Source: Pseudeuparius sepicola (Eukaryota > Arthropoda > Insecta > Coleoptera > Anthribidae). From it: 64,000 nucleotides of DNA. Below are positions 1-64,000 of this stretch, in pieces (the first letter of the stretch is position 1; the number at the start of each line of letters is the position of its first letter). The stretch lies in the NCBI GenBank assembly GCA_963920635.1, contig OY987299.1, positions 128,647,373-128,711,372 on the forward strand, in the 5' to 3' direction. The position numbers and the translations under genes were made by a program. The notes below the pieces were generated by a model, which did no database searches, was not told the origin of the DNA, and saw only the letters and a program-made list of their open reading frames with translations.

Positions 1-98
1 TTCCACTCGTCGTTGCCAAATGTTGCCTATCCGGCCCATTTTAGGGATAAAAAACATCTGCATACAAGAAGATCTATTATGTATATAAATAATATAGG

Positions 99-168
99 CA
101 CAGACTTGTATCAAAGATCATATCATGATCTTTGCTTGTATATAATAGCGTAGCGAAGCAGGTCTGTG
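99..168. repeat. Small imperfect hairpin element with CACAGAC ends
   Basis: The segment begins CACAGAC and ends GTCTGTG. Inside it is a near-perfect palindrome (about 113-135, centred on GATCATATCATGATC). The same terminal heptamer and a related TAGC/GAAGC core recur in the tiny hairpin insert at 33870-34628, so this looks like a second, larger member of that family. No target duplication is visible here. No gene is present in the first 260 bases. Confidence 0.4.
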
Positions 169-261
169 TTTATAGTCAAAAAGAGGCAAGGAAGATGGAA
201 TTGGTAGGTAAGGATTTTTGAGATTCATATTGATGTATACTTAAAATTGCCGGGAAAACTA

Positions 262-845
262 CACCCTGAAAATCTCAGAAGTAAAAAAACTGCCTGACAA
301 AAAACTACCCCTTCCCACCCCCGAAATGTGTTTGGTCGGATCCTCGCCATTTTCAGCAATAACGTTCAAAATGTACCCAGACGCAACCAATCCGCGATTG
401 AAAAAATTTACCTGACAAAACTACCCCCTGCATCCCTCTAGGGAAAAAAATTGATATCTCCATTGTTTCTGGTCCGATGTTCACCGTTTTCACAAGGACG
501 TTCAAAAGAGTCTCAGAAGCATAAAAAAACTGCCTGACAAAAAACTACCCCGTCTCACCCCCGAAGTAGTTTTTGGTCGAATCCTCGCCATTTTCAGCCA
601 GAACGTTCAAAGTTTACCCAGACGCACCAATCCGCGGTTAAAAAAAATTACCCGACAAAACTACCCCCTGCATCCCTTTAGGGAAAAAAATTGATAACTC
701 CATTGTTTCTGGTCCGATTTTCGCCGTTTTCACAAGGACGTTCAAAGGAGTCTCAGAAGCATAAAAAACTGCCTGACCAAAAACTACCCCTTCCCACCCC
801 CGAAGCTGTTTTTGGTCGAATCCTCGCCAAATTCAGCAAGGACGG
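262..845. repeat. Minisatellite array, ~239-bp higher-order unit (2 x ~120 bp)
   Basis: The phrase CTCAGAAG recurs at 274, 512 and 752, giving a unit of 238-240 bp and about 2.4 copies. Each unit holds two ~120-bp halves, both containing an AAAACTACCCC core, a GGTCGAATCCTCGCCATTTTC-like stretch and an AAGGACGTTC box. The same cores make up the arrays at 17.2-20.3 kb, so both arrays derive from one minisatellite superfamily. Not coding. Confidence 0.85.
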
Positions 846-851
846 TTTTTT

Positions 852-1111
852 TTCGGTGTGCCATATTTGACTTTGAATTGTTTGCTTATCATCCAAATGT
901 GTTATTTTTTAGTTATGGATCCCTTGTGGGTTGTAATCGGCTAGTTTCAAGAAAACTCAACTAACAAGGTGCAATTTTTGACGATTAATTTTTTGTTAGA
1001 ATGTATTGCCAGATGTAATTGCACCTTGTTAGTTGAGTTGAGCTAAACTAAAAAATAACACGTTTGGATGATAGGCAAACAATAATTCTAAAGTAAAATA
1101 TGGCACACCGA
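852..1111. mobile_element. Short fold-back element, TTCGGTGTGCCATA ends
   Basis: The left arm starts TTCGGTGTGCCATA and is matched in reverse complement by TATGGCACACCGAA at the right end. The arms continue inward (ACACATTTGGATGATAAGCAAAC on one side, its complement on the other), and an inner palindrome pairs two copies of CAACTAACAAGGTGCAAT. No open frame. It abuts the minisatellite array on its left. This is a MITE-like fold-back; the superfamily is not recognised. Confidence 0.75.
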
Positions 1112-1617
1112 ACAAAAAGAAATTTATTAGTATTAATATTTTTTCAAAAAAATCAAAAATTGGTTGGGGGATGCATAACCTTGGCAAGTAAGACAACTCC
1201 AGAAAAACAAATATAATTTATTATACAAAAATGGAAAATAAAAGTATAAAAGAGAATAATAAAAATAAAAGAAATACCTACTTACAATTGCAATTTGAAA
1301 TTGAAGAGTAACTTAAACCTTGACTTGGACCCTCTTTACACTTGATGTGGGGAACAACCCCTACATGGTGCTTCCCACTAGGAAGGCCACCTTTCCCCGA
1401 ACACCAATAGCACCCAAGTGTCGAGCCAATTCGTGCTCTCGATACGCGAGGCCACATTGTTTTGTCAGCAGAATAAATTTACTAATGTTTGTACTAGTTA
1501 AAAATCTCATCTACAGGGGGATTGTAATTTTACGACAGTTGTTAGAATATGCACATAGGGGTAAAATAAAATTCCAAGCAACTTTTTCAAATAACTTTTT
1601 TCGATTCAATCACAAGT
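1112..1617. other. No gene seen
   Basis: AT-rich sequence with no recognisable domain. A 99-codon open frame at 1320-1619 has no conserved motif and overlaps the start of a PLE tail in another frame, so I treat it as accidental. Confidence 0.5.
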
Positions 1618-2056
1618 AAAGAAATTAAAGAATCAGCATTTATTCTAGGAAATAAAGACAACTGTGTTGCTGAATGTTCAGTAAAATATTATTGCCACTT
1701 ATTCATTGAGAAGTTAGTATAAATAATTAGGTAGAACACAGGGTACAATATCAGACAGTTGGCTAGGCTATTGTTTCTGTTGTCATGACATTTTAACCTG
1801 AAATTTATTAATCTGTCATTTCACTTTGACGTGACATGATCTTTGAGAAAGGAGGAAGATTTATTCTCCGAAAGCTCAGGAAACAAATATTGTTGAAGAT
1901 ATTTTTTGAGTTACAAGTTCAAAGTTTAGTACATTTACTGTTAAGAATTTATTAATTTTTCAGGCAACTTGAAAAAGTTGTCTTTTAACCAGTTTGGTGG
2001 CGAAAAACCCAATTAAAATTCAATGGATCTGTTTACGCCACAAATAAATTTTAGAA
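1618..2056 (+). mobile_element. Penelope-like element 3' tail, copy A
   Basis: The first ~110 bases encode a decayed copy of the final residues of a PLE protein (IKESAFI... then AECSVKYY), collinear with the better preserved copy at 61331-61627. The following ~330 bases match that copy's 3' non-coding tail closely, including a CAACTT/AAGTTG hairpin near 1963-1980 and the ATTCAATGGATC end. A shorter related stretch (GACGAAAAACCCAATTAAA...) occurs at 3178-3230. Everything upstream of the C-terminus, including the endonuclease and reverse transcriptase, is absent, as expected for a 5'-truncated retroelement. Confidence 0.75.
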
Positions 2057-2299
2057 AATACAAATAAAGCGTATTTTGGCCATTTATTAAATTAAATGTA
2101 ATTTTTGACAGGTATTTCAAATGACGTCGCGACGTTTAATGATCTCATTTCGAATCTTTTTGGAAGCGGAGATGATCGCCACAGAGTAGTTTCATGTTAG
2201 ACCAAAAATAAAAATAATTCCCTTATGGCGGACACTGTATATAGTATTTCTTTCTCTATAACAGTTTTGTTAACAAAAAATAGTTATTTATGCAACAAG

Positions 2300-2399
2300 T
2301 GCATAAAGTAGAACTTTTTTTCATGAATGGGAAAGTTGCACGCACGAACCGCAGGTGAGTGCGCGCAATCCCATGAATGAAAAAAAGACACTTTATGCA
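2300..2399. repeat. 100-bp hairpin repeat
   Basis: TGCATAAAGT...TTTTTTTCATGAATGGGA is matched by TCCCATGAATGAAAAAAAG...ACTTTATGCA, leaving a loop of about 30 nt rich in CG dinucleotides. No target duplication was seen. Confidence 0.65.
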
Positions 2400-2415
2400 T
2401 GAGTTTCATACATTA

Positions 2416-2896
2416 TTTTTTATACGATCGTGCTTAAACATTGAAATATTTGGGATGGGATTTTTGTGTTATATACTAAAGGGCATATAAATGCACTATG
2501 GTTTTCAATTACGAGGATTATAATATTTAGATCGCGGTCTCACTACGTTTACACATAGTATTGAAATCGATTTGAATATGTTTCTAGAATTATTGAAAAC
2601 CGCATGAAGAGATTTTGAGATTGATTTGAATCTCAAAATAAATTTTCTTATTTTCGGGATTTAACGCCACATTTACCATTTATGAAAACACCAAACTGCA
2701 TTACACTGAATTCGATTCCAAACTCCATGTAAACGTAGTAAGGAAGTTTAGAGTGAAAAAAAGTTAACTTTTTTCACTCTAAACTGCTCAGAGTAAAAAA
2801 AAAGTAAGTTTTTTTAACTTGTTAAAAAAAGATATACTTTAGGCATTTAAAAAGGTTAAAAAAAGTAAAGTTTTTATAACGATCGTATAAAAAAGT
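2416..2896. mobile_element. Inverted-repeat element, TTTTTTATACGATCGT ends
   Basis: The ends TTTTTATACGATCGT (2417-2431) and ACGATCGTATAAAAA (around 2879-2893) are inverted repeats. A second inner pair (CACTACGTTTACAC versus TGTAAACGTAGTAAG) suggests fold-back architecture. At 2746-2784 lies a near-perfect 39-nt palindrome, GTTTAGAGTGAAAAA pairing with TTTTTCACTCTAAAC. No coding content. Confidence 0.55.
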
Positions 2897-3383
2897 ATTT
2901 AATACCACTCCGGTGCCACTCGAAATACGCTGTAATAAACTACAACAAAATTAAAACTTGTTTGCATTGCTAGCACCCTATAAAATTTGTAGACAGAGAA
3001 AAATTATTATACCTACACAGCAAGTTCTGTAGAAGGAACAATTTAACAAATAGCTTGCCCTTTTTTCATTTTTCCAAGTTGGCGTTCAACGTGGTGCGAT
3101 TTTTGAGTTTAATTAAAAATTGTAACGATATACAGCAGACAACAATTTGTAGTGTGGTTCAGGTGTTCAGGTTTGTGTGACGAAAAACCCAATTAAAAAT
3201 TAAATGGATCTGTTTGCGCCACAAAGAAAATTCGACAATAGATATAGAGGACGATTCCGTTTTGAATTAAACTAGGATTGGGAGAATATCGGAAAATGTT
3301 GCCATAGTTCGATGTAGGTATAAACTTTTTATTTGGGACCGTATAAGAAAGATACAATGCCAGTTAAATAATCTGGACACAAG

Positions 3384-4464
3384 CGAGGCCTACTATAAAG
3401 ACAGGCCATGGCGCACAAAAATCACGTGGCCATCTTAGTCCGACGTTACATGTCGTTTGTCACATAACCGAAAGCGGCAGCTTAGGTATTGAGAAGTTTT
3501 AAATGTTTAAAGTGATTTTAAACATCTCAGTCTATATTTCAGAAACAAGTCTGTGTCTAGTGCGCGTGTGTCCCGGCGGAGGGGAACCGCCCGGGTGTTA
3601 TTATGGCCTCTGGATGGGAGCCGTGCCGTCCAGGAGTATTGGTGCCGTTCGCGCCGACGCGTGAGCGCTGTAAGGGGAATTCTCCCCCCGGAATGGACAG
3701 TGGAGCCTGAGACACAGACGGGTGAACTGCTTACGAGAGATCCGCGAGTTCAGACGGTCCGGGTGGCTGGAAGCCGTTCCCGTTGACCACGTTCGGGTTT
3801 GTGTCTTTTATATTCACCATTCACCTTGTGCGAAATAAATCAGTGTTGTAACGTACTTGAGGATTTTCGTTGTCGACACACGCCCTGATACGGTTCTTAT
3901 TCAACTCATTTTTATTTCGTAAAAATAACCTAAATACCAAATATTGGGTCTGTTTATATTATATTTATACAAATTACAAAAGCCGGGAAGAAAATATCAC
4001 CATAACAACATTTGCTTTGCATGGGGATGAAAATTTGCGCCAAAAATGGATTCGTCAAATTCCAACTGAGATTTAATTTCTAAAAAACCCTTAAGTATGT
4101 GTGGCTCACACATTTTCAAGAAAGTGAAACAATTAAAGTGGACAAATGTGTTGTGGGAGGAAAATACCTATAGAGAATATCACCTAAGCTCCCAACAATT
4201 TTTGAGAATGTGCCAAAATATTTGAGTGCAGTGCTCTCAGCCCAAAATAGCTGAGGCAGGTTGAAAATTTTGAAAAAACAATTAGAGAAAGCCTGAATGC
4301 ACAAAACCAATAATGTAATAGATGAAAGAAAACTCGCCAAATTGTTACGAAATATGTTTTTTCTACTTATCTCCAAAAATGCCTTTTATTATATAGGACT
4401 AAGTTGGTCACGTGACTACGCGATTATGCGTTAGCGCCATGGCCTGTCTCTATCGTTGGCCTCG
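3384..4464. mobile_element. TIR element with 9-bp target duplication GGACACAAG
   Basis: The ends CGAGGCC (3384) and GGCCTCG (ending 4464) begin imperfect inverted repeats of about 60 bp that share AGACAGGCCATGGCGC and TCACGTGnCCAnCTTAGTCC. Immediately outside are identical 9-bp direct repeats GGACACAAG at 3375-3383 and 4465-4473, the signature of insertion. A 9-bp duplication is typical of Mutator-like elements, but no transposase is present, so the superfamily is inferred from duplication length only. The interior holds a GC-rich segment (3540-3790) and AT-rich sequence with no recognisable protein. Confidence 0.8.
3540..3850 (+). other. GC-rich interior segment with downstream AATAAA
   Basis: This stretch is much richer in G+C and CpG than its surroundings and ends with CGAAATAAATCAG, an AATAAA polyadenylation-like hexamer. 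It contains an open frame of 77 codons (3553-3786) rich in arginine, with no recognisable domain. It could be captured host sequence, an LTR fragment or the terminal exon of an element gene; none can be shown. It lies wholly inside the 9-bp-TSD element. Confidence 0.3.
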
Positions 4465-4747
4465 GGACACAAGTTACCAACGTTAAACGTCGAAGAGCGC
4501 GACAGAAAATAAATACATTTTCAATTTTTGGTTGCTCCATATTCAAAGGGAAAACCCACAGTCGATATTACTGCTGTATCAAATTTGAATAAATGCTGTA
4601 TAAACATCGAGAAGGATTCGATGGAAAAATATTGTCGCTATGCAAATAGTGTTTTTCCATTCACGGTGATCGCTGCCAGATAACGACAAAACATAGGCAT
4701 TTTATTTATTTTTCTACAGAGTGATTAACTTTATATGTTTAGGACTC

Positions 4748-4766
4748 TAACCTAACCTAACCTAAC
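4748..4766. repeat. Short interstitial telomere-like run (CCTAA)n
   Basis: About three and a half copies of CCTAA occur in a row. TTAGG/CCTAA is the ancestral insect telomere pentamer. The run is too short to indicate a telomere; it could be chance or a repair scar. Confidence 0.4.
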
Positions 4767-5082
4767 ACCACCGATACAGGACACAACTTGGCAGACGTGG
4801 TGCATTCATAGACGAGCATGTTATTGTCGACTTTCTAATATGACCAGTGGTGGAGGTATGGTGATTGAGACAAATTATTTGCTAAGAAAAATGTTGAGAT
4901 CAGATACAGCAGTTAATTTTCTACAAAAAAAAAACTACTCTTGATATTTTCTGATGTCTGCTATCGTTTAAGGACAAATTTGATTTTAAGTTTACTTCCA
5001 TTATTAAAGATAAAGATAACAAAAAAATAAACAAAATTATAATTATTTTTGACATTGATGCTCTCTGCATGCATATGTGTGT

Positions 5083-5708
5083 GTACACAGTAAAAAATTT
5101 GCCAGTGTAAAGCATGAAAAACTGCTGGTAAACTTTTCTCGAGTAAATTTATACACCAAATTTCACTAAAATGGATTATTTTTACCAACTTGCTAGTAAA
5201 TCTATTTTTTCCACAGAAAATGCCTTCTGATGTAAAAAATACACGAGCGGGTGTTGAAAATACATGGTGTGTGTTTCTAAAAACACATATCTTAAAGTGT
5301 AATTTTTGTGATAATCATGGATGCTATTTTTATAAAAAAAAAATTGTCGATAAACCTTCATTGCTGTGTATCGCCGAAACAAGGCTGCTGTCCTAAAATC
5401 GTCAGTGGAACAAAATATACTTAAAATAACCCAGGGAATAACCCCTTGAATTTTTGCCATATTTTTAGTAAACACCCTGTATATGGGTAAAGACCGTATT
5501 ATGTAACACCAGATTTCGTGAAATTTGTACACGGAAAATGGTAAATTTTACACTAAAGGCGTGTAATATGCTACACACGCCCGTGTAAATATTCGTGTAA
5601 AAATTCATATTTTACCAAAACGAAAGTGGTTAGTTTAACCAGAATCCGTGTGGATTTAATGTGACCACTTTTAGTGTTTTAATTTTACCAAAATTTTTTA
5701 CTGTGTAC
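5083..5708. mobile_element. Inverted-repeat element, GTACACAGTAAAAAATTT ends
   Basis: An exact 18-bp inverted repeat bounds the element (5083-5100 and 5691-5708). The interior is AT-rich with repeated TTTACC/GTAAA words and no supported coding region; the frames between 4921 and 5532 are low-complexity. The CACAGTAAAAAA terminus resembles the ends of the 2.7-kb element at 27119-29807, suggesting related families. Confidence 0.75.
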
Positions 5709-6029
5709 TAAAACAGTAATAATATTTAAAAAGTAAGTCAATGTGTAATGTGGCAGAGATGTAGGTAATATGACCAAGGAACAAAGAAAAATGAGCATTG
5801 TGACTAATGCCTTAAAATGCCTTGTAATATGAAATAAATTTGTTGAAGAATCGTGGCTGCGGTTAAAATTGTCGGCAATTTAGGAAAATGATGATGGGAC
5901 GAACATTAACGTGTTTTTCCAGATAAAAGTGATGTTTACGGTCTGAATTAAATCATCGTTAAATCGTGGAAGGCACCGTGATTGTTTTCTTAAGACTTAA
6001 GTTATCCGGAGTCGATTTAGTTTAAAGTA

Positions 6030-7459
6030 CAGTGTCCTCCAAAAAGTTCGCACCATAGAGGGGAAATTTTTGATTAACGTTTTATTTTGAAATTTAATTT
6101 TGGGGTTACCTTTTGCTTTAAAAAATATGAAAAATAACCCACTCAAACGTGGTCATGTGACTTTCGTTATCTGTCAAAAATGACATTTAAAAATTTATAT
6201 CGCCAAAAATGGGTTTAGTTGCTAAAATATCAAAGTTTTACTTGAAAAAGTTGTGTGTTTTCAATTTTACGTAAGTGTACCAAATTTGAACGCTCTACTA
6301 AAATATTTAGTTTTTTGCCAATTTTTAATATTTATGAAATTTCTGAAAATTTCAAATACTCGAAACTTCGTAAAAACTATTTTATATCACTAAATTTATC
6401 ATTATATTAATTTTTTATTACTAATTACCGATAAGAATAGGTATTTTTCAAAAGAAAATGATATTTACGCTTTAAAATTCTGTTATGTTTGTTGCAAAGT
6501 TGATGTACCGTCTAGCATTTGGGGTATAAATTTAGTTACATTACGTTTACCAGTTCTAAATTGATGCCAAAATAATAATGAATTAAAATATCATCAAACT
6601 ATTTTACGTCTCTAAGCAAAATTCTCGACTTTTATGGAACAAATAATTATTACCTTTAAGTTTAATTTCATATTAATCGATATTCATGAGTAGGCCATGG
6701 AGAGAATAGAAGCAGTTATCAAACTGTCAAATAAAAACAACTGTAAAATAAAAACAATTGCTTCTATTCTCTCCTGGCCAATCAATATCCAATCCCAATC
6801 AATATCGATTAATATGAAATTAAACTTAAAGGTAAAAATTATTTGTCCCATAAAAGTCAAGAATTTTGCTTAGAGACGTAAAATAGTTTGATGATATTTT
6901 AATTCATTATTATTTTGGCAACAATAATTTAGAACTGGAAAACGTAATGTAGTTAAATTTATACCCCGAATGCTAGACGGTACATCAACTTTTCAACAAA
7001 CAACAGAATTTTAAAGCGTAAATATCATTTTCTTTTGAATAATAACTATTCTTATCGGTAATTAGTAATAAAAAATTAATAGAATGATAAAGCTAGTGAT
7101 CTAAAATAGTTTTTACGAAGTTTCGAGTTTTTAAAATTTTCAGAAATTTCATAAAAATATAAAAAATTGGCAAAAAACTAAATATTTCAGTAGACCGTTC
7201 AAGTTTGGTACACTTACGTAAAATTGAAAATCAAACAACTTTTTCAAGTAAAACTTTTTGATATTTTAACAACTAAACCCATTTTTAGCGATATACTTTT
7301 TAAATGTCATTTTTGACACAAGACGAAAGTCACATGACCACGTTTGAGTGGGTCTTTTTCATCTTTTTTAAAGCAAAAGGTAACCCCAAAATTAAATTTC
7401 AAAATAAAACGTTAATTAAAAATTTCCCCCCTATGGTGCGAACTTTTTGGAGGACACTG
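6030..7459. mobile_element. Long fold-back element, CAGTGTCC ends, TA flanks
   Basis: The element starts CAGTGTCCTCCAAAAAGTTCG and ends with its complement, flanked by TA on both sides (6028-6029 and 7460-7461). The two arms match along nearly their whole length of ~700 bp, meeting near 6740 at a centre that is itself palindromic (GAGAATAGAAGCA... / TGCTTCTATTCTC). The TA duplication and CAG...CTG ends fit the Tc1/mariner group. No transposase remnant was found. The frames at 7304-7546 lie in an arm and are not genes. Confidence 0.9.
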
Positions 7460-9027
7460 TATAAAGACCTCTATAATATTAACGGAAAATACCACGCAAA
7501 AACACACTGCAAAACATGTGTATTATTTTTACGAAAAGCAAGATAATAACTAAATTATTACAAAAATTTTTTGGTAATGATAATGTTGGTGCTTGCTTTT
7601 TTTTCAAGTTGTTAAAAGGCTGTAAGACTGGCAACACCGCTAATGCAAATGAAAGCTAGATAATTCCTCATTTTTCTTCATGGCTTTCAACGATAAGAGT
7701 GAACAATGAAATGCGATAACAACGCTCTCAAAGATTCATTTGTCCTTTAACAAAAAAAATCATTTTGCTTTTTAATGATCCTTTATGTGATTGCAATTTT
7801 TTTTCACCCTGTATATGAGCATTGAAACTGATTCCCATTGTTTCATTGCGTATAATTTGAACAGAAATGTTGCTAACGAGCACACGAAACAAAAACATTA
7901 TTTAGTTTTCCACTATAAGTACTCGTATTTCTACCTTGTCTATCATATTCCGTAGTATTACAAACTTGCAGAAACACAATAATTACGGGCCAGCGACTCC
8001 ACCTTAACGAGTTAGCCCAACCCTTCCCTTTGCCGGAAATTTTAATAAAGGTCCCTTTCGGAAAATAGCTGCAAAATAATATTTAAAACTTTTGATTAAC
8101 AACGTGTGTAACTTTTAATTAATTCTTAATTAGTTCAGTTCGAAATAAAAGTTTCCGCTTTCGCCATCCTAGACGGCTCTTTTGTTGCCCGGTCTCCTAA
8201 AGTCACCGATAACGCTAATGCTGTTTTATTTCGGCAGTGCCAGACGTACTTTTCTCTCTAACTTTCTACCGGAGGTTGTTTGTCACCTGCAGAAGCTTCT
8301 AATTAGTTTGGAGACCTTCCTAGGTTTCTGCTGATTAAGTAAATATTACCGCACGGCAAGTTGCTAATTAGGCCTGACGTTACCCGGGTGCAAAATTTAT
8401 CAGTGGACTTGACCGGTGACGCCGAATGCTCATTAAAATAGTTAAAAGTGTTCGGAGGCCGTGGATTTGAAGCAGCAATAAAACGCAAAGTTTTAATCTT
8501 GTTATTCAAATGTTGTCCAGTGTAGTCGAAAAATTTATTCATGGTATTATGTATTGGAACAATCAGATCAGAATACCAAGCAAATTAATGCTAGCGGCGT
8601 GTTTAAGATTTCAGCTGGGGTTAACTTATAGTACAAGTCCACGTCTGACGTTTTGCATGACGTTGACGTCATTTGAAACCGCCCTTAAGGATACATAATT
8701 TGCCATTTGAAAACTTTTAAATTGGAAAACAAAAGTTGGCGATTCCAAATTGGCCGGACAATGTTGTCAAAAACTTCTTCGGCGCCATTAAAGTTTAACT
8801 CCCGGAAAGCCCCTTCGCCCGAATTTACTGCAGTGTCGAATTAAAAGTCGCAATTTAATTACTAGAACTAACGGCCAATCTGATGGAACCCACCAGCGGC
8901 CATAAGGAGCTGACGTCTTCCGGCGAAATGTAATAACAGCTCTTTTCTGTCGGAAACAGTGGCGCAGAGAAAATATTTTTTCTTTGTCAGGAGTAACTAA
9001 AAGCTTCATAATTTTAGAAAAAATATA
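7460..9027. other. Single-copy DNA, no gene; GC-richer 8000-8960
   Basis: No coding region is supported. A lone element terminus (TTCACCCTGTATA, about 7804-7817) is present without a matching partner. From about 8000 the sequence becomes richer in G+C and contains clustered TTAATTAA/TAATTAG words (8115-8135, 8365-8375) and a TGACGTCA box near 8665. This type of island recurs through the window and is probably ancestral non-coding DNA between element insertions; a regulatory role is only a possibility. Confidence 0.4.
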
Positions 9028-10456
9028 CAGGGTGCTGGGTGACCGTATTTCGAGCCTTTGCATGGGGATCTTGGTTATCTTAAGAGATACGAGGTCGGTT
9101 AAATTGGGGCAAAGTTGCGGAATTTGATGCCGAGTAACATGGTAAAAAAAAATTTGGCTGGCCCTTCTCGTTTTTAAATAATGCGAAAAACTGAAAATTG
9201 TCGTTTTCGTTTTTATTTTTTTAATCGAAAACGAATGGCCGCTGGACATTTCTAAGTTAAACATTATTAAGGCACTTTTTTAATCTATGGACAAAAATAT
9301 GACGATCAACTTTTATTTTTCTTATGGGCGCCATATTAGATTTTCGTATTTTTGAATAGAGGATTTTTTTCTGGTCAGAATGATATGTCACACATTATGC
9401 TTTACTTTGTTTTTCTTGCCGTAATATCAAATTAATCGTTTTTGCATAGAGTGCCTTGGAAATGTAAGCCCCATAATGTTTGACGTTTTTGCATAGAGTG
9501 CCTTGGAAACATAAGCCTAGTTACCCATTGTTGCGAAGTGTACTTTAAAATATTGTTTAACAGTTCAGTAAAAATTCAGCTACTGTTAAATTTATTGACT
9601 AAATAAATCATAAACGTACCGCGAGGACAAGAGTATGATCTGAGACCTTGTTATTTATTCGCCTTTTGCCATATAACACATTAACACTAAAAGAGTCAAA
9701 CTGGAAACACAAAGAACAACAAAAACCTAGACGAGTAGACAATCCTATTTTACAATAAATGTTCAATTTGTCCTCCTTGTTCCTCAAGGCACAATGCAGC
9801 ATGTTTCTTTAAATTGTTTATGGCTCGTCCAATATCCCTTCGACGTCATTTATATTTGAGGAATAATACATTTGAATCATGTAACGCTTTTATTCATGTG
9901 AAAATGCAATTTTTTCAGTAAAATAAAGTATCCGTGACATTTAAAATTGTACTTATGTTTCGAAGGCGTTCCATGCAGAAATGTCAAACATTATGGGGCT
10001 TATGTTTCCAAGACACTCTATGCAAAATCGATTAATTTGATATTACGGCAAGAAAAACAAAGTAAATCATAATGTGTGACATGTCATTTTAACCAGAAAA
10101 AATCCTCTTTTCAAAAATGCAAAAATACAATATGGCGTCCATAAGAAAAATAAAAGTTGATCGTCATATCTTTGTCCAAGGAGGCGATAAAAAAAGCGAG
10201 ATCATATTTAGATTCCTTGTAAAAAAGTGCCTATATAATGTTTAACTTAGAAATGTCCAGCGCCATTCGTTTTCGTTAAAAAATAAACGAAAACGACAAT
10301 TTTCAGTTTTTTCGCATTATTTATTATTATTTTCGCGCAATTTTTTTACCATGTTACTCGGCATCAAATGCCGCCACTTTGCCCCAATGTGACCGACCTC
10401 GTATCTCTTAAGATAACCAAGATCCCCATGCAAAGTCTGGAAATACGGTCACTCTG
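9028..10456. mobile_element. Long fold-back element family A, copy 1 (CAGGGTG, TA flanks)
   Basis: TA precedes CAGGGTGCTGGGTGACCGTA and follows its degenerate complement at the right end (10457-10458). Arms of ~550 bp include AGAGATACGAGGTCGG and ACATGGTAAAAAAA and match copy 2 at 54167-55278. The middle encodes a transposase C-terminus on the minus strand (9750-9845). I infer a Tc1/mariner-type element that has lost most of its transposase while its inverted repeats expanded. Confidence 0.9.
9750..9845 (-). pseudogene. Mariner-type transposase C-terminal remnant
   Basis: Read on the minus strand this segment gives RRDIGRAINNLKKHAALC followed by LEEQGGQIEHLL and a stop. The closing pattern (basic helix, C-x-E, a Gly-Gly, H-L-L, stop) is the usual end of insect DUF4817-associated mariner-like transposases, which close with a CIEANGGHFEHLL-like tail. 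The upstream catalytic domain is missing and frameshifts precede the fragment. It sits in the middle of a fold-back element, consistent with that element once having encoded its own transposase. The family assignment is by motif memory, not a search. Confidence 0.65.
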
Positions 10457-11289
10457 TATATCGCCTATGACATATTATTTTCTAGTCTCTTCTAAAAATT
10501 ATTTAGGAACGTCATAAATTCATTATTTTTACAGGTTTAAACATGTTAAAGTTCCCATTTTAATGGAATTGTTCTTTGGTCGGCCATGATTTGTTATTTA
10601 TTATCTTTAGTATGAATTAAATTAGTGTCATCGACAAGGTGAAAACGTTATTAAAAAATGAAAACGTTATTAATTAAAAAAAAACTGAAAATACAAAAAC
10701 TAAAAAGATAGCTATTCAAAATTGCACCTAATTTTAATTGAAATAAAGTTTAGGTTTCAAAATAAAAACGAAAATATACAGGGTGTTTCGTATGAGACAA
10801 TATAAATTTGGAACTTATCCTGAAAAAACGTGTAGGTACAATGAACTCCTGTATAACTTTTATCTCTACAATTTTTTTATTCTTTCTTACTGCTTTTGCG
10901 TGTATTTGATCTTTCAACAGTTTATAACTGTGTTGCACCTCAATTTTATTCTTGATGCATAACAACCTTTACCAAATATTTAAATAGATTACACATTTTA
11001 AGCAAAGCAGATAAATATCTCGAAATACTCTTAAATACCATTCCATATTTTCTAAGGAAAGAACTTACCGTATTATGTTACTTTGCTACGATCAGTATTT
11101 CTTACCTGTAAAAGAAAGAAGGCAATAAAACAAGGTACAACAACAAGAAGTAGGATTGAAAACAATAAAATAGCAAAGGTTTTAGAAATCACCGCTCAAA
11201 ACTATTCCTTTAGTATAAGATCTCGAATAAGATAGACCTATCCTCATCTGAATTCCTAATAAAATGTATTTTTTATAAAATTAAAAATT
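10457..11289. other. No gene; one orphan element end at ~10779
   Basis: AT-rich DNA. TATACAGGGTGTTTCGTATGA near 10777 looks like the left end of another TA-flanked fold-back element, but no matching right end was found, so it may be a truncated copy. No coding region is supported. Confidence 0.4.
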
Positions 11290-11690
11290 ATTTATTAACT
11301 AACATTTTTTATAGAAGAGTGCCCCTAAAGGTTTTGAAATTTTTTACGCCTCCCCAGTTTTCAGCATGACTAAATTTCCTTAATAACACTTTGACCTCAA
11401 AGCTACAGAAAGGACACAAATGGAGAAAAAGGCTAAAAATTAAAGTAGGCTTAGACTTTTAAAATTTCCCATACATACTCAGTTTTTCATTCTAAACAAG
11501 TTTCCTTATTAACATTTTGTCGTAAAAAATACAAAAAAGTCATTTTATTGGTGTGAAAAAAATTTTTTAGGAAAAAAATCGCATCGTGTAGGCTCTTGCA
11601 ATTTTTGTTCATCTTTAATAATATTTTAACGTGAAAGATATAGCAAGGGTATACTGTTTTAAAAAAAGTTAGTTAAATAATTTTTTTCGT
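11290..11690. repeat. Fragment related to the 35963-36809 fold-back element
   Basis: Stretches such as AGTTTTTCATTCTAAACAAG, TTTCCTTATTAACATTTTG and AAAGCTACAGAAAGG match the right arm of the element at 35963-36809 (around 36570-36660), in the same order. Both termini are missing here, so this is a decayed internal fragment. Confidence 0.55.
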
Positions 11691-11726
11691 CGACCATGTA
11701 TTAACTAGTTATTTTAACGAATGCAC

Positions 11727-11779
11727 AATCGTTTATTAATAACCCCCATTAATGGATGATTTTTCATTAATAAACGATT
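11727..11779. repeat. Short perfect-arm hairpin
   Basis: AATCGTTTATTAAT (11727-11740) pairs exactly with ATTAATAAACGATT (11766-11779), with a 25-nt spacer. Origin unknown. Confidence 0.6.
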
Positions 11780-12780
11780 TTCCAAGTCAAGTCGACCGAG
11801 GCGCTATGTTTTTATTTTTCACTGTCAAGCTTTATAGTTTCGTAGTTCTCAAAAGTGTTGTGGAATAATGGAGGTTGACGAACTTTACCTTAACTTCACC
11901 AGAAGTGACAGAAAGTGCAAATATAGCATCCTCGAGTTTATTTTCGGAAAAAAGCAAAATCCTCTATCTTAAAACTTACGTCGAATTTATTTCGTGGTGC
12001 AGAGATAAGCAATAATGAAAGAAAGCGTTCATATAACGTTATTTTAAATTTGTTTTATGTAACACTGGAAAGACAACTTAAAAATAAATAAAAAAAGACA
12101 ATAGAAATAGTTTACTTTGAAAACCTAGCAATACTAGGTTATCGTAAAAAGTTAAAAATAAAGTTAACTTTACTACGTTTCTAAAAAAATATAAAGCAAT
12201 ACACAGACATGTTTAACAAAAATAAGCAAATAAACGAAACAATTAGACAATTCATTACTAGGACAACTATAAGAAAATCCAAGGACAACTTCAAAAACTT
12301 TGTTTTTGAATAGTGCAATACAAGGATATCTTATATTTGTTAAGAAAAAAATTGATACTTTTTGGCGATAATAATATTTACAACAAGTTTCTATACATAA
12401 ATGGCAACAACCTAACTAAAATAGTAAGTACCTAAGTAAGTAAGTAAGTAATTTATTTGCTAAAAAGTTAGGTAACAGTGCGCATTTATATACAATCGTA
12501 TACCCATTTGGTATGTATTAACAAGCAAACAAGTAGATTTCCCACGAAAGGCATTCCTTGTGTGTGGGTTCACATATTTTCACATTACATTTTTACATTA
12601 TATTTTTACATTATAATTCCTATTATACATCATACACTATACATTATACACAATATGTTACTTTTCCCATTCCAATAAGACCAATATATTTAATAACAAT
12701 GACAACTTAAAAGTCAATTATCACGAAATGGTGTTTTTTAAGTTGTCGTAGTATTGTTCTAGCACAGCGTTATAGTCCAA
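11780..12780. other. No gene; simple repeats
   Basis: AT-rich DNA with no supported coding frame. It contains an (AAGT)n microsatellite at about 12434-12451 and a TTACATTATA-rich low-complexity run at 12585-12660. Confidence 0.5.
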
Positions 12781-13845
12781 GAGCCGGCCGCATGATTTCA
12801 ACTCTCATAAGATTATAGAATAAGATGTTATGTAAAATGTAGACAGTATATTTCTTTACTTGAAGCGAGTAGGTTGCCTCAGATAATATGGGCCCGATCA
12901 TTGTTATTTAAAGAAGTTGTGGTTAATTTTTAATTTTTTAATAGGTACAACCCGTCCCACGAACATATTTACTACTTTTTCGCAAAAGTCTTTTGATAAA
13001 TTTGAAAAGTGCCATTCTAAAAATCGAAGGAGGTGCTAAATTTCCTAATTGGGTCTTGCACTTTCCTTCAGTACCGAAAGAAATCTCGAAAATCCGATAT
13101 TTAACCAAATTTCCCGAGTTCCGATTTTCAAGTTTCGAGAAACGGGACGGCTGTAGAATTTGCGAAATTGACGGGAAATCCTGAGGAACCGCTCTTAGAA
13201 ACTGCGGGTTTTTTCTCATTGTTTGATTTTTCGGGGGCACCGGAAACATCTGCACCTCACCTGAAGACTTGAGGGAAGCTTTAAAAATTCCGACCCCCCC
13301 CCCCCCCCCCCCCGAGTCGAAATAACTTAGCTGTAGCTCGGCGAAAAAGGGCAATTTCTGACAGTTTACTTTGGCTTTTAGGTGACGGGAAATGCCGACC
13401 AATCACGTAAAAAAAGATGCATCCCACCGGCGTTGGTCGTTTCTTTCGCCAAAAATCCTTAATAACTTGAAAACGGAAAATAATTTACCTGAAAAAGTTT
13501 CGTTAAATATGTTGAACCGTTCTCCGGCCATCTCGCCATAGCGTCAGATCTCCCGAAAAACGCGTTTGAATTTTTGTTTGCTGTGCCTCAAACGGTATAT
13601 GTCACTTCTAAAGGACCAAGGGACCTTTTTTATGGTTGCTCCATGGACCTTCTTTCCGATTTTGTTCTATAATCATATGAGAGTAGATTTGTCTAAAAAT
13701 TAACCACAACTTCTTTAAATAACAAGGATCGGGCCCATATTAATTGAGGCAACCTAGTCGCTTCAAGTAAAGAAATATACTGTATACTTTTTACATAACA
13801 TCTTATTCTATAATCTTATGAGAGTTGAAATCATGCGGCCGGCTC
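12781..13845. mobile_element. Fold-back element with GAGCCGGCCGCATGATTTCA ends
   Basis: Arms of about 150 bp (12781-12931 and 13695-13845) are near-perfect inverted repeats ending in GAGCCGGCC/GGCCGGCTC. The ~765-bp loop is unrelated to the arms, has moderate G+C and includes a 20-base poly-C tract at 13294-13313. Frames in the loop (12938-13402 minus, 12993-13184 plus) have no recognisable domain. No target duplication was identified. Confidence 0.75.
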
Positions 13846-14371
13846 GCATTATTATACCTATTTAATTTTTAGCCAATTTATTGGTGTCAGGTGTTGGGTC
13901 GCAAATAAATCCATCAAAATAAAACTATTTCTAAAATTGGTAAACACAAGTTAATAGAAAAGTCTGATAAGTAATGGTGTAACAACCTGTATATAAAAAT
14001 TTCATATTCACGATTACAATTCATACCGCGACAGAAGTTGCGAAGTTCTTAACGATCGCAACCGAAAACAAAATTAACCGACCACCCAGGGATAGTTATT
14101 TAAGCTGAAAGTAAACTCCAGTGGAGGCGTGCATGTGGCGACCCGTTTAACTTGCCGGAAGCGACCGGAGCGGCTACTTCCTGCGCTCCGGGCGTCCCCG
14201 GAGGAAATTGAAACCGTGCTTGCCGCGCGAAGGCTCATCCAGGGCGCTTGATAAGAGTCCCATAAGGTAATAAGACCTGTGGGGGACACTTGCGTTCGAT
14301 TTTATTTTTTTTTATCAAGAAATTCGTGACGTTAATTACCCGCTAAGAGTTTTGCGAGTGGTTCATACATA
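13846..14371. other. GC-richer single-copy island, no gene
   Basis: The stretch 14030-14290 has raised G+C and CpG (for example CTGCGCTCCGGGCGTCCCCGG). A 71-codon minus frame here has no recognisable domain. It is one of the recurrent non-repeat islands. Confidence 0.35.
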
Positions 14372-15888
14372 CAGGGTACGTTTTTTCGCTGACCACTGTG
14401 GGGATCTCGGAAACTAGCAGAGCTAGAACAAAGGTTAAATGGGGAAATAATTGCAGTTTTGAATGCTCAATCTAATGCCCCTTTTGGATTTTTAAAAAAG
14501 TTTAGATATGTGGAAAAGAGTGACTTTTTGCTATATCATCAGATCTCTGTAGCTCCGTTATTTCTGATTATACATAAAAAAGTGTAGAGACAAAAAAATG
14601 TATATAATTTTGGGCTTAATAAGATAATATAATCAAATTTTTACGTTGTTTGTGATTTTTGAGATATGATCTAAACTTGTGTTTTTTTAAATGTAAATCT
14701 TAGTTGGCTGTGGCCTTATTAAATCGGCCATTTTTTGAGCTTTCCAAAGATATAACACTCGGCATTGTTATAAAAAATAAAAGAGCTATGGCTAATTTCC
14801 TGATTTTTTTTAAATTTGCACATACTCAGCCATGGAATATTTTCATAATTACGTTATATTTTATAATTATTAGACATACTTCAAATTTTCAAATATTTTA
14901 TTTTTAGCTGGTAACAAAATGTAACAAAATAAAACAAAAATTATCATGATGGAGCTCCACCACATAATTATTTGCCCGTAAGAAATTGATTAGATCAGCT
15001 CTATCCAAATAGTTGGATAGGGAGAAATAGACCTATTTCCTGGCAGCCCCGATGCCCCGATTTGTCTGTTTTGGATTTCTTTTTGTGGGGAATAGTATAA
15101 AATAAAGTATGAGACAATTGATGAATTAAGAGTAGCTGTTTTAGAAGCAATTGCCAGTATTGACAGGCGCTCTCTAAGAAAGGTGACAATTTCAGTTTTA
15201 AAAAGATGCAATATTTGCATAAATAATAATGGTGGATTGTTTGAACACCTTTTTTATTTTAAAAGGTGACCTTTTAAAATAATAATAATTTGAATTTTTT
15301 AATTTTTGTTTTATTTTGTTACATTTTGTTACCATCTGAAAACAAACTATTAGAAAGTTTGAAGTACATATGTCTAATTATAAAATAGAACGTAATTATG
15401 AAAATATTCCATGGCTGACTATGTCAAAATTTAAAAAAAAATCAGAAAATTAGCCATAGCTCTTTTATATTTTATAATAACAATGCCGAGTGTTATATCT
15501 TTGGAAAGCTCAAAAATGGCCGATTTGATAAGGCCACAGCCAACTATGATTTACGTTAAAAAAAACACAAGTTTATGTCATATCTCAAAAATCACAAACA
15601 ACATAAAAAAATTGGATTATATTATCTTATTAAGCCCAAAATTATCTACAATTTTTGTCTCTACAGTTTTTCTTTATAATCAGAAATAACGATGTTACAG
15701 AGCTCTGATGAAATAGCAAAAAATCACTGTTTTCCAAATATCTAGTGAGCCATGAACTTTTTTAAAAATCCAAAAAGGGCATTAGATTGAGCATTCAAAA
15801 CTGCAATTCTTTCCCCGCATTTAACCATAGTTCTAGCTCTGCTAGTTTCCGAGACCCCCATAGTGCTCATCGAAAAAAACTCACCCTG
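14372..15888. mobile_element. Long fold-back element family B, copy 1
   Basis: Flanked by TA (14370-14371, 15889-15890), with CAGGGT...ACCCTG ends and arms of ~550 bp sharing GAAACTAGCAGAGCTAGAAC and GAATGCTCAATCTAATGCCC with their complements. Copy 2 is at 30908-32308. The ~330-bp centre holds a transposase remnant on the plus strand. This fits a Tc1/mariner element with greatly enlarged inverted repeats and a reduced coding region. Confidence 0.92.
15031..15269 (+). pseudogene. Mariner-type transposase C-terminal remnant (PDLSVLDFFLWG)
   Basis: The plus strand reads PISWQPRCPDLSVLDFFLWG, then after a stop and a one-base frameshift YETIDELRVAVLEAIASIDR, RRSLRKVTISVLKRC and NICINNNGGLFEHL. 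The SPDL-x-x-LDFFLWG block is the region of the last catalytic acidic residue in mariner/IS630 DDE transposases, and the closing CI-x-N-NGG-x-FEHL is the characteristic C-terminus. Only the last third of the enzyme remains, with a stop and a frameshift, so no active product is expected. A sister copy is at 31455-31690. Confidence 0.8.
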
Positions 15889-16004
15889 TATAACTTTGAC
15901 TACCTCATTTTAATGGAAAAAATAACGGATAGAAAAAATTCAATGTTCGAAAACAGTTTCCAAATGTTCTATTCTGAACTTTATATAAATCCCAATGAAC
16001 TGTG

Positions 16005-16345
16005 ACTATGCTGCGGAAGTTGGATAGCTCAAATATTTCAACGCCAACTCCTCCCGATAAATTCTTGTTCAAACCACGGCAATTTCGACAGGGAAAAGTT
16101 CATCAAGGAGTTATTTCCACGAGCTAATTACATTTTTTGCGGTGGTAATAAGAAGACTTTCTTTAATTACGGCCCCTCAGTCCCAACCTTAATCTCTAGG
16201 AATTGAGGAGATCCCAGCGAAATTACGCGAAAAAAAAAACATTTCTAACGTTGAATCCGACAACTCGCTTGTCTCTGTTTCGGAGTGTGGTTTTATTCTT
16301 GTAATTCGCAAATTGTTAATTGGGCTCACAAGCCCCAATCTCCAA
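16005..16345. repeat. Diverged duplicate of non-coding unit (copy 1)
   Basis: This segment aligns along its length with 22592-22915: both share GGAAGTTGGATA, CTCAAATATTTCAACGCCAA, GGTGGTAATAAGAAGACTTT and CGCTTGTCTCTGTTTCG, with many substitutions between. Both copies are in the same orientation, about 6.6 kb apart, on either side of the 16491-20673 composite element. No coding frame is conserved between them and no element ends were recognised. Confidence 0.75.
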
Positions 16346-17239
16346 AACATATCTTAGTTACTTGAGTAAAAGCAGTTAACATTTTTGGTATACCTTAAAT
16401 AAGGATCTATTCTATAAATAGTGAGTTACTAAAATAACAACTGATATGAAATTATATCCCACACCTGACACCATATGATAAGCGGGGAATTGTACACACA
16501 GAAAATATACGCTACGCGGACAGAAGTGCCAGTAGCATTGGGCTCGTAAAATATGTATAGCACACTGAAAGTTGGTTTTGCCTTGGCCTAACAGATGGCG
16601 CTCGGATGCAGAATCGTTCTATTTTTAAAACCGTAAAATACCCTCCGATAAAAGTCACCGCTAGAGGCGCCAGCAGTCAGCTGAAGAGCCTAACCGTGTT
16701 GCCGGTGGTTTAGGAATAAAGGTTTCATAAACGCGTCTATGCTGGCGGCGGCTTTCAGTCATCAAAATCTATTTTCGGGCAGACGGGCAGAGGCCTTGAA
16801 CTATACGAAATATAACCTAGTGGGAGCATAGCTATTTTATTATTTGCTTCGTCTTTGTAGAATCCGTATGACGTATACTAAGCTATACAGAGTGCTTCAG
16901 AGCCAATATTAATTATCCGATTAAAATATATTAAGATGTTACAAATAATATAGTTTATTCGTATCTTATTTACTAATAATTATACACTTAGTATACGGTA
17001 AATATTTGTTCTACAATGTAGAAAATATGTACAGGATGTCAATGATACCAATTTTATGGGTTTTTACTATTTATAATTTTGGGCCTAACGAAAGTTTACA
17101 GAATAAAATCATAAATCATGAATAATACTTGTTGCATATTAAATTTATCATTCAAATCTCTGTTTCCAAATGTTTTTTCTACCTATAAGTATTGTTGTAT
17201 TATTGAAATATTCATTTATCAAATGATCATGAATATCAT

Positions 17240-19085
17240 GATCCCCGCAAGGACGTTCCTAATCATTCCAAATGCACGAATTCGTGGTTGAAAAAATTTG
17301 TTGGGCGAAAGTTACCCCGACTACCACCACGATTTTTAGCTAACGATCCCAGATGCTCAAATTCGTGCTTTAAAAAAATTGTTGGGCGAATAAACTACCC
17401 CAGCACCCCTTTAGGAAAAAAAATGATAACTTTATTGTCGGATCCTCGCTGATTTTAGCAAGGACGTTCGTAATGATTCCAGATGCACTAAATCGTGGCT
17501 GAAAAAATTTCTTGTGCGAAAACTACCCTCAACGCCCCTTTAAGAACAAAAATGATTCATTGTCGAATCCTCTCCAATTTTAGCAAGGAACGTTCCTAAT
17601 GATTCCAGATGCGCGAATTCGTAGTTGAAAAAATGTGTTGTGCGAAAACTACCCCCACTACCCCGTATTAAAGAAAAAAATATAACTTTCATGGTACGAT
17701 TCCCACCGTTTTAGCAAGGACGTTCCTAATGATTCCAGATAATGTACAAATTTGTACTTAAAAAAACTTGTTGGTCGAAAACTACCCCAAGCACCCCTTT
17801 AAAAAAATTATAACTTCATTGTCGGATCCTGGCCGATTTTAGCAAGTAGGTACGTTCTTAATGACTCTAGATTCACGAATTCGCGGTTGAAAAAATTTCT
17901 TGTTCGAAAACTACCCTCAGCACCCCTTTAAGAACAAAAACGATAACTTCATTGTCGGCTCCTCGCCAATTTTACCAAGGACGTTCCTATAATGATGATA
18001 GATGCGCGAATTCGTGGTTGAAAAAATTTGTTGGGCCCCCCACTAACCCTTAAAGAAAGCTAACTTTCATGATACGATTAGCACCGTTTTTAGCAAATTA
18101 TTGGGCGGGAACTACTCCAGCATCCATTTGAAAAATTATAACTTCATTGTCTCTAGATTCACGAACTCGCGGTTGAAAAAATTTCTTGTGCGAAAACTAC
18201 CATCAGCAGCCTTTTAAAAACAAATATGACAAGTTTATTGTCGGATCCTTAGCAAGGACGTTCCTAATGATTCCAGATGCGCAAATTTGTGGTTCAAAAA
18301 ATTTGTTGGGCGAAAACTACCCCCACTACCCCTTAAAGAAAAAATATATAACTTCCATGGTAAATTCCCACAGTTTTTGGCAAGGACGTACCTAATGATT
18401 AAAGATGCACAAATTATTTGTGCTTTAAAAAAATTGTTGGCCGAAAACTACCCCCAGCACCAAAGCAATTATAAGTTAATTATCGAATCTTGGCTGATTT
18501 TAGCAAGTACGTTCTAAATAATTCTAGATTCACGAATTTGCGTTTGAAAACATTCTTTTTCGAAAACTACCCTCAGCAGCCCTTTAAGAACAAAAATGAT
18601 AACTTCATTGTCGAATCCTCGCCAATTTTAGCAAGGACGGTCCTATAATGATTCTAGATGCGCGAATTCGTGGTTGAAAAAATTTTCTTGGGCAAAAACC
18701 ACCCCCACTACCCCTTAAAGAAAAAAACGAAACTTTCATGGTACGATTCCCACCGTTTTTAGCAAGGATGTTCCTAATGATTCCAGATGCACAAATTTGT
18801 ACTTTAAAAAACTGTTGGGCGAAAATTACCCCCAGCACCTCTTTAAAAAAGTTATAACTTGATTATGGGTCGATTTTAGAAAGTACGTTCTAAATGACTC
18901 TAGATTCACGAATTCGCGCTTGAAAAAAATTCTTGGGCGAAAACTACCCCCAGCACCCCTTTAAGAACAAAAATGATAACTTCATTGACGGATCCTCGCC
19001 AATTTTAGCAAGGATGTTTGCAATGATTCCAATTCGTGGTTAAAAAAATTGTTGGTCGAAAACTACCCCCAGCACCCCTTCAAAA
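17240..19085 (+). repeat. Minisatellite array, CTACCCC orientation
   Basis: About 15 units of ~120-130 bp carry, in order, AGCAAGGACGTTCCTAATGA, TTCCAGATGCnCnAATTCGT, GGTTGAAAAAATTTGTTGGG, CGAAAACTACCCCCAnnACC and a TTCATTGTCGGATCC-like block. Units alternate in detail (TTCATTGTCGGATCC versus TTTCATGGTACGATTCC), so a ~250-bp higher-order period is present in part. Copies differ substantially, indicating age. All open frames inside the array are by-products of the repeat. Confidence 0.85.
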
Positions 19086-20330
19086 AACGGCAATAATCAA
19101 ATTAAAAACGAACTTCCGGGGGTGGGAAGGGGTAGTTTTTGCCCCGCAAATGTTTTCAACCACGGATTCGTGAAATAAAGGATGTAGTGAATGTGTTCTC
19201 AAAAAACGACAATAATCAAATTAAAAACAAACTTTCTGGCGTGGTAAGGGGTAGTTTTTGCCCCGAAAATGTTTTCAACCACGGATTCGTGAAATAAGGA
19301 ATATAGTGATTGCATTTTCATAAAACGGCAATAATCAAATTAAAAACAAACTTCCGGGGGTGGGAAGGGGTAGTTTTTGCCCCGTAAATGTTTTCAACCC
19401 CAGATTCGTGAAATAAGGGATGTAGTGAATGTGTTTTCAAAAAACGGCAATAATCAAATTATAAACGAAATTCCGGGGGTTGGAAGGGGTAGTTTTTGCC
19501 CCGTAAATGTTTTCAACCCCCAGATTCGTGAAATAAGGGATGTAGTGAATGGGTTTTCAAAAAAGACAATAATAAAATTAAAAACAAACTTTCGGGGGTG
19601 GGAAGGGGTAGTTTTTGCCCCGCAAATGTTTTCAACCACGCATTCGTGAAATAAGGAATATAGTGATTGCATTTTCAAAAAACGACAATAATCAAATTAA
19701 AAACGAACTTCCGGGGGTGGGAAGGGGTAGTTTTTGCTCGCAAATGTTTTCAACCACCTATTGGTGAAATACGGTTATAGTAAATAATAAATGCCCTTTC
19801 AAAAAACGACTAAATACCTATAATCGTCTCAAAAGCAATATCTGGGGGAGGGTGTAGTTTTTTCCTAACAATTTTTTTCAACCACTAATTCGTGAATTTG
19901 GTATCATTTGTAACGTCCTTGCTAAAACGGTGAAGATCGAACTAAGAACAATGGAATTATCAATTTTTTCAGAGGGCGCATGGGGTAGTTTTTGTCTTGT
20001 AATTTTTTTCTACCACGGATTCGTGAAATAAGAGTTATAGTGGCTACGCTTTCCAAAAACTACGATAGTCGGACCAAAAGCAAATCTATCTGAGGGTTGG
20101 AAGGGATTTTTGCCTGTAAATTTTTTCTACCACGGGTTCAAGCATCTGGAATAATTTGCAACGTCGTTACTAAAAACGGGGCAGATAATCGGACCAACAA
20201 CAATGTCGTTATAATTTTTTTTCCTTGAGGGGTGTTTTTGCGCCGTAATTTTTTCAGCCACGGATTCGTAAAATATTGGATGTCATTTCTAAAAACGACG
20301 ATAAAAATAAATCTCTCGAGGGAAGAATTC
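19086..20330 (-). repeat. Minisatellite array, inverted (GGGGTAG orientation)
   Basis: The repeat switches strand near 19085. Six consecutive units with a period of ~119-120 bp (start phrase ACGGCAATAATCAAATTAAA at about 19086, 19206, 19326, 19445, 19566, 19684) are followed by more diverged units to 20330. These units are more alike than those of the opposite array, implying later expansion. The frames at 19377-19649 and 19454-19678 are repeat artefacts. Confidence 0.85.
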
Positions 20331-20574
20331 TATAGTTACTGCTGACAGCCTCACTGTTAACCTTGAATTCTAAATGGGCAAGCTCATTTTATTAGGGATC
20401 TTCTCTATATTTTTATAGTTCGGTGAAACCACTGACTAATTGCACAATCCGGCAACGCCGCCTTCCGATTCTTTTCCCTAGCGTGCTGCCGCCTGATATT
20501 GAGTAAATAAAGTACCAAGGCCGTGAAGGCAGAACTATGGAAGATTTCTTCTATAGACACTGCTGAATGCCAGG

Positions 20575-20602
20575 GGAAGCCGGCTTTTGAGAGCCGGCTT
20601 CC
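20575..20602. other. Perfect 11-bp hairpin near right end of composite element
   Basis: GGAAGCCGGCT (20575-20585) pairs exactly with AGCCGGCTTCC (20592-20602) across a 6-nt loop. It lies about 70 bp inside the right terminus. Rolling-circle transposons carry a 3' subterminal hairpin, though normally closer to the end, so the placement supports that reading only weakly. Confidence 0.6.
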
Positions 20603-20673
20603 TTTCGGGCTGCGAAATAATTACATTGTGTGGAACTTCTGTCCGCGTAGCGTATATTTTCTGTGATTGTACA

Positions 20674-21474
20674 GTTTTTTCTTTATTTTTGAGAGTGAAA
20701 AAGCTTAGGAGATTTTTTTGTTATCTATAGCTAGTTATAAGCTTCATAAACGCTAAAGAAACGAATTTAGTCCCGATTTAATTTATGATTAACCAAAATC
20801 AGGCTGTGAACACAAAAAAATTGTATCATACATTTTTTGGTCAATATTTTTTAATTCTTTTTAGATGTCAAAGGTTAATCCATAAAATTCTGGATGTTAG
20901 TTAAGGATAGTTAAGTAGTTTAATTTCTATATTAGACCTGAAATATCCTTCTAGGTTTCTGATTGTTTTTGGGTTTATACAGTAACCTAATAAATACCAG
21001 TAAAGTTCAAAAAGACTAGTTTTAGACTTGAAAGTAAACAGATTCTTAAAGAAGGCCAAAATTTCTTATAGAAGTGACCATGAAGTAAAATTATCGCAAT
21101 ACAGATTTTAAAGTAGAGAAATCATATGCAATGAGTACACATGAAAATAAAACGGCACCCTGAAAACATAACCTGGAAATTGAAAATTGACGCGTAGCTT
21201 GTTTTGATAGATAGGTAACTATGTATAAGCAGTTATTTGCTATATTCTGATTTAGCATTATTATCTATAAAATCTTGTAGGAATATGCCTAAGCCTAAAC
21301 AGCATAATGCTTTCATAATTATTCCTCTTATTTTTATATGCTATTGATAAGTCTGTGAGCGTTCCAGCTATTGGACATACTGACAGTGACCATTTAAACT
21401 AAGAAAAAAAAATCCTATGAACAATGTACAAAAACTTATTAGCTTTCAAAATGAAAAGGATTGAATTTAACAAA
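20674..21474. other. No gene seen
   Basis: AT-rich DNA with no conserved frame, repeat or element end that I can identify. Confidence 0.5.
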
Positions 21475-21775
21475 ATTTGAACACCCTATTTCAAGAAAAC
21501 CAATGCTGTTTTGACCAACTGGTACCTTTTTCCTTATTTTGAATGTACAGTCGATCTGTAACGTTTGAAAGTGGTAGGTAAAAATTTTATGTTTCGAATG
21601 TTGAAGTTAACAGGTGTTTTGGGGCACGTTTTGCCAATTTCAACGCAAGCGGTTGATTGTATCGTTACGAAACAAGAGTACACTTTTGTTGCAAAATGAA
21701 AAGATTCACTGAAATGATGGACCTGCAAGACCAAAAAGATAACCTCAAAAAAGTTTGAGCAAAAAAATTAACATA
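21475..21775 (-). repeat. Dispersed repeat, copy 1 (partner at 53640-53960)
   Basis: This segment matches 53640-53960 in the opposite orientation: shared phrases include CACCCTATTTCAAGAAAAC, TTTTGACCAA, TTGCCAATTTCAACGCAA (as its counterpart TTGCGTTGAAATTGCCAAAA) and AGATAACCTCAAAAA. The identical order of blocks with many substitutions marks an old dispersed element. The short frame 21534-21734 is partly shared with a frame in the partner, but neither shows a known domain. Confidence 0.65.
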
Positions 21776-22591
21776 ATTTGTTAGTTTTTACCCTTTTTTA
21801 GGGCACTGTGTAAATGAATAAACTACCCTAAGACGTCTTCCAGTAAGTAGATAATACATACAAAATTTCAAATTTTTAAGTAGCGCCGTTATTGAGATAT
21901 AAATAAAGAAAATACTTTTGGGTCACCCTGTAGACTCGAATAACTTGGCAAGGAAAGCCCAAATCAAAAAATTTTATATGAAAGACCCCCCCTTAAAACC
22001 ACCTGCCGAACAACCTTAAAGTATTTATTATACATTCTGACTCACCCTGTATATACAGAAATATTGTGTGCGCAAGGAAATTGTTGCTCAGATAGCAAAA
22101 TACAAATACCTTTAAAAATTCTATTAGGCATTACATTAAAAAGTATAACCGCAGATTTTTCGAAGTATACCTACAAAGTTCCGCTCTCATCATGTGATGT
22201 CAGGTGTGGCGTGTAACTTCATTTCAATTAATATAGGTACCTATCTTATTAACATCTAATTTACGTTAATATAAAATGTGACCCAGTTCAAACCGGAAAA
22301 TCAACTAAAATTTATATTTGTCATCAGATTTAGATGAACCAGTAGACCAGTAGTACCTACCCTTTTTTATACAAAGCTTTTCTTTTCCACGACAGAAAGC
22401 ATACATTTTTTTTATTATTGTAAACCTGATTAATTACCGAAATAAACTTAGTTACGTTTTAGGTAAAACTCTTGCCAATTTCTGTTTAGAATAAAGTACT
22501 CGTGAAGTCAAACGGACATTTAAATCTTGGAACGTAATTTCCAAATTCTATATTCCAAATTCTATATTCTATATTAGCTTTATACAAACTA
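21776..22591. other. No gene; orphan element ends
   Basis: Two right-end-like sequences occur, GGTCACCCTGTAGACT near 21923 and CTGACTCACCCTGTATA near 22039, without matching left ends. They are probably truncated members of the TA-flanked fold-back families. No coding region is supported. Confidence 0.4.
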
Positions 22592-22915
22592 ACTGCCTCG
22601 GAAGTTGGATATCTCAAATATTTCAACGCCAAATCTTCTCCATAAATTCCTGTTCAAACGGCCGCAATTTCGGCAACGAAAAGTTCATTAAGAGGTTATT
22701 CCCACGGACTAATTACACATTTCATGGTGGTAATAAGAAGACTTTTTTAATTGTGGCCCCTCGGTCCCATCCTGAATGTGCCTGAATTGTGGAAAATCTA
22801 GCAAAATTACGAGGAAAAAACATTTATAACGTCGAGGTAATCCCGCTTCTCGCTTGTCTCTGTTTCGCGGCTGGTTTTATTTTCCGGCATTGACAAATCT
22901 CTTAAGCTTAAGGGG
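22592..22915. repeat. Diverged duplicate of non-coding unit (copy 2)
   Basis: Collinear with 16005-16345 (see that entry). The duplication must be old because substitutions and small indels are spread throughout. It contains a minus frame (22807-23016) that is not conserved in copy 1. Confidence 0.75.
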
Positions 22916-23516
22916 GATGAATTATTATTCGTCTGATGTACAGTACATTGACCGCCATCTAAGCCTGGGAGGGCTTTAGAAGTATTTTCTGAAATAATAA
23001 TTTTCATCCATCCCATTTACGTCTTGAAGAAAACTTATTATTTGCTTATTTTAATGGCGGCGTTGCATTTTTAATATACTTAAGAGAAGCTAAGTAATGG
23101 GGCGTTATAAGTATAAGCTCAATTAAATTTATTATAATAGGGATTTGACGACATTTTACAAACTTGATAAAACAATTTGTGGATACTTGCATAAGACCCT
23201 ACCAATATTTCTAAAAATAATACTCATATTTACGTAATTAGTAAGTTTTTAGACTTTCTTCGAAGTTTGGCGGGAAAGCACTTATGATGTCACAAGTGTT
23301 TTAAAAAGGCAATTTGGAAACATAGCGATAAAACTGAAGTGTTCTGAGACATGACCTTGTTCTGCGGAGAAAGTTCCAAAGAAAGTTGAAATGTCAAAAT
23401 TATATCCTCAGAACCCCAGACTTAGGATGCCCCGTAAAACCACAATTAGTCAAAACAAGTGTTTTTTCGTATATAATATCACAAGTTCCGGAAATTTTAT
23501 CGATAATTTTTTTGAA

Positions 23517-23630
23517 AGCGCTATTTTGCCTAGAAAGGTCACGAGTAAAAATTGGTATTTTATTTTATCTCTGAAAATAAAAGCCCAATTTGTAGGTACG
23601 AGTGGTTTCGCTAATGGGCAAAATAGCGCT
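23517..23630. repeat. Short element with exact 14-bp inverted repeat AGCGCTATTTTGCC
   Basis: AGCGCTATTTTGCC at 23517-23530 is exactly complementary to GGCAAAATAGCGCT at 23617-23630. The ~86-bp interior is AT-rich. It may be a tiny MITE; no target duplication is obvious. Confidence 0.6.
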
Positions 23631-26557
23631 TGAGAATAAAATTATCTAGAAAAATTTTCGGCACGAGTGGTGTTTGTCGAGATTATTTCGCAAATACGAT
23701 TTAATAATTTGTGTATTAATTATTTCTATGTTTACATTTCCAAAACGACTCATTTTGAACGAGTTTATTGACAGCTTCGACTGTAGCGTTCGAGTAAACA
23801 AACAACATGACGCTTGGATATCCAAGGCAAATGCGATTATTGGCGTTGGTTTATTTTCTGAATGTGTGTCATAAATTTAAACGGAGACGGAGGTCTAATA
23901 ACAACAATTTAGCAATATAAAAGTTATATAAATTCATTGATACAATGCTTAATAATACCACAACATAATTTATAAGCTGCATAATTTAGAACAGTGTAAA
24001 AAACACCAATTTTAAGAAGTACGTGTTTGTATCGAACAGATTCGCTTTTGCTAAGCAACGAAGTGATAATTGAACAAGTGGTATTACCGCTTTGGTTTTG
24101 CACAAGTGCAACTATCGCTGGCAGCGGCATATGATTGGTTGGATTTTTATGGAAGGAGCTACCTTATTGGATGCAAGCGGTATGAGGGAAATAATCGTGC
24201 GTTTTTCTGCCAATTTTTTTGGCAACGTTTTGCCTAATTTCGGGATTCGGGATCAACTTCTAAGCATAATGACGCCATAATACTTTACTATTTCTACAAC
24301 ATACAGTCGTATCCCACGAATTTCGGTAGACGTGAACATCTGATTATTAGATCCATAAAAGCATCCAATTTCGACAAATAATTATCGGATTGACCTTTCA
24401 CGTAATCCTTGTCACAACTAACAACAATAAGAATAACACTATTTTAAATCGCACAGATATCTGATGAAGTCTGAATAGTTGATAGATTATTGACAGATAA
24501 TAATTTTAGAAAATATCAGAAAATGCCTATCAGTGACTTATACTTTAGACTCCCTCAAACATCGTATTGCGCGGCCTGGTCTCTAAGTCGCAATTATTGA
24601 TTGCCCCCTTTTATCTCAGCGGGACTCCCCCATCTCCGCAAACCATGATTAAACGCCCCCCTAGGGCCTCTGGCGGTGACACGGACGCCCTGCGTATATA
24701 TAAAAATAAAGAAGGGACCATCGCGATCCCGTCATATACCTGTGAAAAATTAAAGCGATTTTTTCGGGGTTAATCCCTCTGGCGAGGCACTTAATTATAT
24801 TTTTCGAAGCGAGGCGGATCAGTGGCGCGCATGTGCACAAGGGAGACAATGTTGGTTACTACTAAACATATAGTAATCTCGATTAAGAACTTTAACGTGT
24901 TACTAAACGTTCTACGAGCAACAGTTTTTACTCCTTTCACAATATTAAACTGTTCTTAAATGTATGCTCCTGAAATAGTCTAACTACTTACAAGCATCTT
25001 CATCTCTCCATAGAGTTAATCTCTTACGAAATAGTCAGCGTCGACTTCTGCTGTAAACTAATAATTATAAAGCGTCTTAGTATAAAGGAGAGCTCTTTAA
25101 TTCATAATCGGCGCATATAACAAAGGGTACGTGTTAATATGCTGGTGAATCTTCAGATTCATTGCGCTAAAATTGGACAAAAAAATAACCCGCATTAATT
25201 AGCATTAAATACAACAGCAAAGAAACAACTGGACATGACGAACAGCCCTTTTCATCAGAAATAAAACTGAGTCATGTACACAAGCATGCATAGCGCTGCA
25301 TGGAGCGCCGCTAAAGCATTGTCTTCGTGACATCGTTTAAATTTTTAGCTTTAAATAAATTGAATGAAACAGCGGAGGTTGTTTATTTATTTAGGGCAAA
25401 AAAAGAAACCCAACGAAACGCCAGAGGATATAAAACCAGCCGAGCGGTCACGAAATTTTCAACTGGAAACTATGAACGGCCAGAATGAATGATTTCAGAT
25501 TTTTATTCGATTTGGAAGAAGGAAACGGGAATGAAGAAGATGAATAGGGGAAAGACAAATACGTCAGTAGCAACAGTTCCTTCCAAATTTTGCTGCTTAT
25601 TCTGACAGATAAAATGAACTTTTATGATCTGGGGTAATTTTTTCAAAGTAGCTCAGTATACTACAGAAACACCTTTGACCTGTCACCTATCCACATTAAT
25701 GAATTGCAGTTCACACCGCGAAGGTAATTTGACATTTACAAATTTTCACTCCTGGTTTTGACCTATACACCGAGTCGGCTGCTGAATCAAATTAATTTGC
25801 CAACTCTCTGATGGGCAGCTTCAAAAGTGGCCTAATGAAATTACTTGGGCTTTAAATTACCCTAAATTGAGCGAATTGGCTGATCACAGCTGAGGTGCGA
25901 ATATGAAATTCATGGGGCTGTTTGAAAACCAGGAATTATGATGTTGCTTATCTTATTTATAAAAAATGAATTTTAACAAGTTTTTTATGCCTTAAAACAA
26001 CGACTGTTATTTTATGAACAATAGTTAAAGGAAAAGTAAGGAAAATATATTTCGCTCAAGCTTACTCTTTAACAAGAATTATACTTATCAATACCTATCT
26101 ACTATCAATTCAGATAGTCGTCTCTGAACTCGCCGGTCTCATTTTAAAACCGTATACTTCTTTACATAATGTAAACAATAGTTACTTGTGTAACTAATGA
26201 ACGTGCTGCTATATCATTTCGAGTAATATTTTGAATTTTGTTTTCGTTTTGGCTTGTGGAGGTCTAAGGTTCTTAACTTAAATCTTAAATCTCTTTTTTG
26301 GATTGCTGTGAAGTTTTCGGTAGTGGTATGGCATAAATGAAGTCACTTTGAACAGCATAAAAACTTTTGAATTTTATACGGGTGATTTCTGCTGAAAAGT
26401 CTGGTATTTTTACCAGTAGCAGAGCGTGGTAAATGCTATGAATTAGATCGCGCCCCGTATATCACTGTGTTCCAAATGAGTTCATTTATATTTTACCAGG
26501 GTATAGCTCGAGAACAGGCGCCTCGGCAGAAGAATACGAGACAAAACACTTTTTTAA
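23631..26557. other. Mostly single-copy DNA, no gene recognised
   Basis: The longest stretch in the window without recognisable mobile elements. The segment 24540-24870 is GC-richer (CCCCCTAGGGCCTCTGGCGG and similar), like the other islands. Frames here are at most 68 codons and show no domain. If the locus has a host regulatory element or intron, this is one of the better places to look, but nothing in the sequence proves it. Confidence 0.4.
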
Positions 26558-26594
26558 CCATATTAAACCGCACACTAGGTGCGGTTTAATATGG
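26558..26594. repeat. Perfect 16-bp-stem hairpin with partial tandem copy
   Basis: CCATATTAAACCGCAC (26558-26573) pairs exactly with GTGCGGTTTAATATGG (26579-26594), with a 5-nt loop. The right half is repeated directly afterwards (CACACTAGGTGCGGTTTAAT, about 26599-26620). Function unknown. Confidence 0.8.
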
Positions 26595-27118
26595 TCTCAC
26601 ACTAGGTGCGGTTTAATATAGTAAAAAGTACTAGTAGTAAGAAGATATGAAGGAGACAGAGAAGATAGGATATTGTAGTAAAAACAAGTGACTTAATGCT
26701 CGCCTAATATAATATCACCAATACATGCATGGGTTAAACTGTTCGACGGCTGGCCACTTGTGCAGCGAAATGCGGTGGATAGCCGTGCCATAATTTCACA
26801 GATCTAAGGATATACTTGCGTAAATAGTTATAATCGATATGGCTTTTTAGAGACCTTTTGGCATTAACCTTTACGTTGTATTTGACGATAATCTTAAAAA
26901 AAACCTTAAAAGTGAAATATTATGTTGCTTGCAGAAAATTTACCTATATTTTTGAAAACTGCGTGACCCTTATGTCCTATATTTTTTTTTGTGGCGTTTA
27001 AAAAATTTTTAAAATGTAATAATTTCTAGTTGCTTCTTTATTATTATATTCTACTCACTCGGCTCAAGTCGGGTGTTTCCGCACCAAGGTTTCGGCTCGA
27101 TACCGCTGGGTTCGTATG
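26595..27118. other. No gene seen
   Basis: After the partial hairpin copy the sequence is AT-rich with no supported frame or element end. Confidence 0.5.
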
Positions 27119-29807
27119 CACGGCAAAAAAGGAATTGTAATATTACACAATTTAACGTTGGGTAAATTACGACCAACATTATGTTGTGTAAAGTTCCGTA
27201 ACTCTGTGTAAAACAGATTTCCATAATAAAATATGTAATGAAATTTACATAGATTTTCCAGTAAATGTTCTGTTTATAATGTTATTTTCCATAACATTTC
27301 TGTACAATTAGGTATTTAAAAAAAATCGTGTAAAGGAACATATGCTTTTATGCGATTTTCAAGATTGTTACATGCATTTTCACATTTAAATTTGGAAAGT
27401 TACATAATCTTAAAAGAAACTCACCATGTACCTATTATTATGTGATTTTACCATCTTTTCGGGGATTTCAAGAAAACTACATAATTTTATAATTAATATA
27501 CCATATTTTCTTATGTAAAATTTCAGTAATTTTTCTTTGTTTTTTCATTGATTCTGTATTTTTTATGGTCTCATATATATATATAGGGTGTTCCGGAACG
27601 AGCCTACAAAAACTATTACTGGAAGTGACTTATATACATACAACATTGTACAGGGTTTCCCATATTAAAACACCCATTTTAATATGGACATGAAATTCAA
27701 ACTTGTGATTTTAAATGAATTATTAAGTCCAACAATATGGGCTGTGTGGAGATTTGCACGCGGAATCTATCGTGTTAACGGTAATTTAACCTAAAATTGT
27801 ATGCGTATATTAAAATGGGTTCTTTAATATGCAGAAATCTCTATTTCCACTTATTTATTTTTTAGATTAAAGAAAAAAAAGTTAAGAAATAAGATACTAA
27901 TAAGGTGTAGATTATACGTACAATTACGAAGTTGAAATAAGTTTGATTTTTCTTATACAGTGTGGCCATTTTAGTGTGCAACATATGGGAATTTTTTTTA
28001 TTAATTGCACAACCAAAATACAAATATTGCCGAAAGTTGGTGCATGTTCGATAATCATATTAGGTGCCCTTAGAATGGTTGCAAGTCAAACAGCATACAG
28101 GGTAGGTCAAAAAATATAAAAATTGTTCAAGAGTAAAGTACCCTTATTTCAAAGAATTCAGCAAAATGTTATTAAGAAAAGTTGTTTAGAATTAAAAGTT
28201 ATGCCTAAATACCAAAACATGGCCTCCTAAGAAAAAAAATATTTTTTTGAAAAACATTAATAATTTTCTAAAAATATATATATTTTAATATTCCCCCTAA
28301 ACACTTTCATAAATTAATCAAAATCAAATTAATTTCTCATAGCTTTGTTCAAATTCAAGCATATTTGTAAAATTAACTTAGATTTTTAGTTTTTTAGGGA
28401 ATTGTTGCAACGATATTAAACACAACTTGTTGTTTAATAAGAAACTGTGGAAATTCATCGACGAAAAAATTTTTTTCTTAGGAGGCTATGTTTTGGTATT
28501 TAGGCATAGCTTTTAATTCTAAACAACTTTTCTTAATAACCTTTTCCTGAATTTTTTGAAATAAGGGTACTTCACTCTTGTGCAATTTTTATATTTTTCG
28601 ACCTACCCTGTGTGCTGTTTAACTTGCAACCATTCTAAGGGCACCTAATATGATTATCGAACATGCACCAACTTTCGGCAATATTTGTATTTTGGTTCTG
28701 CAATTAATAAAAAAAATTCCCATATGTTGCACACTAAAATGGCCACACTCTATATATTATTATTATTTGCATTTTGAAATATATTGTTCATTTTGCCAAA
28801 AATATTATAACATTATCACATATTTAATAGTTCAATTGATATTTTGTAAATTGAAATTTTTAATATAGGCAGCAGATTTAAAAAATGCATAAAGTACCCT
28901 ATGGTATATTTCATTAAAGTTAGGATCTTATCTGGAAATCGTCGTGCATAAGTTTCTTCTAGGGTAAGCCCAGACAATTTCCTATAACTTTTGCATTTTT
29001 TTTTCTAACTTGAAAAATAAAGAAATTATTCAAACAGGCGAAATGTTGTATATACCTATAGCCTACAGTACAAATCATCTAGTGAACTACATTAATTTAG
29101 TTTTTTTCGCAACATTTACAACTTCTAAAAAAATTTCTCTGTAGATACGCTCCCTCCAGAACATTCAGAATTATAAATAAGAATACCGGTATACCTACTG
29201 TTTTATAATAAGTATCTACATAAGTCGGTATATCATGATTTTGAAAACTGACCTTATCCATCTGGATGCACGTATAAATAAACACTATAAACAACACGTA
29301 CCCACTTATAGACACAGCAATGTTCATCCACAACACTGGCTTTTCACTTATCTTCGTCCGTAAAGCTCAGCAGCTTAAGCATGTATCCGCACTTGTTACT
29401 AGAAGTTTAGAACTGAGTCTGAGGAATACTGAGGATGATGAGAAACTGACGAGGCCCTTTGCCGTTTGATTCACGACATTGGCTATGCACCTGTAGTTGC
29501 TTGTGCCTTATTCGAATTCGCGTAATTTGTTCCGTGAATATACAGAAATGACGTAGGATCACATATATTTTTCATTGTGATATTACATAATTATGGAATT
29601 TTTCATTGTCACATTACAAACTTATATTTGGGATTTAAAATTCCACAATTTTTACGTATTTTTTCCATTTTACGTACGAAATTCTTAGTTTTTGTGGAAA
29701 ATAGCATAAAACCGTCAAATTACAAATTTTATAGTGCACGTTCAGAATAAGTTGTGTAATTTATTTCACGTAAGGTTATGTACTATTCCACTCATTTTTT
29801 ACTGTGC
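27119..29807. mobile_element. 2.7-kb element, GCACnGnAAAAAA ends, copy 1 (interrupted)
   Basis: The left end GCACGGCAAAAAAGGAATTG and the right end CATTTTTTACTGTGC are related inverted termini. The same sequence, in the opposite orientation, occupies 47977-49980. Copy 1 is interrupted at 27958-28750 by a TA-flanked fold-back element that copy 2 lacks. Minus frame 29097-29336 (79 codons, hydrophobic, starting MLWMNIAVSISGYVLFIVFI) has a partly similar counterpart in copy 2 that is broken by stops, so it may be a remnant of an element gene; no family is recognised. Confidence 0.8.
27958..28750. mobile_element. Fold-back element family C, copy 1, nested
   Basis: CAGTGTGGCCATTTTAGTGTG and its complement bound the element, with TA on both sides. 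Arms include TTGCACAACCAAAATACAAA, CAAATATTGCCGAAAGTTGG and AACATGGCCTCCTAAG with their complements; arm length is about 390 bp, so almost no loop remains. The empty site in the sister host element (TTCTTATATATTATA near 49000-49015, read on the minus strand) shows that the inserted unit is CAG...CTC plus one duplicated TA. Confidence 0.92.
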
Positions 29808-30584
29808 GTACACGCCAGTTTACGTCAACCGTAAGTCCACACAAGTAACGTATGTTCTAAAACTCTTTAACGCGCATGCGTAGCTGTCATTTTCTACGCC
29901 TGTCTACGTATAGGGCTTTGCCTTAACTCCCTACTGTCTTATTATCGTATCGCGTGACTGTATCAATCCTGGTGCTAACGACGTAGTTACGTATACCTAC
30001 TTTGGTATTCTCATTTACCCATTAATTTCCCTTTCGTAATGATTCTGTCGCCTTCACCTTGCCGGCTAGGAATAAATCACACAAAAATTGAATTCCACCA
30101 TAATCAGGGTAGATGGCGTGCGAGCTAGAACGCCATCAATCAAGTTAGGAATCGCGGGAGGTCAGGGACAGATCCAGATCCCTCAAGGAATTCGGGTGTA
30201 TTTTAATGGCCGATTTATCGACCTGGCGACCCTGGGGCGGTGAACGCGAATCTATTAATTCGGGACAAGGGAAGTCGATATTTAACGAAACACACTGAGT
30301 GCCAACAACAGTCATATCGTCTAATAAGGCATCTAGCCTTTACGGGCTGAACTTCTAGAACACATTCGTAGCAAGCACAGATTTTAAAGAATCATTATGG
30401 TCCCCTTAGAGAAAAAAGGAGACAGGACACCGCACGTTCGTACCCTGCCGTGTATAGATTTTGTTACGTCGTTTTGAACGGCGGCCATTTTATATGTGGC
30501 AGACAAAACGAGTACGTTGTGAGTTAATTTCGTGAATTTGTGAATTAAAAGTAACAGTGATTAAGTGGAAAATATACTCTTACG
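29808..30584. other. GC-richer island and putative 5' leader, no full gene
   Basis: From about 30060 to 30330 the sequence is GC-richer and CpG-containing (for example GACCTGGCGACCCTGGGGCGG). It precedes the THAP-like first exon, whose leader (30460-30584) includes GGCGGCCATTTTATATGTGGC. A promoter could lie here, but no TATA box or initiator could be assigned with confidence. Confidence 0.35.
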
Positions 30585-30656
30585 ATGATGAATTGCTCAG
30601 CGTTTGGTTGCAAAAGCAGAAGTGAAAAGCAAGAGCGCGGGGATTTTGTTTCACAG
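30585..30656 (+). CDS. THAP-like zinc-finger first exon (partial gene)
   Basis: ATG ATG opens MMNCSAFGCKSRSEKQERGD then FVSQ, directly followed by a GGTAAAT splice-donor-like site at 30656-30661. The CSAFGC pair (C-x-x-x-C, within the first nine residues) and short basic loop are how THAP domains begin; THAP domains are C2CH DNA-binding zinc fingers found in host regulators and in P-element-type transposases. The second half of the domain (W, C-x-x-H) was not found downstream: a fold-back element lies at 30908-32308. A very similar exon arrangement exists at 60264. It may be the 5' exon of a gene continuing outside the visible pieces, or a broken transposase copy. Confidence 0.5.
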
Positions 30657-30907
30657 GTAAATATTTAACAAGCTACCTCTGAAAGAAGCCCTAAAACTTT
30701 ATTTTTTCTCAATATAACAATTATTCATTATATGCGTTTTAGTGTGATAAAGTGCATTGATTTGTTTGTAAATATAATTATTTTTAACATCGTTTTTATT
30801 GAAAATATCTTAATGGATTTTGATAGTTTCATAAAATATGGGCTGGTTTCCATGGGCGTGCATTATTTATTTTATTTTGATTGCTTCAAAATCGCCATAA
30901 ATAAATA

Positions 30908-32308
30908 CAGGGTGAGTTTTTTTCGATGACCACTATGGGGATTTCGGAAACTAGCAGAGCTAGAACAAAGGTTAAATGGGGAAAGAATTGCAGTTTTGAG
31001 ATTGATTTTTTGCTATTTTATCAGATCTCTGTAGCTCCGTTATTTCTGATTATACAGAAAAACTGTAGAGACAAAAATTGTAGATAATTTTGGACTTAAT
31101 AAAATAATCTGATCCAATTTTGTTGTTTGTGATTTTTGATATACCTATGACATAAACTTTTGTTTAATATTAAATCGGCCCTTTTTGAGCATAGCTATTA
31201 CAAAAAAATAAAAGAGCTATGGCTAATTTTCTGATTTTTTTAAAATTTCACATAGTCAGCCATTGGATATTTTCATAATTATGTTCTATTTTATAATAGA
31301 CATACTTCAAACTTTCAAATATTTTATTTTTAGCTGGCAACAAAATGTAAGAAAATAAAACAAAAATTATCATGAATTATCACCACATAACTATCTGCCC
31401 GTAAGAAATTACCTAGATCAGCTCTATTCGAATAGTTGAATAGGGAAAAATAGACCTATTTCCTGGCAGCCCCGATCCCCCGATTTGTCTGTTTTGGATT
31501 TATTTTTGTGAGGAACAGTACAAAATAAAGTATGAGACAATTGCTGAATTAAGAGCAGCTGTTTTAGAAGCAACTGCCAGTATTGACAGGCGCTCTTTAA
31601 GAAAGACGACAAATTCAGTTCCAAAAAGATGCAACATTTGCATAAATAATAATGGTGGATTGTTTGAACACGTTTTTTATTATAAAAGGTGGCCTTTTAA
31701 AATAATAATAATTTGAATTTGAGTTTTTTAATTTTTGTTTTATTTTGTTACATTTTGTTACCAGCTAAAAACAAAATATTAGAAAGTTTGAAGAATGTCT
31801 AATTTTAAAATAGAACGTAATTATGAAAATGTTCCATGGCTGACTATGTGAAAATTAAAAAAAAACAGAAAATTAACCATAGCTCTTTTATTTTTTATAA
31901 TAACTATGCCGAGTATTAAATCTTTGGAAAGCTCAAAAAATGGCCGATTTGATGAGGCCACAGCCAAGTATGATTTACATTTAAAAAAACACAAATTTAT
32001 GTCATATCTCAAAAATCACAAACAACATAAAAAAATTGATAAGATTATCTTATTAAGCCCAAAATTATCTACAATTATTGTCTTTACAGATTTTCCTTAT
32101 AATCAGAAATAACGGAGCTACAGAGATCTGATGAAATATCAAAAAATCTCTCTTTTCAAAATATCTAGTGAGCCATGAATTTTTTTAAAGATCCAAAAGG
32201 GGCATTAGATTGAGCATTCAAAACTGCAATTCTTTCCGCATTTAATCTTTGTTCTAGCTCTGCTAGTTTCCGAGATCCCCATAGTGGGCATCGAAAAAAC
32301 TCACCCTG
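30908..32308. mobile_element. Long fold-back element family B, copy 2
   Basis: TA-flanked (30906-30907, 32309-32310), CAGGGTGAG...CTCACCCTG, with arms and centre matching copy 1 at 14372-15888. Its left arm is shortened relative to copy 1 around 30995 (the GAATGCTCAATC segment is missing), so the arms are of unequal length. It carries the same transposase remnant. Confidence 0.92.
31455..31690 (+). pseudogene. Mariner-type transposase C-terminal remnant, second copy
   Basis: Reads PISWQPRSPDLSVLDLFL, stop, GTVQNKV, frameshift, then YETIAELRAAVLEATASIDR, RRSLRKTTNSVPKRC and NICINNNGGLFEHVF. It differs from the 15031 copy by scattered substitutions, and both share the same frameshift before YETI, so the coding lesion predates the split of the two copies. 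This indicates that they were mobilised after the transposase was already dead, by an enzyme supplied elsewhere. Confidence 0.8.
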
Positions 32309-33129
32309 TATATTTCAGCACTTGACACTAGCTTTACATTTGGGAAATTATGTGCAAATAAATACCATTATTTCAAATTACGTGTTAAGTCAAAATTAAC
32401 TACCTTTCCATTTTTAACATTTTTGTGATATTGGCTAAGAACTCGTTTCATGCTACTCCACTGGCTAGTCGCTATTAGGCTCCCTCATTCCTTGTCTAAG
32501 ATGGTCACTGTTGTTCCCTATACAGTCATAAATAAATTAACTACATATAGCGAAGAGGTAAATTGAACCAGTCACGTCCAGAAATATACGAATTACGAAC
32601 ATCGATTCTCAAAGGCGTAATAGCCAAAAATACGAGCCTTGCCCGTCCCGCGACTTTATAGATTGCTTTTCAATATACAGGGCGCCGCCGGTTCGCAAAA
32701 TAAATAAAGTTTTATTAGCACTCCAACTTTCAATATTCATACTTTTATTCGCCGTGAATTTTCCTGCGATGGCTCCTAAATTTCCCCGGCCAAGGGGAAA
32801 GTGAAAAGTAATTCGGGACGGGGTGTATTATTCGATTTACATTTTAAATTTTTCGGCGCGAGGTTCAATTTGTTTTCAGGGGGGGGGGGGGTGGGGAGCG
32901 AGAGAAGATAGCCCGCGTTCGGTTTTTCCATTTAATTAATAAGAAATTCTGCGGATGAATGGACATGAGAAATTAGATTAAAATTAGAGAACGCCTGGAA
33001 GTGGGGGGGGTCCCGCAGTTTGAAATAATTATTGGGTAAAGTGCTAAAATAAATTGAAAAGCACTCTCTCTCTATCCTCCAGTATAAGCCCCACGGGCTA
33101 GTGACATATACCTATATTAAAAATAAAAT
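32309..33129. other. Single-copy island with poly-G, no gene
   Basis: Contains a GC-richer part (32685-33080) with a run of G (32880-32891) and CTCTCTCTCT near 33066. One orphan ATATACAGGGCGCCG end at 32674 has no partner. No coding region is supported. Confidence 0.4.
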
Positions 33130-33490
33130 AAAAGGTAAAAAACCTTTTTAAAAACTAGCTTTTTAAGCCATGTACTAAAACAAATAAAATTAAATAAAAT
33201 AGGTCTAGGTTTTCGCTAAATTGCGACAAGTTTTTTTTGGAAATCAAAAAGCTTGTCACCCGAAATAATCATAAAAGTAGGTACCAATTGATTTTAGCAA
33301 GTACCTACCTACATACTTGCCAAAGTATATAATTTTCTTTACCATTCGCGCGACAAGCTTTTTGACAAACACAAACTTGTCGCAATTTGGTACTGAATTA
33401 GTTTAACGAAAACCTAGACTTATTTTACTTTATTTTATTCGTTTTAGTGCATGGATTAAATGCTTGTTTTTAAAAAGGCTTTTTTAACTT
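33130..33490. mobile_element. Fold-back element, AAAACTAGC/TAGGTCTAGGTTTTCG arms
   Basis: AATAAAATAGGTCTAGGTTT, TTGCGACAAG and AAAAAGCTTGTC on the left are matched by their complements on the right (CGACAAGCTTTTTG, ACTTGTCGCAATTTG, GAAAACCTAGACTTATTTTA). Arms are ~130 bp. No protein. Confidence 0.75.
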
Positions 33491-33529
33491 GTATTTTACT
33501 TTGTGATTTTTAGTATCTACCTATTTGAT

Positions 33530-33860
33530 TCCCATATCAGAAGGGTGGTAGGTAAAGAAATTTAGTTCGCCATCTTGGGGCATCTGATATATTGGATTTA
33601 ATATGACGTCACCTACCTTATTATTTTGTAATCGTCAAACACTTTCATTTTTTTATACCCATGTCAAGTAGATTGTGCAGAAATAGGTAATCCGCCATCT
33701 TCTGACGGCCGCCATATTGAATCTAGTATGGTATCACTAACTTTATCGCTTTCTACTCTTCAGGCCCTTTCATTTTATACCCATATTAAAGGTATTAAAA
33801 AGAAAATGTAATCCTCCATCTTGTAGCGACAGCCATTTTGAAAGTACTTAGTACAATATT
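33530..33860. repeat. ~123-bp imperfect tandem repeat (GCCATCTT...TTTCATTTTATACCCAT)
   Basis: The CGCCATCTT box recurs at about 33568, 33693 and 33814. Each unit also has a CCATATTGAATnTAnTATG block and TTTCATTTTnTACCCATnT. About 2.7 diverged units are present. One unit carries a TGACGTCA palindrome (33604-33611). Confidence 0.75.
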
Positions 33861-33869
33861 GAGTATTGC

Positions 33870-34628
33870 CACAGACATATACAGGGTGTTCGAAAAATAG
33901 ACGGAGATATTTTAGAGGGTGATTCCCTGTTAAGAAATATGAAAAAAAGTTTCTATAAACATGGGTCCGGAAATGCAGAGTTTTCAAGATACAGGATGTT
34001 AAATATATTGCATGTCACTGGACAAAATTGGTTTATCAATTTTTGCAAAAAAAATCACCAGTGCCTTGGAAAACAAATAATCAAAAGCATTTCTAGGAAA
34101 GAGTGTTATTGCAACTTTTCCAATATCATAACATAAAGTACACTACAACCAATTTTGTCCAGTGACATGCAATAAAACGGTTTTTTTTTTCTCGAAAACG
34201 AAGTGAGATAGGAAAACAATACAAGAGGGAAAGAAGTTGTATTTTTAGATTCTTAATCAAACAAAAAATATTAAAGTTACAAAAAAGGTAGTGGCGTACA
34301 TTTTTTTGATAATAATATTCGCTAAGGTGCCCCCCGGGACGCCACTGGACTTAATAAATTTAATCTAGTTAGGGCGAAATTAGCCTCTTAATACAACAAA
34401 TAACATTGAAAAATTTCAACAGAATCGAGTAAATAATTTTTAAGACATTAATAATTTAATTTTTTATTTTTTTTTTATTTAACATCTGTATCTTGAAAAC
34501 TCTGCATTTCCGGACCCATGTTTATAGAAACTTTTTTTCATATTTCTTAACAGGGAATCACCCTCTAAAATATCTCCGTCTATTTTTCGAACACCCTGTA
34601 TAGCTTCGCTAAGCTATATAGGTCTGTG
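33870..34628. mobile_element. 38-bp hairpin element CACAGAC...GTCTGTG with 7-bp TSD, split by a fold-back insert
   Basis: CACAGACATA at 33870 and TAGCTTCGCTAAGCTATATA plus GGTCTGTG at the other end rebuild a 38-bp hairpin (ATATAGCTT pairing with AAGCTATAT) once the nested element is removed. Identical GTATTGC heptamers flank it at 33863-33869 and 34629-34635. The nested fold-back element entered at the TA in the middle. Confidence 0.7.
33882..34598. mobile_element. Fold-back element, CAGGGTGTTCGAAAAATAGA ends, TA flanks
   Basis: TA-flanked (33880-33881, 34599-34600). Arms of ~140 bp are virtually exact (GACGGAGATATTTTAGAGGG, GGTGATTCCCTGTTAAGAAA, GGGTCCGGAAATGCAGAG), and an inner pair around GTCACTGGACAAAATTGGTT and AACCAATTTTGTCCAGTGAC forms a second fold-back. 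No transposase remnant. The high arm identity suggests a comparatively recent insertion. Confidence 0.9.
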
Positions 34629-34743
34629 GTATTGCTTATTGTATTGTCACCAGAGCTAAAGGTGTATGCAAAATTTCAACTAAATCGGATGTCAAGAAGT
34701 GCTTCTAATTCAGCTTGCAAGATTCGACCCATACATAATTATA

Positions 34744-35599
34744 CAGTGTCTTCGTTTAAGTGTGCAACATATGGGATTTTTTTATTAATTGCACAACCAA
34801 AATACAAATATTGCCGAAAGTTGGTGCATGTTCAATAATCATATTAGGCGCACTTAGAATGGTTGCAAGTCAAACAGCATATACAGGGTAGGTCAAAAAA
34901 TATAAAAATTATACAAGAGTAAAGTACCCTTATTTCAGAAAATTTAGCAAAATGTTATTAAGAAAAGTTGTCTAGAATCAAAAATTATGCCTAAATACCA
35001 AAACATGGCCTCCTAAGGAAAATAAATATATCTTTTTGAAAAACATTAATAATTTTCTAAAAAAAAATTGTTTTAATATTCACCCTAAACAATTTCATAA
35101 ATCAATCAAAATTATATCAATTTCGCATAACCTTTTTTAAATTTAAGCATATTTGTAGAATCCGAAACTTCATGTTTGTTGCAACGATATTAAACAAAAC
35201 TTTAAAATTTCGCAAAAATTCTTCTGAACAAGGTGAAACATTAGTAATGATAATGTGTATATTTCAAAATTGTCATTTAAGGTGCAAAATTTTTATTTTA
35301 AATGTTTATTAAGAAACTGGAAATCAATTGGAGGTTATGTTTTGGTATTTAGGCATAGCTTTTAATTCTAAACAACTTTTCTTAATAATCTTTTGCTAAT
35401 TTTTTTGAAATAAGGGTACATTACTCTTAATCAATTTTTATATTTTTTTACCTACCCCGTGTGCTGTTTAACTTGCAACCAATCTAAGTGCACCTAATAT
35501 GATTATTGAACAACTTTATTCAATGTCTGTATTTTGGTTGTGCAATTGACAAAAAAAAAAAACGTCCCACATATGTTGCACACTTAAATGACCACACTG
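34744..35599. mobile_element. Fold-back element family C, copy 2
   Basis: TA-flanked with CAGTGT...CACTG ends; shares GTGTGCAACATATGGGA, TTGCACAACCAAAATACAAA and AACATGGCCTCCTAAG with copy 1 (27958-28750). Its arms have diverged more and carry indels near 35160-35330, so it is the older copy. Confidence 0.9.
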
Positions 35600-35962
35600 T
35601 ATATTTTTAAGTAGATCCGCTATTAAAATTCTGTATCTGGGCCAAAATAACATAAAAACTCTCAAATCGAGACCCAAAAACTTGTCCTAACTCCTAACTA
35701 GTATAAAATGAAAGAAAAAAGGTTTAGGTAGACCAGGCGCGGTCATATCCATTTGCGAAGGGGGGGCATACCTAGATATTATGTACTCCTTTAGGCGGTT
35801 TTTAAGTACCTACTGTAACAACAAAACTAAAAAATAAAAAGGCGATATCGCAAAAAAAAATTATATTCCTCACAAAAATAACAAAAATAAAAAATATGTA
35901 TTTTAAATTTTAAATAAAAATTATGCAAACAAAATTTTTATTGCATGTGCGTTGGTTATATA

Positions 35963-36809
35963 CAGTGTATCCACAGATTGAGTTCACAAAATAGGGTGTA
36001 AATAAAAGCAAATTTTCGAGTTGGAATTTGAGCTTCTGGGGATCAGCCCTGCTTGGTTTTAGACTAATTTGTTACATAATTTTATTTTCGAAAAATTAAG
36101 TATGCCTTGGAAATTATGAAGAAACTAATTTTCCACCTCAGTAAAGTGCCTTTTTGTAGGTTTTTTTACGGCATTGCGAAATTTCGAAAGTCTAGGCCTA
36201 TTATTTGATTTTTTGGCATTTTCACACTTTTTTTAGAAAAGTGAATTTTGTGTAGTTTTTACATCAAAATGTTTTTAAAAAAGACTTGTTGACATTGAAA
36301 AACTGGATAGGTGTGAAAACTTTGAAAAGCCTAAGTCGACTTTGATTTTTTCTGCTAAAAAATTAAAACGTACAAAAATCAAAGTAGACCTAGGCTGTTG
36401 GCTGTTGGAATTTTTCACACCTATCCAGTTTTTCATTGATGAGAAGTTTTCTTAATAACATTTTGATGTGAAACTACACAAAATGAATTTTTCTAAAAAA
36501 AGTCGGAAAAATGCCAACAAATCAAAATAAGTAGGTATACAGGGATAGACTTTCGAAATTTCGTAAACCTACTCAGTTTTTCATTTTGAACAAGTTTCCT
36601 TATAAACATTTTGCCTTAAAAGCTACAAAAAGGTCACTTTACTGATGTGGCAAATTAGTTTCTTCATGATATCCAAAGTGATTTTTCGAAAGTAAAATTA
36701 TGTCACAAATTAGTTTCAAACCAAGCAGCGCTGATCTCCAGAAGCTCAAATTTCAACTCGAATTTTTTTTGTTATTTACAGTTTATGTGAACTCAATCCG
36801 TGGACACTG
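35963..36809. mobile_element. Fold-back element, CAGTGTATCCACAGATTGAG ends, TA flanks
   Basis: TA at 35961-35962 and 36810-36811 bound CAGTGTATCCAC...GTGGACACTG. Arms of ~400 bp include TTCGAGTTGGAATTTGAGCT, CTGGGGATCAGCCCTGC and AAGTGCCTTTTTGTAG with their complements. The frame at 36700-37089 crosses the element boundary and is accidental. A decayed relative lies at 11290-11690. Confidence 0.88.
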
Positions 36810-37607
36810 TAGGTTAGATAATATTATTAATAATATTCGTATATATTTTTTTATTTATTATTATTTTTTCATTTTATTAGGGGGGCGCCATGGCCCCCAT
36901 GCCGCGCCTGAGGTAGACCTATTTCATGGAATTTCCGTACGTACTTGTTGTAGATTCTTCCAAAATACACCTACTTGTTATATTACTTATTATTACATAC
37001 ATATTGCTAATTGCCTAGTAAAAATATTATGTGTCTTCTGTCCCTTTGAATCTTTGGATGAAATTTACAGAGATACGCAGGCACTCTAAATTTATTTGTC
37101 TCCATAAGTAATAATTTCCAATGTCCAATACTTATTTGGATATTGCGACTTCGATACTATCTTCATTGCATCGTTCCTATCAAATTAGCATCGTAACCGT
37201 CCGGCACCATCGCCGCAACCGGCAAAAACCCGCGCGGCTCACCCGACCTCAGTGCTGCCACGTAGCGTAGGATATACGAACTAAACTGGACAGTAGCGAC
37301 CTTCCTTTATCGAATCACGGCGGGCCATGCGGGCGCGCGAAACAAATGAAACGCGAAACAATTTCCGGGCCGGCGGCGATGCGGGGCCGGCCCGCGCAAT
37401 ATCCCATCGGGTGACGTCACCGGCGCGCCCGGCCCACTTCGATTTCGCTATTAGCCGAAACCGGACGCCGGAGGTCCGGTGACGGGCGAACCGGTAAATG
37501 TTGGATGCGGGACGCGAAAATGGGTTTCGTTCGATTGCGCGAACTGGAAATTAAGGAAGCCGGCCAAGCTATTTGATGAGAATTATTGCGTTCCGCTTGC
37601 GTCGAAT
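36810..37607. other. CpG-rich single-copy island (37190-37560)
   Basis: This is the most GC- and CpG-dense stretch in the window (CGGCGGCGATGCGGGGCCGG, CACCGGCGCGCCCGGCCCAC), with a TGACGTCA palindrome at 37412-37419. In an AT-rich, repeat-dominated insect sequence it could be a promoter region or an exonic remnant, but no open frame with a recognisable domain was seen on either strand. Immediately to the right is a fold-back element. Confidence 0.45.
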
Positions 37608-39036
37608 GTTCACTTTCAAAATGCCCACCATTGGTATTTTTGAAACGGTAAGAGCTACAAGGTTGGTTAAATTAGACAAAAGTTGGGCATTTTGATGTGT
37701 TTCAAGAATCTGTAAAGAAATTTGACATAGCTCACGCGGTTACTAAAATAACCTGAAAAAACTGAAAACTTCCACTTTTTTATTTTGTCCGTAACTTTTT
37801 TAATATCAAACCGAATTGAATGAAATTTGGTGGAATTACGTAATTAGGTACGGGCTATCGAATGCACTATTCAGAAAAATTCTCTGCCTACTGGATCTTT
37901 AGGTGTTCATAACCAAATTTCGATTTTCTTATGGCGGCCATATTGGATTTTACCACCATTGGATAGAGCAAAAAATTACGAATACAACCATGTATCACAA
38001 CACCTAATTAAAGCCACTTAAATGTAAAATTTCTAATATTTTAAATATTTTGAGGCCATGATTCCGAAAACAATATCAATAACTGTCACCTAGTAAACTG
38101 AAACGTCAGTTAGTTCCCATAACCTTTGTTAACTACTTAAAGTTGTGTGTTAACCGTCTTAAGTGACTAAAGCTTATTGAATCATGCCCCAACAATATCC
38201 AATAAATGAAAGATTGGATATGTAGGTACAATGTTTATATTCGAAACTACCGTAATTCTAGCCAGTATCAAGAATTATACCCCGAACGAAGGCAGCCTAC
38301 CAGAACTATTTTCCGAAGGTTGTGTAGGCGTATGGAAGCGGATGCGACGTTACAAAACAGAAGAAGAAATGATTTTGTAAGAGCTAGAGGAGCTGTAAGT
38401 GAAATCAATGTTTTGGCTCAAATTCATTTAAGTCCAGAGACATGGCGAAGGAAAATTGCTGGGGAATGTGGTTTGTCGTTAGGGTCAGTTAACAAGATTT
38501 TAAAAAAGCACAGAACAATGTATGATATGGATCGCAGAACCTTACTTTGCATTCAAAATAATGGACAGCATTTTCAGCAGCTGGTTTGAAATAACGTTAA
38601 ATAAATAAACTTTTGACATCAAATTTGACGTTTCTGACAGTTATTGATATTGTTTTCGGAATCATGGCCTAAAGCCTGGCTTCAACATATTTAAAATATT
38701 AGAAATTTGACATTTAAGTGGGTTTAATTATTTGTTGTGATACATGGTTGTATTCGTAATTGTTTGCTCTATCCAATGGTGGTAAAATCCGATTACGTAA
38801 TTACGTAATTCCACCAAATTTCATTCAATTCCGTTTGATATTAAAAAAGTTACGGACAAAATAAAAAAGTGGAAGTTTTCAGTTTTTTCAGGTTATTTTA
38901 GTAACCACGTGAGCTATGTCAAATTTCATTACAGATTCTTGAAACACATCAAAATGCGCAACTTTTGTCTAATTTAATCAACCTTGTAGCTCTTACCGTT
39001 TTAAAAAAAACAATGGTGGGCATTTTGAAAGTGAAC
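37608..39036. mobile_element. Long-TIR element with deleted DUF4817-type transposase
   Basis: GTTCACTTTCAAAATGCCCA and its complement TGGGCATTTTGAAAGTGAAC bound the element. The arms extend ~500 bp with phrases such as CGGTAAGAGCTACAAGGTTG, CTTCCACTTTTTTATTTTGT and CCGAAAACAATATCAATAAC. The interior contains a shrunken transposase gene on the plus strand. No TA duplication is evident at these ends, unlike the CAGGGTG families, so the true termini may differ slightly. Confidence 0.85.
38184..38589 (+). pseudogene. DUF4817-type transposase, internal deletion derivative
   Basis: The probable start is ATG at 38184 (MPQQYPINERLDM), then a stop/frameshift near 38222. The next frame gives YRNSSQYQELYPERRQPTRT, IFRRLCRRMEADATL and a second helix-turn-helix GEC-GLSLGSVNKILKKHR. 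This order (YPERRxPxRxxFxRL, then EINVLAxIHLSPxTxxRxIA) is the DNA-binding N-terminus of insect DUF4817/mariner-like transposases. Directly after KKHR it jumps to RRTLLCIQNNGQHFQQLV and a stop, the family's C-terminus, so the whole catalytic DDE domain is deleted. A 127-codon frame (38206-38589) covers most of it. The open frame may encode a DNA-binding-only peptide, but the frameshift argues for a pseudogene. Confidence 0.75.
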
Positions 39037-39443
39037 GCACGCCGTTTTGAGTTTTCAAAATGCGGACTATTACCAAAATTTAGAGAATACTATAAGTCCG
39101 ATCACTCCTTTGAAGTCGTCGAAAAGCCGCCGATTTTTGCGACCGGTCGTAAATCAATGTCAGCTCGCCACTCCGTTATTTACGAGGGTTGACTATACAA
39201 ATCACCGTAAAGCTGGTTGCACCAAGTTATACGGGGGCACCTCTATATTGACTTTCCATTATGCACCGTGAAGCATTAGTGTGTCAATATCTAGTCTATA
39301 ATTGTAAGTTTTAGATTTGATTTATTTTTTCTTTGGGTTGTTTATTGGGGAAAATTTGTACACGGATGTATGTATTTTACTGATCGGAATTCTTTTGGTA
39401 GGCTAGAACCTAAGCCATCCTGATGCGACAAGCCATACAATTT
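39037..39443. other. No gene seen
   Basis: Single-copy sequence between two elements. Frames at 38965-39271 begin inside the fold-back arm and have no recognisable domain. Confidence 0.5.
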
Positions 39444-39512
39444 TGATATAATCTGTAATTGAAGGATGGTTCTTCGGTTTAGGACAGTTCTTTAAAAAAT
39501 TAAAACTCTATC

Positions 39513-39550
39513 TTTTGCAAGCTTTCGCAAAATATATTTGCTTCATCAGG
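39513..39550 (-). ncRNA. Hammerhead-ribozyme-like motif, sense tail of PLE
   Basis: On the minus strand: CUGAUGA core (39549-39543), stem II GCAAA/UUUGC with a 5-nt loop, GAA, then AGCU and U. The order CUGANGA - stem II - GAA - short self-complementary stem III (AGCU) - H matches type I hammerheads reported from Penelope-like elements. One extra A lies between the core and stem II, and stem I is short and mismatched (GC-A-AAAG with UUUU-A-GC), so catalytic competence is uncertain. Confidence 0.45.
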
Positions 39551-39921
39551 CTAAAATAAATTAAAGAAATATACAAAATTGATAAATTACAACTAATATA
39601 GAACCAGAACTTACCAAAGAGAGAAAAATATTAGTCTTAATGTAAAAATAATTGTAAAAACTATTGTATGATATCACTTCGATTTGATAAAGTCAGAATT
39701 AGTAAAAAGTCACACAATAATGAAACAGGTAAAAGGTGTAAAAGAATAGAGAGGCCAATATATAAATTGAGCAGAGTTGTAAAAATAGTACAATCTATGA
39801 TGTTAAAGTTAATTTTAATTTTGGGTAGCAATTTTATTAGGAATAGCAGAAATCAAATTAGAATAAATTACGCTTAGATTATTTACATCAGTACGAAAAT
39901 TTATTGAATTAGGATCAGAAT

Positions 39922-40308
39922 TTATAAAATAGATTCTTTTATAAGTCTTTTTTGATAATTTTTCTCAAGGTTAAGGACTAATGGTTTTGTTAAATCAAAA
40001 TTGTGATTAGTTAAATTATGATGAGTAGCTAAAGCTGTATGGTTATTATTATTATTGCAATCTCTCCTATGATCATTCATACGATTTTTTAAATAATTTT
40101 TAGTTTGTCCAATATATGTACCTGTACAATTTAAACAAGGAACTTTATAAATCAAATTAGAGAAATAGTTAATAGGAGTTTTATTTTTAAATTTATTAAA
40201 TAAAATTGAAGTTGTTTTAAGATATGAAGGAACAATTTGTATGTTATTAGTGGATAAAATTTTAGAAAGTTTTTGAAAAAGTCCGGGAGTAAATGGAAAA
40301 ATTATCAA
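39922..40308 (-). pseudogene. PLE GIY-YIG endonuclease domain and C-terminus
   Basis: The frame contains SNLIYKVPCLNCTGTYIGQT followed by KNYLKNRMNDHRRD, the GIY-YIG-type nuclease core of Penelope-like elements including their conserved CxxC (PCLNC), the Y-IGQT segment and the R/H-containing helix. It then reads TALATHHNLTNHNFDL and LEKNYQKRLIKESI, the typical region between the nuclease and the end of PLE proteins. In this arm a one-base deletion breaks the frame after KESI; the inverted arm (plus strand, about 40305-40457) preserves INSDPNSINFRTDVNNLSVI and SNLISSIPNKIATQN with a stop. No RT domain is attached. The call is firm for family, not for activity. Confidence 0.85.
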
Positions 40309-40711
40309 AAAAGACTTATAAAAGAATCTATTTTTATAAATTCTGATCCTAATTCAATAAATTTTCGTACTGATGTAAATAATCTAAGCGTAATTTATTC
40401 TAATTTGATTTCTTCTATTCCTAATAAAATTGCTACCCAAAATTAAAATTAACTTTAACATCATAGATTGTACTATTTTTACAACTCTGCTCAATTTATA
40501 TATTGGCCTCTCTATTCTTTTACACCTTTTACCTTTTTCATTATTGTGTGACTTTTTACTAATTCTGACTTTATCAAATCGAATTGATATCATACAATCG
40601 TTTTTACAATTATTTTTACATTAAGACTAATATTTTTCTCTCTTTGGTAAGTTCTGATTCTATATTAGTTGTAATTTATCAATTTTGTATATTTCTTTAA
40701 TTTATTTTAGC

Positions 40712-40749
40712 CTGATGAAGCAAATATATTTTGCGAAAGCTTGCAAAAG
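40712..40749 (+). ncRNA. Hammerhead-ribozyme-like motif, inverted tail of PLE
   Basis: Same motif as at 39513-39550 in the inverted arm: CUGAUGA at 40712-40718, stem II G40720-C40734 to A40724-U40730, GAA at 40735-40737, AGCU at 40738-40741. Identity to the first copy is complete across the core, as both derive from one PLE tail. Confidence 0.45.
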
Positions 40750-40852
40750 ATAGAGTTTTAATTTTTTAAAAACTGTCCTAAACCGAAGAACCATCCTTCA
40801 ATTACATATTTAATAATAGTGGACAAGTAAAGAAAATATATATGATATAATC

Positions 40853-42100
40853 ACTAAATTATCGTGGAGGTACTACTGTCAAACTGCCAAATGGTCCTGA
40901 ACTGCCTTCATAGGTTTTTAGTTCACAAAATATTGTTGACTTGTCTCTGCCTGCCAGATTACGCATACGAATACGCCTCTAACCATAAGCTTCTGGTAAT
41001 AATCTTAATGGAACAGCAGTTGTTAATAAACTTTTTCCGGACGAAGTGAATGATTGGTCATCAAAATGTGCCTTACAAATTTTTATACGTTTATGTGGGC
41101 TTTGACGAACCCTAAGGGCTTATTTTTTCATTGCTGACATCTGCAATTGTCAATATTTTAGTATATAAATAATTGATTAAAACATTTTTCTTAATTATTC
41201 GCCAAACTATATCTTACCTTTCAGTGTCTTAAGGAATTCGAAAAAAGGACACAGTCTCTTGAATTGATTTTACAGCTATCCGCACTGCGATAAGAACTGT
41301 GATAAGCTATCACTACTCAAAATTGGCAACGGTGTTGGATATAATTTACGCGCACCCGGTACAATACGAAGCACACCGTTCCGAGAGACACTGTGTAACA
41401 AAGTGACGCTCGGAATCGCCCGCTCAGCGGGATATCGATCGAGAGCTCAGGCGAAGGGAGCTGGATCGGGCAGGGAGAAATATTTGTTTATACAGGCCAA
41501 GTGATCGGACTTACAGTATTCTCTAGGCTTTGATACAAATAGGTACACAACTACTTAAATAAAGTCGCGTTTGCACTCACTTGATATTCATTCATAAATC
41601 ATTTGAATGATAAAATAACATTCAATTTAAACTGTATACTTAGACATGACCAACGGTTTGCCATCCTTTTTTCAGCAGTTTCATAACAAGAACTTGCATA
41701 CTTCTCATTGGTAGCCTGTTCAGAAACGTGGAAAAATTAATTATTAAAATACAAGTTAACGTGGCAATAATAGCCCTTTCGGCCCACGCTAACGGCATGC
41801 CTTTTAACGAATTTTCTAATTTGAGCTTCATTATAAAACTCATGGCAGCCTGACTAAAATCTTATCAAAATGCATATTTTTCGAATAAATGAAAACTCAG
41901 TTTTTCATATGAAGAACCCAGAATGACTTTCATAATGCCCTTTGAAAGGCATACTGAGTAAAATCAGTTCCAAAAATCTGTCACTATCTCCCGGTGTATA
42001 ATACAGATTTGTATTAACTAGTAGTCTGCAATATTTACTTTCCAGTCACCCGATCGTTTTTTAAGTAATCTGAATATAACAGGTATGGTTGTGAATAAAG
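40853..42100. other. No gene; mixed sequence
   Basis: Part of this stretch (41330-41480) is GC-richer and resembles the non-repeat islands. Frames of 61-67 codons (40864-41049, 41640-41843) have no recognisable domain. Confidence 0.4.
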
Positions 42101-42880
42101 ACATTTCACACATATATCTAACGTGTGGAACTTTCGCACGGTAATCGACTGCCCCGCGCGAATCGCTTTCGAAATTCCCGTTTACCCGTAATTCGGGAAC
42201 TCCTCGACTTCCCTCTAATTCCCGTTCGCTGGCGAAATAATATTCATAACCGACCTGGAGGGCCCGCCCCAACGACGCTCCAAGTTTGTCCCAACAAAGG
42301 CCGATGCGCCTCGAACGAGAAGCACACGCTGACGCGTTTTCAGTCGGCTAACATTATTATCTGCACTTGACTTAGTGTCATCCGCAGGGATGCCTTTGGC
42401 ATTTCATCTAAGGGAAGCCCCACGTCGGTCATACTACGTTGAGACGACCCCACGCTGGGGGGGGGGGGGTTGTAATATATGAACCTTTTTTTAAACCAGT
42501 TGTAACGGATTTTTCCATTTCAAAATCCGTTACTCATTTTTTATATTTTGTTATTAACATAAAGTCATTATTTTCGAACATATCTCATAATATCTCATAC
42601 TTAATAACTAATTTATTCTTCGTACAGTTTCAATTCATTTATAACATTGTATTCAATTTTATTACCACTTTTTTCAAATTTTAAAATTCAAAATTTTCGC
42701 TCGCCATATACGGAAATGGCCGTGTACTTTCGCCTAGCCTCGAACCCTGGAATATTCAAAATGCGAAGATTCAAGTGTGTGTTTACATTTCAGCAGGTAT
42801 GTAGTTAAAGATCTGTATTATGAATTACTCGATTTTTCGGTTCTGTTGATGCATAATTTGAACATAAATACTGTTTAGTT
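42101..42880. other. GC-richer island with poly-G, no gene recognised
   Basis: 42120-42470 has raised G+C and ends in a run of 13 G (42457-42469). Overlapping frames on both strands (42018-42272 minus, 42125-42370 plus) are typical of GC-rich non-coding DNA. The remainder is AT-rich. Confidence 0.35.
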
Positions 42881-43440
42881 GATTAAATGCGTGTCTTGCT
42901 AAAACCTGATTGGTCGGATGACGTAGGCTCTGCCAGCGATCGGCCGGCAGTCCGACCTGAGAAGAGTTTGCTCCCGTCTTGGTTTTTTGACTGACTTCGT
43001 GTGACTAATATTTTTGGGTTTTTCTGTTTTCTATGTCCACGGCGTCGTGAGGCAGCGGCGCTTGCCCGAGGCGTTTCCTTTTTGGCTGCGTAGCTGAGGA
43101 AGCGCGGGACACAGCAAGCAGGTGGTGGCTGTTTCTCCTGGAAAACCCCACAGGTGAGTAATTTATTTTGATTTTTGCTTAGTTCAGCAACTTTACTACT
43201 CACCTGTGGCGTTTTTTTTGACGTGCTATTTTTTTTGAAGGAATCATTTCGTCCGGGGCCCCGGCCATCTTTAACTCAAAAACATAGCATTGTCCTTTTT
43301 TTTTGAATACCCACCATCTTGCGGCTGTTATCTTGTTGAATATTTTCAAGTTTTGGTCACATTGGTCGCACGTTACTTTCTTATTTTTCGGGTTGGGTCT
43401 CGATTCTGTGGTACCGGGCCGCTCAAGTAAATCTGACACC
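42881..43440. other. GC-richer segment with two facing splice-donor-like sites
   Basis: A 13-bp perfect inverted repeat, CCACAGGTGAGTA (43148-43160) and TACTCACCTGTGG (43197-43209), places a consensus CAG|GTGAGT donor on each strand. On the minus strand a frame of 79 codons (43439-43203) runs up to its donor and includes KKVTCDQCDQNLKIF, a C-x-x-C pattern. On the plus strand a GC-rich stretch (42950-43151) runs up to the other donor. These could be first exons of a pair of oppositely directed transcripts or part of an element 5' end; no family is recognised, and the matching acceptors were not identified. Confidence 0.3.
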
Positions 43441-45060
43441 GATAAATTCAGTTTTCTAGTAAATTCATATTAACTTATATATTTTTTAACTTTCTTAAAT
43501 GCTGTATTTACCGTTCAAGTCTCAAATAAATTTTTCGCGTTAAATTGGAGTTAAAATATCATATTTTTCAAGAATTCGGGCTGGAGCATTCTCAAATTTT
43601 TTCTTCTTATTAAATATTAAGCACTTTGCTATTCCGGTCAGTTCAATAATATTATCTATAAAATTTAAAAAACTATGCATAGTTCCCCTTAGTTTAGTAT
43701 AGTTCTAAACGTTTAATTTTTATCATTATTTGTCAATATTTAACAACTTTGGTAACCTATTGGTTTATAAATTTCTGTAAAAGGCTTAAACCTTGTCTAA
43801 TGCTACTTTCTTTCTGATCTGTTCACGCTTGCAACACCATCGTTGAGGATGCTATAACCATAGCCCGCTGTCGACAAACAACGTAACGAGAGCTGCGTAG
43901 ACATCGAGAGGAGTTGCGTTGGCATAGGTGTTGACTAGTGGTCAGCTCTACTTCGGTGCAACCCCTGAGAAATTTGCTAGCCACGACATCTGCAACGCCT
44001 ATTCGAGCAGACAAGGACCGGAGGAAACCCTAGCCACGCCCCACATTACTACGAGCCTCGTTTGAGCGTAAGCAACTGAAGACGCAGTTCAAACTTAAGA
44101 TTCAGAGTGAATCATAATAGAAGCTGAACAGTCAGTTTAATTGTAAAGCCAATTTAATCTTTTTATTTGTTCTCAAACCAATTTTTAACAAAAATTTAAC
44201 TTGCAATTTGTAACTAAAATTTAACTTCATGCTAAAGTTGATTTAATCATTTATAGTTGTCTTTTAAAAGTTGTCAAATCAAAATTGTGAGTCTCAAATT
44301 TGTGATAAATAAATCTTGTATATTTAAGGAAGGTAACAGGATTTTATTGGACAGACCCAAGTATAGCAAACCTAGGATTCTTAAAAGCCCAAAATGCGAC
44401 ACTAACGTAACGCACTATAGTACCCACTCTCTTTTCTATCAGTTGGCCTTGGCGAGATGTAAACAACTGAAATGTCAGACGCGTTCATCGCCCGTAATAA
44501 AACGTGGCCAGATTATTCAAAACCCGGCCAATTAATTATCACTTATCATTTCAGCCTCATTGCGGAATTTCAATCTTTCAATATTAGTATTTTTATCTGT
44601 TTGCAATCAATATTAGTATTTTTATCTGTTTGCACATCAATATCTATTATTTATTTTGTAAGCTGCACGTGATGCACCAGCTTGGTAGTTTCTCCAAGAT
44701 GCGCCGAGGCAAATAGTGATTGATCAAGGTAGAGCGATCGCTCAAGTCAAGCAACGTCGCGCGCGGTCGTCTCATGGATGGGCGATTTATTTTTTAGTAA
44801 GTTTAGCCAATAACTCTTTTTTTTTCGATTAGTAAAATATAATATGTACTTCGGCACTGAAATTCCTTTTTATGAATCATGTGGTTTATTTTGTCTCGAC
44901 AAGAGGCCGAGGCCTGTACAAATTCGACATGAATCATAAAAAGTTGAACTTCAATGCCATGGTACTGGTAGGTACATTAATGGCTGCTCTATATGTATAT
45001 CTATTACACTGTAGAATTGTACCAACCATATTTACACTATGGGAAATTTATTGTTAACTA
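43441..45060. other. No gene recognised; short tandem duplication
   Basis: 43840-44060 and 44660-44770 are moderately GC-rich; the rest is AT-rich. A 29-bp unit (CAATATTAGTATTTTTATCT plus GTTTGCAAT) occurs twice in tandem at 44579-44636. Frames up to 92 codons show no domain. Confidence 0.4.
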
Positions 45061-45945
45061 TAACAGTTTATTACAACTTACCTTTAATAATTGTGACAAA
45101 AATTTAAAATTATTTACGATAGAAAAAGAAATCAATAATTCTATTCCTTTTTTAGATATCTACTAAAATTATAAGAAAAATTGATATAATGTTCTCATAA
45201 CAGATTTGTATATAAAATCTTATAACTCAGGAAGATATTATATCAATTATTATTTTATCACATGCAGTTATAACGCGAAATTAAATCTTATTTTGGTACT
45301 TAAAAATAGATTTCACAAAATTATTCATCCATATTTGGTACAAACAAACTTAATTAAATTAAAAAATATACTTACTAATAATAGTTATCAATAAACAAGT
45401 TATTATTTACTATACGAAACAATAATAACAAGAATAGTAGAACTCCTCAAAGAAATCAAAATAATCCTCAGGAGTTTAATATTAATTACAAATCTAAACC
45501 CAAGATCAAAGAACTTACCCGAAAAATTACTGACTGCTTTCGAAACGAAGATATAAAAATTGCTTATACACCAGACTAAAAGATTCCACCCCTATCCTTA
45601 ATCGATCTAATATAGTTTATGCCTTCCTTGCTATAACTCTAATTTCAAATATGTCCTGTAGGTCAAACCTCACAAATTTTAAAACAAAGAATTTCGGGGC
45701 ATAAAAGTGATAGTAAATTAAATAAAAATACTTCTGCCCTTTCCGAACATGTTATCCTTACGGGACAAAAAATTAATTTTGATAATGCTAAAATCCTACA
45801 ATACGAACAAAATTACTATAAAAAACTATTCCTAGAGATGGTTGAAATTAATAAAGAAAGGTTTGCTATGAATAAAAGAACCGACATACAAGATTTAAGT
45901 ATAATTTATTCTTACATTTTAGAATTTGATAAAACATAAATACAT
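45061..45945 (+). pseudogene. Penelope-like element fragment C: RT thumb to C-terminus
   Basis: Successive blocks, separated by stops and frameshifts, follow the PLE protein order: TIEKEINNSIPFLDI, NVLITDLYIKSYNSGRYYIN, FHKIIHPYLVQTNLIKLKNI, a decayed nuclease start VYALPCYNSNFKYV, ISGHKSD, LNKNTSALSEHVIL, INFDNAKILQYEQNYYKKLF, LEMVEINKERFAMNKRTDIQ and DLSIIYSYILEFDKT. These match the region from the end of the reverse transcriptase to the C-terminus. It is a different subfamily from the 39.5-kb copy, judging by sequence. Its 3' tail continues to about 46200 and contains a hammerhead-like motif. Confidence 0.82.
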
Positions 45946-46080
45946 TTTTTTTATACAAGCTTTTCTATTGCCTGCCGCCATTCCATGATTTTAGGCCATT
46001 TTGTGCCAAATGTCATAAAATGTATTAATACAACATAAAAATATCCACAGCCATTTATTAGAATTACTAACCTTTTAGCC

Positions 46081-46115
46081 CTGACGAAGCTCTCAAAGTA
46101 AGAGCCAAAGCTTGG
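46081..46115 (+). ncRNA. Hammerhead-like motif in PLE fragment C tail
   Basis: CUGACGA (46081-46087), A, stem II GCUCU/AGAGC (46089-46093 with 46101-46105) and a 7-nt loop, then CAAAGCUUGG. It has the same layout as the 39.5/40.7-kb motifs, including the extra A before stem II and the AAAGCUUG after it, but the stem II bases differ while pairing is kept. The G of the invariant GAA is replaced by C, so this copy is probably inactive. Confidence 0.45.
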
Positions 46116-46253
46116 ATAACTGAAAGTTATGGTGTAAAGTTGTACTATACCATTATTTATGCTAAAGAAACCTGTGCATTTCCTTAATAGTCCAAGCACA
46201 GAAAATATACTATATTTTCTTATAAATTGTGAATCTTCATAGCAGTCATCTTC

Positions 46254-46496
46254 TATACCGTACTTTCACCGTTTTAGTAGACATAGCCATGGCTGGGCGG
46301 CGCGCCGCCGTGTATTCGGCTAGGTTCGTCAGTCGTTGGCGGGGGGCGGGGCGTGTTTTTTGCTCGCAAAACTCGACTGATAAGCGGTGCGGGACTACTG
46401 TGTACTCCCCCGCCAACGACTGACAAACCTAGCTGGACGCACGGCGACGCGCGGCCTATGCCCCTATGTCTACTAAAACGGTGAAAGTGCGGTATA
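46254..46496. mobile_element. TATACCGTACTTTCACCGTT element, copy 1, GC-rich core
   Basis: TATACCGTACTTTCACCGTT plus TTAGTAGACATAG at the left is mirrored at the right end (one mismatch). A second inner fold pairs GTCGTTGGCGGGGG with CCCCGCCAACGAC. The core is strikingly GC- and CpG-rich (GGCGGCGCGCCGCCG). No protein. The TATA at each end fits a TA target site. Confidence 0.85.
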
Positions 46497-46711
46497 GTTC
46501 GAATGCCCTAATTGTTGTGAACATTTTTCATTTATGCCATTTTTCTTTATTCTCTTCTCTTTAAAAGAATGCAAATATATTTTCATGCAAAAACTCCCCA
46601 ATTATTACCTACTAATGGACTCAATATTACTAATGTCTAATAATAATTCATTCCTATATCGGCAGCCGCCTGGCCGTATTTTAAATTAACCTCAGGGGTT
46701 ATTATGGCAAT

Positions 46712-46850
46712 TCACAAGGATAAATACATTGCAAGTGGGACAGAGACAACAGCATACGCGCCCGCTATGATGCCGAAAAGAGACATGTAGATGACGAAAT
46801 CGTCGACGGCCGACCATTCATAATGTACAGGGTGATCAATTTTAGACCCA
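46712..46850 (-). CDS. Orphan hydrophobic frame of unknown origin
   Basis: The minus frame ends YEWSAVDDFVIYMSLFGIIA plus GAYAVVSVPLAMYLSL and a stop. It would form one convincing membrane helix with an acidic stretch before it. Upstream it runs into an inserted TACAGGGTGATCAATTTTAG-type element sequence (about 46828-46960), so the N-terminal part of the 84-codon frame (46712-46966) is element-derived. It might be the last exon of a disrupted membrane-protein gene, or chance. I do not recognise a family. Confidence 0.2.
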
Positions 46851-47000
46851 GCCTCTGTTGGTGGAAAACCGTCAAAGATATGGAGATTATATAGGGTGTA
46901 TAAAGGGAATAAATTGGCCCATTTAGCGACTATTTCCAAATACGAGTCTAGGCGTCGCGACGCCAAAAATATATTTTTTCCACCAACATACCTATTTTAT

Positions 47001-47161
47001 TATACCGTACTTTCACCGTTTTAGTGCTCGCAAAACTCGACTGATAAGCGGTGCGGGACTACTGTGTACTCCCCCCGCCAACGACTGACAAACCTAGCTG
47101 GACGCACGGCGACGCGCGGCCTATTCCCCTATGTCTACTAAAACGGTGAAAGTACGGTATA
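47001..47161. mobile_element. TATACCGTACTTTCACCGTT element, copy 2 (left arm shortened)
   Basis: The same termini as copy 1 and the same right arm and core sequence (CTCGCAAAACTCGACTGATA, GCGGTGCGGGACTACTGTG), but about 75 bp of the left interior between TTTTAGT and GCTCGCAAAA is deleted. It lies only 0.5 kb from copy 1, in the same orientation. Confidence 0.85.
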
Positions 47162-47976
47162 ACTGACAAGGAATATAACGGAATATAATGCTAATGAAAA
47201 AATTACCTGTTGCCAATTTGCATAATATACTAGTCAAATTGTCTTTCCTTTTTTAAAAAAAGTTCGAAAAACTTATTTATAAGAGTAGGTATATTTTATG
47301 TCGCTTAAATGTTTTTATAATATGCAGAAAAACTGGGCTATACATCGACGCAAATGGATGTATAGCACAGCGTACTTTAGGGAAGATATTACCATGCTGT
47401 TTAGTCTGTTAGTTGAAAATATTTTAGTTCAAGTTGCCGGGTCTTATGCAAATTTTAAGATTTTTATTCCTTTTGGTTTTAAAGATAATTTCATGCATTC
47501 TCTTGGCACCGCACACAGTAAAAAATGGGTGGAATAGTACCATACCTTAAAGAATAATAGCTGCGACACTCTCTTTTTTTTACATGCTTTCTGTGGGAGC
47601 ATTTTAGGCGGAGCCAGTTTTGGCGGCGGTGGGGCAGACGGCTGGTTGATTCGACCCGGTCGGACTGCGGACGTGACGAATCGGCCAGGGTCGTATTGCA
47701 AAATATTTCAGGTTTAATTTTCAACTCAAAATATTAAGTGAAAAATGAATCATTAGACACAAAAAATTCTATCTATACGTTGTAACTAAATACGTGTAAT
47801 GATTATGCGTGGCTCGTTCAACCAGCCGCTGCGCAAGCCTCTCTGCCTTTGCCCATCCTTGGGAGAAAACGTTTAGTCCGGCCCCGATACGCTTCACTCC
47901 GACATCATTCCGCCGGACTCTGTTTTGACTCCCGCCGGGGGCTTGAGTGTCCCAGCTACCTATTACTTAAGTTATG
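47162..47976. other. No gene recognised
   Basis: AT-rich DNA, then a GC-richer stretch 47590-47960. Overlapping frames on both strands without domains. Confidence 0.4.
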
Positions 47977-49980
47977 ATAGTACATAACCTTACGTGAAAT
48001 AAAGTACATAACTGATTCTGCACGTGCACTATAAAATATGTAATTTCACGGTTTTATGCTATTTTCCACAAAAACTGAGAAGTTCGTATGGAAAATGGAA
48101 ATAATAGATAAAAAAATTATGGAATTTTAAATCCCAAATATAAGTCTGTAATGTCACAATGAAAAATTCCAAAATGATGTAATATCACAATGAAAAATTC
48201 CAAAATATATGTGATCCTAAGTCATTTCGGTATTTTCACGCAACAAATTACGCGAATTCGAAGGCATAAGCAACTACAGGAGCGTCGCCAACGTCGTGAA
48301 TCACACGGCAAAGGGTCTAGGTCTCGTCTGTTTCTTATCATCCTCAGACTCAGTTCTAAAATTCTAGTAACAAGCTAGTGTTGTGGATGAACATTGCTGT
48401 GTATATAAGTAGGTACGTGCTGTTTATAGTGTTTATTTAGGTATACGTGCATCCAGATAGAATAAGGTCAGTTTTCAAAATCATGATATATACCTACTTA
48501 TGTACATACTTATTATAAAACAGTAGCTATAATGTTTTTTTGATGTTTCTTAATTTGGTTTTTCTAATAAACCGTTCAAAAATATACCGTTATTTTTATT
48601 TATAATCCAAAATGTTCCGGAGGGAGCGTACAGCGAAAATTTTTTCGAAGTTTTAAATGTTGCGAAAAAACTAAATGTAGTTCACTATATGATTTGTACT
48701 GTAGGTATATAACATTTCGCCTGTTTGAATAATTTCTTTATTTTTCAAGTTAGAAAAAAAAATGCAAAAGTTATAGGAAATTGTCTGGGCTTAACCTAGA
48801 AAAAACTTATAGACGACAATTTCCAGATAAGATCCAAACTTTAAGGAAATACCATAGGTACTTTATGCATTTTTTAAATCTGCTGTCTATATTAAAAATT
48901 TCAATTTCCGAAAGAACTATTGAACTATTAAATATGTGATGATGTTATAATATTTTTGGCAAAATTAACAATATAGGTATTTCAAAATGCAAATAATAAT
49001 ATAATATATAAGAAAATGAAAACTTATTTAAAATACGTAATTGTACTTACTACACCTTAGTATATTATTTCTTAATATTTTTTTCTAATCTAAAAAATAA
49101 ATAAGTTAAAGGAAATAGAGGTTTCCCCATATTAAAGTACCCATTTTAATATGCGCATAAAATTTGAGGTTAAATTAATGTCATCAGGTAGGCACCTGTC
49201 ACCAAATCACAATAACATGATAGGCTCCGCGAACAAATCTCCATACAGCATATTGTTGGACTTAATATTTCATTCAATATCGCAAATGACAACAAAAAAG
49301 AACACCATTCAACTAATACTTAATTAAAGTGATTTGGTGACAGATGCTTACTTCATGATGTAATTTAATTAATCCCAAAGATAGCGAATCATGGTCAACT
49401 AAAGAAAAATTCCGTCAGTTATCTCGTTTGAATTTTATGCCCATATCAAAATAGGTGTTTTAATATGGGAAACCCTGTACAATGTTGTATGTATAAGTCA
49501 CTTCGTGTAATAATTTTTGTAGGCTCGCTCTGGAACACCCTATATATGAGAGCATAAACAATACAGAATCAATGAAAAAACAAAGAAAAATATACTGAAA
49601 TTTTATATAATAAAATTTGGTAAATTATAATTATAAAATTATGTAGTTCCTTTAAATCCACAAATCACATAATAATACATGGTAAGTTACTTTTAAGATT
49701 ATGTAACTTTCCAAATTTAAATGTGAAAATGCATGTAACGATATTGAAAATCACATAAAAGCATAATATGTTCCTTTACACGATTTTTTTAAATACCTAA
49801 TTGTACAGAAATGTTTATGGAAAATGACATAGTCATAAACAGAACCTTTACTGGAAAATTTATGTAAGTTTCATTACATATCTTATTATGGAAATATGTT
49901 TTACAGAGAGTTGTGGAACTTTACACAACATAACGTTTAACCAACGTAAATTATGTAATATTACAATTTCTTGCCGTGCA
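47977..49980. mobile_element. 2.7-kb-family element, copy 2 (inverted, uninterrupted)
   Basis: Reverse-complement match of 27119-29807: for example GTACATAACCTTACGTGAAA, TTTTATGCTATTTTCCACAA and the right terminus TTTCTTGCCGTGCA. The terminal ~25 bp at the 47977 end is missing. It lacks the family C insert of copy 1 and so preserves the empty site, and it has its own indels (extra sequence at 49170-49430). Its last 34 bp are part of the 184-bp tandem unit that follows. Confidence 0.8.
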
Positions 49981-50845
49981 CCCCATATATTGCAGGATTT
50001 AACTTACCTGAACGGGGTCCTACCCTTTATTCGGCAGCACACCCAATCATGTACCCAAAACTAAACCATGTTAAACCGATTCCCAGTAACAGATGGCAAG
50101 TTCATAGCCATAGCAAGTTCATAGCCATAGTAAATTATGTAATATTACAATTTCTTGCCGTGCACCCCATATATTGCAGGATTTAACTTACCTGAACGGG
50201 GTCCTACCCTTTATTCGGCAGCACACCCAATCATGTACCCAAAACTAAACCATGTTAAACCGATTCCCAGTAACAGATGGCAAGTTCATAGCCATAGCAA
50301 GTTCATAGCCATAGTAAATTATGTAATATTACAATTTCTTGCCGTGCACCCCATATATTGCAGGATTTAACTTACCTGAACGGGGTCCTACCCTTTATTC
50401 GGCAGCACACCCAATCATGTACCCAAAACTAAACCATGTTAAACCGATTCCCAGTAACAGATGGCAAGTTCATAGCCATAGCAAGTTCATAGCCATAGTA
50501 AATTATGTAATATTACAATTTCTTGCCGTGCACCCCATATATTGCAGGATTTAACTTACCTGAACGGGGTCCTACCCTTTATTCGGCAGCACACCCAATC
50601 ATGTACCCAAAACTAAACCATGTTAAACCGATTCCCAGTAACAGATGGCAAGTTCATAGCCATAGCAAGTTCATAGCCATAGTAAATTATGTAATATTAC
50701 AATTTCTTGCCGTGCACCCCATATATTGCAGGATTTAACTTACCTGAACGGGGTCCTACCCTTTATTCGGCAGCACACCCAATCATGTACCCAAAACTAA
50801 ACCATGTTAAACCGATTCCCAGTAACAGATGGCAAGTTCATAGCC
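49947..50845. repeat. 184-bp tandem repeat, ~4.9 identical copies
   Basis: The unit begins TAAATTATGTAATATTACAA at 49947, 50131, 50315, 50499 and 50683, an exact 184-bp period; copies are indistinguishable by eye. The first 34 bp of each unit is the end of the adjacent mobile element and the other 150 bp is flanking DNA, with an internal 17-bp duplication (GCAAGTTCATAGCCATA). The repeated 71-codon frame is an artefact of the repeat. Perfect identity means very recent duplication or an assembly error. Confidence 0.95.
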
Positions 50846-50855
50846 GATTTCCAGT

Positions 50856-51932
50856 TTAGGGGGTTATCCGAGGAAAATTAATCGAATCTGGGCGAAACAA
50901 TCGGAACGGGCCGACCGCCGGTTCGGCCCTGCGGGGCCACATTTACGAGGATAAATTGAAATGTAGCCCGGACCCGGGGGGCCAAAGGCAAGGGGCCAGC
51001 CGGGGGCATAATTCGGTCTCTTTAATTAAGCAAGGGCCTATTCGCGAAGGGTTACTGTGAAATGAGTCAAGTTAACGGTTATAATTGCTATTATCGATAC
51101 TTAGCGACCTTTGCGCCTTTCCTCCTTCGGTTTCACAGATTTTGGCGAAAAAGAAGGGATATTACTTAAAAATTAATAAAACGTTTAATACAAACGCCTT
51201 AGAATGCATTTAAATTAGGGGGTTATCCGAGGAAAATTAATCGAATCTGGGCGAAACAATCGGAACGGGCCGACCGCCGGTTCGGCCCTGCGGGGCCACA
51301 TTTACGAGGATAAATTGAAATGTAGCCCGGACCCGGGGGGCCAAAGGCAAGGGGCCAGCCGGGGGCATAATTCGGTCTCTTTAATTAAGCAAGGGCCTAT
51401 TCGCGAAGGGTTACTGTGAAATGAGTCAAGTTAACGGTTATAATTGCTATTATCGATACTTAGCGACCTTTGCGCCTTTCCTCCTTCGGTTTCACAGATT
51501 TTGGCGAAAAAGAAGGGATATTACTTAAAAATTAATAAAACGTTTAATACAAACGCCTTAGAATGCATTTAAATTAGGGGGTTATCCGAGGAAAATTAAT
51601 CGAATCTGGGCGAAACAATCGGAACGGGCCGACCGCCGGTTCGGCCCTGCGGGGCCACATTTACGAGGATAAATTGAAATGTAGCCCGGACCCGGGGGGC
51701 CAAAGGCAAGGGGCCAGCCGGGGGCATAATTCGGTCTCTTTAATTAAGCAAGGGCCTATTCGCGAAGGGTTACTGTGAAATGAGTCAAGTTAACGGTTAT
51801 AATTGCTATTATCGATACTTAGCGACCTTTGCGCCTTTCCTCCTTCGGTTTCACAGATTTTGGCGAAAAAGAAGGGATATTACTTAAAAATTAATAAAAC
51901 GTTTAATACAAACGCCTTAGAATGCATTTAAA
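50856..51932. repeat. 359-bp tandem repeat, 3 identical copies
   Basis: TTAGGGGGTTATCCGAGGAA starts at 50856, 51215 and 51574, a 359-bp period with exactly three units. The unit is GC-rich in its first half (GGCCGACCGCCGGTTCGGCC) and contains CTTTAATTAAGCAAG and GTTAACGGTTATAATTGC. No coding frame runs through it. A diverged single copy lies at 55546-55850. The array directly follows the 184-bp array, separated by only ~10 bp. Confidence 0.95.
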
Positions 51933-51943
51933 TTAGGTACCTA

Positions 51944-53169
51944 CGGGTGTCCAACTATAAAACTGTACCTAAAAATCCGTAAAATCTTCATTTTCGGAGA
52001 TAATCGCCTAAACTTTTTTTTTGTTTGAAAGAACTTCAAAAACCGCTTCTTTTGACCTTCCTGCTATTTTCAAAATGCAAATCCAGGGCCGGCTGCGATT
52101 TTTTTAAACCCCCGATTTTCACGAAAACCATTTAGCGATTTTTTTTATTTAAAATTTGACACCACAGCGTTAATCAGAATACCCCAAAACTTCCATATAC
52201 AAAATTGGAACAAAAAATATACAGTGAGTTCCTTTCTGTAGGGTGTCCAAGTTGAGCAAAATAGGAATTTTAAAGACATCTGGCGAGTCAAGTGTGCCAT
52301 GGAATCCCTTCAAAACAGTTGAATGGTCAACAGAACCAATCAAAATGTTGGTGTGAAAATATATACTACAAACATATGCAGGGTATTTTTCTCTGAGCCG
52401 TCTCAAAATTCTGAATTTTTATTAAACTTTATACTGGTCAGGAGTGCTCTGGAATCATTGGAAAAATATTAATAAACACAAAAATAATTTATTTCTTTAC
52501 AAAATGCCAACCAACAAATAAAAACAATTTAAATTATTGGACCTTTCTCCACAAAGTCACTGTCTAAGATGATACATTTTCTGTGCGTTTCCTGTTGTGG
52601 CACACCAGCCACCTTAACTGATATGGACTTACTGACTGGCAGTAGGCTTCTGTATTTTTTAGATTTAGTTCGTTTATAGTGTGTGAAGCGGTTTTGTTAT
52701 ACTCGATTTTTGAGCCGTATAAAGTTCCAAAAATTCAGTAATTTGAGATGGCACAGATAAGAACACTCTGTATATTTTGTATTGGACTCTTGCACACCAA
52801 CACCTTGAGTGGTCCTGTTAACCATTCAACTGTCTTGAGGGGATTCCATGGCGGACTTGACTTGGCAGAGACACCCTGCAGAAAGGAACTCACTGTATAT
52901 TTTTTGTTCCAATTTTGTATATGGGGGCTTGGGGGTATTCTGATTAACGCTGTGGGGTCAGATTTCAAATAAAAAATCGATAAATGGTTTTCGTGAAAAT
53001 CGGGGGGGTATAAAAAAATCGCAGCCGGCCGTGGATTTGCATTTTGAAAATGGCAGGCGGGTCAAAAGAAGCAGTTTTTGAAGGACTTTCAAACAAAAAA
53101 AAGTTTAGGCATTTATCTTCAAAAGTGAAGATTTTACGGATGTGTACAGTTTTAAAGTTGGACACCCTG
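51944..53169. mobile_element. Long fold-back element, CnGGGTGTCCAACT ends, TA flanks
   Basis: TA-flanked (51942-51943, 53170-53171), with arms of ~450 bp sharing TCCAACTnTAAAACTGTAC, TTTTTTGTTTGAAAG, GGCCGGCTGCGATTTTTT and CAGTGAGTTCCTTTCTG. The unpaired middle (52440-52700) holds a small minus-strand frame. A second TACAGGGTGAGTCATTAATG end starts immediately at 53172. Confidence 0.9.
52529..52700 (-). pseudogene. Unrecognised C-terminal coding remnant inside fold-back element
   Basis: The minus strand reads QNRFTHYKRTKSKKYRSLLP, VSKSISVKVAGVPQQE and THRKCIILDSDFVEKGPII, then a stop. It is the only open stretch in the unpaired centre of the element, in the same position where other families in the window keep a transposase C-terminus. 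It lacks the CIxxNGGxFEHL tail, so it represents a different protein or is chance. The family is not recognised. Confidence 0.3.
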
Positions 53170-53250
53170 TATACAGGGTGAGTCATTAATGATGGCACAT
53201 AGTGCAACCGCATATATTTAGGGCACAAATATTATGATTGAGGCTAATAT

Positions 53251-53430
53251 CGTTGACTGACGTATTAATAAGACTTCTCACGGCTATAGTTTCATGTCCT
53301 GGAAAGTAGATGACGCCTGTGGTCAACAATGTATTTTGCATTGTATTTTGTCTCCGGGAAGCGCATGGTGAGCCAGAGAACTGTCACACATGACAGCCGT
53401 GAGCAGTCTTTATTAATACGTCAGTCAACG
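53251..53430. mobile_element. 180-bp fold-back element with 7-bp TSD CTAATAT
   Basis: CGTTGACTGACGTATTAATA at the left is matched by TATTAATACGTCAGTCAACG at the right, with arms of ~50 bp. CTAATAT lies immediately outside on both sides (53244-53250 and 53431-53437). If the shared G/C base is counted the duplication could be 8 bp, typical of hAT elements; this is a guess from length only. Confidence 0.75.
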
Positions 53431-53639
53431 CTAATATGCCTTAAAAAAATGTTGTTTGTTTAAGAGATACAAGGCGTTGAAGAAAATTGCATTTTGGCTC
53501 CACCTCCCAATATAATCAAGCTGCTGAACTGAAATTTGGCACTGCTATGTTTTTGGGGATGGAGAATAAGTTGAAAATACCAATTTCTACGTATCTCACA
53601 CAAGGCGCCACTTGCGCTGTTTTTGGATCGTGCTTTTAT

Positions 53640-53960
53640 ATTCGTAATATTTTTGAGGTTATCTTTTTGGTCCTGCGCAGGTCCAACATTTTAGTTCATC
53701 TTTTCATTCTGCAATGTTTCGTAACCATAAAATCAACCGTTTGCGTTGAAATTGCCAAAATGTGCCCTGTTGCGCTATTCGAAAAAAATATAATAATAAA
53801 ATTTTTACCCACTGCTTTCCAATATTGCACAACGACTGAAAAACCCATATGAATAATGTCCCAAAAATGTTCACATTCAAAACGGAACGCGTTAAAATTT
53901 GGACACCCTATTTCAAGAAAACGAATGTGTTTTGACCAATGTTCATTTGGCATATTTTTC
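53640..53960 (+). repeat. Dispersed repeat, copy 2 (partner at 21475-21775)
   Basis: See the partner entry. The copy sits between the 180-bp fold-back element and a family A element. Frames at 53487-53852 (plus) and 53696-53953 (minus) overlap it, but neither has a known domain. Confidence 0.65.
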
Positions 53961-54166
53961 TTTCCTAGAACCTATTTTTTTTCTTCGAGCACCCCAGTCG
54001 TCAAACAACAATGAAATATAACGTCTATAGTGTCGGACCAGGTTAAAGTTATTAATACTGGTGATGCGATATGTTATTTGCGGTTTGTATTCAAATGAAC
54101 ATTTGCAAGTATATTTTTTTCATCAGATGATCAGATAAGCTATGAATATCGCAAATTAATCATATA

Positions 54167-55278
54167 CAGGGTGACCGTATTTAGAGTCTTTCCATGGGGA
54201 TCTTGGTTGTCTTAAGAGATACGAGGTCGGTTAAATTGGGGCAAAGTTGCGGAATTTGATGCCGAGTAACATGGTAAAAAAAATTGGGCTGGCCCTTCTC
54301 GTTTTGAAAATAATGTGAAAAAATTGAAAATTGTCGTTTTCGTTTTTATTTTTTTAAACGAAAACGAATGGCGCTGGACATTTCTAAGTTAAACATTATT
54401 ATGGCACTTTTTTACGAGGAATCTAAATATGATCTCGCATTTTTTTTCTCGCATCCCTGGACAAAGATATGACGATCAACTTTTATTTTTCTTATGGGCG
54501 CCATATAGGATGTTTCATTTTTTTAAAAGAGGATTTTTTTCTTGTTAATGTAATGTGTAATGTGTTAATGTGTTATATAGCAAATGGCGAAAGTCTCAGA
54601 TAATACTCTTGTCCTCGCGGTATACGTTTATGATTTATTTAATCAATAAATTTAAGATTAACTGAATTTTTACTGAACCGTTAAACAATATTCCAAAGCA
54701 CACTTCGCCATAATGGGTAACTAGGCTTATATTTCCAAGGCACTCTTTGCAAAAACGATTAATTTGATATTACGGCAAGAAAAACAAAGTAAAGCATAAT
54801 GTGTGACATATCATTTTAACCAGAAAAAAATCCTCTTTTCAAAAATGCAAAAAACCTATATGGCGCCCATAGGAAAAAAAAAAGTTGTTCGTCATAATAT
54901 CTTTGTCCATGGAGGTGAGAAAAAAAATGCGAGATCATATTTAGATTCCTTGTAAAAAAGTGCGAAAATCCAATATGGCGCCCATAAGAAAAATAAAAGT
55001 TGATCGTCATATTTTTGTCCATAGATTCCTTGTAAAAAAGTGCCTTAATAATGTTTAACTTAGAAATGTCCAGCGGCCATTCGTTTTCGTTCAAAAAAAT
55101 TAAAACGAAAACGACAAATTTCAGTTGTTCGCATTATTTTCAAAACGAGAAGGGCTAGCCCATTTTTTTACCATGTTACTCGGCATCAAATTCCGCAACT
55201 TTGTCCCAATTTAACCGACCTCGTATCTCTTAAGATAACCAAGATCCCCATGCAAAGACTCGAAATACGGTCACCCTG
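54167..55278. mobile_element. Long fold-back element family A, copy 2
   Basis: TA-flanked CAGGGTGACCGTATTT...AAATACGGTCACCCTG with arms of ~450 bp matching 9028-10456. It lacks the central transposase remnant of copy 1 (a junction inside GTGTTATATAGCAAATGGCG), and part of the right arm is duplicated in tandem (AAAATGCAAAAAACC... and again near 54955). Its arms are better preserved than those of copy 1. Confidence 0.92.
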
Positions 55279-55545
55279 TATATTTCTTTAACTACGAAAC
55301 AGTCTAACCGCAGAACGTTTTCACGGAATCTATCCGAATTTTACTTTAGCTAGAAATACGAACAAACTGCGACAACTATAATAACATGTTGACTCTATAT
55401 TATCGAATAGCCTAGGTACTATTTACTACAGATTCAACCAAACGAGTATGAAATCTCTTTTCTCAATTCTAGCGTACTCGTAACTAATTCGAATGATCCC
55501 TTTTGAAACGAAATTACCAAAACTGGTCCAGGTTAATTCGGGTTG

Positions 55546-55850
55546 TAGTAACAGATGGGAAGTTTATAGGGGATATCTGGGCCGACTGCAAGTTTCTGGG
55601 TTATTCAAGGGAATTAATCGAATTTCCGTGAAACAATCGACCGACCGGTCGGCCCATATTTAGGTGGATAAATTGAAATATAGTCCGGCCCCTACTGAAG
55701 ACGCAGGCGGCGGAAGGAGAAATTAGGACCCTTTAATTAAGCAAAAGTTTATTTGTAAAACGGGTAAAGTTAACGGTTTTAATTGCTCCTCATCTTTATT
55801 TAGCGATTATTACGTCTTTGCTCGTTCTCTTCGGAGCGTGGCAGATTTTA
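55546..55850. repeat. Diverged single copy of the 359-bp unit
   Basis: Starting GTAACAGATGGGAAGTTTATA it aligns with the end of the last 184-bp unit plus the first ~300 bp of the 359-bp unit: shared blocks include AACAGATGG(C/G)AAGTT, GGATAAATTGAAAT, CTTTAATTAAGCAA, AAAGTTAACGGTT and ATAATTGCT-like words. It differs at roughly a quarter of positions. Because the match crosses the junction between the two tandem arrays, it shows that the pre-expansion arrangement had these two segments side by side. Confidence 0.75.
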
Positions 55851-55856
55851 CCTATA

Positions 55857-56966
55857 CAGTGTGTCCCACTTAAGGATTGACCACCCCTGTAAAATTTTTA
55901 TTTACAGCTCGATTTTCATAAACTTTTTCTTGTTGGATAGAGCTTCAAAAATGGCATCAAACACATAATTATTTAGGTGCCTCGTACGTTAAAGTCATGG
56001 CCCACTGAGACGGTGTTTTAGTGCTGAAATTTCGAAAAGTACTATTAGGGATTTTTTTAGAGGAAAATTAATGCCGCTTTCTTGTTTCTTGTTCAGCGTT
56101 GTCGGAAACCCAAACGTACCAATTTGCATTACCATAGCTCCACAGGGTATTCCAAAAAAAATTAAAAGGAAAAGTGAGGCCGGATTCTTATATGCAGTGA
56201 GAGGTTCCAAATAAAAACGTACTAATTTGTAATTAATTTTCTTAATTTCTGGTAAGTTGGTCACTAAAATATTCATGAGGAACTCATATTCTTTCAAAAA
56301 TTTATTAGCGAACAAATTTTTTATTTAATTTAATATCATCAAATACATGAATAAACAACACAACATAACATAAACTTAAACTTCAGTCATTTCAATCAGT
56401 CCTCCATTTTCTAATGCAAATTGGTACGTTTGGGTTTCCAACAACGTTAAATAAAAATCTAGCATTAATTTTTCTCTAAAAAAGTCCCTAATAGTACTTC
56501 TCGAAATTTCAGCACTAAAACTTCGTCTCAGTGGGCCATGAATGTATCGCACGAGGCACCTGTATTATGCATTTAATGCCATTATTGAAGCTTTATCCAA
56601 CAAAAAAAAAGTTTATGAAATCGTGCTAAAAATAAAAATTTTACAGGGGTGGTCACTAATTAAGTGGAACACTAAAAATTTTGAAACACCCTGTAAAGCT
56701 ATGGTAATGCAAATTACGTTTGGGTTTCGAACAACGCTGAATAAGAATCCGGCATTGATTTTCCTCTAAAAAAATCCCTAATAGTACTTTTCGAAATTTC
56801 AGCACAAAAACACCGTCTCAGTGGGCCATGAATTTAAGGCACGAGGTACCTTTATATTTAATACATTTAATGCCATTTTTGAAGCTCTATCCAACAAAAA
56901 AATGTTTATGGAAAGCCATAAATAAAAATTTTACAGGGGTGCTCAGTCCTCAAGTGAGACACACTG
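55857..56966. mobile_element. Rearranged fold-back element, CAGTGTGTCCCACTTA ends
   Basis: TA-flanked CAGTGTGTCCCACTTAAG...AAGTGAGACACACTG. The left arm (55857-56200) is matched by two successive right-arm copies (about 56410-56690 and 56690-56966), each containing CTCAGTGGGCCATGAAT and TTTTACAGGGGTG. A piece resembling a second terminus (CACCCTGTAAAGCTATGG) lies between them. This suggests nesting of one copy in another or a duplicated arm. Frames within it are repeat by-products. Confidence 0.7.
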
Positions 56967-57989
56967 TATATTGTAATTTTGGTCCGTTATTTCACAGATA
57001 TGGAAACGCTTCCTTTCAAGTGCCTCATAGAGAGAGTATTGTATTAAAATTATGCTTGACAAAAAATAATTCCTGATGATCGACCACACATATAGTTATT
57101 TTTTTTACTACTAACCTGAGAAATCACCATTATTTACCTCATTCCTCTAATGATAAGTAATATTTCTCTACCTAGGTAAATAATGATAATAAAAAAATAC
57201 CTAGGTAAATAATGAAAAATTTTCTGTGACATTTACAAATTAGTGTCATTTTATCAGCTTGACAATTGAACTCCCAGGCTACTTGATATTTTGAAGTCTG
57301 TCACTTGTCATTTCTTTAGGAAAGCAAAAATATTAACAGTTTTTTTTTGTTTAACTTTTTACAATATAACTATATTAAATCACATATAGCGAAATTAAAC
57401 ATTTATTTACGGCGCATGTAGGTCAACTGTCATTTGTCATTTGTATCGGTAGAGCAAAAATATTACTTACCAATTTTTGTTTAATTTCAAAAAATTTAAC
57501 AAGACTTTGTATCCACTTACAAAGTTTAACAAAAATCAGCCAGTTAATAATTTTGCTCTCAAAGACAGCTTCAAATTTCTTTAAAATGCGATTTCCGGCG
57601 AAAAAATATGTTTAATTTCAGAACAAACTGTTAATACTTGATTTTTAAGGTAATTATAAATAATAAAAACGCAGTTAATATTTTTGCCCAAAAAAATATT
57701 ACGCAAAATGTAATTTTTACACCATTCGGATACTTGCGCAAACGTAATCTGTTTAATTTATCAATCTCAACTTTACATACCTTACTTACTAATAAATGCA
57801 GCGTAAAATTCGCAGTTAATATTTATGCCGTCTTTATTACAAGAAAATGTATTTTTCTAAAAAACGACCACACGCGTATGTTTATTTTGTATAAAAAAAC
57901 AATTCTGGCGTTCGTTCATTTATTACCAATATTTTGTGATGACATTATAAAAATGCGGTTATGAATTTTGTCTATGTTTCGTTATTTTT
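56967..57989. other. No gene recognised; small inverted repeat
   Basis: AACCTGAGAAATCACCATTATTTACCTC and repeated ACCTAGGTAAATAATGA words occur near 57112-57215. A 108-codon frame (57638-57964) lies just before PLE sequence but has no recognisable PLE motif. Confidence 0.4.
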
Positions 57990-58915
57990 TACCGTAATTT
58001 CCCTGGCCTATGGGTAGTCCTATTTTACCCATAATATGTCAGTATGTGATGGATAACCTTGTAGATGAATGTTTGTCTAGAATTTCTTTTCAGGTGTTTT
58101 AAAAAAATATATGTAGATGATATTATTTATTTGTTGTATTTCCAATAACAAAGTGGATGGAATTTTAACAATTTTTAACAACTGCAACTCTTTTTGCAAT
58201 TTACTATTAAATTTGAGAATGATAATTCAATTATGTTTTAGATACAAAGATTTAAAAAAAGAAAGTAACACTTTGATTACTGATTGGTACATAAAACCGA
58301 CAAATTCTGAAAGATACATAAATTATTATTCGTATCAAATTTAGGAATCTGTGGAAACAGATAGTCTTATAGAAAACTCGTACCCAAAAAAATTATTTAT
58401 AAAATAATTTTTAATATAAGAACAAAACATGCAAAATCAAAGTAATAATTTAGCTAATATAATTTTTTTATAAATATTTACCGTTTATAAAGAATTAAAA
58501 AATTTCAAATAAGAACAAAATATCAAAATCGTTTATAAAAATATAAAATCTATTGGAAAATTGTACTCAAAATTAAAAGATGAAACACCTGTATTACATC
58601 AGAATAATGTTTACTGTATTCCCTGTAACAACTGTAATAAAAAATATATAGGGCAAACATAAAAAAACTTGAAAAATATAATATCAGGGCATAAAAGTAA
58701 TGCTAGGCCTAATAAAAAATTTTCAGCTCTAGCAGAGCATATTAATGATAAAGGTCATTTTGCTAATTTTAACAACACCAAAATTTTGCATGAAGAAAAA
58801 GATTTATCTAAGAGACTTTTTTTGGAAATGGCAATAGTATGAATAAAAGAACGGATGCTAATGATTTAAGTAACATTTTTTCCTATATTTTATTTTTGGG
58901 CAAAAAATAATTAAA
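57990..58915 (+). pseudogene. Penelope-like element fragment D with RT motifs and nuclease
   Basis: In order, with frameshifts and stops: PMGSPILPIICQYVMDNLVD plus ECLSRISFQVF (58001-58093), KKIYVDDIIYLLYF (catalytic YVDD of reverse transcriptase, about 58097-58138), NKVDGILTIFNNCNS, KKESNTLITDWYIKPTNSER and YINYYS, then HQNNVYCIPCNNCNKKYIGQ (GIY-YIG nuclease start with CxxC), ISGHKSNA, FSALAEHINDKGHFANFNNT, KILHEEKDLSKRLFLEM, and a C-terminus. This is the most complete PLE in the window but has multiple lesions, so it is a dead copy. The PMGSP and YVDD blocks correspond to RT palm motifs. Confidence 0.85.
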
Positions 58916-60263
58916 ACTCACCGAAACTCTTAACCTAATGAGAATATTATGCAACCTAAAATGTCATACCTATTTATGATTGTCAAAAAATTTTCTTTCC
59001 TGTCAACTAATATCCTGTTTAATTTTTTGTCTTTTGACGTTAAATCTAATATTTTTTGTTTATAATATCCTAGAATAATATCACGAATTTTCTCCTAGAT
59101 TTTCAATTTTTTTACCAAAAATGAAAAACAATAATATGTGTAGATATCTACTGAAATTTTTATAACAACTTTTTAATATCTTGAAACATAATACATAATT
59201 TTTATATTTATAATTTCTATAATTTTAAAAAAACAATTATAGTAAGTAAATTTCAAGGTCTTTCAGGATATGTCAGGAACGACTTGAACTAGGTATCTCC
59301 CATTTCTTTGAACCCTTTTAAAGAGCCTCGAAATGCCCAACTTTTTTGTAATTTAAAACCACACTGTACGTCTACAAATTTGGAAGTTACCAATGGTGTG
59401 CAAGCTCAAAGTAAACACCCCCTTCACTGTGAAAATAATATCCAGTGTAACTATTTTAGTAAAATAAGATTATTATCTTTGTTTTTCGACAAACACTGAT
59501 TTATACATTAAGTCAGTATAAACAGTTTAATCGTCGTCTAAATTAACAGTGTGTTTACCTGCGCAAATTCTAGCGCACGCCTCTGCTCCCATTTGCTCCG
59601 GCTCAGCCATAATTGAGTTATTAATAGCGGCCGGTGCTGACTATGTAAATTGCCCGGGTTCGGCCCTGTCTCAGCTCGTTTTCTAGCAGGCCGCAGAAAT
59701 GCCCTAATTCCAATGCGCCAGACCCAGTTATCTGAAACGGCGATTTTGGGATGTAATTAAACATAACCTCAACTTCGTTCATAATACTTAGGTGTTGTAG
59801 TTAGGGTGCATATACAGGATGTCTATTGACGGAGGGCCATTTGGAAATATCTCGAGAACTATGGATTTTCGGAGGACTTTATTCGGAAGAAAGAATTGCC
59901 CTTTTTATGGGATAGCTTTGTGCAAAAACCATTGAATTGACAAGTAGATGAAAGGAGTGTAGAGAGAGAAAAACTGCAAAAACACAAAATATGTAAAACA
60001 TCAAACTGTTTGTCCTAACTTCTACTTTTTCTGTCCTGTGCTTCAAACGAGCTCAGTTGTCAAACGTCATTTTCCTTCTGTCCCAATAATTATTATATTT
60101 ATATTTGATTTGAGTTCGTGTCGCGGTGGTAATTTTGTATAAAACGGCGTTGGGTTTTCTTAGTTGGTGTTTGGTTTAATATTTTTATCAGAGAAAATTT
60201 AATTTAGCATTGTGGCTATATTCTCTTTGTTGTAATAATTGTAGGTTGTAGATTACACAAAAT
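58916..60263. other. No gene; GC-richer island 59530-59770 and orphan element end
   Basis: AT-rich to 59520, then a GC-richer island (GCGGCCGGTGCTGAC, TTGCCCGGGTTCGGCCCTG). At 59815 a lone TA-CAGGATGTCTATTGACGGA end has no partner. The putative leader of the THAP-like gene follows (60100-60263). No coding region is supported in between. Confidence 0.4.
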
Positions 60264-60550
60264 ATGGTCAACGCCTGTTGTGTATTTGGATGTACCAAAC
60301 GGGGCGGAAAGAATAAGAATAGTGGGGTTTCTTTTCATTCGTAAGTCTTATTATTAAATATTTAAAGTTTTAAAAATCGTTGCTAATAACTTTGCAGTTT
60401 TCCAACAGATAAGGTGATATTAGAGACAAGTGGATGGCAGCAATAAAAAGGAAAAATTTTGTACTGTCTACAAGTTTTACTTGCATTTTGTAGTCAACAT
60501 TTTATTGAGAGCGATTTTATAGAGAATTTTGGGCAGCGCAAACTTGAAAA
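60264..60550 (+). pseudogene. THAP-domain gene remnant, two exons, frameshifted
   Basis: Exon 1 (60264-60340) gives MVNACCVFGCTKRGGKNKNS plus GVSFHS and a GTAAGT donor. The intron is 57 bp and ends TTTGCAG. Exon 2 (60398-60550) gives FPTDKV, then after a one-base loss IRDKWMAAIKRKNFVLSTSF, and after a second shift CSQHFIESDFIENFGQRKLE, ending at a GTATGT donor-like site. The C-x-x-x-C (CVFGC), the W of KWMAAI and the C-x-x-H (CSQH) are the THAP signature. Two frameshifts within the domain indicate a pseudogene or sequence errors. THAP domains serve in host regulators and P-element transposases; the rest of the protein is not visible. Confidence 0.7.
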
Positions 60551-61330
60551 GTATGTAATTACTACAGTTTTTTATTTTCCAAGTCATCTTATGATATAAT
60601 CTCTATCAAGGGAAAAACTGGCAAAATAAGGTACATACTTGTAATCCTTTTTGTTAGATACAGCTGTTAGATACAGCTATACCTGTCTTAGATGTTTTTC
60701 TTATTAAATTTAATTTTAAAATTAATAAATCAGTTAAGGTAAGTAATTAAAGTTGAAAATGTACACCTTATCCTAGATATTTTGTCGCCTTTGATTTAAA
60801 ATATACTTTTATTTTGGAATTTGTATTTTATTTGCCTCCATTTACTTCATACATAAATTTCCATGTAATTTTTTAAATTATTTCACTACTCTTTTCTGTG
60901 CAATTTTTACATAATTGTGGTTATATTCAAAATGCTGTTGAAAACATCGAATTGAACTAGGAAAAAATTCTCATTCCTACAAACAAGTCCTGAATTACGG
61001 AATACAGATCATACAATAAAGAGAATTACTGAACATGCCCATTAAATTCGCTCATTAATAAGCAACATCCCTTTATACTTCCTTTGCCTGAATCAGCTGA
61101 CACGTTCATTACGCGTCCTTGTCTTACTTATTGCCATTTGAAACCTATCTCTCTCTAGAGTTGGTTGCCCCAAACAACAATGAAAATCATACCTGTGCGA
61201 CTTCCATAGTACTTATCAATTCGATGGTAAAAGAACGTTCCAGATTGATGGCCTATTTTCTGAGATATTTTTGAGAAGCCCGAAAAATGTTAGACCTTGT
61301 TATCTATTTTATTTTTAAATTTAAATTTAT
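60551..61330. other. No gene recognised
   Basis: AT-rich DNA after the THAP remnant. Could be intron, but no further exon was found. Confidence 0.45.
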
Positions 61331-61920
61331 TGCATTTATAAAATTCCTTGCAAATGTGGAAAGTTCTATGTTGGTTAGACTTGAAGGCCATTTAACGTTC
61401 GTTTAAAAGAACATAAAAATTATATCAGGCAAAATCAAATTTCGAAGCCGAAAATATATGAACACCCTTTTAATAATATTTTGTGGGAGAGGTTCAAACC
61501 AATTCTCAAAGAAGAAGTAGGAAATAGACGAAAAATTAAAGAATCGGCATTTATTTCTGAATGTTCAGTGGAAGTCAGTAAAATATTATTACCACTTTTT
61601 CAAAGAGGAGTTAGTATAGATAATTAGATAGAACACAGGTGGCTAGGCTATACTTTCTGTTGTCATGACATTTTAACCTGAAATTTATTAATCTGTCATT
61701 TCACTTTGACGTGACATGATCTTTGGGGGAGGAGGAAGATTTATTCTCCAAAAGCTCAGAAAACAAATTTGTTGAAGTTTTTTTGAGTTACACGTTCAAA
61801 GTTTCGCTCATTTACTGCTAAGCATTTATTAATTTTTCAGGCAACTTGAAAAAGTTGTCTTTTAATGGGTTTAGTGGCGAAAAAATCCAATTATAAAATT
61901 ATTCAATGGATCATGTTATC
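61331..61920 (+). mobile_element. Penelope-like element fragment E: nuclease, C-terminus and 3' tail
   Basis: 61331-61627 reads CIYKIPCKCGKFYVG, stop, T, stop, RPFNVRLKEHKNYIRQ, then NQISKPKIYEHPFNN, LWERFKPILKEEVGNRRKIK, ESAFISECSVEVSKILLPLF and QRGVSIDN with a stop, all in one frame apart from the two stops inside the GIY-YIG core. The CxC/IPCK-C and YVG-T pattern is the PLE nuclease, of a family distinct from the 39.5-kb copy. The ~300-bp 3' tail matches copy A at 1618-2056, including the CAACTT/AAGTTG hairpin. Confidence 0.8.
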
Positions 61921-63110
61921 TAGTTTGATAAAGCTTCTTTACAGACAAATAAGTCGAATTATACAAGGTGATTCAGCCATGATGAAAACAATTTTAACCA
62001 CATGTTACACGTCAATGCGTAACGCGATGGTAAGAAAAATAAATCCAAGATAAATCCAAATTACCTACCACAATTCTTGGTTGGGGAGTATCGAGCGTCC
62101 GCCAGCTAACAGTGGAGACGGGCGTGGGAAATAAAAGATTTTTTAATATTAGGCGCCACCTACACTTTACACAATTTCTTTTAAGTCAAAACTAGGAAAA
62201 TCCTTCTCAGTTATAAACAATTATTTCTAGTCATAACTTTAAAGCTATGCCTTTCAGATTCACCAGCTATATTAATAATTGAAATGGTACGTGCTGTATA
62301 GTAAAACAAGCGTATAGTATCATAAACCCCCAAACGTGTACACGTTCAGTTCACAAAAAAACAATAATAGTCAGGACGTTGCAATAGCTAATCACAACCC
62401 CGCAAGAGTTGACACGACATACGCAATAAAAAAAACAAGACCTACGCAATAATAACACAACGTAAGCGATAATAAAAGGAAGGTAAGTTGTAGCAGCCTA
62501 CGCTTTCGATTGTACACGTAAGTCATATTAGTTTTACTAGTCCAGGCACGATAAATGTAAAAAAAGGTAAACATGCAAAACTTAGCTGCAAGTTGAGTCT
62601 TCAAAGCTGCGATGTTTTTGGGCAAAGGTTCTCCAAACCTCCCTTAGAGCAGTCAAGGACAATGTGCGCTCCAAGAAGAAAATCGCCAGGTCTCCGCCGT
62701 TAGTGAATCATCAAGGCCACGCTCCGAACTCAAATCCAAAACAAGAAAAATTCGTAGACTGTGATTTAGAACTTATAGGCCGAAAAAAAAACCGTAAAAT
62801 AGAAAACCTATTTTAGTTACACTCATAGGCTAAACCTATAAATTAATTTGGAAATTAAAACCAAAATAGGGACTTGAAAATCAAAAATAAATCTTACCTC
62901 GGGATGTGAGGGTTTTTATCGACAAGTGTCCGTGAATTATCGTAAAATTCCGGCACCAAAACCGTTGGAGTAGGTGCTCTATATAGAAAACACTGTGTAA
63001 AAAAAACAGCTTCAAGAATAAAATATTCACAGTTGAACTTACCCAAAATGTAATCTCGGGATGGAATGAGATGTATTAAATAGTGGATCCCTGTGTATCA
63101 GGTATTTACG
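61921..63110. other. No gene recognised
   Basis: AT-rich single-copy DNA. A 77-codon minus frame (62392-62625) is hydrophobic but starts and ends without context and has no recognisable family. Confidence 0.4.
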
Positions 63111-63478
63111 GCTCGTTACGGCAAATTATATATCCCGCAAAAGGCGGCTAGAAGTCCGTGAACCAACAAGCCAAGTTCCGGCACTTCTGGTACGCACAGC
63201 AGGCGAAATACTCCCGGAAAACAAGCCGGACGAGTTACACAACAATCGGCATCAGTCCTACTGGCGTTTGGAAACATTTTTCCCAAAATTTATGCCGAAC
63301 CACTGTAATATCGGAACTTGGAATCTCAACTGGCGACGTAGGACTCGAAAATCCCAAGTCCGCAAAAAACATCAGGGTGTGTATAAAAACGATTTTATTC
63401 GATAGACTGGAGGGATTTAAAACAGAAGAATATCAGGAAATACTCGTGAAACTCCAGGGCGATTACATGCGTAGATAA
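63111..63478 (+). CDS. Unrecognised open region, possible terminal exon
   Basis: Two plus frames are open together. One (63158-63478, 106 codons) ends CIKTILFDRLEGFKTEEYQE plus ILVKLQGDYMRR and a stop followed by ATAAATAATAAT. The other (63111-63401) reads VTANYISRKRRLEVREPTSQ, VPALLVRTAGEILPENKPDE and so on to YKNDFIR and a stop. Base composition is higher in G+C than the surroundings. Long overlapping open frames can reflect either a real exon or chance; no domain is recognised. A lysine-rich frame follows at 63512-63712. Confidence 0.25.
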
Positions 63479-64000
63479 ATAATAATTATTGCTTTTATTA
63501 GGTATTTCCTAGTGACCCCAGTGAGTTCACCAAATATCGAACTAAAATCAAATTTGGTTGTAACACACAATCCGAAAGTAAAAAAATCAAAAGTGAAAAA
63601 AAAGAAAAAATATATTTTCAGAAGTGTATTAAAACCCTTTGTTAAATATTATCAAATAAGGACGGATTTTTGGATCAAAACGCCCAATGGTGTGAAAATA
63701 GCCCAGACGTAGTTTTAGTTTAATTTAAAAGTGTAAAACGAATTTCCCAGTTTTTGTTAAAATTCTCCTCTAAGTAATGCTATAGGTCTTTCTAGAATGA
63801 AAGGTATCCGCGTCGTGAAAATGTTCTCCCACCTTCCAGCGTTCTTCTTCCCAGCTAACGTCACGTAACTTATACGCCAGAGGGCAAACTTACTTACTCC
63901 CGTATTTGTACGTCCCGCTTGCTATTCAGCGGCAAAAATGTCAAGCGCCCGTCGCGACCTCCTCGTCGGGCCCTCTCGCAAATTGTAAAACCTCGTTATC
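63479..64000. other. No gene recognised to window end
   Basis: AT-rich, with a lysine-rich low-complexity frame (63512-63712), then GC-richer DNA from 63790 that runs off the window. Confidence 0.4.

Follow-up and report, generated by a model that had tools for sequence, protein, structure and literature searches.

A probable P-type, non-autonomous DNA transposon family that carries head-on satellite-like arrays in Pseudeuparius sepicola

It is an open question by what means satellite-type arrays spread in euchromatin and for what reason certain transposons take them along, and one locus in the genome of Pseudeuparius sepicola raises it in concrete form: two tandem-repeat arrays face each other head-on between short inverted ends. 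We ask what kind of element this is, whether the arrays move with it, and what they may do inside it. "The window" below is the whole stretch of 64,000 nucleotides that was analysed.

Structure of the element

The element in the window is 4.2 kb long, with 31-bp terminal inverted repeats (TIRs) that abut an 8-bp target-site duplication (TSD) and head-on arrays of repeat units inside. Its two ends are called B (left) and A (right).

16489..16496, plus strand: left target-site duplication ATTGTACA, identical to 20666-20673
16497..16527, plus strand: 31-bp TIR, B end; 606 genomic matches at up to 3 mismatches
16528..17246, plus strand: unique B-end subterminal region; identity to 20 other copies is 84-99.7% where they align (some align partly)
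16698..16705, plus strand: GTTGCCGG, B end; inverted counterpart of 20449-20456, in the B end of 20/21 copies
17247..19087, plus strand: left array of 1.84 kb; its 16 units are each about 119-125 bp long, mostly in an A-B-C three-unit higher-order repeat (about 377 bp)
19088..19110, no strand: head-on junction between the arrays; single, and homologous in 21/21 copies
19111..20297, minus strand: right array, 10 units; 1.19 kb
20298..20634, minus strand: unique A-end subterminal region; 87-99% identity in 20 other copies
20449..20456, minus strand: GTTGCCGG, A end; counterpart of 16698-16705, in 21/21 copies
20575..20602, no strand: hairpin with a 12-bp stem, 64-91 bp inside the A end
20635..20665, minus strand: 31-bp TIR, A end, from the inverted-pair scan of the window
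20666..20673, plus strand: right target-site duplication ATTGTACA, identical to the left copy

The inverted-pair scan of the window (16-bp exact seeds, pairs within 20 kb) found no other pair whose ends are flanked by a direct repeat of 8-10 bp, though 7 bp were repeated at two further pairs. The TIR begins CA (CACAG) and is perfect over 31 bp, or 35 bp long if one mismatch is allowed, and ATTGTACA is repeated exactly and in direct orientation outside both TIRs. An earlier note on this DNA had described near-identical inverted ends of 37 bp without a target duplication. The near-identical ends stand, but the length does not, because the palindromic TGTACA within ATTGTACA had been counted as inverted end, and the duplication had been overlooked.

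Outside the arrays the A and B ends have only 35 bp in common. The two subterminal 300 bp, aligned overall, match no better than shuffles (155/300), and a search of the unique ends with the array-unit model gave no match. The GTTGCCGG octamers occupy near-symmetric positions, with a between-end match not above chance (98/1000 shuffles); a subterminal 11-bp pair, AGGCGCCAGCA/AGGCGGCAGCA at 169/172 bp, was found after the fact and is weak (21/1000 shuffles). The strong hairpin reported near one end is borne out at the right end of the window copy (z -3.5, with 1/200 shuffles as good); across copies an 11-bp stem is exact in 6/21 and shorter or imperfect in the other 15. A single CTCF-like site, AGATGGCGC, lies at 16593. 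Rfam at its gathering threshold and a tRNA search returned nothing.

The arrays are indeed the inverted pair of about 120-bp repeats, 1.8 kb and 1.2 kb long, that had been noticed before, with 16 units on the plus and 10 on the minus strand. A tree of the left array fits the A-B-C order for 14/16 units; the two that do not clearly follow it are a partial unit (18096) and the final one (19000). In the right array the inner six units (19111-19808) are 88% alike and show a three-unit period of 357 bp, and the outer four are 63% alike. Folded as RNA, 971 nt across the junction give z -6.0, with 0/20 shuffles as good, and the ten longest ungapped foldback arms among those listed measure 69-80 nt and are 70-82% complementary. 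Of the giant hairpin once suggested for these arrays, a foldback potential across the junction remains, in imperfect pieces.

Central tandem repeats and a hairpin by one end recall the oyster Helentron derivatives Cg_HINE, as described in the available part of PMC7492417, and the earlier note had offered a Helentron-like element as one possibility. A rolling-circle element of the Helentron/HINE type, whose repeats are central and whose hairpin is 3', has nonetheless virtually no chance of being the correct reading: in the portion of PMC4067079 available, HINEs leave the target unmodified, are flanked by T's and carry subterminal repeats of 12-15 bp, whereas here the target is duplicated and the 31-bp repeats are terminal, not subterminal, in the window copy as well as in 18/20 others.

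Copies in the genome and the fate of the arrays

The matches to the TIR 31-mer come from a 769-Mb genome in which a reversed control gave 0, and halving their number puts the family, as a rough figure, at about 300 copies. Loci with both ends, for which the earlier note had proposed a search, number at least 39 plus/minus pairs on contig C1, counted among the first 100 ends listed; the shortest of these pairs spans 3,186 bp, and none of the 39 is an array-less short form. The finding that the note had named as its refutation, that both ends occur together nowhere else, was thus not obtained. Twenty other copies were read, all from one contig and chosen for exact ends, so that end conservation among them is biased upward. 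Eighteen have their own exact 8-bp TSD, one has a 9-bp TSD and one has none; all 20, like the window copy, contain head-on arrays of units of about 119 bp around the one homologous junction. Two of them (L042 and L049) are 99.86% alike over their whole length of 5,686 bp between different TSDs, and therefore the arrays travel whole. The earlier surmise of a vehicle that moves satellite-type DNA is supported by these copies, and the family has been recently active.

The copies themselves are non-coding. A long open frame is absent from 21/21 copies, and in the 20 outside the window no frame exceeds 170 aa. Searched in all six frames, the window copy contains no Pfam family, the single match (E 0.15) lying far below the cut-off. 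A transposase relic inside the element was looked for and rejected, none being found. Eight copies (L033, L035, L036, L038, L043, L045, L048 and L050) have a 2.2-kb segment in common, and L044 and L052 hold other inserts; none of this added DNA contains an open frame above 170 aa in any copy, and we read it as nested elements because pieces of it match repeats elsewhere in the window. A few ends have hardly any units alongside (none at L003, L015 and L029, one at L012); their open frames were inspected, and Pfam found no family in the whole of L029 or in the inner half of L015.

Array length, the comparison of which had also been suggested, varies widely across the 21 copies (8-24 units in one array, 5-23 in the other), and the differences are mostly whole units. 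Relative to L042, the plus-strand array span of copies without large inserts differs by -7.00, 0, 0, -1.01, -1.00 and +6.97 units of 119 bp, that of L041 by -7.94 such units, and those of the L034/L037/L039 group by -9.03, -8.17 and -7.17 units. Unequal exchange, or slippage on the template while the gap left by excision is repaired, would probably account for such changes.

The further idea that the element is a route for seeding satellites finds no support in the unit-core matches, of which 100 out of 819 were listed with a pattern that follows one unit type. The 55 listed on C1 up to 124.4 Mb form 38 loci, of which 31 have an exact element end no more than 10 kb away; no long free satellite array was found among these loci, each of which holds at most 4 listed cores. 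Four of the seven loci away from exact ends were fetched: L065 and L066 each have within the stretch an element end with one base changed, L063 is a degraded copy, and L064 is a short relic array in which no ends could be recognised.

Superfamily of the element

Perfect TIRs of 31 bp and 8-bp TSDs agree with what the available part of PMC1562414 gives for Anopheles P elements, namely TIRs of 27-31 bp and perfect 8-bp TSDs. At the TSD positions G1, T2, A7 and C8, 46/76 bases conform, against 19.0 +/- 3.8 in flanking 8-mers (0/5000 draws as high), which amounts to a bias towards a palindromic GT...AC-type target, the exact GTnnnnAC being present in only 2/19 TSDs. The P-transposase domain PF21788 has at least 155 matches in the genome, where one P element (L059) is resident that has an 821-aa frame, 22-bp ends starting CACAG and an 8-bp TSD; its ends (CACAGA...) agree with the 31-bp TIR in only the first six bases, and the remainder differs. 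We consider the family to be, probably, a non-autonomous cut-and-paste DNA transposon; the GTnnnnAC-like target bias, together with the CACAG ends and 8-bp TSD of L059, points to P as the most likely superfamily.

No autonomous element with the 31-bp TIR was found, 30/30 ends inspected beginning with A or B subterminal sequence, and no P-transposase gene was found between 31-bp ends, though P transposases abound in the genome. Ten P loci, six of them 3.4-kb stretches that probably lack their ends, gave a best match to the 31-mer with 10/31 mismatches and no similarity to the A and B ends. Of the four P loci available with wide flanks, L059 alone gave clear ends; L062 offered a weak AT-rich 14-bp pair that does not start with CA. 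A search with the terminal motifs CANRG/YARNG yielded nothing usable, and no terminal-motif consensus is used here as evidence. Viral and prokaryote collections, in which the host would not be expected, contain no match to the end or unit patterns, nor do phage records match the B end.

Mobilisation of the same kind of non-autonomous element by a hAT transposase appears distinctly improbable. Eight base pairs is the TSD length of hAT elements too, and T2 and A7 occur together in 9/19 TSDs, in keeping with the nTnnnnAn preference given for Hermes in PMC10368747; however, the outermost positions, which are n in the Hermes pattern, are biased as well (G1/C8, 21/38), and the TIRs begin CACAG, as does the resident P element. 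Merlin families, in the available text of PMC8101967, resemble ours in 8-9 bp duplications and in internal repeats, among them one region duplicated in opposite orientation, but their ends begin GG, not CA. On the preferred P-type reading, a P-type transposase of the same genome would act in trans on the 31-bp ends and subterminal sites, and the whole element would be excised and inserted at GTnnnnAC-like sites cut with an 8-bp stagger, the arrays riding inside.

Known relatives and the role of the arrays

A literature search that covered few subscription papers and left Repbase aside did not find the same build; nearest were Galileo, Foldback and Tetris, which we compare here as the available portions of the cited papers describe them. 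Galileo of Drosophila has non-coding copies and belongs to the P superfamily, as proposed here; some copies contain tandem repeats of about 140 or 210 bp, unequal in number between the halves, and its duplications are of 7 or 8 bp with the consensus GTAnTAC (PMC4168063, PMC3573991). In Galileo, however, the repeats lie within long TIRs and in some copies only, whereas here the ends are of 31 bp, the adjoining regions are unrelated, and arrays with one fixed junction are present in all 21 copies examined. P-MITEs of Anopheles gambiae likewise combine P-type ends and 8-bp duplications with an interior unrelated to P (PMC1562414), but the present copies are 3 kb and more long and hold large satellite-like arrays, without a known autonomous parent. 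Cg_HINE elements are also non-autonomous carriers of satellite-like arrays across a genome (PMC7492417), yet of the rolling-circle class, with subterminal repeats and no 8-bp duplication expected.

Tetris, a Foldback-type element of Drosophila virilis, is non-autonomous and has inverted arrays of tandem repeats, with units of about 220 bp, alleles whose repeat number differs by a whole unit, and duplications of 8-9 bp in complete and 9-10 bp in rearranged copies (PMC4079207). Internal head-on arrays and the absence of a long open frame, both as in Tetris, would suit a Mutator-type Foldback element such as FB, Tm1 or Tetris, in which long inverted repeats hold tandem repeats. Against this stand the A and B regions, which have no further overall similarity beyond their 35 bp, and the TSD lengths of the other copies, so that we regard such an element as very improbable, and the full Foldback reading, with repeats inside long TIRs, was dropped. 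The Tetris arrays moreover lie inside TIRs of up to 1.7 kb and gave rise to kb-size satellite arrays, and arrays of that kind were not seen here.

Within the P-type reading, the arrays may or may not take part in movement. That they are pure passengers, a satellite captured once and inverted once, without a role in transposition, is plausible though short of probable, and it is otherwise compatible with a P-like transposon. Their widely varying length fits this account, as does a related unidirectional array at 244-844 of the window, around which the examined flanks show no such element; the retention of both arrays and the junction in 21/21 copies, and the lack of any listed C1 pair under 3 kb, speak against it. 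Perhaps the arrays are kept because they help the ends to meet, whether through foldback pairing or by binding more transposase, on the model of Galileo, some of whose tandem repeats carry additional transposase THAP sites according to gel shifts (available part of PMC3688188). Carried further, and as a tentative, rather unlikely proposal, the head-on higher-order arrays would be a working part, a movable and self-resizing foldback domain in which the conserved unit core binds transposase or allows the halves to pair, and synapsis would thereby be achieved between ends 3-10 kb apart; a satellite would have been domesticated as an end-pairing device and homogenised by gain and loss of whole units in gap repair. 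Retention is all that argues for a role, and a passenger not easily lost would look alike.

Carrying arrays and seeding satellites, which are usually not kept apart, are separable in this family: a vehicle can bring arrays to hundreds of places, so far with no sign that long satellites were seeded. The family combines many exact-ended copies, a shared junction that serves as an internal marker, and whole-unit length differences among closely similar copies, and such copies would let the gain and loss of units per transposition be counted.

Ends, target duplications and genomic copies

The genome holding the window (769 Mb in 16 contigs; the window lies on contig C2) carries at 16497 to 20665 a transposon of 4,169 bp, both ends of which are formed by a perfect 31-bp inverted repeat, CACAGAAAATATACGCTACGCGGACAGAAGT, with the 8-bp direct repeat ATTGTACA immediately outside them. 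The earlier note had described inverted ends with no target duplication; the ends stand, whereas the duplication does exist, part of ATTGTACA having been counted as inverted end because it includes the palindrome TGTACA. When the window was scanned for inverted pairs (16-bp exact seeds, pairs within 20 kb), this pair alone was flanked by a direct repeat of 8–10 bp, two other pairs having 7 bp.

Allowing up to 3 mismatches, the 31-mer has 315 forward and 291 reverse matches in the genome, compared with 0 and 0 for the reversed pattern searched likewise. The first 100, which are those listed, are all exact and lie on contig C1 up to 124.3 Mb; they comprise 22 unpaired ends and 39 +/- pairs spanning 3,186 to 13,445 bp, so that C1 by itself already provides other loci with both ends, which the earlier note had proposed to seek. 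The first 20 of these pairs, all on C1 with exact ends, were read closely. An exact 8-bp target duplication flanks 18 of the 20, with 9 bp in copy L035 and none in L047. In all 20, the A end (right in the window copy) and the B end (left) are 87–99% and 84–99.7% identical to the window's, respectively, over the aligned parts. A or B sequence opens 30 of the first 30 ends fetched, a set that overlaps the copies read, although in L029 the match extends for 86 bp only. No units were found in the 1.5 kb beside the end in L003, L015 or L029. In L003 an open frame (1691-2251), which we take to be esterase-like, adjoins an isolated A end, so that an element fragment stands next to a likely host gene. 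Together with short mariner-like elements, this frame may point to an insect host. Within the B end of the window copy, AGATGGCGC at 16593, the sole match to this string in the window, resembles a CTCF site; slightly more than half of the 21 copies have AGATAGCGC at that position.

Head-on arrays and their movement

A search for a coding region in the window copy found none. Its interior, apart from unique flanking regions, consists of two head-on arrays of a ~119-bp unit, as had been claimed.

Interior of the window copy
17247-19087, + strand: left array, 16 units by the unit model
19111-20297, - strand: right array, 10 units by the unit model
Unique flanking regions: B end, ~720 bp; A end, ~340 bp

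The unique regions share no similarity past 35 bp, barring low-weight near-symmetric matches of 11 bp and 8 bp, and the A end contains the hairpin previously reported near one end, with a 12-bp stem. In a tree of units, several groupings of which are only moderately supported, the left array shows three unit types that recur in the order A-B-C, with 14 of its 16 units conforming, whereas a partial unit (18096) breaks the sequence and the final unit (19000) is unplaced; the rounds, of ~377 bp, are 82–91% alike. The inner six units of the right array are 88% alike, with periods of 357 bp and 119 bp, and only 57% alike to the left units. Conservation reaches 83% in a 45-column unit core versus 71% in the rest (a contrast this extreme arose in 9 of 2000 column permutations). 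Across the array junction, a foldback of 971 nt can form (z -6.0; none of 20 shuffles as good).

Arrays in both directions are present in all 20 other copies, and each copy has exactly one head-on junction, the sequence of which can be aligned across 21 of 21; such a common junction is most simply explained by one ancestral inversion. Counted with the A end first, unit numbers in the 21 copies range from 8 to 24 for the first array and from 5 to 23 for the second (10 and 16 in the window copy). In eight copies the first array contains a common 2.2-kb segment, and L044 and L052 contain other inserts.

Copies L042 and L049 match at 99.86% across their full 5,686 bp, and each has arrays of 17 and 23 units; yet 9.3 Mb separates them and they are flanked by different 8-bp duplications. 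The element has therefore moved recently as a whole, along with its arrays, which supports the notion of a vehicle moving satellite-type DNA. First-array spans in the 11 copies without large inserts were compared with that of L042 in 119-bp units. The difference is 0 in L040 and L049, -7.94 in L041, and -9.03, -8.17 and -7.17 in L034, L037 and L039, which have a variant junction (the last two being one unit apart); the others differ by -1.01, -1.00, -7.00 and +6.97. Such changes probably arise either from unequal exchange or from slippage while gaps are repaired.

Free arrays and neighbouring repeats

The unit core, searched with up to 3 mismatches, has 819 matches in the genome (control, 0), and the 100 that were listed have at most 1 mismatch. 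On C1, as far as the last end listed, 55 of them group into 38 loci; for 31 of these an exact end from the list is no more than 10 kb away, although stretches this close to such an end make up 1.1% of the length considered. Four of the remaining seven were examined: L065 and L066 contain arrays together with a B end whose 31-mer differs at one base, their second end falling beyond the sequence examined; L063 holds a degraded copy; and L064 is a short array, a relic in which no ends could be recognised. The proposed route for seeding satellites is thus not supported, there being no long free array among the listed matches to a pattern that tracks one left-type unit; with a pattern so specific, and with the list covering a minority of the 819 places, others could be missed. 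At 244-844 the window has a one-directional, dimeric (240-bp) array of distantly related units, ~65% alike to those of the transposon, and with no ends of this family in the flanks examined; it is taken as an older relative, not a recent offshoot. Its right side is cut by a small foldback element (852-1112).

The window also contains many long, presumably mariner-like inverted-repeat elements of 0.8–1.5 kb, the ends of which are in several cases of the TATACAGGGTG or TACAGTGT type. Long palindromes enclose a weak DUF4817-like frame under the curated cut-off (38206-38589) and a GIY-YIG frame, assumed to be Penelope-like (39922-40353). The paired tandem arrays are either very recent or an assembly effect.

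Other repeats in the window
6028-7461: long hairpin element
9056-10435: long hairpin element
12781-13845: long hairpin element
14399-15854: long hairpin element
27959-28749: long hairpin element
30905-32311: long hairpin element
37608-39036: long hairpin element
39454-40806: long hairpin element
54162-55283: long hairpin element
55882-56941: long hairpin element
49946-50845: tandem array, 184 bp x 4.9, 100% matches
50856-51937: tandem array back to back with the preceding one, 359 bp x 3.0, 100% matches

Probable mobilisation and possible role of the arrays

Among nineteen 8-bp duplications (the window's and those of 18 other copies), G1, T2, A7 and C8 occupy 46 of 76 positions, versus 19.0 ± 3.8 in adjacent 8-mers (0 of 5000 draws reach this value). 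The bias is GTnnnnAC-like, exact in 2 of 19; the target consensus of Galileo is GTAnTAC (PMC4168063). Mobilisation of the hAT type is a possible alternative, as the 8-bp length fits and nTnnnnAn accommodates 9 of the 19. The P transposase domain has at least 155 matches in the genome, with open frames of up to 821 aa; a frame length of 320 aa is shared by 17 of those listed (positions 2-113). Four P loci with wide flanks were examined. L059 contains a P element (2031-4493) with an 821-aa frame, enclosed by 22-bp ends (CACAGACTAAACAGACTTGCCG) and flanked by an 8-bp duplication; in L062 there is a weak AT-rich 14-bp end pair with an 8-bp direct repeat; and no ends were detected in L060 and L061. 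The L059 ends agree with those of the transposon in the first six bases only, and none of the ten P loci compared resembles the A or B end. We infer that a P-type transposase would mobilise the element in trans.

In Galileo, some tandem repeats contain transposase sites, as demonstrated by gel shift (PMC3688188), which by analogy makes a transposase-binding role plausible for the arrays. Such a working role fits the fixed junction and the absence of short forms among the 39 listed pairs; these features would also fit arrays that are passengers. The transposon itself duplicates 8 bp at insertion and carries its arrays inside as it moves, and their length changes mostly by whole units.
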